From: a virus
Length of the DNA stretch: 33,982 nt
Direction: 5' to 3' (one strand)
IMG/VR virus record: IMGVR_UViG_3300030329_000867
Location: 1 to 33,982 of that record
Shown here: one piece after another, positions 1 to 33,982 of the stretch
How positions within the stretch are numbered: the first letter of the stretch is position 1
Layout: each line of letters starts with the position of its first letter
The notes under the pieces: generated by a model
Told to the model about the DNA's origin: nothing
The model's database searches: none
What the model saw: the letters and a program-made list of their open reading frames with translations, nothing else
Program-made: the position numbers and the translations under genes

Positions 1-99
1 ACTACGGAGCAACTTAGCGAAGACGGTAAGAGCTGTGTACTTAAAAAAGATGACGGTGGTGGCGGTGACGATGACCCAGCTTGTGAAAATGGAACGTAT
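1..99. repeat. Left window end duplicates 33837-33935
   Basis: Bases 1-99 are identical to 33837-33935 and diverge at base 100 (g here, a at 33936). This is one end of an unresolved tandem repeat inside the Cys-rich gene and marks the true junction 33935 to 100. Confidence 0.9.
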
Positions 100-753
100 G
101 ACCCAGACTCAGATGAATGTGTTTGTAACACTGGCTATACTTTTGCCAGAGATGGAGAGACAGGAGTACCGTTTTGTAAACCTGACGACACAACTCCTCA
201 GTGCACTTTACCAAACACTGTGTGGAGCGACGAAGCAAAGGACTGTGTTTGTAAAGATGGTTATGAAAATGTAGGAGAAAACGGAGAACTAGTTTGTCAA
301 CTTATTGATGGCGGTGGTGATCCTGTTACTCCTCAATGCCCTGCAAACGCCACTTGGGACAAAAACTTAGATGACTGTGTTTGTAACGCTGGCTTTACTA
401 AAAGCGCAGACGGTAAGAGCTGTGTACCTGACGGACTTCCGCCTTCGGGAACGTGTCCCGCAGGACAGGTAAAAGACCCAGAGACAGGGGAGTGTGTTGA
501 CGCGCCTCCTCCCCCCACTAGCGGCGGTGGTGGTGGTGGTGGTATGTTTAGCCCACAATCTGTAAACCTCGCTGGAGGAATTAATTACGCTTTGCCTCCT
601 TTTGTGCAGGTAGACTACACCCCACAACAAGCTATTTTGCCCTTTAACCCTTATTCGGGAGCAGAAGACGCGGCCATTACGTCATTAAACAAGGTGCTGT
701 ACGAAGAGACTTCAGAAGAACAAGACAGTCTATTTAAGACTTTTATAGGTTAA
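1..753 (+). CDS. Cys-rich EGF-like modular virion protein, C-terminal part (5' end at the other window end)
   Basis: Open from base 1 with no start codon, in the same frame as the open end of the gene at 32376-33982, so the two are halves of one gene. It shows about three EGF-like modules of the type C-x-C-N-x-G-[YF]-x(n)-DG-x-S-C, separated by Asp/Gly/Pro linkers, then a run of seven glycines and a hydrophobic, Cys-free C-terminal domain of about 70 residues ending at TAA 751-753. The adaptor gene follows after 12 bases, so a structural role in or on the tail is likely. I do not recognise a named family. EGF-like folds usually need disulfides, so the modules would be expected to fold fully only outside the reducing cytoplasm (inference). 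Confidence 0.75.
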   Translation, partial: TTEQLSEDGKSCVLKKDDGGGGDDDPACENGTYDPDSDECVCNTGYTFARDGETGVPFCKPDDTTPQCTLPNTVWSDEAKDCVCKDGYENVGENGELVCQLIDGGGDPVTPQCPANATWDKNLDDCVCNAGFTKSADGKSCVPDGLPPSGTCPAGQVKDPETGECVDAPPPPTSGGGGGGGMFSPQSVNLAGGINYALPPFVQVDYTPQQAILPFNPYSGAEDAAITSLNKVLYEETSEEQDSLFKTFIG

Positions 754-765
754 AGGAATGATTTG

Positions 766-1413
766 ATGACTTATTTAAATTTAGTTAACGGTGTCCTGAG
801 AAGACTCAGAGAAAACGAAGTCGCCACGGTTCAAGCAGACTCTTACAGTAAGCTGATTGGCGACCTTGTGAACGACGCCAAAGACCTCGTAGAAAGTGCC
901 TGGGATTGGTCGGCCCTTAGAACAACATTAGCCATTAACACCGTTGACGGTACGTACAATTACTCGTTAACAGGAAGTGGAGACAAAATAAAAGAACTGA
1001 ATGTTATAAACGACACGTCAAACTTAAACATGGAATATAGAACTAACAACTGGTTTGACGATAAATTTTACGTAGGGACACCCGCTAGTGGCGCTCCTGA
1101 ATACTACACTTACGCAGGAACAGACTCTAATGGAGACATGACTATTGATGTCTACCCTAAACCAGACGCTGTTTATGCTTTGCGTTTTGACAGTGTAAAA
1201 AGAAATGGTGTTCTTAGCGCCGACTCAGACACATTAAGCGTCCCTGAAAACCCTGTCGTACAACTAGCAGTTGCTTTTGCTGTAAGAGAAAGAGGAGAAA
1301 CTGGAGGAACTTCTACCGCAGAATACTTCCAGATAGCGAACAAGTACCTGTCTGACGCCGTTGCACACGACGCAGGCAGACACCCAGAAGAACTTATCTT
1401 CTTTACGCCTTGA
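766..1413 (+). CDS. Putative head-to-tail adaptor (T7 gp11/tail tubular A-like)
   Basis: A 215-residue protein, close to the 196 of T7 gp11. The N-terminus reads YLNLVNGVLRRLRE, a pattern common at the start of podoviral adaptor and packaged-DNA stabilisation proteins. It is followed by a helical segment containing a DW dipeptide and a beta-rich middle. I chose ATG 766 rather than TTG 763 because AAAGGA lies 8 bases upstream. The next gene encodes a large beta-rich protein, reproducing the T7 order gp11-gp12 followed by internal virion proteins. The role would be a ring beneath the portal joining it to the nozzle. The call rests on order, size and N-terminal pattern. Confidence 0.55.
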   Translation: MTYLNLVNGVLRRLRENEVATVQADSYSKLIGDLVNDAKDLVESAWDWSALRTTLAINTVDGTYNYSLTGSGDKIKELNVINDTSNLNMEYRTNNWFDDKFYVGTPASGAPEYYTYAGTDSNGDMTIDVYPKPDAVYALRFDSVKRNGVLSADSDTLSVPENPVVQLAVAFAVRERGETGGTSTAEYFQIANKYLSDAVAHDAGRHPEELIFFTP

Positions 1414-1420
1414 GGTTTAT

Positions 1421-2971
1421 ATGGCACAAGAACTAAAAAGCATAAATCTTGTTGCTCCGGGTTTCAAAGGTATAAACACCGAAGACGCCCCGTTAGCTCA
1501 AGACCCGTCTTTTGCTGAAGTTGCAGACAACGCTGTCATTGACCAGCGAGGACGTATTGCGGCCAGAAAAGGACTCAACGTTACCACCACAAACAAAACA
1601 GCGTTAGGTAGTGGAAAGCTGAGGGCGATTAAAGAATTTGTAAACGACAGTGGAACTACTAAAGTCTTTTCTGTCGGTAATAACAAAATACTCAGTGGTA
1701 CTGCGACACTGGCTGATGAGACACCGGGCGGCTACAGCATTTCTGCTGACGACTGGAAAATGGTTAACTTTAACAACAGCACTTACTTCTTTCAAAGAGG
1801 ATACCAGCCGCTTATTTACAACACTATAGCGTCAGGAACGTCTGGTGGTGCTAACAGTAATGTAGTTACGCTAAGTTCAGTCAACAGTGCTTCAGGACTT
1901 ACTTCTGCGATGTACGGTAATGAGGTACTAGCAGCTTATGGTAGGCTGTGGACAGCAGACTTTAGTACCGACAAGTCAACTGTGTACTGGTCTGACCTGT
2001 TGTCCGGCCACATTTGGACAGGAGGGTCTTCAGGGTCTATAGACATTTCTAAAGTATGGCCTGACGGTCGTGACGAAATTGTAGCTCTTGCTTCGCACAA
2101 CGACTCTTTAATTATCTTTGGTAAGCACAGTATTGTTGTTTACTCAGGTGCGACTGCTCCTGCTTCTATGGCTTTAGCAGACACTATATCCGGTGTAGGT
2201 TGTGTAGGTAGAGACACAGTGCAGTTTACTGGCACAGACGTTTTGTTTTTGTCCCACACAGGTCTTAAGAGTCTGGGCAGAACAATACAAGAAAAGTCTA
2301 TGCCAATCAGCAGTCTTTCCGGTACGATTACTAAGGACATTATTTCTTTAATAAAGTCAGAAACAGAGTTTTACAAGTCTATTTATTTCCCGGAAGAAAG
2401 TTTTTATTTAATTACTTTTACAGGGCACAACACAACTTACTGTTTTGACGTAAGAGGAACACTAGAAGACGGCTCCTACAGAGTAACACGATGGCCCGGA
2501 ACTGGCTTTACGAGTTACGAAAGGAAAAGAGACGCGACGTTGCTTATAGGAGGTTCTCACGGTATTGGGGCTTACTCTGGGTATTTAGACAGCACAAGTA
2601 CGTACCGTTTTCAGTACACAAGTCCTGAGTTAAGCTTTGGCGACATTACAAAACTAAAATTTCTTAAAAAACTAAGACCAGTTATTGTAGGCGGAAGCGG
2701 TGCAAACATCTATACAAAGTGGTCTTACGATTTTAAAACAAGCTCTGGAACTTCTTTTATATCTTTGCCTTCTCAGGCTATTGCATACTTTAATGAGTCA
2801 GAGTTTAACATAGGTCAGTTTTCATTGGGAGAACTTGTGACTTCTAAACTAAGCGTAAACGCTAACGGAAGCGGAACCAGTCTTTCTATTAACATGGAAG
2901 CAGACATAAACGGAGAAGAATTATCCTTACAGGAAATAAACGTGCTTGCACTACTAGGTAGAACAATATGA
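1421..2971 (+). CDS. Putative tail nozzle protein (T7 gp12/P22 gp10-like beta-propeller)
   Basis: A 516-residue beta-rich protein. The N-terminal region (NLVAPGFKGINTEDAPLA, then about 40 residues on to RGRIAARKG) is typical of podoviral nozzle and stabilisation proteins. The middle has blade-like repeats with Trp and Gly-Arg turns (LAAYGRLWTAD, VYWSDLLSGHIW). ATG 1421 is chosen over upstream in-frame codons because GAGG overlaps the stop of the adaptor gene (1411-1413) at suitable spacing, pointing to translational coupling. It is expected to form the lower tail tube through which DNA leaves. It is shorter than T7 gp12 (about 790 residues), and I see no peptidoglycan hydrolase motif. Confidence 0.55.
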   Translation: MAQELKSINLVAPGFKGINTEDAPLAQDPSFAEVADNAVIDQRGRIAARKGLNVTTTNKTALGSGKLRAIKEFVNDSGTTKVFSVGNNKILSGTATLADETPGGYSISADDWKMVNFNNSTYFFQRGYQPLIYNTIASGTSGGANSNVVTLSSVNSASGLTSAMYGNEVLAAYGRLWTADFSTDKSTVYWSDLLSGHIWTGGSSGSIDISKVWPDGRDEIVALASHNDSLIIFGKHSIVVYSGATAPASMALADTISGVGCVGRDTVQFTGTDVLFLSHTGLKSLGRTIQEKSMPISSLSGTITKDIISLIKSETEFYKSIYFPEESFYLITFTGHNTTYCFDVRGTLEDGSYRVTRWPGTGFTSYERKRDATLLIGGSHGIGAYSGYLDSTSTYRFQYTSPELSFGDITKLKFLKKLRPVIVGGSGANIYTKWSYDFKTSSGTSFISLPSQAIAYFNESEFNIGQFSLGELVTSKLSVNANGSGTSLSINMEADINGEELSLQEINVLALLGRTI

Positions 2972-3201
2972 GCGATTATACAAAGACAACAGACTTTGAA
3001 GCCAAAGACAGTTTATCTTCTGGAGACGCTGGAAAGGTTATTAAAGGCACAGAGTTTGAAACTGAATTTGACAACATTGCAACAGCTATTGCAACTAAAG
3101 CAAACTTAGCTGGTCCAACCTTTACTGGCACTGTGACCATAGCTGCTCTGACGTTTAGTGGCACGTTAGCGTCAGGGACTATTAACGGAGGGACTTACTA
3201 A
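2968..3201 (+). CDS. Small fibre-like structural protein
   Basis: Seventy-seven residues. The N-terminal half is a charged segment (TTDFEAKDSLSSGD then KVIKGTEFETEFDNIATAI) of a kind found at the start of many marine phage tail fibres. The C-terminal third is made of short Thr/Gly strands (GPTFTGTV, FSGTLASGT) like fibre-shaft repeats. Its ATG overlaps the nozzle stop as ATGA, and its own stop overlaps the next start as TAATG, so translation is tightly coupled. It may be a short fibre or an attachment collar subunit. The resemblance is to a sequence style and not to a specific family. Confidence 0.55.
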   Translation: MSDYTKTTDFEAKDSLSSGDAGKVIKGTEFETEFDNIATAIATKANLAGPTFTGTVTIAALTFSGTLASGTINGGTY

Positions 3202-4127
3202 TGAGCGTAACAAGCACTATAACAGGACTTTTAGGCACAGGTGTAGGCGCTAAGTTAGCTGAAAAAGCTTACGATAGATTAAGCGAAATTGGAAAAGAAG
3301 GCCGTGACGCGCTTGCGGGAAGAATATATGACCCCGTAACAGGGCGGTACTCTGGCGGTCTTGCCGACCTTATTGAAGAAAAACTAACGTTTCAGCCGTA
3401 CACTGTAACAACTCCGACCGGCAGTAACTTTACAATGAGGAGAACGCCGGACACTGTGGACTCTGATGGGAATGTAGTGCCCGGACAAATGGAGTACGTT
3501 TCTGCTTTGTCAGACGAAGAAAAGACTCTTCAAGACGCTCTGATAGCAAGAGCAGGCGGGTTTTTTGATTTAGCGGGGCAGCCTTTAGGCAACACTACGG
3601 TCACACTTGAAGACGGGTCTACTGTGGTAGTTCCGGGTCGTGAGCAAGAAGTTTTTGACAGGATGATGTCGGCTATGGCTCCTGAGAGAGAACGGGCACG
3701 TCTTGACTTAGAGCAGCGTTTAGCTAACCAAGGCCGCTTAGGAGTCCGTACAGGTATGTTTGGTGGAACTCCAGAAGGGCTTGAGTTAGCTATGGCTGAA
3801 GAAGAAGCCAGAAACAAAGCAATACTAAGTGCTATGGAATTCGCAGGTAACGAACAAGAAAGACAAGCTAGGTTAGGAACGGGTATGCTTGCGTCTGGTT
3901 ACGTACCACAGGCACAACTGTTGAGCGCTCTTGAACCGGGAATGACTGGTGCTGAACGAAGGCGTCAGGCTATCTCAGAAGCTACAGGAGCTTACGGAGA
4001 CACTTATGTCTCTGGTATTGAGTCTTTATTACAGTCTGGAATAAATCAGGCAAAGATAGCTGGAAACCTTGGTTCATCTTTAGCCAGCACGAGTTTGTCG
4101 GGTTTATTTAAAGGGTTGTTTGAGTAA
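3201..4127 (+). CDS. Putative internal virion protein A
   Basis: A 308-residue, mainly helical protein with a Gly-rich N-terminus (GLLGTGVGAKLAEKAYDRL) and a long charged helical region around residues 150-230 (MAEEEARNKAILSAMEF). It is the first of three consecutive long helical proteins after the adaptor and nozzle genes, the place where T7-like phages keep the core or ejection proteins gp14-gp16. TAATG overlap with the preceding gene. No lytic transglycosylase or other enzyme motif is visible. The assignment rests on position and composition. A general virion structural protein is the alternative. Confidence 0.45.
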   Translation: MSVTSTITGLLGTGVGAKLAEKAYDRLSEIGKEGRDALAGRIYDPVTGRYSGGLADLIEEKLTFQPYTVTTPTGSNFTMRRTPDTVDSDGNVVPGQMEYVSALSDEEKTLQDALIARAGGFFDLAGQPLGNTTVTLEDGSTVVVPGREQEVFDRMMSAMAPERERARLDLEQRLANQGRLGVRTGMFGGTPEGLELAMAEEEARNKAILSAMEFAGNEQERQARLGTGMLASGYVPQAQLLSALEPGMTGAERRRQAISEATGAYGDTYVSGIESLLQSGINQAKIAGNLGSSLASTSLSGLFKGLFE

Positions 4128-4148
4128 GTATAGGGGAGTAAATAAATA

Positions 4149-5483
4149 ATGGCTACATTTTCACAGCAGTTTCTTAGTAATTTGGGAAACCCCACAGGTA
4201 TGCTTGTGGGTGCGACACAACTAGGGCAGGCACTAGGTAGTGTGCCGGGCCTTATTGCTGAGGCACAAAAAGCAAAACAAAAAAAGGAAGAAGAAGCACA
4301 GATAAATAAAGACTACGCTGCCGCTGTTAGGGCTAACAGTGCAAAAAAATTATATGAGCTTTCAAACCGAGCCACAACACAAGGAAAACCGGAGTTAGCA
4401 CAGCAACTGTTTGATAAAGCTCAAGAAGTAGAACAAAAAGTGGAAACACAAGAAAACTTTGTTGACAGAAAAGTTAGTTTATCTAACACCGCTCAAAACC
4501 TTGGTCTTGGTGATTTAGCTATACGAATAAGCGGAATAAAAGACGAAGATGAATTAAAAGAAATAGCTAAAGAAGTAAGAAAGCTAGAAATAGAACAATT
4601 ACCTTTGTCAAGTCCTCTAGTCCGAAAAAGAGCAGCTTCCGCTGCTGGAATCAGTGAAGCAGAGTTTACAGAAATGGGTTTAGACAAAGTGTCTGAAAAC
4701 GAATTTGCATCTATTATAGCTGGTGAAAAAGGAAATCTAAAGTCTTATCTTGACAAAGAAAACAACGTTGTCCAAGTTCGTGTTAATGAATCAGGTGTGC
4801 CTAAAGTGTTTGACTCAGAGCAAAACAAATGGGTTTTTGCTGATAAGTTAGGTCTTAGAGAAGCACCTTCTGTACAAAAAATAGAGAACATAGCAACAGG
4901 AATGGCAGACGAACTTGCCAAGATGGGAGCTAAAACTTTTACTGAAGCTTATGAAGGAGCTAAAAAATCTGCCGCTGCCCTTAGTACACTAAACAGAAGT
5001 ATTCCTAAGCTGGAGAACATGTTTACAGGGGCTTTTGCCGAGCAGAAATTAAACATTGCAAGATATGCTAGGGCGCTTGGGTTTTACCCTTCTAAAGCTG
5101 GTCCGTTGAATTTAGCTGGTCTTGACTCTATTGTAGACACAGAGACGTATATAGCAGACGCCGGACAACGTGTTGCTGATTATATCACTAACTTAGGTGC
5201 TGGAACAGGGTTGTCGGATGCGGATAGAGAGTACGCTTTAAAAATTGTAGGTGGAAAAATTACAGCAGACAAGGCAGCTTTAGCTAGACTGTTAGGTACT
5301 TTAAAAAGATATGCTGAGGCAAACATACAGCAATATAAAGACACACGAAAAAGGGTAGAAAAAGAATTAGGCCCAGACAACAAAAGTGCTTTATCTTTTT
5401 ACCCTGATAATTTTTATGTGGATGAAGGTCCAGTACATAGAGCTTCCCGTGCTGACTTAGACTCTTATTTCCCGTCAAGATGA
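4149..5483 (+). CDS. Putative internal virion protein B
   Basis: A 444-residue protein, almost wholly helical and charged. The first 35 residues are Gly/Ala-rich (NLGNPTGMLVGATQLGQALG), then comes a Lys/Gln/Glu-rich coiled-coil-like stretch (AQKAKQKKEEEAQINKDYAA). The C-terminal quarter again has long helices with Lys/Arg. GGGGAG lies about 10-12 bases upstream of ATG 4149. It is the second of three adjacent genes that probably encode proteins ejected with the DNA. I do not recognise a named family. Confidence 0.45.
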   Translation: MATFSQQFLSNLGNPTGMLVGATQLGQALGSVPGLIAEAQKAKQKKEEEAQINKDYAAAVRANSAKKLYELSNRATTQGKPELAQQLFDKAQEVEQKVETQENFVDRKVSLSNTAQNLGLGDLAIRISGIKDEDELKEIAKEVRKLEIEQLPLSSPLVRKRAASAAGISEAEFTEMGLDKVSENEFASIIAGEKGNLKSYLDKENNVVQVRVNESGVPKVFDSEQNKWVFADKLGLREAPSVQKIENIATGMADELAKMGAKTFTEAYEGAKKSAAALSTLNRSIPKLENMFTGAFAEQKLNIARYARALGFYPSKAGPLNLAGLDSIVDTETYIADAGQRVADYITNLGAGTGLSDADREYALKIVGGKITADKAALARLLGTLKRYAEANIQQYKDTRKRVEKELGPDNKSALSFYPDNFYVDEGPVHRASRADLDSYFPSR

Positions 5484-5520
5484 CATAGACACTTATTTAA
5501 CCCCGCCTTAAGGTATTAAA

Positions 5521-7191
5521 ATGTCGCAAAGAACACAAGAAGAATATAAAAAAGCAGTAGAAAACGCTATGCTGGCGCACGACAACGCTATCCAACAAGG
5601 TGAAATAGAAGAAGCAAAAAAACACTCAGAAGCTGCCGAAAAAATAGCAATAGAAGCTGTTTCTCTTTATGGTCCGTATCAACCTCCGTCAGACCCTGAC
5701 AATACATACGCTAAAGGCGTGTCTGAACGTTTTGAAGATTTTAAACCTGTAGAAACTTTAAAAGAATACCTAAGTGAGTTTACTCAGCGTAGGCAAACAT
5801 TAGGGGAAAGACCTTCGGCGTTGGCTGGCGCAATAGCTACAGCCGGTATCGGTTTGTCGCAAGCTGCTAGAACAGGAGGAGAGCTTTTAGCAGACGGTAT
5901 TAGTGTTCTTGTGCCGGATTTTGTTCGGGAAGGCGCAGAAACAGCATGGAACAGTATAAAAGAAAAACCTACAGTTCAACAGGGTTTACAGGCTCTTACA
6001 GACAGTTTAGAGGCTTATCAAGGGTGGGCAAGAGAAAACCCTGAAGTTGCTGAAGTAATTGAAACTACAGTTGACGTTGCAGCGTTAACCTCTTCTGCTG
6101 CAAAAATAGATATATCTTCGTCAGTTAAAAAAAGTAAAGACAAATTTGACAACGCTGTTGTCGAAGAACGCATGGCTGGTATTAAAAAGCTGCTTGGTCC
6201 AGAGTACGTTGGAGAACAAGGTTTTAATCAAAATCAATGGGTTTCTTCTGGCGGTATTTTAAATAAGTCTGAGTACGTGTTTAGCGAAAAAGAATTAAAA
6301 ATACACAGCGCAATAGAGTCGGTAAAAGAACTAAATGTTAACAGTCATTTTGTAAAAGCAGCCCAAGTAGTTCATAAAGCCATAGAAAAAAAATCAACAG
6401 AGCTTATTGCTTTTATTAAAAAAGCAGGAAATCCTAAATATAACAAAAAAGAATTTAAAGAAGAGTTAGAAGCAGAGTTTAAAAACTTAGGGAACTCTAA
6501 AGAGTGGGTAAATTTAACAGACGAAGCTCAAAATAAAACAAACGAGTACCTTAGAAAAGTTCTTGGTATGTTAGAGGAAAGTGACGGAGATTCTTTAGGT
6601 TTATTACAACTTAGACGAGATTTTGATGATCTCGTTAGTTTTGGCAGCGGAAAAAACCCGCTAGAACCCACCGTACAGTCGGCAAAAAGCACTGCTGGAA
6701 CTTTTGTAAGAAACGTTTTAAACGCAAAGTTACAAAGGATAACTCCTCAAAACGAAGTCAAAGATAGGTTAACTGATCTACATTATTTAATGTTGGGAAG
6801 GGACAGATTAAACGTAAGAAAACATAAAGAAGGCGGCAATAGAATAATAAGAACGTGGAATAAAATAAAAGATGATTTAAGTCTACCCTCGACACCACTT
6901 GCTTTAATGGCTACTTATGGTGCGGTAGGTACTGTAGGAGCTACAACAGGGTTAGGGGCAGGAGCTGCTACTTACATTGCGATACAAGGTCTTAAAAGAA
7001 AGTCTAGGTTAAAATTTTATGCTACTGTTCTATCAGGCTTAGACAAAACTATTAAAAAGTATCAAAGCGACAAAAATGTAGTAGCAGAACTTAGAGCAGA
7101 CAGGGCTTACATCGTTTATTTATTAAACGAAACTAGAAAAGAAACAGAAGAAGAAGAAAATCAACAAACAGCCGCAGCAGAAACTCAGTAG
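5521..7191 (+). CDS. Putative internal virion protein C with hydrophobic segment
   Basis: A 556-residue, Lys/Glu-rich helical protein. Near the C-terminus, about residues 460-490, is a long small-residue hydrophobic stretch (LALMATYGAVGTVGATTG continuing through GAGAATYIAI) that could insert into a membrane, as expected of a DNA-ejection channel component. Another hydrophobic Gly/Ala stretch lies near residues 95-125. The last residues are Glu/Gln-rich. TTAAGG is 7-10 bases before ATG 5521. It is the last gene of the rightward unit, and its final 7 bases overlap the convergent gene at 7185-7439. No catalytic motif is visible. Confidence 0.45.
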   Translation: MSQRTQEEYKKAVENAMLAHDNAIQQGEIEEAKKHSEAAEKIAIEAVSLYGPYQPPSDPDNTYAKGVSERFEDFKPVETLKEYLSEFTQRRQTLGERPSALAGAIATAGIGLSQAARTGGELLADGISVLVPDFVREGAETAWNSIKEKPTVQQGLQALTDSLEAYQGWARENPEVAEVIETTVDVAALTSSAAKIDISSSVKKSKDKFDNAVVEERMAGIKKLLGPEYVGEQGFNQNQWVSSGGILNKSEYVFSEKELKIHSAIESVKELNVNSHFVKAAQVVHKAIEKKSTELIAFIKKAGNPKYNKKEFKEELEAEFKNLGNSKEWVNLTDEAQNKTNEYLRKVLGMLEESDGDSLGLLQLRRDFDDLVSFGSGKNPLEPTVQSAKSTAGTFVRNVLNAKLQRITPQNEVKDRLTDLHYLMLGRDRLNVRKHKEGGNRIIRTWNKIKDDLSLPSTPLALMATYGAVGTVGATTGLGAGAATYIAIQGLKRKSRLKFYATVLSGLDKTIKKYQSDKNVVAELRADRAYIVYLLNETRKETEEEENQQTAAAETQ

Positions 7192-7439
7192 TGCAAAGAA
7201 AAAACTCTACGCAGTTCTTCTGCCATTATGTCTTTTCTGACTAACATACATTCCTTTGCAGAACCATAAGTTCTACACAGCGTTACGTAGTCGTCTTCAA
7301 AAGAAGACTTCTGTGGTTTGTTCATGGTTTTTATGTAAGTTTCTACTGTAGTACACCCTAACATACAAAACAGAATCAACACCGTTAACAAAGCAAGATA
7401 GAAATTGTTTTTATAAAACTGCGGTATTTTGTTTTTCAT
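7185..7439 (-). CDS. Small lipoprotein-like or membrane-anchored protein
   Basis: Eighty-four residues: a basic N-terminus (MKNKIPQFYKNN), a strongly hydrophobic core (YLALLTVLILFCMLGC) and then TTVETY. The pattern looks like a lipoprotein signal peptide with the lipidated Cys at about residue 29, although MLGC is a poor match to the classical lipobox. The mature part has two further Cys and a charged C-terminus. It starts inside the last 29 bases of iscU, with GAGGGG about 10 bases upstream of its ATG. It is the last gene of the leftward arm. An outer-membrane spanin or a superinfection-exclusion lipoprotein are possible roles, neither proven. Confidence 0.5.
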   Translation of the reverse strand: MKNKIPQFYKNNFYLALLTVLILFCMLGCTTVETYIKTMNKPQKSSFEDDYVTLCRTYGSAKECMLVRKDIMAEELRRVFSLHY

Positions 7440-7839
7440 TTTTTTGTAACCCCTCTTCAGTATTTTTATTTCTGTAGTCGTTTATAGCAGCCTTGATAGC
7501 GTCTTCCGCCAACACAGAACAATGAATTTTAACTGGCGGTAACGCAAGCTCTTCTGCTATCTGGACGTTCTGTATGTCTTCTGCTTGGTCCAGAGTACGT
7601 CCTTTAACCCACTCAGTAAGTAACGAGCTTGAAGCAATAGCACTCCCGCAGCCATAAGTTTTAAACTTAGCGTCCTCTATTATACCCGACACTTCGTTTA
7701 CCTTTATCTGTAAACGCATTACGTCGCCACAGGCAGGCGCTCCGACCATACCAGTACCCACGTTTTCGTCTTCTGCGTCAAGCTTACCGACGTTACGTGG
7801 GTTCTCGTAATGGTCTAGGACTTTATTGCTGTACGACAT
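7411..7839 (-). CDS. iscU: Iron-sulfur cluster assembly scaffold protein IscU
   Basis: A 142-residue, clear IscU/NifU-N family member, very close to bacterial IscU over residues 1-124. The cluster ligands are all present: Cys37 in GAPACGDV with Asp39, Cys64 in TYGCGSAIASSS, and His106-Cys107. The HscA-recognition motif LPPVK is intact at 100-104. IscU receives sulfur from the cysteine desulfurase IscS and iron, builds a [2Fe-2S] cluster, and passes it on with HscA/HscB help. No iscS, hscA, hscB or fdx gene lies nearby, so it would have to use the host machinery. An 18-residue polar tail beyond the usual end overlaps the next gene. The start is 2 bases after the reductase stop, so the two genes are probably co-translated. 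Confidence 0.95.
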   Translation of the reverse strand: MSYSNKVLDHYENPRNVGKLDAEDENVGTGMVGAPACGDVMRLQIKVNEVSGIIEDAKFKTYGCGSAIASSSLLTEWVKGRTLDQAEDIQNVQIAEELALPPVKIHCSVLAEDAIKAAINDYRNKNTEEGLQKNEKQNTAVL

Positions 7840-7841
7840 GG

Positions 7842-9713
7842 CTATATCTCACAACTGTTGCCGACACAAGCCAACTGCTGTGACCCTTCGGTCATGTCTG
7901 TTTCTTCTGAGACGTTCCAGTCTATTTCCTTAGGAAACTCCGCGACCAGTTTATCGTAAGTCTCTTTGTCTACAGGCTCATAAGGCGCTTGCTGGTAGGT
8001 GTGTTCTGAGTAAGGCAAAAAACTAATCCCACTAACCTTGTCGAAGTTGTTGTACAGCCACTGGCCGACCTGTAAAAACTCATGGTCTCTGTAGTAACAA
8101 GTCATGCTTGGCTTGTGTTCACACCAGTATTTTTGGTACGTTTCCCACAGGCACAACTGTTCCATAGCTCCCATGTCGGTAGCAACCACAGAGCCTTTAG
8201 GAGACTTCACAGGAAACGAAAAGACTTTGGTAGTAGGCGACGTCACGTCGTCCTCTACAGGCACTCCAGCGGTTTCTAAGACGTTACAGAGAGGGTCACG
8301 TGCGTCTGCCCTAACTCTCCTTATGTACTGCTCTGCGTATCGTGGGTGTATGCCTGACGCACTGTCCACCAACTGACTGACTGTGCCTGAAGGTTTAACA
8401 GCAGTAATTGCAGTGCTGACGTTAACGCCCAGACGTTCCGACCACTCGCTGTTTGTTTTAATGGCTTCTTCTTTGAGCTGCGTAAGCCAGTGTTGTAGTT
8501 CCTCACGTCCACCTCTGCCTGACATAATACGATGGTCCATAATCCCCGTGAGAGAAACACCAAGTAAAGCTTCTTCTTCCGTGTTGTCCTTCCACGTCTT
8601 ACGCAAGTACCGGAAGTCAGTTAATGTTGCCTGTAGTGTTCCAAGAATTGCAGCAGTTGTAACTTTAGTTCTTAGAGTCTGTAACGTGTCTTCCGGCCTA
8701 ACGACAACCTCAGACAGATTACAGAACTGATACGGCCTGAGTATAATTTCAGAACACGGGTTAGTACCAAAGTCTATTTCAGAGTCTCTGCGTCCGTTTC
8801 TGGCAGCTTGGGCTTGGCTTGCTACGCGACTGAAGACTCCGCGCTCTCCAGAATGAGACTCGTACAGGCTTTTCCACTCTTCTAAAAAAGCACCAAAGTC
8901 AGGTTTCTCTGTGTAACAGGCGGAGTTATTAGCAAGCCCACGTTGCGGATTGTCTACCCACCACTGTCCTGACTTGCACCTTCTTATTCTGTCGTCAGTG
9001 AGATTACTGAGACTGATGAGGGCACTTCGTCTGACTCCTCCGACGACGACGACTTGTGCAATCTTACAGCAGAGATCGTGACATTCGATAGAGTTGAGTC
9101 TTCTTCCAGCAGCGTTTCTAAAGACTTCAATAGTGAACTGGAAGAGGTCAACAAGAGGCTCAGGACCACTCGCTCTACCTCCAAAAGTTTTAAGGGGCGA
9201 CCCCGCAGGTCTAACTCCAGATACGTCCCGCTTGGGAACTTGACCAATATACAACATTGCAACAAGTTCGCGGTAAGCTTTTGCCCAGCCAATCTTTGAG
9301 TCAGCGACGTGTATAACTGTATCGGTATCATGAAACTTCTCTGCTACTTCGGGTAATTTACTTATGTACTGTCTCTCTACACTAAACCCTACACCTGTTC
9401 CACACATCAAAACGTACATCATTTCGTCAAACGCTTTAGGATGGTCTATAGGCAAGTAAGAACAATTAAAGCCAGCCACGTTGTCTTTGTGTAAAGCTTC
9501 TCCAGCAGTCATTAAAGCTCTCATGCTAGGCATGACGTTAAGCGAATGTATTTGCGTGAAGATGTCTTTAGCTTCGCTTGCTGTAAGCTTGTCCTGATCC
9601 ATCCAGAAATTTAAATAACGGTTTACTGTTTCTTCCCAAGACTCCCTGCGCTGTTGCTCTGGTAAGTACCTTGCGTATCGTGACTTGTGTATGTACTGTT
9701 GATATGCGTCCAT
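7842..9713 (-). CDS. nrdJ: Adenosylcobalamin-dependent ribonucleotide reductase, monomeric class II (RTPR type)
   Basis: A 623-residue protein of the Lactobacillus leichmannii RTPR type. It reduces ribonucleotides (triphosphates in RTPR) to deoxyribonucleotides using a coenzyme-B12 radical, needing neither oxygen nor a second subunit. Key residues are visible: Cys84 in GFNCSYLPID, the pair Cys320 (NPCSEI, with Glu322) and Cys331 (CNLSEV) with the same 11-residue spacing as Cys408/Cys419 of RTPR, and the C-terminal shuttle pair Cys616 and Cys621 (CVGNSCEI). AAGGA lies 6 bases before ATG. It is shorter than RTPR (739). It follows the DUF3310 gene and precedes iscU. It supplies dNTPs for phage replication, and the host or its surroundings must provide B12. 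Confidence 0.93.
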   Translation of the reverse strand: MDAYQQYIHKSRYARYLPEQQRRESWEETVNRYLNFWMDQDKLTASEAKDIFTQIHSLNVMPSMRALMTAGEALHKDNVAGFNCSYLPIDHPKAFDEMMYVLMCGTGVGFSVERQYISKLPEVAEKFHDTDTVIHVADSKIGWAKAYRELVAMLYIGQVPKRDVSGVRPAGSPLKTFGGRASGPEPLVDLFQFTIEVFRNAAGRRLNSIECHDLCCKIAQVVVVGGVRRSALISLSNLTDDRIRRCKSGQWWVDNPQRGLANNSACYTEKPDFGAFLEEWKSLYESHSGERGVFSRVASQAQAARNGRRDSEIDFGTNPCSEIILRPYQFCNLSEVVVRPEDTLQTLRTKVTTAAILGTLQATLTDFRYLRKTWKDNTEEEALLGVSLTGIMDHRIMSGRGGREELQHWLTQLKEEAIKTNSEWSERLGVNVSTAITAVKPSGTVSQLVDSASGIHPRYAEQYIRRVRADARDPLCNVLETAGVPVEDDVTSPTTKVFSFPVKSPKGSVVATDMGAMEQLCLWETYQKYWCEHKPSMTCYYRDHEFLQVGQWLYNNFDKVSGISFLPYSEHTYQQAPYEPVDKETYDKLVAEFPKEIDWNVSEETDMTEGSQQLACVGNSCEI

Positions 9714-9721
9714 TGTATTCC

Positions 9722-10042
9722 TTAGTCCTCCTCTTCTTTTTCTTTTTGTTTTTCTTCAATTAGTCTGTCTAAATACCAACGAGCTTTCTTTAAGTCTTCT
9801 ACGCCATTCTTGTACTTCCAGCGGTGCAGATACTTAAGGACACTCCCTTCTAAATAATAAACAGAATTTGTTTCTAGCTGTTGGTTGATGTAGTCTATAG
9901 CTTCCATACTTCCTTTGTTGTAGTGTTTAGGTTTGTTTACCACGTCTTCCACAGGTATTCCGTCGTAACGAACAGCGTCAGTTTGAAATTGTTTGTGCTT
10001 TAATTTGTCCCATTCTTCGGGCGGCACGTCATTCAATTTCAT
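9722..10042 (-). CDS. DUF3310 family protein
   Basis: A 106-residue protein matching the phage DUF3310 pattern: VNKPKHYNKGSMEAIDYI, then a YLEGSVLKYLHRWKYKNG block and LKKARWYLDRLI. The family is widespread in phages, usually among nucleotide-metabolism and replication genes. Its biochemical role is not firmly established. I start at ATG 10042, the seventh codon of a longer open frame, because AGGAG sits 7-8 bases upstream of it, made of what would otherwise be the first codons. It is followed after 8 bases by the ribonucleotide reductase gene, fitting a dNTP-supply role. The C-terminus is a Lys/Glu-rich tail. Confidence 0.85.
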   Translation of the reverse strand: MKLNDVPPEEWDKLKHKQFQTDAVRYDGIPVEDVVNKPKHYNKGSMEAIDYINQQLETNSVYYLEGSVLKYLHRWKYKNGVEDLKKARWYLDRLIEEKQKEKEEED

Positions 10043-10217
10043 CTTGGTTCTCCTCTTCATTTGCTAACTCCTCCTCAAAGCTTTCTAGTCTATTAATTAG
10101 CTTGTCCTCAAACCTGTCCAAAAGTTCTTCAGAGTTTATTTCTAACGCCTCTAAGAAGTCATCTTGGTCATAAGTTTTTAACAGACGCTCCTTAATTTCT
10201 TCCAGTGTTAACGACAT
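10029..10217 (-). CDS. Small acidic helical protein, unknown function
   Basis: Sixty-two residues, highly acidic and predicted helical (EEIKERLLKTYDQDDFLEAL, then ending EENQDEIE). It overlaps the end of the endonuclease I gene by 26 bases and the start of the DUF3310 gene by 14, so it sits within a compact translationally coupled string. Similar short acidic proteins occur among replication genes of other phages, but I cannot attach a function. Confidence 0.7.
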   Translation of the reverse strand: MSLTLEEIKERLLKTYDQDDFLEALEINSEELLDRFEDKLINRLESFEEELANEEENQDEIE

Positions 10218-10581
10218 CTCTCACCAACTCCTGTAATGTTTCGACTGTGTACCATAGTATGTTTTCTTTTTCACACCAGTTAGCCATAGTAAGCTTGCCG
10301 CCTTTACGGACTTTTTTGTCTGGGTCCATGAGAACAAAAACAAGTCGTTGTCCGTCCGGCAAACTGTCTCTCACACTGGTGTACTTTTTAGTGTCACCCT
10401 GTCTGAAGAACCCTTTGCACTCCACAAGCGTACCTGAAGGTCCGTGTACAAAGTCAGGACAGTAGTGTCGCTTAACAATGTAAGGAACTCTAAACGGCTC
10501 GTAGTCAAAGTCTTTTAATGTCTTTGAAACCGTGTGTTCAAAGTTGCTACGGAACTTGAATTTCTTTGACCTTCGGCTCAT
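10192..10581 (-). CDS. T7 endonuclease I-like Holliday-junction resolvase
   Basis: A 129-residue protein with the endonuclease I layout: RSNFE (Glu15), YCPDF (Asp43), then LVECKG (Glu54, Lys56), matching the metal-binding residues Glu20, Asp55, Glu65 and Lys67 of T7 gp3, followed by a conserved WCEKENI near residue 105. The T7 enzyme resolves branched DNA such as Holliday junctions and helps degrade host DNA. GAGG lies about 6 bases before ATG 10581. The gene begins within the last 35 bases of the Fe-S nuclease gene, so two nucleases are coupled. Length is close to T7 gp3 (149). Confidence 0.9.
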   Translation of the reverse strand: MSRRSKKFKFRSNFEHTVSKTLKDFDYEPFRVPYIVKRHYCPDFVHGPSGTLVECKGFFRQGDTKKYTSVRDSLPDGQRLVFVLMDPDKKVRKGGKLTMANWCEKENILWYTVETLQELVRDVVNTGRN

Positions 10582-11413
10582 GCTTCACCTCTGTTAAGTA
10601 ACGTGGACCACTAGAATACAGGAACCCTCGAACATTCGGCCAGCAGGACTTCTTGTACTGGCAGTACGAACACCCTACAGACAGTTTCATGTTTCCGCTT
10701 TTACCTTCTGGTACAGACTCATAACAAACGTCTGGCGGTGTTTCCTGTTTAACGACTTCCTTCAGGCGCTCTATATGTTCTTCTACGTCATAAGAAATAA
10801 TGTCGTACACTGGAGTTTCTTTGTCGTTCTCGTCGTACAGTAGGTAAGTCAAGTGTCCGTTAGCCTTGTCCATCGCCAACCAGCCAAACTCACTCTGTCC
10901 TTCTGAAGCCGCGTAACCCTTAATCTGTGCGACGTACCCAAAAGGGTCATCATGAGCCAGAGTACCGTCCTGAAATTTCTTAAAGCCGTAGGAAGACGCA
11001 GACTTAACGTCAGTAACAATGCCGTCAATCTTACAGTCCATAGACCCTGTAATGCCGTTAACCTTGCATTTCTTTTGCTCGTCTGTGACTGTATGTCCTG
11101 CTGCTCTTGCAAGAAATAATAACAACTCCTCGATGACGTGTCCGTAGAGAAACTTAACGTAGGTGTGCGGCTGGATGTCTTCTGTCGTTTCTACTTCGTT
11201 GTAGACGTTCCACAAAAATCTGTCCTTGCGGCCTATGTTAGACATACGAAGTTTACGGCTGTCGTCACGCTGTTCTTTGAACTGTTGACGCATGAGGTCT
11301 TTCATCCGTTCACCAAACTGGTCTATACATTCGTCAATGTCTACAGACTCTGAAACGTCCTTGGTGGACACCAGTTCGTAGATGTCGCTTACTAACGTGT
11401 CTACAGTTTTCAT
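10547..11413 (-). CDS. Cas4/RecB-like PD-(D/E)XK nuclease with a probable Fe-S cluster
   Basis: A 288-residue protein. The nuclease core shows GHVIEE (His92, Glu95), KIDG (Asp130) and DVKS (Asp135-Val-Lys137), the PD-(D/E)XK set of the RecB/Cas4 superfamily, followed by a Q-x(3)-Y-like motif (QIKGYA). Towards the C-terminus are Cys230 and the cluster CSYCQYKKSCWP (Cys248, Cys251, Cys257), as expected for a [4Fe-4S] cluster. The likely role is a DNA exonuclease in recombination, end processing or host-DNA degradation. Its start overlaps the GIY-YIG stop as ATGA. A phage nuclease that needs an Fe-S cluster gives iscU, in the same transcription unit, a possible client. Confidence 0.85.
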   Translation of the reverse strand: MKTVDTLVSDIYELVSTKDVSESVDIDECIDQFGERMKDLMRQQFKEQRDDSRKLRMSNIGRKDRFLWNVYNEVETTEDIQPHTYVKFLYGHVIEELLLFLARAAGHTVTDEQKKCKVNGITGSMDCKIDGIVTDVKSASSYGFKKFQDGTLAHDDPFGYVAQIKGYAASEGQSEFGWLAMDKANGHLTYLLYDENDKETPVYDIISYDVEEHIERLKEVVKQETPPDVCYESVPEGKSGNMKLSVGCSYCQYKKSCWPNVRGFLYSSGPRYLTEVKHEPKVKEIQVP

Positions 11414-11988
11414 TTATAGCTCTCTATTATTTCTTCAACAACTCCTTTAGCTTGCTCCGGTGTGCAGTTGAACCACTCGGACTGTCTTTCGTACAGCTTT
11501 TGCAGTGCGGCGTGTGCTTCAGACTCCGCTGATCTACGGTCTGCGACGTCCCAAGACGCGGCTAAAGAGTAGTCTCTAAAAGGAGAAGAAGTCTGATAAT
11601 TGCTAAGACGGTCTTCTGCGTCTACTGCCATACCAACCTTTACCCACTCAGGAAAGTTTGGGTTAGTAATGACGTACACCTGACCTTCTGTGCTGCTTTC
11701 GTACTTCTCAAGACTGCTAAAAGCAGCGTCCTCAAAGGTCTTATAACTCCCGGGCTTGTACAGAGGATGGGACTGAGGTACGTACTTGCTATTAACAAAC
11801 ATTCTTTTTAGATTCCTTTTTTTAACTTTTTTATTTTTTTTAATAATCGAGGATACTCTTTCTCGGATCTTCCCAGTTCTAATCGCGTATGTTTCTAAGT
11901 AATAGTACCACCACTCTCCGTCAACAAACTTGCACTTACTTGATTTTTTTCCGTACTTTTCTATTTCGTCTTCAGATATATGGTTCAT
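11410..11988 (-). CDS. GIY-YIG endonuclease (T5orf172/MUG113-like)
   Basis: A 192-residue protein. The C-terminal half (about residues 100-190) has the GIY-YIG fold signature GQVYVITNPNFPEWVKVGM, then DRLSNYQTSSP and a conserved Glu-containing helix (SAESEAHAAL), ending EWFNCTPEQA as in T5orf172-type proteins. The N-terminal half is Lys/Arg-rich (IIKKNKKVKKRNLKRMF) and probably binds DNA. I start at ATG 11988, which overlaps the polymerase stop as TGATG, rather than six codons upstream. Free-standing GIY-YIG genes between replication genes are often selfish homing endonucleases. A repair or recombination role is also possible. Confidence 0.82.
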   Translation of the reverse strand: MNHISEDEIEKYGKKSSKCKFVDGEWWYYYLETYAIRTGKIRERVSSIIKKNKKVKKRNLKRMFVNSKYVPQSHPLYKPGSYKTFEDAAFSSLEKYESSTEGQVYVITNPNFPEWVKVGMAVDAEDRLSNYQTSSPFRDYSLAASWDVADRRSAESEAHAALQKLYERQSEWFNCTPEQAKGVVEEIIESYK

Positions 11989-13622
11989 CAGTGTGTCTCC
12001 GCCCACGTAGTTCCTATCTTGTATTCACCGTCAAGAGGGCACCTAAGACCAAGCTCAAGTCCTGCTGCTTTCAGACATTCAACTGCAAGCCAACCGAATT
12101 TGTCTGCGTGGTCCTCACGCACCTCTGTTTGCACCTCGTCATGCACGTTCCCTATAAATTTATACCTCAGTTCCCACTGTCTGGCATAGTCGTCAAGAAT
12201 AACTAATGCCTTCTTCATCACAATCGCACCTGCTGACTGTAGTAAAGTATTCAGTGCAGAATGGGCGGATCTAACGTACAGTCGTCTTCCGTCAAGTCCT
12301 CTAAGATAACCTCTTGAAGCTGACCTACTAACTGATTCTCTAAGGCGCTCAAGGTAAGGTGTATTCCGTAGAAAGCGTTGCTTAAGTTTCTTGCCATGTC
12401 GTGCGCCTCCTCCAGCGATACTTCCAATTTTCTCGTCTCCTGCTCCATAGAGGAAAGCGTAAATGAAAGTTTTAGCTTCAGCTCTTGTTCCAAGTCCCGC
12501 AGCTTTTTGATTTCTTGTATGTACGTCTCCCGTGAGTAAGACATTTGTAAACTCCTCGTCCTTCATGTAGTGTGCCAGCATCCTTAGCTCTAAACCACTA
12601 GCGTCAAAGCCAACCAGCTTAGTCCCGTCAGGAACTGTCCAGCACGACCGACATTCGTTTCCGTAAGGGCTATGACAAGCTGGAACCTGAGCCATGTTAG
12701 GTGACAAGTGAGTCATACGTCCTGTTACTGCTCCGTTACTAATGACACGTCCACGTACTCTGCTGTCCTCCTGTACGTGTTCCAGCCATGAGTCAACCTG
12801 TGCGTACCTCTTTTGCAACAACAGGTACTCACTGATAGAACGAGCTTCCGGTAGGTCTATGGACGCTAAGACTGCTTCGTCCACTATGACGTTATTTTTT
12901 TCCGTAACTTTTTCAAACTTAACTCCAAGGCCCATAAGACGTTTTGCAATCTGTTGGCGAGAGCCGACATTAAAGATTTCAACTCTGTCTTTAAGTTGCT
13001 TGCCTGTTTTCTCAGACACTCTCTTATGGACGATAGGCGGGAATGTATCTCCCAAATACGCCTCGATGTCATTCATTCTCTCCTTAAAAGTAGCGCACAA
13101 CTCACGTGCTTTATCCTGATTAAGCAACCAGCCATTTAACTCCTGCTGATGTACCAGCGTCTGAACCTGATGCTCCAAGCGGATTGACTCCTCTGAAAAA
13201 CAGGTCATCTCCTGAGTCAGCTTCTTATGTACTGCCTCAGTCACCTCCACGTCACGCTTACAGTAGTCAATCATGTCCGCAGACAGCTTCGACCAGTCGT
13301 TGTGGTCGCCTTTTGGAAACCCAAGTAAAGCACCCCAGTTCCTCAAAGAGTGTCCACCGGCCATGCTTGGGTTCGCAAGACGCGAAAGTACCAAAGTATC
13401 AATAATCCTCTCAGGCTTCACAGAAAGCCCCCAGAGACGTTTTAGTACAGGCATATCGAACCCTATTAGGTTATGCCCAACGACGCTTACGTCGCTCCTG
13501 AGAGCTTCTGAGAGGCTTTCTGGGCTGGTGTGTACTTTATCCACCCCATTTTCCCTTGTTACAGCGCACCAGATGCGTGTAGGGTCCAAGCCGTCCGTTT
13601 CTATGTCAAGGTAAATCAACAT
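11988..13622 (-). CDS. Family A DNA polymerase, T7 gp5-like, with 3'-5' exonuclease
   Basis: A 544-residue replicative polymerase. Proofreading motifs are intact: LDIETDG (Asp6, Glu8), VGHNLIGFD (Asp56) and YCKRD (Tyr120, Asp124). Polymerase motifs: A GFDASGLELR (Asp340), B with Arg380, Lys384 and Tyr388 in the fingers helix, and C NVHDEVQ (His494, Asp495). Tyr388 is at the position of E. coli Phe762, as in T7. Several stretches, for example LYGAGDEKIG and LNTLLQSAGA, are identical to T7 gp5. The thumb segment where T7 carries its thioredoxin-binding loop is cut to about 25 residues, so a thioredoxin partner is unlikely. GGAGG is only 2 bases before ATG 13622; TTG 13619 would have a normal spacing and differs by one residue. 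Confidence 0.96.
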   Translation of the reverse strand: MLIYLDIETDGLDPTRIWCAVTRENGVDKVHTSPESLSEALRSDVSVVGHNLIGFDMPVLKRLWGLSVKPERIIDTLVLSRLANPSMAGGHSLRNWGALLGFPKGDHNDWSKLSADMIDYCKRDVEVTEAVHKKLTQEMTCFSEESIRLEHQVQTLVHQQELNGWLLNQDKARELCATFKERMNDIEAYLGDTFPPIVHKRVSEKTGKQLKDRVEIFNVGSRQQIAKRLMGLGVKFEKVTEKNNVIVDEAVLASIDLPEARSISEYLLLQKRYAQVDSWLEHVQEDSRVRGRVISNGAVTGRMTHLSPNMAQVPACHSPYGNECRSCWTVPDGTKLVGFDASGLELRMLAHYMKDEEFTNVLLTGDVHTRNQKAAGLGTRAEAKTFIYAFLYGAGDEKIGSIAGGGARHGKKLKQRFLRNTPYLERLRESVSRSASRGYLRGLDGRRLYVRSAHSALNTLLQSAGAIVMKKALVILDDYARQWELRYKFIGNVHDEVQTEVREDHADKFGWLAVECLKAAGLELGLRCPLDGEYKIGTTWAETH

Positions 13623-13629
13623 ATCCTCC

Positions 13630-13677
13630 TTAAAAGTCACCTTCTGAGAGTGGGAAAATCATCATCTGCAATGTCAT
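13630..13677 (-). pseudogene. Remnant of the helicase gene 3' end, or 15-codon leader
   Basis: Between the methyltransferase stop and the polymerase start lies a 15-codon frame, starting TAATG on the methyltransferase stop and ending in the codons for EGDF and TAA. Its last bases (CCCACT, gap, AGGTGACTTTTAAGGAGGAT) match the end of the helicase gene and its downstream ribosome-binding site (CCCACT, gap, AGGTGACTTCTAAGGAAGAT). I read it as the leftover end of an older helicase gene that once directly preceded the polymerase. A coupling leader peptide is the alternative. Confidence 0.5.
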
Positions 13678-14687
13678 TATAACTCCAATGATTGTTGTTT
13701 CAGTTGCTTGGTCAGCAGTGTGTCTAAGCACAACGGAACGTTCTTACTAAAAATAAGTATAGGCTCTGAGTTGCAGCCGTTTTTCTTACGGGCCGAAATC
13801 GCATAGCCGATGATTCCAGTCATATAACACCCGCTTAGATTCTCTAACGCATACTCTATCGCGGGCACACATATAATGTTTTGTGTATGGTTTGCGTAGC
13901 AATCAGATACATTAATTGCCATAGTTCCGCCATCCTCCAGAGCGCACCAAGCGTTCTTCATCATTGGAAACAAGAACCCAGACAGCCAGTCATCGAACTT
14001 TTTATGTACACGAAAAGATTGTTTGTCGCCAGCGTACTTTTCTACCTTCCAATACGGAGGGCTGGTGAAGACAAAATCAAAGATGCCTTCTGCTGGACAG
14101 TCTATCTCGCTGCCCTGATACTCGAAACTTGCCTTGCGGTCCATATCAAAGGCGTGTTGCTGAAGCGCGTAACCAGTAAATACAAGTGGATTTACATCTC
14201 GGCAATGATAGGTGTGGCAAGAGTGGGCAAGCGCGGCAGAAAGCCTATCTCCCCAGCCGCCGCACGGATCATAAATAGAAGTCGCCTCAAAAATCTCGTA
14301 CAAACACTTGGCGGCACTCGGCCTAAACTGGGAGGCTATATATCCACGCATCGTAAGCGCAGACTGGTGGCTCTCTTCATAATACTTGGATGAAGCGATA
14401 TTCTTGTGAAGTTTGCGGTCATACCAAGCGCGAATGGGGGCCGGAGAATTATTAGAGTCGCAAGCCATTCTTGATTGCCAGTGGTAAAAGTTGGAGCTTT
14501 TATTCCCGATAAGCGAACTCCTGATAACATAGTCTTTCACAAACTCTTGAGGAAGCTGGCTTCGGCTTTTCCATTGTTTCGGAGCAATGAGATTTATGAA
14601 GCTCTCCCTCTTGAGTTGGAGAAAGTCGTTCTCGGCATCTAACTCTGAACACCTGTGTATTGGAAAGATTGGTGATTTGTTATTCAT
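13677..14687 (-). CDS. DNA methyltransferase (SPPY-motif, N4-cytosine or N6-adenine type)
   Basis: A 336-residue protein. IYDPCGGWGDRLSAAL (about residues 145-160) is the S-adenosylmethionine-binding motif and FDFVFTSPPYW (about 212-222) is catalytic motif IV. SPPY is usual for amino-methyltransferases acting on cytosine N4 or adenine N6. I start at ATG 14687 because AAGGAAG is about 8 bases upstream. No restriction enzyme is adjacent, so it is an orphan. Protection of phage DNA from host restriction is the likely use. It lies between helicase and polymerase genes and is flanked by a copy of the helicase 3' end, suggesting recent insertion. The target sequence cannot be read from the protein. 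Confidence 0.85.
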   Translation of the reverse strand: MNNKSPIFPIHRCSELDAENDFLQLKRESFINLIAPKQWKSRSQLPQEFVKDYVIRSSLIGNKSSNFYHWQSRMACDSNNSPAPIRAWYDRKLHKNIASSKYYEESHQSALTMRGYIASQFRPSAAKCLYEIFEATSIYDPCGGWGDRLSAALAHSCHTYHCRDVNPLVFTGYALQQHAFDMDRKASFEYQGSEIDCPAEGIFDFVFTSPPYWKVEKYAGDKQSFRVHKKFDDWLSGFLFPMMKNAWCALEDGGTMAINVSDCYANHTQNIICVPAIEYALENLSGCYMTGIIGYAISARKKNGCNSEPILIFSKNVPLCLDTLLTKQLKQQSLEL

Positions 14688-14697
14688 ATTATCTTCC

Positions 14698-16311
14698 TTA
14701 GAAGTCACCTCCTGTTGCAAGTGGGTCAGGAACTTCCGCCAGCCTGCCTGTAGTACGGTCGTAATGCAAAAAGCAAGCCGGACCAGTTTCTCCCGTGTAC
14801 CTGTTCTTCAGGACACGGACTGTTGTGGTGTTACGCACGTCTTCGTTCTCGTGTTGTTGGTCACGTTCCATGCCAATTACAATGTCGGACAACTGAGCGA
14901 TAGCCTGAGAACCACGTAACTCACCCAAGCTAATCCTTGCGCCGTCTTCATGTGCCCTTCCCTGTGCCCGTCTCAGGTGAGAAACCAAAAACAAACTAAC
15001 ACCTGTTTCTGCCACGAGTGTCCTGAGCTTGGTCATAATCTCGTCAATAGCTTTCCTTTCGTCAGCGTTTTCCTGAGACGAAACTACGATGGAAAGGTGG
15101 TCAAGTATTATGTACTCACAGTCCAGAGCTTTCGCCATGTACCGCGCTCGTGCTAACAGGTTGTCAGCAGAAGTTGAACCCCAATGGTCAAACAGATAGT
15201 ACCTGCCTGTGCCTAGTGTGTCAGTCCAGAATGGTTTTAGTTCCTCAACGTCCGTGTCTTCCTCTAGGTGCAGAGGTCTGTTCGCGGCTACTGACATGAT
15301 CCCCAAGGTTGTCCTCGGTAAGTCTTCTTCTAGCGCAAGGACTCCTATATTGCCTTCGCAGCGTTGGAGAAGATCAAACTCCAGTTCCCTGATAAATTGG
15401 GATTTGCCCATGCCAGAGCCGCTGGTAATTGTGACCAGCTCGTGTGTCCTGTGCCCCCTAGTAAGGTTGTTTAAACCTTCCCATGGGTACGGTACAGACT
15501 TTACTTTACGTTTCTCAACCAGCTTGTCCCAAGTGTCCACACCTGCAACGATACCGTCCGGCTGGTACGTCGGGGAATTCCACCATAGCTGAACAAACTC
15601 ACGCACCTTATTCTCTGTCAGCATGTCAGAGGCGTCCTTCAAAGGGAGCTTAACAATCTTGAGTTTGTGAGGGCTGAATAAATCCTTAACTTGGTCAACA
15701 GCGTCCTGACCCGGTTTGTCGCTGTCAAAACAAACTACAACAGTCTCGTAAGACTCCAGCCACTCTAGCTGTTCCTTGATTTCTCTGGCTGCGTTACTCG
15801 CACCGGACCGCAAAGAAACCACGTCACCGCGTTTGCCTAACATCTCAAAAGCAGCAGCAGCGTCAAGTTCTCCTTCGGTTATCGTAAGGAACTTGTTGGT
15901 TGTACAGGCTGTCTGCCCGAAGAAACCAACTTCAGAATTCATAGCGCCAGTACAGTAGAAGTTCTTTGTCTCCACGTCGCGTACCTTTGACGCCATTAGC
16001 TCCTTGGTATGTACGTTGTAGTACGGATAGTAATGCTTGGTAATCTCTCCAGTAGCTGAGTATTCTACGGTTATACCAAAGCGGCCACAGGTTTCCTGCG
16101 ACAACCTGCGTTCTGATATTGCAGCCATTCGTCCACCCAAGTGTAACACAGTCCGTTGTTTATTTTTCATCAGTATGTCTGCCGTGTTGTTACCGTTTCT
16201 GTGGTAGTCACAACCGACGGAGAAGCAATGCGCCCCTCCGTCGTCGTAAGTTGCTAGGGCGTCCGAAGAACCACACTTCGGGCACCCTTCATGTCTCACG
16301 AAGTTAGCCAT
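14698..16311 (-). CDS. Primase-helicase, T7 gp4-like (DnaB family)
   Basis: A 537-residue bifunctional protein. Numbered from ATG 16311: zinc finger CPKC (Cys10, Cys13) with Cys29 and Cys34; TOPRIM primase motifs ITEGELDA (about 144-151) and CFDSDKPG (about 194-201); RecA-type helicase domain with Walker A SGSGMGKS (about 297-304) and Walker B ILDHLS (about 402-407). It unwinds DNA and lays down RNA primers at the fork. The C-terminus is acidic and ends in Phe (GGDF), as in T7 gp4, where the terminal Phe contacts the polymerase. The start is 7 bases after the SSB stop with no clear Shine-Dalgarno site, so it probably relies on coupling. Confidence 0.95.
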   Translation of the reverse strand: MANFVRHEGCPKCGSSDALATYDDGGAHCFSVGCDYHRNGNNTADILMKNKQRTVLHLGGRMAAISERRLSQETCGRFGITVEYSATGEITKHYYPYYNVHTKELMASKVRDVETKNFYCTGAMNSEVGFFGQTACTTNKFLTITEGELDAAAAFEMLGKRGDVVSLRSGASNAAREIKEQLEWLESYETVVVCFDSDKPGQDAVDQVKDLFSPHKLKIVKLPLKDASDMLTENKVREFVQLWWNSPTYQPDGIVAGVDTWDKLVEKRKVKSVPYPWEGLNNLTRGHRTHELVTITSGSGMGKSQFIRELEFDLLQRCEGNIGVLALEEDLPRTTLGIMSVAANRPLHLEEDTDVEELKPFWTDTLGTGRYYLFDHWGSTSADNLLARARYMAKALDCEYIILDHLSIVVSSQENADERKAIDEIMTKLRTLVAETGVSLFLVSHLRRAQGRAHEDGARISLGELRGSQAIAQLSDIVIGMERDQQHENEDVRNTTTVRVLKNRYTGETGPACFLHYDRTTGRLAEVPDPLATGGDF

Positions 16312-16318
16312 GACGTGG

Positions 16319-16717
16319 TTAGCCGTACTGGAAGTCAACGTCGTCTTGGGCTGGCGCTGCTTCCTCCAGAACCTTAATGGCTTCCAGATACGTAGGTACT
16401 CCGTAAGTAGGGTGCGGGTCGCCTAAGCGGTACTTGATACGGACTTTAGAATTAAAAGGTACCTCACCGTCGTACACGTTGCCGTCAGGATCAAACCGTT
16501 TCACCTGAAACTTGCTTTTGAACTTACGTTGCTGTTTGCCTTGGTAGTCCCTGATTTGTACACCGGCTGCTTCAAGGTCGGCTGCGTCTGCGTCAGACAT
16601 CGTGATAGTCATGGTGTATGCTCCGGTGTCCTGACCGTTGTACACGTCATGCTGCGTAATGTTACTGAAGTTTACAGTACCTTCTATTGTCGCGCTTGTT
16701 GTTGTTGTTGCTGTCAT
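16319..16717 (-). CDS. Single-stranded DNA-binding protein
   Basis: A 132-residue protein of the type found beside T7-like helicases in marine podoviruses: an N-terminal Thr-rich strand, then IEGTVNFSNITQHDVYNGQD, a Lys/Arg segment (GKQQRKFKSKFQVKRFD) and a beta-rich part ending PTYLEAIKVLE. The tail (APAQDDVDFQYG) is acidic with an aromatic residue, like SSB and T7 gp2.5 tails that bind replication partners. GGAG lies about 10 bases upstream of ATG. It precedes the helicase gene by 7 bases and has its own promoter. Confidence 0.8.
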   Translation of the reverse strand: MTATTTTSATIEGTVNFSNITQHDVYNGQDTGAYTMTITMSDADAADLEAAGVQIRDYQGKQQRKFKSKFQVKRFDPDGNVYDGEVPFNSKVRIKYRLGDPHPTYGVPTYLEAIKVLEEAAPAQDDVDFQYG

Positions 16718-16767
16718 GTGGATAAGTCTCCGTTAGTCTTAGTTAGCTTTTATGAAACAAAAAAGTT

Positions 16768-16795
16768 TATTTCTTTTGCTCATACTATTAGTATA
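16768..16795 (-). repeat. Promoter-linked repeat, copy C
   Basis: TATTTCTTTTG (16768-16778) followed by a TACTA/TAGTA dyad ending at the AGTATA complement of the -10 box. The same combination occurs twice more at 17018-17059 and 17079-17120, so this looks like a shared control element upstream of early genes. Confidence 0.55.
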
Positions 16796-16819
16796 ACACA
16801 CTTCGCGCCCAAGTGTCTA
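16790..16819 (-). promoter_or_regulatory. Sigma70-like promoter for the SSB-helicase-polymerase genes
   Basis: On the minus strand, -35 TAGACA (16819-16814), an 18-base spacer and -10 TATACT (16795-16790). The start of transcription would fall about 70 bases before the SSB start codon. The -10 box lies in an imperfect dyad (ATACTATTAGTAT on the plus strand). The -35 overlaps the stop of the upstream small gene. Confidence 0.65.
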
Positions 16820-17002
16820 CTCTCTGGTCGTTTCTTTTTTAAGCAAAGCAAACTCCTCCGGTTCGGTCATTTGAATCAGCGCAACGTTGTCAACACCAAT
16901 ATGCATAAGGGCATCTGCGATGTAGTCTGCGGCTGACATTCTGTCTGTTCGTTCTGTCGCGACCAGTAGTGTTATCTGTTCTATTTTTGCGTCGGTAAAC
17001 AT
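16817..17002 (-). CDS. Small protein, unknown function
   Basis: Sixty-one residues, predicted helical, with a central amphipathic part (DRMSAADYIADALMHIGVDN). AAGGA is about 7 bases before its ATG, and two tandem promoter-like repeats lie directly upstream. It sits between the HNH gene and SSB and may be an early regulatory or host-takeover peptide. That role is inferred only from place and size. Confidence 0.65.
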   Translation of the reverse strand: MFTDAKIEQITLLVATERTDRMSAADYIADALMHIGVDNVALIQMTEPEEFALLKKETTRE

Positions 17003-17017
17003 AAGTCATCCTTTAGT

Positions 17018-17120
17018 TATTTCTTTTGTTTTTTTCTTTAGTGTTTACTATAGTATACTCTAAAGTAGAAACTAAAGCTATTTCTTTTGTTTATTCTTCA
17101 GTAACTACTGTAGTATATAC
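17018..17120 (-). promoter_or_regulatory. Two tandem promoter-like repeats (copies A and B)
   Basis: Two direct repeats of about 60 bases. Each has TATTTCTTTTG (17018-17028 and 17079-17089) and, about 33 bases on, a TAC-rich dyad containing the complement of TATACT (17052-17057 and 17112-17117). On the minus strand these give two -10 boxes pointing at the 61-residue gene. The -35 hexamers are poor (for example TAGCTT), which suggests activator dependence. TACTATAGTATA and TACTGTAGTATA could be operator half-site pairs. Confidence 0.5.
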
Positions 17121-17146
17121 TTAAGTAGAGGGTAACAGAAAAAAAG

Positions 17147-17659
17147 CTAAATGTCAAGTGCTTTTCTTCCGTGGTTTTTGTGAAACCCGTGGTTAACTTC
17201 AGCAACCTTGCGTGTTGCAATGGCGTCTTCCTTGTTGATAAAGTACCCTAGATAAAAAAACTTACCTTCAACTTGTATCCTAACTTCCCATTTTTTACGC
17301 TTTGGACGCCAATAAACACCCGTAATGCCAGAAGTGCTGTTCTTTTGTATACACCTGTTACGCATGTTTTCTAGTCGCGTCACGTTTCTTAGGTTACAGA
17401 GGCGATTGTCTTGCTTGTTGCCGTTGATGTGGTCTATCTCGTCAGGCCAATGACCGTACACCATCATCCAAATGATACGGTGCGCTGGTAAACATTTGCC
17501 GTCAATAGTGACATATACATAGTTGCCCGGCTTGGCCTTGTGTTCTTGGCGACCTTTGCGTTTTTTCCTGACAAGGAAACCAGTAGCAGGGTCGTAGTCG
17601 TACCGTGAATTTAGTCTTTCTTGCGTTATTCCTTCGTATCTTGCTGGATTTACTTTCAT
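17147..17659 (-). CDS. HNH homing endonuclease with AP2-like DNA-binding domain
   Basis: A 170-residue protein. The HNH core is at residues 59-92 (PAHRIIWMMVYG, then DEIDHINGNKQDNRLCNLR), with the DH of the second motif and the N/N of the third. The C-terminal region SGITGVYWRPKRKKWEVRI to YLGYFINKEDAI is an AP2-like DNA-binding fold. This domain pairing is typical of free-standing phage homing endonucleases. GGAGG is about 10 bases upstream of ATG. It lies 2 bases after the preceding small gene, so it has inserted without breaking that reading frame. Confidence 0.88.
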   Translation of the reverse strand: MKVNPARYEGITQERLNSRYDYDPATGFLVRKKRKGRQEHKAKPGNYVYVTIDGKCLPAHRIIWMMVYGHWPDEIDHINGNKQDNRLCNLRNVTRLENMRNRCIQKNSTSGITGVYWRPKRKKWEVRIQVEGKFFYLGYFINKEDAIATRKVAEVNHGFHKNHGRKALDI

Positions 17660-17661
17660 GG

Positions 17662-17850
17662 CTACTTTTCCTCCATCTTATAGTTTAAGTAGTCATTCAG
17701 TGCCATGTGTGTTGCTGTGATGGCTTTTTTGTCTGCTGGAAAGTAAAACGCGGAAGTCTCACGCGGAAACTTTAGTCCTCCTACTTTAACCGTGTATCCG
17801 ATAACTTCTCCGGTTATAGTTTTGGCTTTTCTGCATATTCTTGTTCTCAT
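17662..17850 (-). CDS. Small basic protein, unknown function
   Basis: Sixty-two residues, basic, with a beta-rich first half (KTITGEVIGYTVKVGGLKFP) and a helical end (TATHMALNDYLNYKMEEK). Its stop is 2 bases before the HNH start. AGGATTAGCAGCA precedes its ATG. It belongs to the string of small genes 17662-18644, with no recognised family. Confidence 0.6.
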   Translation of the reverse strand: MRTRICRKAKTITGEVIGYTVKVGGLKFPRETSAFYFPADKKAITATHMALNDYLNYKMEEK

Positions 17851-17855
17851 TGCTG

Positions 17856-18056
17856 CTAATCCTCCGTTGCTACTATTCGTGTGTTCCCCAGAAATAACTC
17901 AGGTATGTCGGTCGCTAGATAGTCATCACTAGCGTCGTCGTCAGTCTGGTAACTAGCCCTAAGGCAGATTGTGCATAGGTCTATAAATTCGCCGTGAGTG
18001 TCTTTCCTGACCGCCTCGCTGTCTTCCAGAATGGCGTTGCAAGCTTTACATCTCAT
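17856..18056 (-). CDS. Small zinc-ribbon-like protein
   Basis: Sixty-six residues. Two CxxC pairs, CKAC (Cys3, Cys6) and CTIC (Cys28, Cys31), form a probable zinc ribbon, followed by an acidic, Asp-rich segment (TDDDASDDYLATDIPELF). Such small zinc proteins are common in phage early regions. The ATG overlaps the stop of the upstream 50-codon gene as ATGA, with GGAGG nearby. Partner and role are unknown. Confidence 0.7.
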   Translation of the reverse strand: MRCKACNAILEDSEAVRKDTHGEFIDLCTICLRASYQTDDDASDDYLATDIPELFLGNTRIVATED

Positions 18057-18205
18057 CGCTGTAGTCCCTCCGTTTCGTTTGGTGGTTGTGATAAGTTGTC
18101 GGTAGCGTCAAGATCATAGTCTACTTCTTCGGTTTCAAAATCAAGTGCTATTACGTCAACCAAATCTGACAGCGTTTGAAAATGCTTTCCGTGCATAACG
18201 TACAT
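18053..18205 (-). CDS. Small acidic protein, unknown function (50 residues)
   Basis: A 50-residue frame beginning MYVMHGKHFQTLSDLVDVIA, acidic throughout its middle (DFETEEVDYDLDATDN) and ending EGLQR. AGGAG is about 9 bases upstream of its ATG, and the stop overlaps the next start as ATGA, the coupling used by its neighbours. Those two signals and the lack of a competing gene on this stretch support it as real. No family recognised. Confidence 0.65.
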   Translation of the reverse strand: MYVMHGKHFQTLSDLVDVIALDFETEEVDYDLDATDNLSQPPNETEGLQR

Positions 18206-18228
18206 AGTTCTTTTCTCCTTTTGTTTTA

Positions 18229-18402
18229 TTAATCAGCCCAGTGGCTGTGTTTGTTTTCCGCTGCTTCTTCCACGTCTAGTATAGCAGCGTCGTATCCCGC
18301 CCAGAACGCTCTCTGAGCTTCTGTGGCTGTTTTCCGGTTGCCTTCGGCATCTACAGGCGGGTTGCTGTAAAACTCGTGTGTGGCTTCTGTCGTTGTTCTC
18401 AT
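18229..18402 (-). CDS. Small protein, unknown function (57 residues)
   Basis: Starts at ATG 18402 (MRTTTEATHEFYSNPPVDAE) with GGAG about 9 bases upstream and an ATGA overlap with the preceding gene. The longer upstream frame is the shadow of that gene. The middle, ATEAQRAFWAGYDAAILDVE, looks like a helical segment seen in other small phage proteins. No function known to me. Confidence 0.65.
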   Translation of the reverse strand: MRTTTEATHEFYSNPPVDAEGNRKTATEAQRAFWAGYDAAILDVEEAAENKHSHWAD

Positions 18403-18644
18403 AGCAAATGCTCCTCTAGTGTGTTCAGTTCCTCGCGTGTCCAGACGCTGTTGATGCCTGTGGATACATCCTCTTCTGCTTCGTATTTCAGGTCTTCCAA
18501 CACTAAGTCTAGCAGTCCTCGCGTCTGTTCTTCTATGGTTTCGAGTTGAGTCCTCCATCCCTCCAGTAATCCCTTTTGGTTGAGCTTGTCGAGCATAATC
18601 ATGTCCGCCTCTAGCCCTTCTATAATTCTTCTTTTTGTTTTCAT
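18399..18644 (-). CDS. Small helical protein, unknown function (81 residues)
   Basis: Begins at ATG 18644 (MKTKRRIIEGLEADMIML), with AGGAG about 10 bases upstream; the region before it is promoter and leader. Strongly helical and acidic, possibly a short coiled coil (LETIEEQTRGLLDLVLEDL). It is the first gene behind the promoter at 18676-18704 and is coupled to the next gene by ATGA. Confidence 0.65.
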   Translation of the reverse strand: MKTKRRIIEGLEADMIMLDKLNQKGLLEGWRTQLETIEEQTRGLLDLVLEDLKYEAEEDVSTGINSVWTREELNTLEEHLL

Positions 18645-18675
18645 GTTGCTTTTTCTCCTCTCTATGTTTTGACTA

Positions 18676-18704
18676 ATATTACAGTGTTTTGTGTTCGTTG
18701 TCAA
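18676..18704 (-). promoter_or_regulatory. Sigma70-like promoter
   Basis: Minus strand: perfect -35 TTGACA (18704-18699), 17-base spacer, -10 TAATAT (18681-18676). It lies about 32 bases before ATG 18644 and should drive the run of small genes 18644-17662. Confidence 0.7.
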
Positions 18705-18769
18705 ATGTGCTGCACGTCAGGTAAACACTGGCTTTAACGTACGTCTGGTATGCATATACCCGTCGCTAA

Positions 18770-19015
18770 CTATAGAAGCGTAGGTGTGGCCTTTTCATCT
18801 GCTATTTTCTGCTTCGTTGTGAACGATTTTTCTTTCCCATTAAGCCAATAGACACCAAACAGCGCGTCGCTAGGTGCAAAAATATTAAGGCGCTTGGATG
18901 TGTTCAAAAATATCCCAAAGCATGAAAACAATGTCACGTATAATTTAGGGTGTTTTTCTGAGTAGTCCTTGGCGAACTTTTTGGCTTCGCTTTCGTTTTT
19001 TCCTGCGACTATCAT
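18770..19015 (-). CDS. Small protein, unknown function (81 residues)
   Basis: Starts at ATG 19015 (MIVAGKNESEAKKFAKDY), overlapping the stop of the upstream gene as ATGA, with GGAG about 9 bases upstream. Basic, with a central beta/aromatic stretch (KLYVTLFSCFGIFLNTSKRL) that is hydrophobic but too polar for a clear membrane span. No family recognised. Confidence 0.6.
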   Translation of the reverse strand: MIVAGKNESEAKKFAKDYSEKHPKLYVTLFSCFGIFLNTSKRLNIFAPSDALFGVYWLNGKEKSFTTKQKIADEKATPTLL

Positions 19016-19266
19016 TTTCTTTTGCTCCGTTCTGTGCTTTCTTGTGTAGTAAATGGCAGATTCTGTGGTCCAATGCCACAGTGTAAAAAACCTGCTGCGT
19101 ATCCATCCCACGTATTAGCAGTAACCTCATCTTGCCAATGTTCCCTTATGTGGTCTGCCTTGGTGCTGCATACTTCCGCAATTAAATCCATTAATCCGGT
19201 TAATTCTTCCGCGTCAATTATAGACTCGATAACGTCCAATCGTTCATTATGCTTCAATACGTGCAT
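19012..19266 (-). CDS. Small protein, unknown function (84 residues)
   Basis: An acidic, mixed-fold protein (SIIDAEELTGLMDLIAEVCS; later NTWDGYAAGFLHCGIG). Its ATG overlaps the preceding stop as TAATG, with GGAGG about 9 bases upstream. It is the middle gene of a three-gene unit driven by the promoter at 19535-19562. No function can be assigned. Confidence 0.6.
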   Translation of the reverse strand: MHVLKHNERLDVIESIIDAEELTGLMDLIAEVCSTKADHIREHWQDEVTANTWDGYAAGFLHCGIGPQNLPFTTQESTERSKRK

Positions 19267-19505
19267 TATGCTATTCCTCCGTTTTGTGCTTCAAAGTTTA
19301 TAGCTGATTGTGGAACGACCCTGCCAACTGTTTTACCGCCTAAATATTTGTTGATATGTCGCGTAGTGGTTGCGCTGTACCAAACGTCGGTTCTGAACGC
19401 ACCCTTAGAATCCCATCCTGCTACTGGAGTCTCATAGCTGAAAAGTATGGTTATGTCGTTGAGTTTTACTTCTGTCATGTTTGAGGCTATCTGTCTGATG
19501 TTCAT
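19266..19505 (-). CDS. Small protein, unknown function (79 residues)
   Basis: First gene of a three-gene unit. AAGGA lies 6 bases before ATG. The sequence is beta-rich (EVKLNDITILFSYETPVAGW, TDVWYSATTTRHINKYLGG). The pattern suggests a small DNA- or RNA-interacting protein, but I do not recognise it. The 30-base leader after the promoter has the same ACAACA-rich make-up as the leader of the next unit upstream. Confidence 0.6.
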   Translation of the reverse strand: MNIRQIASNMTEVKLNDITILFSYETPVAGWDSKGAFRTDVWYSATTTRHINKYLGGKTVGRVVPQSAINFEAQNGGIA

Positions 19506-19534
19506 GTTGTTTCCTTATGTTGTTGTGTTGTGTG

Positions 19535-19562
19535 AGTATACGTGTCTGGTTTAGGTTGTCAA
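19535..19562 (-). promoter_or_regulatory. Sigma70-like promoter
   Basis: Minus strand: perfect -35 TTGACA (19562-19557), 16-base spacer, -10 TATACT (19540-19535), about 30 bases before ATG 19505. It drives the genes 19505-18770. Confidence 0.75.
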
Positions 19563-19578
19563 GCACTTTTCCTGTATG

Positions 19579-20337
19579 TTACCAACTGCGCTGAATGTCA
19601 CCATGCAGCATTTTGTTACCGCTGGCAGTGGTCAACGTCGCATGTTCGCGAAGCGCGGACCAATCATCGTCGTCCGCTGGCACCCCGTCGTGATTGATCC
19701 ACTCGCCACCGTGCCAGTCAATGCCGGTATATTCATCAAAGCCCGGACCAGTGGAGACGCTAAACATTGCGGTCTCAAAAATAGAGCAATCACAATAATC
19801 GTCGATCCGGAATAGTCGCGCATTAGTGTACCCGCCGCGAACGTCCGCGCCGTTATGGATCTGGATCAGTTCGTAAGTATCCCCGTCTGAATTTTCCAGC
19901 GTTTGCCCCTGTAATACTTGGCTTAAGATGCTATCGTGGTTGTAGGTGTTCCACGCTTGGCCGGTAGGTTCTAGCCCTTGACGTTCTAACCATTCGCATT
20001 GCTCCGCGCTGGTGCCGTAAAAATCGCCGTTCCAGCCGTCACAATCTAGCGCATTGAATTCCTGCGCAATGGCGTCAATCTCAAACGCGCCACTAGTGAG
20101 AAAATGAAATACGCTAATTTCCGCTTCCGGGTAGTAATCATAGTGGGGTGTGTTAGGGTCCGATTCGAGAAGAAAACGATCCCACATAAGAAACGCTTCC
20201 GGTTCGTTTCGGAAATCCTCAATTGTTTTCTTTTCGTTTCGCTGCCAATGTCTACCAATCGAGTCACCGCTGTCTAGCATGTGAGTGCCAGTACCCTCGG
20301 TTAACATTTCATAAATTACTTTTTCTGTTCTGTCCAT
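19579..20337 (-). CDS. Early-region protein, unknown function (252 residues)
   Basis: Starts at ATG 20337 (MDRTEKVIYEMLTEGTGTHM), with AAGGA about 9 bases upstream; the upstream part of the frame is leader and promoter. Features include LDSGDSIGRHWQRN, a Tyr/Asp-rich segment, WNTYNHDSILSQVLQG, and IHNGADVRGGYTNARLF near residue 170. I believe this arrangement recurs in hypothetical proteins of unrelated phages, but no function is known to me. It is acidic overall with several Cys and Trp. Being the first gene of the leftward arm behind a strong promoter, it is probably made very early, when host takeover proteins are expressed. Confidence 0.75.
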   Translation of the reverse strand: MDRTEKVIYEMLTEGTGTHMLDSGDSIGRHWQRNEKKTIEDFRNEPEAFLMWDRFLLESDPNTPHYDYYPEAEISVFHFLTSGAFEIDAIAQEFNALDCDGWNGDFYGTSAEQCEWLERQGLEPTGQAWNTYNHDSILSQVLQGQTLENSDGDTYELIQIHNGADVRGGYTNARLFRIDDYCDCSIFETAMFSVSTGPGFDEYTGIDWHGGEWINHDGVPADDDDWSALREHATLTTASGNKMLHGDIQRSW

Positions 20338-20380
20338 GGTGCTGTTTCCTTGTGTTGTTGTTGCGTTGTTGTTGGCTATA

Positions 20381-20408
20381 ATTTTAGCAAATGTCATATT
20401 TCTGTCAA
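20381..20408 (-). promoter_or_regulatory. First early promoter of the leftward arm
   Basis: Minus strand: perfect -35 TTGACA (20408-20403), 16-base spacer, -10 TAAAAT (20386-20381), about 44 bases before ATG 20337. It is the first promoter left of the repeat hub. Confidence 0.7.
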
Positions 20409-20440
20409 TACTATTTTGGCATAAGAATACTTTTTTTTAT

Positions 20441-20462
20441 AACCTAAAATCAATTTCAGGTT
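20441..20462. repeat. Imperfect inverted repeat
   Basis: AACCTAAAAT, 2-base loop, ATTTCAGGTT: ten pairs with one mismatch. No T-tract follows on either strand at the right place, so it is probably an operator-like dyad upstream of the early promoter rather than a terminator. Confidence 0.4.
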
Positions 20463-20547
20463 TTGAGCGGTGAGTAATAGTAGTACATCCGTTTGGCTAT
20501 CGTTGCTCAGGTGTCATCTGGTGACGTCTGGTGGTGATACCGATGGT

Positions 20548-20563
20548 GGGCCTACATAGGCCC
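20548..20563. repeat. Perfect inverted repeat GGGCCTA-CA-TAGGCCC
   Basis: Seven-base arms around a CA spacer, GC-rich, with no T-tract. It borders the left edge of the repeat array. Confidence 0.7.
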
Positions 20564-20577
20564 TCACATGTCAACTC

Positions 20578-20895
20578 ATGCAAACATCGTGCCATGTTGC
20601 CCATGTTGCCCATGTTGCCCATGTTGCCCGTGTTGGCCTTATGCAAGAACCGTGCCAACTTTGGTCGCTACCACAGACAGCAACAGAAGTCAACACATGC
20701 AAAGCCCGTGCCAACTTTGGCAAACACGACATGAATTTTACTCATGTTGCCAGCGTGTAACATGAATTTGACTCATGTTGCTCTGTATGCAAAACCCGTG
20801 CCAACTTTGGCAAACCGGCCTTGAGTTTGACTCATGTTAATCCGGTTTAACTTGAATTTGATTCATGTTGACTAAAGTTGGCATGATTTTTGCAT
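20578..20895. repeat. Array of two alternating dyad motifs
   Basis: Motif R, ATGCAAANCCCGTGCCAACT followed by TTGG: degenerate copy at 20578-20599, good copies at 20641-20664, 20697-20724 and 20787-20815, and an inverted copy at 20871-20895. Two copies (20697 and 20787) carry the perfect dyad TGCCAA-CT-TTGGCA. Motif D, CATGAATTTGACTCATGTTG, with a CATGA/TCATG dyad: copies at 20730, 20761, 20820 and 20851, the last two degenerate at the left arm. R and D alternate in part. Confidence 0.85.
20593..20637. repeat. Tandem 9-bp repeat CATGTTGCC
   Basis: Four perfect contiguous copies (20593, 20602, 20611, 20620) and a fifth diverged copy (CGTGTTGGC at 20629). The same 9-mer is the right end of the motif D copy at 20730, so the tandem probably grew from it by slippage. 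Confidence 0.9.
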
Positions 20896-20974
20896 ACCGG
20901 GGGCCGTGGTTGTGTTATGTTTTTTATTATTGTTCCTACTCTCGTACAAAATAAGCCAAAATTAGCAAAAATAA

Positions 20975-21014
20975 ACCCCTGTTTTTCACAAGTTACCCCT
21001 TGTTTTTACACAAG
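20975..21014. repeat. Direct repeat with CTTGT/ACAAG dyad
   Basis: ACCCCTGTTTTTCACAAG (20975-20992) is repeated with small changes at 20995-21014, where CTTGT and ACAAG form inverted arms. It lies 35 bases before the late promoter -35 box and may bind a regulator. Confidence 0.5.
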
Positions 21015-21048
21015 AAATCACCACCCCCAACCATAGGCAATAAATAGC

Positions 21049-21077
21049 TTGACTTTCATGAAGACTTGTGTTATACT
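21049..21077 (+). promoter_or_regulatory. Sigma70-like promoter of the rightward (packaging/structural) arm
   Basis: -35 TTGACT (21049-21054), 17-base spacer, -10 TATACT (21072-21077), about 25 bases before ATG 21103. It is the only near-consensus promoter I found ahead of the terminase genes. Confidence 0.75.
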
Positions 21078-21102
21078 ATTGTCATAATTATGGATAATTC
21101 AC

Positions 21103-21498
21103 ATGACCCAATCTGAGGTTAAAAGAAGGGGCCGTGGCAGACCCCGTAAAGCAGAAGTAGCTGCTGTTAAACCCGGCAACAAAGGTAAAGTCGGCAGACC
21201 TAAAGGTGACGCTGCGATAATAAACGAGTACAAAGCTCGTATGCTGGCCTCACCTAAGTCTAGGCTGGTCTTAGAGACAATCTTTGACGCAGCTTTAGAC
21301 AACGACCATAAGAATCAAGCGGCTGCTTGGAAACTCGTTATGGACCGCATGTTGCCTGTAGGCATCTTTGAAAGAGAAGTAATGAAGGACGGGGGTAGAA
21401 ACGCAATACAAATCAACATTTCTGGTGTTGGTGCTGTAGACATTGGTTCAGACTCAAGCAACGAAGTTATTGAAGGGGAAGTAATTAGTGAGCCTTAA
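21103..21498 (+). CDS. Putative small terminase subunit with AT-hook motifs
   Basis: A 131-residue protein. The N-terminus carries two AT-hook-like motifs, RGRGRPRK (residues 9-16) and KVGRPKG (about 29-35), which bind the minor groove of AT-rich DNA. The middle is helical (ARMLASPKSRLVLETIFDAA) and ends AAAWKLVMDRMLPVG, a pattern I associate with phage packaging-associated proteins. First gene of the rightward arm, two small genes upstream of TerL, which supports a DNA-recognition role in packaging. A transcriptional regulator of the divergent hub is the main alternative. Shine-Dalgarno is weak (GGAT). Confidence 0.5.
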   Translation: MTQSEVKRRGRGRPRKAEVAAVKPGNKGKVGRPKGDAAIINEYKARMLASPKSRLVLETIFDAALDNDHKNQAAAWKLVMDRMLPVGIFEREVMKDGGRNAIQINISGVGAVDIGSDSSNEVIEGEVISEP

Positions 21499-21841
21499 GT
21501 ATTTTTCTTTGGACGAATTTGACTGCCAAGTTACAGGGGAAAACTGCATGGACCCAGACTTTCTTGAACAACTGGACGCACTTAGACTAGCCTGTGGTTT
21601 TACTTTTATTATTTCTTCCGGCTACAGACACCCGACGTTACACCCCATTGAAGCTGCAAAAAAAGTCCCCGGAACACACGCGCAGGGAATAGCAGCAGAC
21701 GTCGTGGTTAAGAACGCCAACCAACGGTACTGCATTGTACAGGAAGCAACAAAACTAGGTTTCAAGGGTATAGGTGTAGCAAAAGACTTTGTACACGTAG
21801 ACATGAGAGACACAGACACGCCTGTTCTATGGTTGTACTAA
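21488..21841 (+). CDS. M15 family D-Ala-D-Ala-type peptidase, probable endolysin
   Basis: A 117-residue single-domain peptidase. The zinc motif is complete: GTHAQGIAAD (His64, Asp71) and FVHVDMR (His103), with SSGYRHP at 43-49. M15 enzymes cleave peptidoglycan stem peptides and serve as endolysins in many phages. The start is GTG 21488, with GGGGAAG about 8 bases upstream, overlapping the preceding gene by 11 bases. It has no signal peptide or membrane segment, so it would need the holin-like proteins at 31-32 kb. Its position between terminase genes is unusual. Confidence 0.85.
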   Translation: MSLKYFSLDEFDCQVTGENCMDPDFLEQLDALRLACGFTFIISSGYRHPTLHPIEAAKKVPGTHAQGIAADVVVKNANQRYCIVQEATKLGFKGIGVAKDFVHVDMRDTDTPVLWLY

Positions 21842-21866
21842 ATCAACTCAACAACGTGAGGGACCA

Positions 21867-22016
21867 ATGCGTGTCCAGCCAGTCCAGAGAATACAAAAAG
21901 ACCCTAGCAATTCAAATGGATCTGAACTGGGACGGAGACCCAAGTATCGAACCAGAAGAAGAAGAAAAAGAAAAAATCAGCTCACAACAAAAAATAGACT
22001 TGACAGATACGTCTGA
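21867..22016 (+). CDS. Small Arg-rich protein, unknown function (49 residues)
   Basis: Forty-nine residues beginning MRVQPVQRIQKDPSNSNG with a strongly basic centre (RRPKYRTRRRRKRKN). GAGGG is 5-6 bases before ATG, and the TGA stop abuts the GTG start of TerL, both signs of a real coupled gene. A frame of 68 codons (21829-22035) overlaps it but has no ribosome-binding site. The charge suggests DNA or RNA binding. Confidence 0.6.
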   Translation: MRVQPVQRIQKDPSNSNGSELGRRPKYRTRRRRKRKNQLTTKNRLDRYV

Positions 22017-23282
22017 GTGTCAAGCACAGAATTAAACATACAGTTACTTCCGTGGCAGCAGGAGGTGTGGGAAGACCCCACAAGGTTTAAAATAGTTGCT
22101 GCCGGTAGACGGACAGGGAAGTCCCGTCTGGCTGCTTGGATGCTTATTGTAAACGCACTACAGGCTGACAAAGGCCATGTGTTTTACGTAGCACCAACAC
22201 AGGGTCAGGCCAGAGACATCATGTGGCAGACGTTGTTGGAATTAGGCCACCCTGTTATCTCAGGCAGCCACATAAACAACCTACAGATTAAGTTGGTTAA
22301 CGGAGCCACAATCAGCCTAAAGGGTGCTGACAGGCCAGAAACAATGCGTGGTGTTAGCCTGAAGTTTCTTGTGCTGGACGAATACGCAGACATGAAACCT
22401 GACGTGTTCGAGCAGATACTAAGGCCAGCCCTAACTGACCAGAAAGGTTGTGCAATGTTTATCGGCACACCTATGGGACGTAATCATTTTTATGAGCTGT
22501 ACAAGTACGCGGAGCTGGGGTCAGACGAAACGTACCGAACGTGGCACTTTACGTCTTACGACAATCCGCTGCTGGACTCTGAAGAAATAGACGTAGCAAA
22601 GAAGTCTATGTCAAGCTACGCTTTTCGTCAGGAATTCATGGCTTCCTTTGAAGCTCGTGGTTCAGAGATGTTCAAAGAAGAGTGGATAAAGGTTTCTGAA
22701 GACAAACCTGAAGCAGAAGAAGGTGACTACTACATAGCGGTTGACTTAGCTGGTTTTGAAGAAGTCAACAAAAAAAGAACTAAAAACACTAAACTGGACG
22801 AAACAGCTATTGCTGTGGTTAAGGTCAATCCTAACGGTTGGTACGTTGACAACATTATTTACGGTAGGTGGAGCCTTGACGAAACAGCGGCTAAGATTTT
22901 TCAGACAGTCAGGGACTATAAACCAGTTAGTGTAGGTATCGAAAGGGGAATTGCAAAACAAGCTGTGATGTCTCCTTTGACTGACTTACAGAAAAGATAC
23001 GGAACGTTCTTTAGAGTCGAAGAACTGACTCACGGTAACAAGAGAAAAACAGACAGGGTTATGTGGGCTTTACAAGGTCGTTTTGAGAATGGCTACATAA
23101 CACTAAACAAAGGTGAGTGGAACGCTAGGTTTTTAGACCAGTTGTTTCAGTTTCCAGACCCGCTGACTCACGACGACTTAGTGGACGCTTTGGCTTACGT
23201 AGATCAGCTTTCCAACGTAACTTATAACTATGACTTTGAAATTGACAACAACGAAATACTTGACGTAGTAGCAGGATACTAA
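22017..23282 (+). CDS. terL: Terminase large subunit (packaging ATPase and nuclease)
   Basis: A 421-residue protein. Motor: Walker A GRRTGKS (30-36), Walker B LVLDE (118-122), and a coupling-type motif FIGTP (148-152). RNase H-like nuclease: AVDLAG (Asp243), GIER (Glu309) and HDDLVDALAY (Asp386/Asp387). It pumps DNA into the prohead through the portal and cuts the concatemer. The start is GTG 22017 directly after the TGA of the 49-residue gene, and the portal gene starts 1 base after the stop. The arrangement fits a compact podoviral packaging module. The packaging type (headful or cohesive) cannot be told from this sequence. Confidence 0.93.
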   Translation: MSSTELNIQLLPWQQEVWEDPTRFKIVAAGRRTGKSRLAAWMLIVNALQADKGHVFYVAPTQGQARDIMWQTLLELGHPVISGSHINNLQIKLVNGATISLKGADRPETMRGVSLKFLVLDEYADMKPDVFEQILRPALTDQKGCAMFIGTPMGRNHFYELYKYAELGSDETYRTWHFTSYDNPLLDSEEIDVAKKSMSSYAFRQEFMASFEARGSEMFKEEWIKVSEDKPEAEEGDYYIAVDLAGFEEVNKKRTKNTKLDETAIAVVKVNPNGWYVDNIIYGRWSLDETAAKIFQTVRDYKPVSVGIERGIAKQAVMSPLTDLQKRYGTFFRVEELTHGNKRKTDRVMWALQGRFENGYITLNKGEWNARFLDQLFQFPDPLTHDDLVDALAYVDQLSNVTYNYDFEIDNNEILDVVAGY

Positions 23283-23283
23283 T

Positions 23284-25377
23284 ATGAGTGAAATATACGA
23301 AGAAGACCCTTTGTTGATAGAAGAGTCTATTGAAGACTGGGTAATCACGAAGTGTGACGACTGGCGTGACCACTACGAGTCTAATTACTCTAGTCGTTTT
23401 GACGAATACTACAGACTCTGGCGTGGCATCTGGGATCCCGCAGACAGCGAAAGAGCTTCTGAACGTTCTCGTATTATTTCCCCTGCGTTACAACAAGCAG
23501 TTGAGTCTAACGTTGCTGAACTGGAAGAAGCAACCTTTGGACGTGGCAAGTGGTTTGACGTTTCTGACAACGTAGGAGACACAGACCGTCAGGACGTAAT
23601 GTTTTTGCGTAACAAGCTGACAGAAGACTTTGAAGACTGTAAAGTCCGTAAAGCAGTAGCAGAGTGTCTTATTAACTCCGCTGTGTTTGGTACAGGTGTC
23701 GGTGAAATTGTTATTGAAGAAATGAAAGAAATGGTCCCTGCAACTCAGCCTATAATGGGTGGAGACTTGCAGGCCGTAGGCGTCAACATACAAGAAAGAG
23801 TTAAAGTAAAACTCAAACCTGTGCTTCCTCAGAACTTCCTGATTGACCCTGTGGCAACCTCCGTAGAAGACGCTATGGGTGTTGCTGTTGATGAGTTTGT
23901 CAGTCTTCATCAGGTCGAGATGCTACAGGAGCAAGGTGTGTACAGAGACACCTACGTCGGTCCAGCAGCAACTGACACAGACCTAGAGCCGGACCAAGAC
24001 CTTACGATTTACAACGACGACAAAGTTCGCCTGACTAAATACTACGGTTTAGTTCCTCGTGTTATTCTGGAAGAAGCTCTGGGAGAGACGGACGACGAGG
24101 ACGCTGACCAAGAAGAAGAAACAGAAACACTCCTTACAGAAGGAGAAGAAGAAACAACAACGGAGTCTAAGTACGTTGAAGCTATTGTCGTTGTTGCTAA
24201 CGGTGGTATTCTTTTAAAAGCTGAAGCTAACCCCTTCATGATGCAGGACCGTCCTGTAGTAGCTTTTCCTTGGGACGTTGTACCGGGAAGGTTCTGGGGA
24301 CGTGGTGTTTGTGAAAAAGGGTACAACTCACAGAAAGCTCTTGACACTGAATTAAGAGCTAGGATAGACGCCCTGAGTCTCACGATACACCCCATGATGG
24401 CTATGGACGCAACCAGACTCCCAAGAGGCGCTAAACCAGAAGTACGTCCCGGTAAAATAATACTAACCAGTGGCGACCCGCGTGAAGTCCTGCAACCGTT
24501 TAACTTCGGACAAGTAAGTCAAATTACTTTTGCTCAGGCTTCAGCACTACAGCAGATGGTACAGCAGTCCACAGGAGCTGTTGACTCGGCAGGAATTGCT
24601 GGTTCTGTCAACGGTGAAGCAACTGCCGCTGGCATATCTATGTCTCTTGGTGCTATAATCAAACGACATAAACGAACTTTAATTAACTTTCAGCAGTCTT
24701 TTTTAATTCCTTTTGTAAAGAAGTCTGCTTATCGGTACATGCAGTTCGACCCTGAAAACTATCCGGTAGCTGACTACAAGTTTAACGCAAGTAGTACGTT
24801 AGGTATCATAGCAAGAGAGTACGAAGTAACTCAGCTTGTACAACTGTTACAGACGATGCAACAGGACTCTCCGCTGTACGCTACGCTAGTACAGTCTATC
24901 ATAGACAACATGAATCTCTCTAATAGAGAAGACCTTATTGGCGCAATGCAGCAAGCGTTGGAACCAAATCCTCAAGAACAGGAAGCAGCCTCCGCTGTAC
25001 AACAGTCTCAAATTGCTTTCCAGCAGTCACAGACGGCAGCACTCAACGCACAGGCTAAAGAGTCGTCTGCCAGAGCAGTTAAGCTGGCGGTAGAGGCTGA
25101 CACTGTGCCAAGAGAAGTAGAGATTGATCTTATAAATGCAGTCACTAGAAACTTACGCGAAGGTGACGCTGAAGACAAAGAGTTTGAGCGACGTATACGT
25201 GTTGCTGACACTCTCCTGAAACGAAGAGAAATCAAGAGTAAAGAAGATGCTAACAGACCAAGAACTGACGAGACTCCTAGCGATAATAGAGAACAACCTC
25301 AAACCACAACGGGACCGCTTAGAAGCGTTGGAACTCCAGATCAAGGAGTTAACTTTGGAGGTGCGGGGCAAGCCTAG
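23284..25377 (+). CDS. Portal protein
   Basis: A 697-residue protein directly after TerL. It has the large-podovirus portal look: an N-terminal helical part with WITKC-like and FDEYYRLWRGIWDP segments, SERSRIISPALQQAVESN, an acidic insertion near residues 260-295, a central WGRGVCEKGYNSQKALDTEL, and the wing/stem region with AAGISMSLGAIIKRHKRTL and PFVKKSAYRYMQF. From about residue 565 it is Gln/Ala-rich and probably coiled-coil. The last 45 residues are polar and disordered. It forms the 12-mer DNA gate. Its 3' end overlaps another reading frame at 25247-25432. Confidence 0.88.
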   Translation: MSEIYEEDPLLIEESIEDWVITKCDDWRDHYESNYSSRFDEYYRLWRGIWDPADSERASERSRIISPALQQAVESNVAELEEATFGRGKWFDVSDNVGDTDRQDVMFLRNKLTEDFEDCKVRKAVAECLINSAVFGTGVGEIVIEEMKEMVPATQPIMGGDLQAVGVNIQERVKVKLKPVLPQNFLIDPVATSVEDAMGVAVDEFVSLHQVEMLQEQGVYRDTYVGPAATDTDLEPDQDLTIYNDDKVRLTKYYGLVPRVILEEALGETDDEDADQEEETETLLTEGEEETTTESKYVEAIVVVANGGILLKAEANPFMMQDRPVVAFPWDVVPGRFWGRGVCEKGYNSQKALDTELRARIDALSLTIHPMMAMDATRLPRGAKPEVRPGKIILTSGDPREVLQPFNFGQVSQITFAQASALQQMVQQSTGAVDSAGIAGSVNGEATAAGISMSLGAIIKRHKRTLINFQQSFLIPFVKKSAYRYMQFDPENYPVADYKFNASSTLGIIAREYEVTQLVQLLQTMQQDSPLYATLVQSIIDNMNLSNREDLIGAMQQALEPNPQEQEAASAVQQSQIAFQQSQTAALNAQAKESSARAVKLAVEADTVPREVEIDLINAVTRNLREGDAEDKEFERRIRVADTLLKRREIKSKEDANRPRTDETPSDNREQPQTTTGPLRSVGTPDQGVNFGGAGQA

Positions 25378-25432
25378 TGTTACGAAAAAAACAAGACCCA
25401 AGACTAGCAAGAGCCGGAGTAAAAAGGTTTAA
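25247..25432 (+). CDS. Overlapping small coiled-coil protein candidate
   Basis: A 61-residue frame, +1 relative to portal, starting ATG 25247. It reads as an ordinary protein: a heptad-patterned helix (LTRLLAIIENNLKPQRDRLE then ALELQIKELTLEV) and a Lys/Ser/Thr-rich tail. AAAGAAG is close upstream. It covers the low-complexity tail of portal and the first residues of the next gene, where two-frame coding would be easy to tolerate. A chance frame cannot be excluded. Confidence 0.4.
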   Translation: MLTDQELTRLLAIIENNLKPQRDRLEALELQIKELTLEVRGKPSVTKKTRPKTSKSRSKKV

Positions 25433-25670
25433 TCAACCAAAAAGGACGCCCAACCATGCTACAAAGTCGCACGTTGTTGTCGCGAAGGAGGGAGACAAGA
25501 TTAAAACAATCCGCTTCGGCCAGCAAGGAGCGAAGACGGCAGGATCTTATAAGAAAGGGGAGAGTAGAAAAACAACAAACAAAAGGAAAAGCTTTAAAGC
25601 AAGACACGCTAGAAACATAGCGAAAGGAAAAATGTCGGCTGCGTATTGGGCAGACAAAACAAAATGGTAA
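25377..25670 (+). CDS. Conserved highly basic phage protein
   Basis: A 97-residue, strongly basic protein. Its end, KSFKARHARNIAKGKMSAAYWADKTKW, contains KGKMSAAYWADK, a signature I recognise from hypothetical proteins of many marine phages. The role is unknown; DNA or scaffold binding in the virion is possible. The only usable start is GTG 25377, overlapping the portal stop as TAGTG, with GGAGG about 15 bases upstream, so reinitiation after portal is likely. Confidence 0.75.
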   Translation: MLRKKQDPRLARAGVKRFNQPKRTPNHATKSHVVVAKEGDKIKTIRFGQQGAKTAGSYKKGESRKTTNKRKSFKARHARNIAKGKMSAAYWADKTKW

Positions 25671-25701
25671 CTTAACCGCGAGAGGAGGAAAATTAAAATA
25701 G

Positions 25702-25839
25702 ATGGTACTGGACATTATATGTTTCATCGGACTAATAGGAGTAATAGGACTAGCATTTTCAGCAGAAGAATTAAGTAAGCAACAGAAGTTTAGAGAAAAA
25801 CCATCTTATTTTGACCCTTATCAAAACCAAATCTACTAA
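25702..25839 (+). CDS. Small single-span membrane protein (45 residues)
   Basis: Starts MVLDIICFIGLIGVIGLAFS, a clear membrane segment of about 17 residues, followed by a charged tail (AEELSKQQKFREKP) ending QNQIY. AGGAGG is 13-14 bases before the ATG, longer than usual. Position among packaging genes gives no clue to function; a small lysis or membrane accessory protein is possible. Confidence 0.5.
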   Translation: MVLDIICFIGLIGVIGLAFSAEELSKQQKFREKPSYFDPYQNQIY

Positions 25840-25858
25840 ATAAGGAGTGTGATCTAAA

Positions 25859-25975
25859 ATGCCAAGAGGTAAAGGAACTTACGGTAACGTTAGAGGACGT
25901 CCCCCAAAGAATAAAAGAAAGGCTATGTCCTGCCCTTCTACACGTAAAATAAAAAGAGGGAGTAGAAAAAGTTAA
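25859..25975 (+). CDS. Small basic phage protein (38 residues)
   Basis: MPRGKGTYGNVRGRPPKN is a start shared by many tiny phage proteins I have seen near capsid genes. The rest is Lys/Arg-rich (KRKAMSCPSTRKIKRGSRKS). AAGGAG is about 10 bases upstream of ATG. It is probably a nucleic-acid-binding virion or assembly protein; the function is not established. Confidence 0.65.
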   Translation: MPRGKGTYGNVRGRPPKNKRKAMSCPSTRKIKRGSRKS

Positions 25976-25983
25976 AAAAAGAC

Positions 25984-26012
25984 TTGCTTTTTGTTTTAAT
26001 ATGTGTTAAACT
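25984..26012 (+). promoter_or_regulatory. Possible rightward promoter before the scaffold/capsid genes
   Basis: -35 TTGCTT (25984-25989), 17-base spacer, -10 TAAACT (26007-26012). The sequence TGTGTTAAACT parallels TGTGTTATACT of the promoter at 21049-21077. It is weaker, but it is the only such site before the capsid. Confidence 0.45.
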
Positions 26013-26034
26013 GTAGACAATACTAAGGAAAACT

Positions 26035-26289
26035 ATGACACCTGAGCTTGAAACCTACTTTAACAACTACAACGAACTCTTTAATCACGCTGGTTTCAAA
26101 CAACTCTTAGACGAAGTTTCCAACAATATAAAGCAACTTTCTAACGTCACTACGATAAAAGACGAAGAAGAGCTTTTCTTCCGCAAAGGTCAAATTGCCG
26201 CCTTTAATGCTATCATAAACCTAGACGGTACTATTGAAGCAGCAAGAGAACAGGCAGAAACCCCGGACGAAAATGGCATGGAAGTTTAA
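26035..26289 (+). CDS. Small helical protein, unknown function (84 residues)
   Basis: Acidic and helical (LETYFNNYNELFNHAGFKQL, EELFFRKGQIAAFNAIINLD). AAGGA is 6-7 bases before ATG 26035. The FRKGQIAAFNAIINL segment recalls short proteins near phage capsid genes, but I cannot name a family. It is followed by the zinc-ribbon gene with almost no gap. Confidence 0.65.
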   Translation: MTPELETYFNNYNELFNHAGFKQLLDEVSNNIKQLSNVTTIKDEEELFFRKGQIAAFNAIINLDGTIEAAREQAETPDENGMEV

Positions 26290-26290
26290 A

Positions 26291-26518
26291 ATGCTTAAAG
26301 TTTATGATTTTTGTTGTCCTGAAGGACACATGTTTGAAAGATTTGTTGAAAGTTCCGCCACAACCAGTAGGTGCGGTTGCGGTGAAACTGCTACAAAAAC
26401 AGTATCTGCCCCGGCTTTTATTCTGGACGGGTCTACTGGGGACTTCCCCGGAAGACACCTGAAGTGGCTAAAAGAACACGAACAAGCAGGTAAGAACACT
26501 CATCTCCACAATGACTAA
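26291..26518 (+). CDS. FmdB-like zinc-ribbon protein
   Basis: A 75-residue protein with MLKVYDFCCPEGHMFERF at the start and SRCGCGETATKTVSAP in the middle: the four-Cys zinc-ribbon layout of FmdB-type proteins, ending in LDGSTGDFPGRH, a tail often seen in phage versions. I place the start at ATG 26291, just after the preceding stop; ATG 26273 in the same frame would add six residues. Common beside capsid genes in marine phages. Role unknown, possibly regulatory or assembly-related. Confidence 0.75.
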   Translation: MLKVYDFCCPEGHMFERFVESSATTSRCGCGETATKTVSAPAFILDGSTGDFPGRHLKWLKEHEQAGKNTHLHND

Positions 26519-26535
26519 GTTCACGGAGTTTAATT

Positions 26536-27360
26536 ATGTCACGAGCAGCTATGGTTGATTTGCCTCCTACTACTGAAGAAGAGGAACAAGCAGAGAATAC
26601 TTTAGAAAACGAAGACGAAGCAGCAGAGATTCAACAGATTGCAGATGAAGTTGAGCAACCTCAAGAAGAACAAGAACCTACACTTCCAGAGAAGTACCAA
26701 AATAAATCTCTGGAAGAAGTCGTACAGATGCACCAAGAAGCTGAGAAGCTACTGGGGCGTCAGTCGTCTGAAGTGGGAGAGCTTCGCAAAGTTGTGGACG
26801 ACTACATTTCTAGTCAACCACAACAATCAGCACCTCAACAAAACACTGTTGAGCCTGAAGACGAATTAGATTATTTTACTGATCCTCAAGCCGCTGTTAA
26901 TCGTGCTATTGAGAATCATCCTAAGATAAAGGAAGCGCAGGAGTATTCGGCCCAGTACAAGAAACAAGCTTCACTGGCGACACTCCAAAGCAAACACCCT
27001 GACATGCAGAAGATCCTGCAAGACGGAAAGTTTGTAGACTGGATAAAAGCTTCTAAAATTAGGACTCAGTTGTTTGCGGAAGCTGACCAGAATTTTAATG
27101 CTGAAGCTGCTGACGAACTGTTTTCACTCTGGAAAGAACGAAAGACAGTTGCAGAGCAAACCGCGTCAGTTGAAAAACAGGCGCGTAAACAGCAGATAAA
27201 GGCAGCTAACACAGGCAATGCACAAGGTAGTGGTGAGCAGAGCCGTAGAAAAATCTATCGTCGGGCCGACATTATTAAACTAATGAAAACTGACCCAGAG
27301 CGTTATCAAGCTTTATCAGAAGAGATACTAACAGCGTACGCGGAGGGTCGAGTCAAATAA
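26536..27360 (+). CDS. Capsid scaffolding protein
   Basis: A 274-residue protein directly upstream of the capsid gene. The N-terminal 60 residues are very acidic (EEEEQAENTLENEDEAAE). They are followed by LPEKYQNKSLEEVVQMHQ and a coiled-coil GRQSSEVGELRKVVDDYI, and the C-terminal part is basic and helical (KQARKQQIKAA, then RRKIYRRADIIKLM). This acidic-then-basic helical design and position are typical of phage scaffolding proteins, whose basic C-terminal helix binds coat protein. GGAG is about 8 bases before ATG 26536. Confidence 0.8.
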   Translation: MSRAAMVDLPPTTEEEEQAENTLENEDEAAEIQQIADEVEQPQEEQEPTLPEKYQNKSLEEVVQMHQEAEKLLGRQSSEVGELRKVVDDYISSQPQQSAPQQNTVEPEDELDYFTDPQAAVNRAIENHPKIKEAQEYSAQYKKQASLATLQSKHPDMQKILQDGKFVDWIKASKIRTQLFAEADQNFNAEAADELFSLWKERKTVAEQTASVEKQARKQQIKAANTGNAQGSGEQSRRKIYRRADIIKLMKTDPERYQALSEEILTAYAEGRVK

Positions 27361-27381
27361 CATTATTGGAGAAATTGACTT

Positions 27382-28362
27382 ATGGCTACTGCCACATACC
27401 CCGGAGCAGCGGGTAATACTGCATTAACAGAGGCGGCAACTTTTGTCCCCGAAATTTGGTCGGACGAAATTATTGCTGCTTATCAGAAGAATCTGAAGAT
27501 GGCTCCGCTTGTCAAGAAAATATCTATGACAGGCAAAAAAGGAGACAAGCTTCATATTCCTAAACCCACTAGAGGCGATGCTGCGGCTAAAGCTGCTGAT
27601 ACGGCAGTTACAATCATCGCTAACACTGAAAGCGAACTGACTGTGGACATCAACCGTCACTTCGAGTATTCACGACTCGTAGAAGACATTGTTGAAGTTC
27701 AGGCTCTTAGCAGCCTCCGTCAGTTTTACACAGAAGACGCTGGTTATGCTCTCGCAACGAGAGTAGACACTGACCTCCATTCCGCAGGAACTGGTTTTGG
27801 TAATGGCGGCGCAGTTGTTTTTTCTGCTGCTGTAGCTCCTACTGACTATCAGCATACCGGCTGTTTCTTCAACGACGGCGGAACAACGACTCAGTACACA
27901 GACGACACTATTGTCGCTGCTGACGTTTTTTCTGATGCGTTTTTCCGTGACATGATTCAGAAACTTGACGACAACGACGTTCCTATGGAAGAACGTGTAC
28001 TTATAATCCCGCCTTCTGTTCGGAAGACAATTATGGGTATAGATCGTTACGTGTCCTCTGATTTTGTCGGCGGTCAAGCAGTACAGTCCGGTCTTATCGG
28101 CAACCTGTACGGCGTTGACGTTTATGTGTCTTCCAACTGCGCTACTATAGAGGCTGCTGGAGACAACACCGCATCGTCTGTTGACACTCGTGGTGCTTTG
28201 CTTTTCCACAGGGACGCTATAGTTCTTGCAGAACAGCAGACAGTACGTTCTCAAACCCAGTACAAACAGGAATACCTGTCTACTCTGTTCACGGCTGACT
28301 GCCTGTACGGTGTTCAGGTCTATCGTCCTGAGGCTGGTTTCGTTCTCGCTATTGGTGAGTAA
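27382..28362 (+). CDS. Major capsid protein
   Basis: A 326-residue protein following the scaffold and ending just before a strong terminator. The N-terminus TAATFVPEIWSDEIIAAYQK, then KGDKLHIPKP and DINRHFEYSRLVEDI, fits HK97-fold coat proteins of podoviruses of the P22-like/N4-gp56-like kind. The C-terminal region has VYVSSNC, then HRDAIVLAEQQ and YRPEAGFVLAIGE, the usual closing strand. GGAG lies about 10 bases before ATG. The abundance expected of a coat protein matches the terminator placed right behind it. Confidence 0.9.
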   Translation: MATATYPGAAGNTALTEAATFVPEIWSDEIIAAYQKNLKMAPLVKKISMTGKKGDKLHIPKPTRGDAAAKAADTAVTIIANTESELTVDINRHFEYSRLVEDIVEVQALSSLRQFYTEDAGYALATRVDTDLHSAGTGFGNGGAVVFSAAVAPTDYQHTGCFFNDGGTTTQYTDDTIVAADVFSDAFFRDMIQKLDDNDVPMEERVLIIPPSVRKTIMGIDRYVSSDFVGGQAVQSGLIGNLYGVDVYVSSNCATIEAAGDNTASSVDTRGALLFHRDAIVLAEQQTVRSQTQYKQEYLSTLFTADCLYGVQVYRPEAGFVLAIGE

Positions 28363-28369
28363 CGGATTC

Positions 28370-28407
28370 AAGGGGGGTCTTACGGCCCCTCTTTCTTTTT
28401 TTTTTTT
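28370..28407 (+). terminator. Rho-independent terminator after the capsid gene
   Basis: Arms AAGGGGGG (28370-28377) and CCCCTCTT (28386-28393), eight pairs including one G-T wobble, with an 8-base loop, followed by TTC and a run of 12 T ending at 28407. It begins 8 bases after the capsid stop. Confidence 0.9.
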
Positions 28408-28429
28408 ATTACTCTGGGACTTCTAGTTC

Positions 28430-29431
28430 ATGGCAACTACAATCAAATTAAAAAATGGTTCGGGTGCGCCAGCAGCCAGCGACCTTGTTCAAGGGGAACC
28501 TGCACTAGACCTAACTAACAAAAGGCTGTACTCAGAAAACTCTAGTGGTACAGTAATTGAAATAGGGTCTAACCCGTCAGCTTTGTCTATTGCAGGGACA
28601 GCGGTTACGTCCACAGCGGCTGAACTAAACATTCTGGACGGCGTTACGTCCACAGCAGCAGAACTTAATATACTGGACGGAGTGACTTCGACTACCGCAG
28701 AGCTTAACATCCTTGACGGTGTGACAGCTACAGCTGCTGAACTGAACATCATGGACGGAGTTACTGCTACTACAGCAGAACTCAACATCATGGACGGTGT
28801 TACGTCAACGGCTGCTGAGTTAAACATTCTGGACGGTGTTACTTCGTTTTTAGACGAAGACAACATGGCGTCTGACAGTGCCACAAGTATACCGTCGCAG
28901 CAGTCAGTGAAAGCTTATGTTCAGGCTCAGACAGGCACGTCACCGGGGTCGGAGTTTACGTCCCCTATTATAAATGCAGGGGCGCAACTAAAGAATGGCG
29001 CAACCAGCGCAGGGTATCTTGAGTTCTTTGAAGACTCAGACAACGGGACAAACAAAGTAACGCTTATTGGTCCTGCTGCAACGGCTGACGTAACTATAAC
29101 ACTTCCTGCTTCAGCAGACACTTTAGTTGGTAAAGCAACAACAGACACCTTAACTAATAAAACACTAACAACACCTGTTATTAACGCAGGAGCGCAGTTA
29201 AAGAACGGTGCTACTGGTGCTGGTTTTTTAGAGTTCTTTGAGGACTCAGACAACGGTACAAACAAGGTAACATTGATTGGCCCTGCGTCTACAGCAGACA
29301 TTACTTTAACACTTCCATCTAGTGATGGAGATTCTGGACAGTACCTACAAACAAACGGCTCTGGTGTAATGAGTTGGGCAGATGTTACGGGAATGTCTAC
29401 AAGCAAAGCTTTCTATATGGGACAATTATAA
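28430..29431 (+). CDS. Tail-fibre-like repeat protein
   Basis: A 333-residue protein. Residues 1-47 form an N-terminal domain (IKLKNGSGAPAASDLVQGEP, LDLTNKRLYSE) typical of fibre attachment segments. Residues 61-138 are six tandem copies of a 13-residue repeat close to STAAELNILDGVT. Residues 177-226 and 247-296 are two near-identical copies of a strand-rich block beginning INAGAQLKNGAT. This architecture belongs to trimeric beta-structured phage fibres. No chaperone or receptor-binding tip is visible, so the following genes may supply it. The ribosome-binding site is weak. Confidence 0.75.
   Translation: MATTIKLKNGSGAPAASDLVQGEPALDLTNKRLYSENSSGTVIEIGSNPSALSIAGTAVTSTAAELNILDGVTSTAAELNILDGVTSTTAELNILDGVTATAAELNIMDGVTATTAELNIMDGVTSTAAELNILDGVTSFLDEDNMASDSATSIPSQQSVKAYVQAQTGTSPGSEFTSPIINAGAQLKNGATSAGYLEFFEDSDNGTNKVTLIGPAATADVTITLPASADTLVGKATTDTLTNKTLTTPVINAGAQLKNGATGAGFLEFFEDSDNGTNKVTLIGPASTADITLTLPSSDGDSGQYLQTNGSGVMSWADVTGMSTSKAFYMGQL
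28610..28843 (+). repeat. Six tandem 39-bp (13-residue) repeats in the fibre gene
   Basis: Six in-frame units coding [ST]-[ST]-[AT]-AELNI-[LM]-DGVT. The protein units are nearly identical while their codons differ a great deal at third positions, so the array is old and kept by selection rather than newly duplicated. Confidence 0.9.
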
Positions 29432-29739
29432 TGGCAGTTAAAATTTCAGGCGTTGATCTAAGCGCAGACACAACAGCAAATATAGGACAAGCTGGTTCAA
29501 GCGGTGGAACTTATACTGTCCATATCCTAAATCGGGGGAGCGGCTCAGCCCTTGTGCAACTAGGCGTAGGTGACTCTAGTGCAACATTTGCGAACGCTCA
29601 AAAACTTCTTGAGTCTACACTGGTAGGACCAAATGAGTCCTTAACCTTTAGTCCTGTGGTAGCAGGTGCTAATGACTATGTAATTGGACGTAGTTCACTA
29701 GCAAGTGTAAACATGGTAATGATGGGGCATGACGAATAA
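29431..29739 (+). CDS. Small structural protein, unknown (102 residues)
   Basis: Starts at ATG 29431, overlapping the fibre stop as TAATG, with GGGA about 9 bases upstream. Beta-rich and Gly/Ser-rich (KISGVDLSADTTANIGQAGS, then TYTVHILNRGSGSALVQLG), ending SVNMVMMGHDE. The composition suggests a compact virion decoration or fibre-associated protein. It is coupled to the next gene by TAATG. Confidence 0.65.
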   Translation: MAVKISGVDLSADTTANIGQAGSSGGTYTVHILNRGSGSALVQLGVGDSSATFANAQKLLESTLVGPNESLTFSPVVAGANDYVIGRSSLASVNMVMMGHDE

Positions 29740-30746
29740 TGGCTGGCTTAACTAGAAATAAAATAACTTATGGCTCACTCCCTCCGTGGCCTCGTCCTAT
29801 TAATTCTGGTTATTTTTACGGCCAGAATTCTCTTGGGGAAGCAGGGCAACAATATGCACCAGCCTTCCAAAACGACAGTGTTACTGGCAGTAGTTTTAAA
29901 ATCTTAATGACGAGTGGCGGTCAGGAGGCTATTACTTACTACAACGGACAAGGAACACAGATAACAGATGGCGTTTGGTCTAGTGGCTTTACTCCTAGTG
30001 AAGCGTGGAGCGACGCAGATCAATGGGCTAGTCTGTATATGGATTCTTCGGATAACAAACTGTATGCGTTAGTGTATGACACAGGCACCAGTCCAAACAC
30101 GTATAGAATGACGAGTGTTGACAAAGATGGGACGGTAGTTCTGGAAACTGCGGCATTTCAAGTTACTAATACAGGACTTAACGCCCTTCAATTTAGTTAT
30201 GGTTCAACTACGCCCAAGCTGTACCGAGTTGGTCATGTGGATGGAACTGGGAATTTTCGTTTTGACCAATATAGGGCAAACACAGACGATGACGATACTG
30301 GCGCTCCTTTTGATGGGGTCCGTTTAGAAATAAACACGTCTGGTGGTACAGTGAACAGTATATCAGCGAATACTATGGCTGAAGTAACTGATGGTATTTT
30401 GCCAAGTAATTTTTATGCGTCAACCTTTACACGAGACAATATGCTCGGGCCGACATCAAATAACATTGTAGGGGGACCGGAAGGACGCTGGAATAACATT
30501 CAAGATTTTCATACGGGGAATTTACTTAATCTTACTACTGGTAAATTTGCCGTTGAAATTCCTTTTGGGAAAGACTGTCCAATAATGTTCCAGTCTAGTG
30601 GAGGGGGTTACTCGCCGCAGCATTGGCTAGGTAATTATCGTTTTTTCTGCCCCGGAAGTGGGTATCAGATGGCAGGTGTTGAATTTGAACGTGCGGCATT
30701 TCATAATTTTATAGATGAAATGGCTGTTTACTACGGGATACTATGA
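29739..30746 (+). CDS. Putative fibre-tip or receptor-binding structural protein
   Basis: A 335-residue protein rich in Gly, Ser, Asn, Tyr and Trp, with a beta-strand style (SSGFTPSEAWSDADQWASLY, YALVYDTGTSPNTYRM) and short Gly-rich turns. No catalytic motif is apparent. Its place directly behind the fibre-like gene in a TAATG-coupled chain suggests a distal fibre or host-recognition protein. It resembles no family I can name, as is common for fast-evolving receptor-binding proteins. Confidence 0.55.
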   Translation: MAGLTRNKITYGSLPPWPRPINSGYFYGQNSLGEAGQQYAPAFQNDSVTGSSFKILMTSGGQEAITYYNGQGTQITDGVWSSGFTPSEAWSDADQWASLYMDSSDNKLYALVYDTGTSPNTYRMTSVDKDGTVVLETAAFQVTNTGLNALQFSYGSTTPKLYRVGHVDGTGNFRFDQYRANTDDDDTGAPFDGVRLEINTSGGTVNSISANTMAEVTDGILPSNFYASTFTRDNMLGPTSNNIVGGPEGRWNNIQDFHTGNLLNLTTGKFAVEIPFGKDCPIMFQSSGGGYSPQHWLGNYRFFCPGSGYQMAGVEFERAAFHNFIDEMAVYYGIL

Positions 30747-30747
30747 G

Positions 30748-31044
30748 ATGGATATTAGAAAATACACAACCGCAAATGCTAATGAAGGAGGCCGTCCTGT
30801 ATTTCCTGCCTCTATGTTTTTAAATATCCTGACGGAAACTGAGATGTGTGCATTGTTCAGAAGCTCCACCCAAATCATTGCTGATACAGCATTGTTAATG
30901 TCTCATAGAGATTCATTAGTGGACGTAAATAGTACACGTTTTGACAATGTTATGACAGCCTGTGTAGCTGAAAATATTTTTACCGCTGATCGTGTAGCAG
31001 CGTTCAAAAGAGGTATTCGTCTTATGCGTCCAGAAGAACTTTAA
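30748..31044 (+). CDS. Small helical protein, unknown (98 residues)
   Basis: ATG 30748 (MDIRKYTTANANEGGRPVFP) is just after the preceding stop; an out-of-frame ATG at 30743 is not used. The sequence is helical (SMFLNILTETEMCALFRSST, VAAFKRGIRLMRPEEL). It may be a chaperone or accessory of the adjacent fibre proteins, judged only from position. Confidence 0.55.
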   Translation: MDIRKYTTANANEGGRPVFPASMFLNILTETEMCALFRSSTQIIADTALLMSHRDSLVDVNSTRFDNVMTACVAENIFTADRVAAFKRGIRLMRPEEL

Positions 31045-31056
31045 GGAATGACGTGA

Positions 31057-31512
31057 GTGTTAGCAGAAGTCGCGGGATGTGTCGCATTAATTAAAGGTGT
31101 TTCGGAAGCAGTAGGTGCGCTTAATGAGTCTGCTGATGCAGCGTCTCAGCTTGGTAGTGTAATCGCAAGGTTTTCCAAAGCTAACGATCAAGTTTTAAAG
31201 ACAGAAAAAGAAAACCTTGGTAGACTTACAGTTGAAGACAGCATACAAATTCAAATATGTAAAAAAAACTTAGCTACCTTTCACCGCAATTTAAAGGACG
31301 CAATGCTTATTGCAGGGTTGGCTGGTGACTACGCTGAAATAATGGCTCGTGTTGAAGAAAGTAAACTAGAACACGAAAAAAGAATTTCAGCCATGAAAAG
31401 AAAACAAAGAGAAAAAGAAAAAGAATTACAAAAGATGCTGGAAACAGTCTTACTCGTCGGTCTTGTTGGCGCGTTAGGTGCAGTAGCTTTTTTTATTCTT
31501 TTTCGTATGTAA
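31057..31512 (+). CDS. Coiled-coil protein with C-terminal membrane anchor
   Basis: A 151-residue protein. The N-terminal part is Ala/Ser-rich (ALIKGVSEAVGALNESADAA), the centre is a long charged helix (ESKLEHEKRISAMKRKQREK and onward), and the last 22 residues are a strong membrane span (VLLVGLVGALGAVAFFILF). The start is GTG 31057, with AAGGA about 9 bases upstream. It opens a set of four membrane-associated small genes. The layout resembles lysis accessory proteins, but a virion or spanin-like role is equally open. Confidence 0.65.
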   Translation: MLAEVAGCVALIKGVSEAVGALNESADAASQLGSVIARFSKANDQVLKTEKENLGRLTVEDSIQIQICKKNLATFHRNLKDAMLIAGLAGDYAEIMARVEESKLEHEKRISAMKRKQREKEKELQKMLETVLLVGLVGALGAVAFFILFRM

Positions 31513-31532
31513 AACACAGGAGAATTTACTAG

Positions 31533-31748
31533 ATGAAAACTATATTTGAAGCTATACGAGACTGGTTTTTGATGGCTTGGGAAACTGTGAAGACTCCTGA
31601 ATTTTGGATTGTCCCGCAGGAAACAGAAAAGAAAAGCAACTTTTGGTCAGCCAAAGAAGAAGAAGAAACACCAGAAGAACTAAAGACAGAAACAACAGAA
31701 GCAGCGGTAGAGGCTGCACCTGAACCGGCAACCGCAAAACAAATTTAA
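31533..31748 (+). CDS. Small acidic protein, unknown (71 residues)
   Basis: An N-terminal aromatic amphipathic helix (MKTIFEAIRDWFLMAWETVK) that could lie on a membrane is followed by a Glu/Thr/Ala/Pro-rich, probably disordered tail. AGGAG is about 10 bases upstream. It lies between two membrane-protein genes of the presumed lysis cluster. Confidence 0.6.
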   Translation: MKTIFEAIRDWFLMAWETVKTPEFWIVPQETEKKSNFWSAKEEEETPEELKTETTEAAVEAAPEPATAKQI

Positions 31749-31754
31749 AGTTTA

Positions 31755-32138
31755 ATGTCTTTTATTACTAACATACTAGGCGGCTTTGGAAGTAAAGTCG
31801 TTGAAGCTGTAGACAATCGCTCTGAAAGAAAGCACGTAGAAAAAGTACGAAAGCTAGAGATAGAAGAACTAAGACACAAAACTAAAATGGACATGCTCGC
31901 CAGAGGACAAGAGCTAGACAATAGCTGGGAAATAGAACAAATTAAAAACTCTGGTTGGAAAGACGAAGCTGTCCTTGTGACTTTGCTGATTCCTCTCTGG
32001 CTTTGTTTTATTCCTTACACTGTTGTGTACGTTGAAAAGGGGTTTAATGCTTTGGCGCTTACTCCTGACTGGTATCAGTGGCTTATTCTTGTAATTTTTG
32101 CTGCGATATACGGCGTAAGAATATGGAGAAGGAAGTAG
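31755..32138 (+). CDS. Putative holin
   Basis: A 127-residue protein. The N-terminal half is charged and helical (NRSERKHVEKVRKLEIEELR). The C-terminal half has two membrane spans (EAVLVTLLIPLWLCFIPYTV and WLILVIFAAIYGVRIW) separated by a short loop with Pro and Trp, ending in RRK. This matches a type of holin seen in marine podoviruses. Holins form the inner-membrane lesion that frees the endolysin, here probably the M15 peptidase at 21488. The call rests on topology and context. Confidence 0.6.
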   Translation: MSFITNILGGFGSKVVEAVDNRSERKHVEKVRKLEIEELRHKTKMDMLARGQELDNSWEIEQIKNSGWKDEAVLVTLLIPLWLCFIPYTVVYVEKGFNALALTPDWYQWLILVIFAAIYGVRIWRRK

Positions 32139-32374
32139 TGAGTAACGACTTTGATAAACCAAGCTACGCTATAGATTTAGCTGTACAAGCTTTAGAACGT
32201 ATTGCAAGACACGAAAAAGAATGTGGTGAGCGGTGGTCCGAAGCAATGGTAGAACTAAAAGAACTAAAAAAAGCAACAGACACTCATGCTGCTCGTTGGG
32301 AAAAGTTAGCGTGGCTCTTTGTCGGTACGGCAGTTACTTGTACCGCCACAATCTTAACCACGACTTTACTGTAA
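32138..32374 (+). CDS. XhlA-like coiled-coil protein with C-terminal membrane span
   Basis: Seventy-eight residues from GTG 32138 (reads SNDFDKPSYAIDLAVQALER), overlapping the holin-like stop as TAGTG, with a GGAGAAGGAAG site just upstream. ATG 32123 would add five residues but has a poor ribosome site. A charged helix is followed by a membrane span (LAWLFVGTAVTCTATILTTT), the plan of XhlA-type lysis proteins. The next gene starts 1 base after the stop. Confidence 0.6.
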   Translation: MSNDFDKPSYAIDLAVQALERIARHEKECGERWSEAMVELKELKKATDTHAARWEKLAWLFVGTAVTCTATILTTTLL

Positions 32375-32375
32375 A

Positions 32376-33982
32376 ATGCCAACTTCTTATTCTATAACTC
32401 CTCAATCTATAAAAGACTTTATTATTCGTCTTGTTAGAAGTCTCAGACCATATCAAACAACCCTTGAAGTAAATAATCAAGACTGGCTTAGAATTAACGA
32501 TTGGTTTAATAAATATGAACTTTCTCCTGTTTCGTCACCGCTTAGTATAGATGATTTTTACAGTATATATCTATATGCTGTAGAAGAAGAAAACAGGAGA
32601 AGACAGGCAGAAGCACAAGAAGAAGGTTCTTTAGACCCAGACCCTGATTTAACTGACGGAGACGACGACTTACAAAACGGCACAGTTCCTCCTCCTTCTG
32701 ACAAGTTTAATGAGTCTTTAAGAGCAAATGTAGAAGCTCTGGACGAAGCTTTTAATCAGATAATAACACAATTAGAAGAGCGTGGCGTACCTGAAGAAGA
32801 GATAGAGGCTTTTCGTAAAGCTGTAACACCAGTCTACGAAGGGTTTGGAAGCCGTACTATGGGACAGCCGGGCGGCTCCATCCCGATAGACATACCGGAC
32901 TCTCCCATGCCTAAGTGGGAACGCGGTACTGGCGTTTCTATTACAATAGGAGACCCTGACAACCCTAACTCTGGAAACGATGACATATATATTACGCTCC
33001 ACCTTGAGCTGCCAGTTATCGGGCCGTTGCTTGAAACTCTTGGTGTTGGGGGAGGAAAAATATACTTAAGGAAGGCCGGAAAGTGGAGTACGCCGGGTGA
33101 CGTGTTAGAAAGAGTCGGTGGTGTTTTTGCAGACATTTTAAAAACTCCTAAAGCTATTTTAGACGAAGCAAAAACAATTATAGAAGGCATAGAAGACGGA
33201 ACTGTATTTGAAGGTATCAAAAAAGGAGAAGGTTTATTTGCTGACCTGCTAAAAAAATGGTTAATAGGCAGATACCCGTGGTTTGAAGATGAGTGGTTTA
33301 AAGATTTTATAAAACAATCTGAAGAGCTTGCACGTCAAAGTGGACTTCTTACTCTTTCTGAGCTGGACACCGAAGAAAAGTGTAACGCTACTGGAACGCA
33401 TATTTGGGACGACACAACTAAGAGTTGTAAAGAAGCAGAACCTAAGGAAGTAACTGAGGATGTTGTTCCTCCTCCAGAAAAAACAGAAGAAGAGTGTCTA
33501 GCTGAAGGGAATGACTGGGACGGAGAAAAATGTGTTTTTGTTCCTGAGGATGAGAAAAAAGCAAAGTGTTTAGCAAGAGGTGGTACATGGGAAAATGGTC
33601 AATGTACTCTTCCTCCTGTTGATCCACAACAAGTGTGTGCACAAAGAGGCGGTAGGTGGGATCCGTTAGCAAACAACGGTGAAGGGGGCTGTATAACAGA
33701 TGACGGTGGTGGCGGTGACGATGACCCAGCTTGTGAAAATGGAACGTATAACAAAACTTTAGAAAGGTGTGAGTGTAACTTTGGTTGGGTAGAAAGCGCT
33801 GATGGTAAAAGCTGTGAAAAAGTTGTCTGTGATGAAACTACGGAGCAACTTAGCGAAGACGGTAAGAGCTGTGTACTTAAAAAAGATGACGGTGGTGGCG
33901 GTGACGATGACCCAGCTTGTGAAAATGGAACGTATAACAAAACTTTAGAAAGGTGTGAGTGTAACTTTGGTTGGGTAGAAAG
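32376..33982 (+). CDS. Cys-rich EGF-like modular virion protein, N-terminal part (continues at window start)
   Basis: Open to the window end (535 codons) and in frame with 1-753. Joined at 33935-to-100 the protein has 737 residues plus 62 for each further repeat unit. Residues 1-330 are helical and acidic, with a Gly/Pro-rich domain near 160-240. From about 330 come four two-Cys modules of the type C-x(3)-GG-x-W-x(n)-C (for example CLARGGTWENGQC), then EGF-like modules (CENGTY, RCECNFGWVESADGKSC) within a 62-residue tandem repeat. It sits between lysis-type genes and the adaptor/nozzle genes, so it is probably a tail-associated spike or appendage. I recognise no named family. Confidence 0.75.
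   Translation, partial: MPTSYSITPQSIKDFIIRLVRSLRPYQTTLEVNNQDWLRINDWFNKYELSPVSSPLSIDDFYSIYLYAVEEENRRRQAEAQEEGSLDPDPDLTDGDDDLQNGTVPPPSDKFNESLRANVEALDEAFNQIITQLEERGVPEEEIEAFRKAVTPVYEGFGSRTMGQPGGSIPIDIPDSPMPKWERGTGVSITIGDPDNPNSGNDDIYITLHLELPVIGPLLETLGVGGGKIYLRKAGKWSTPGDVLERVGGVFADILKTPKAILDEAKTIIEGIEDGTVFEGIKKGEGLFADLLKKWLIGRYPWFEDEWFKDFIKQSEELARQSGLLTLSELDTEEKCNATGTHIWDDTTKSCKEAEPKEVTEDVVPPPEKTEEECLAEGNDWDGEKCVFVPEDEKKAKCLARGGTWENGQCTLPPVDPQQVCAQRGGRWDPLANNGEGGCITDDGGGGDDDPACENGTYNKTLERCECNFGWVESADGKSCEKVVCDETTEQLSEDGKSCVLKKDDGGGGDDDPACENGTYNKTLERCECNFGWVE
33698..33982 (+). repeat. 186-bp (62-codon) in-frame tandem repeat, copy number unresolved
   Basis: 33884-33982 (the last 99 bases) are identical to 33698-33796, an offset of 186 bases; the base before each copy differs (a at 33883, c at 33697). 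The unit codes a DDGGGGDDDP linker, one EGF-like module and a second Cys pair. The window stops inside the second copy, so the true number of units is unknown. Confidence 0.9.

Follow-up and report, generated by a model that had tools for sequence, protein, structure and literature searches.

Hypervariable islands of marine phages often contain recognition genes (Mizuno et al. 2014, PMC3909814). Near-identical phages differ in the genes they carry in such metaviromic islands (PMC3909814; Polarivirus skadi, PMC10504331), which hold C1q, lectin and tail-fibre genes and are delimited by their low read recruitment; the locus described here behaves in the same way, but it was defined by genome comparison and is a defined slot at a tail adaptor gene, its products having a C-terminal motif and paired-cysteine or spacer bodies. 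A second related system is the long tail fibre of the T7/SU10 type, for which the SU10 adaptor serves as the fibre-docking ring (PMC9509320). As with these fibres, our gene lies beside the adaptor gene and encodes a long variable distal body; however, the conserved part of the slot proteins is C-terminal, not N-terminal, and neither Pfam nor PHROGs contains a tail-fibre domain that matches the protein. For its cysteine modules, the comparison is with the EGF domain, whose canonical form has six cysteines paired 1-3, 2-4 and 5-6. Particles built in a reducing cytoplasm usually avoid disulfide chemistry. In the open-access papers searched, we found no description of the slot, of its C-terminal motif or of paired-cysteine chains within it, and nothing close on phage virion proteins that are EGF-like or rich in disulfides. 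That marine phages carry hypervariable genes for recognition was known already; it is the cysteine pairing that is new here.

The DNA analysed, hereafter the window, is the entire virus record IMGVR_UViG_3300030329_000867 (33,982 nt), and the hypervariable gene is interrupted by its two ends (Table 1). The final 99 nt of the window recur exactly 186 bp further upstream, and its first 99 nt (1-99) are identical to 33837-33935; because of these exact 99-nt overlaps, both contig ends are placed inside one 186-bp (62-codon) repeat loop, which would be the expected output of a k=99 assembly graph at such a loop. The 40 nt separating the ends are supplied by repeat copy 1 (33797-33836). The reading frame closes across the junction; thus the gene product has at least 799 aa (535+14+250), and the real gene has at least two of the 62-residue units. 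The joined protein carries 34 cysteines, of which 17 (5' part) and 15 (3' part) are read directly and two lie in the implied 40 nt.

Table 1. Coordinates of the hypervariable gene, its parts and the neighbouring genes in the window
Feature	Position	Strand	Remarks
5' part of hypervariable gene, residues 1-535	32376..33982	+	ORF open to window end, 535 codons
3' part of same gene, last 250 residues, stop 751-753	1..753	+	ORF open at window start, 250 codons; 99-nt overlap
Cys-free N-terminal part	32376..33380	+	middle region weakly like Cys-free relatives; low-confidence model, pLDDT 46
Four two-Cys hairpin modules, C-x3-G-x(2,3)-W/H ... C	33381..33692	+	
Complete copy of 186-bp (62-residue) tandem repeat	33699..33884	+	C-x11-C-x-C-x12-C module + C-x13-C module
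Second tandem-repeat copy, cut by contig end	33885..33982	+	resumes at 1-48 past 40 unsequenced nt
Diverged half-EGF modules, C-x-C-x2-G-[FWY]	49..495	+	cEGF 33.4 bits; blastp to L206; predicted beta-hairpins
Poly-Gly codons (GGT x6) between arm and C-terminal part	about 526..543	+	
C-terminal part, GGINYALPPFVQVDYTPQ ... LNKVL ... SLFKTFIG	565..750	+	related to C-terminus of relatives (profile HMM)
SU10-type tail adaptor gene	763..1413	+	directly downstream, family anchor; Pfam PF24175, 49.9 bits (cut-off 27)
Nozzle / tail-tube-B-like gene	1361..2971	+	PHROG matches to virion/connector families
Three further virion or ejection candidates	3201-7191		
Capsid gene	27382-28362		
Fibre-like genes	28430-30746		
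Small membrane-protein (lysis-like) genes	31057-32374		just upstream of hypervariable gene

The cysteine region is built of two kinds of module. The motif C-x3-[GN]-x2-[WYFH] occurs four times against 0.31 expected, a number reached by one of 1000 shuffles of the non-cysteine residues, and the EGF signature C-x-C-x2-G-[FWY] occurs at five sites against 0.05 expected, as high as in none of 1000 shuffles. Of the four C-x(3)-GG-x-W modules noted in the first-pass annotation, all four are present in the form C-x3-G-x(2,3)-W/H, while the literal GG-x-W is found in two only; the tandem 62-residue unit, the Asp/Gly linkers and the poly-Gly stretch were seen again as it had described them. Its EGF-like label needs to be narrowed. 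The Pfam model cEGF (PF12662, EGF clan) scores 33.4 bits in the 3' half, above its curated cut-off of 26.6, and 14.5 bits in the 5' half, below it; the cysteine spacing gives four-cysteine half-EGF and two-cysteine hairpin modules joined by Gly/Asp linkers, in contrast to the six cysteines of EGF, and we therefore class the modules, by their sequence, as EGF-like and not as EGF. The first cysteine pair of the C-x-C module probably closes its own hairpin, unlike in EGF.

The predicted structure of the cysteine region consists of beta-hairpins at moderate confidence (mean pLDDT 69, pTM 0.29), and in our reading of sequence and model together each predicted hairpin appears to be bracketed by two cysteines. 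A structure search of this region against the PDB returned no match at E<0.001; its top rows were small disulfide-rich modules (EGF, CCP, TNFR) with Z 4.2 at best, the best being TgMIC6 EGF2 (VIA Z 4.2, 44 residues, rmsd 2.9). A viral match at 3.7e-4, to a giant-virus chitin-binding-type protein, was set aside as too weak. The 3' cysteine region is related to that of L206, L240 and L237 (blastp 1.8e-8, 9e-8 and 4.6e-7), and thus a transfer of modules or a common module pool is likely. The middle region scored 12.5 bits with the seed profile of Cys-free relatives against at most 5.4 in 500 shuffles, but it did not rise above shuffles with a widened profile, and we treat the weak similarity as a lead only; its structure model was poor and was left uninterpreted.

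No whole-protein homologue was found in phage genomes or viral contigs. Because the gene itself is not conserved, relatives were gathered through its neighbours, with the nozzle, capsid and adaptor proteins as queries. They belong to an uncultured short-tailed lineage that is common in marine viral metagenomes (at least 600 matches); in the phage-genome collection, neither the window protein nor the sister-clade adaptor had a relative, and the matches to nozzle and capsid were distant. The SU10-type adaptor identified by Pfam, followed by the nozzle-like gene, bears out the earlier assignment to a podovirus. Wherever a contig reaches that far, the slot upstream of the adaptor is occupied (at least 218 loci, at least 186 distinct genes, at least 127 of full length), and among the matches listed the full-length products span 88-1338 aa. 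Their bodies are Cys-free spacers (DDVTT, SIDVTP, PVET, EELPPGS, VDDT), collagen-like GxDGxDG stretches (Pfam Collagen), Hint domains (Pfam PT-HINT and Vint above cut-off, PF07591 and PF14623) or Cys-rich chains; Pfam gave nothing at E<0.001 on eight relatives, seven of them Cys-rich. The Cys-rich character seen at first reading therefore holds for the window and is no constant of the gene, the slot being a hypervariable cassette. The ten nearest full-length relatives of the window have either few cysteines or a Hint domain. Of the 52 rows in the window's adaptor clade among the matches listed, none but the window itself is Cys-rich, whereas the sister clade has many Cys-rich alleles. On a quick adaptor tree the Cys-rich label changes at least nine times, so that Cys-rich bodies repeatedly arose, or were acquired or lost.

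The Hint domain, absent from the window protein, lies between spacer and C-terminus in the same slot of L005 (7208-9406), L008, L010, L011, L014, L029 and L259, and in the close relatives of the window it occupies the place of the window's cysteine modules. These domains have both their initial Cys and the HN motif at their end; as the residue after HN is Lys in those read, they are likely to cleave rather than splice. Very short alleles (L195, L202 and similar, 151 aa) retain the ...YMKMLNQALLGSLFKDLI C-terminus but hardly any body, and are perhaps the minimal form of the slot.

Between near-identical phages, the gene is replaced by unrelated content. In the pairs L233/L231 and L230/L228, flanks about 99% identical on both sides enclose unrelated genes, and flanks up to 99% identical were found around unrelated genes with 36 and 2 cysteines. 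For 83 pairs of alleles whose adaptors share at least 97% identity, the identical portion of the shorter gene product has a median of 22%, whereas the downstream nozzle DNA, in the 51 of these pairs that were comparable, has a median identity of 96.6%. Between the window and its closest relative, L004, the flanking DNA is 77% identical on one side and 81% on the other, with no similarity in the gene itself. The length variation predicted at first reading, already evident in the size range of the family, was caught directly in L170 and L169, 99.9% identical, one of which has lost a repeat block in frame between direct repeats. Alleles thus change in two ways, one in which the whole gene is exchanged and one in which repeats are lost. 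Complete exchange next to tail genes that stay constant suggests that the product is exposed and under diversifying selection. In L008 (2515-4339), a second region lacks DNA similarity to L005, the two phages being otherwise 97-99% identical; it probably consists of fibre genes.

The slot proteins usually end in a short hydrophobic C-terminal motif. [LIVM]F within the last 22 residues is found in 81% of distinct family C-termini versus 24% of control ORFs, and the window C-terminus matches a profile HMM of the relatives' C-termini at 18.8 bits (E 2.7e-5), the best of 500 shuffles reaching 6.1. The relation between C-termini thus extends across clades. The C-terminus is also swapped between alleles with identical adaptors; thus it would have to be the motif, not a fixed sequence, that docks.

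The cysteines of these bodies are even in number. Among the matches listed, every one of the 37 full-length alleles that carry 10 or more cysteines has an even count, as do 25 of 25 once near-duplicates (alleles sharing half or more of their 6-mers) are removed. Relatedness remains in this set, and the figure should not be read as a clean probability. Of the other ORFs with 10 or more cysteines, 13 of 18 are even. Cysteine counts of near-identical Cys-rich alleles always differ by an even number, and the single cysteines of Cys-poor members are nearly all the first residue of a Hint domain. This is strong sequence evidence that the cysteines come in pairs, and together with the hairpins predicted between them it upholds the pairing suggested in the first-pass annotation.

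We propose that the gene product is a hypervariable, C-terminally docked virion arm, stiffened by disulfides in this phage and probably used for host-surface contact, a reading to which we give an even chance. The gene is one allele of a slot between upstream structural and lysis-like genes and the tail adaptor gene. The short hydrophobic C-terminal motif, usually after poly-Gly, would dock at the head-tail connector, for which the adaptor is a plausible anchor because the SU10 adaptor is a fibre-docking ring, and the long exchangeable N-terminal body would project outward to the host surface. In the window phage, the end of this body would be a row of small hairpins, about 17 of them, each closed by a single cysteine pair; in relatives, it is formed by Pro/Thr-rich, acidic, collagen-like or Hint-containing spacers. 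A hydrophobic N-terminal segment is present in none of the 36 Cys-rich members nor in the window protein, and with no signal sequence seen the cysteines would pair either once the cell has lysed or, following ejection, in the periplasm; on our proposal they would do so after lysis, in oxic sea water. Several observations run counter to an arm: the exchange of the C-terminus described above, the Hint domain of several relatives, which if active would cut the arm from its anchor, the separate fibre-like genes of the phage, and the poor model of the middle region. Whether such proteins make up a new class of appendage, with a constant C-terminal docking motif and exchangeable arms, some of them disulfide-locked hairpin chains that are flexible inside the cell and become rigid only after release, is a tentative and rather doubtful extension; if true, a component of the virion would mature through oxidation that takes place outside the host. 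Complete exchange of a gene whose neighbours stay 97-99% identical is the mark of strong diversifying selection at that point, which is probably where the host is contacted; with cysteines strictly paired in tens of alleles, disulfide chemistry would lie at the heart of that contact.

The protein might instead lie inside the virion and pass into the periplasm by ejection at infection; there the host would oxidise its cysteine pairs, and it would aid in building or shielding the DNA channel or in blocking superinfecting phages. The periplasm is oxidising, the gene sits in the structural block, Gly/Ala-rich hydrophobic stretches like those of ejection proteins occur in L130, L137, L193 and L242, and internal virion proteins are also found in marine phage islands (PMC3909814). 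Yet the usual positions of ejection proteins downstream are already filled (3201-7191), a TM-like segment is present in only 9 of 127 full-length members, and a gene replaced in full next to tail genes that are identical is more easily reconciled with a surface target, so that we consider ejection unlikely. Still less probable is a late non-virion protein, released at lysis as a decoy, matrix or anti-superinfection factor and coupled to the adaptor gene by chance: we infer the virion location, small lysis-like membrane proteins are encoded just upstream, and in some relatives our reading of the ORFs places an endolysin-like gene there, but the protein has no signal sequence, and the tight coupling to the adaptor gene and the conserved C-terminal motif suggest a phage partner.

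Two further explanations concern the cysteines and the gene model rather than the role. Cysteines acting as metal (Zn) ligands in a cytoplasmic protein could draw on an upstream match to a Zn ribbon, a weak one that stays under the cut-off (PF17848, 20.2 bits); however, metal sites would favour multiples of four, whereas the totals include 26, 30, 34, 42, 46, 50, 54, 58 and 62, and the window carries the C-x-C-x2-G-aromatic signatures, which makes this account very improbable. That the gene is an assembly artefact, a chimera at the repeat, is hardly credible: the repeat does contain both contig ends, but the graph loop accounts for both, frame and unit length are consistent, the two halves share identical module types with the family C-terminus in the 3' half, and in relatives contig ends, taken as a sign of repeats, are not enriched within the slot gene (0.25/kb against 0.61 upstream and 0.24 downstream).

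Elsewhere in the window, nearly all near-clade homologues of the virion protein at 3201-4124 terminate in GGLF or a sequence close to it, a second C-terminal LF motif within the same operon. A fibre-like gene contains a 39-bp tandem repeat of about six copies (28604-28842, TAAELNILDGVT), and several tandem repeats (9, 90 and 21 bp) lie between the replication and packaging blocks (20592-21014). By eye, a NifU/IscU-like gene (7411-7839) adjoins a ribonucleotide-reductase-like gene (7842-9713).
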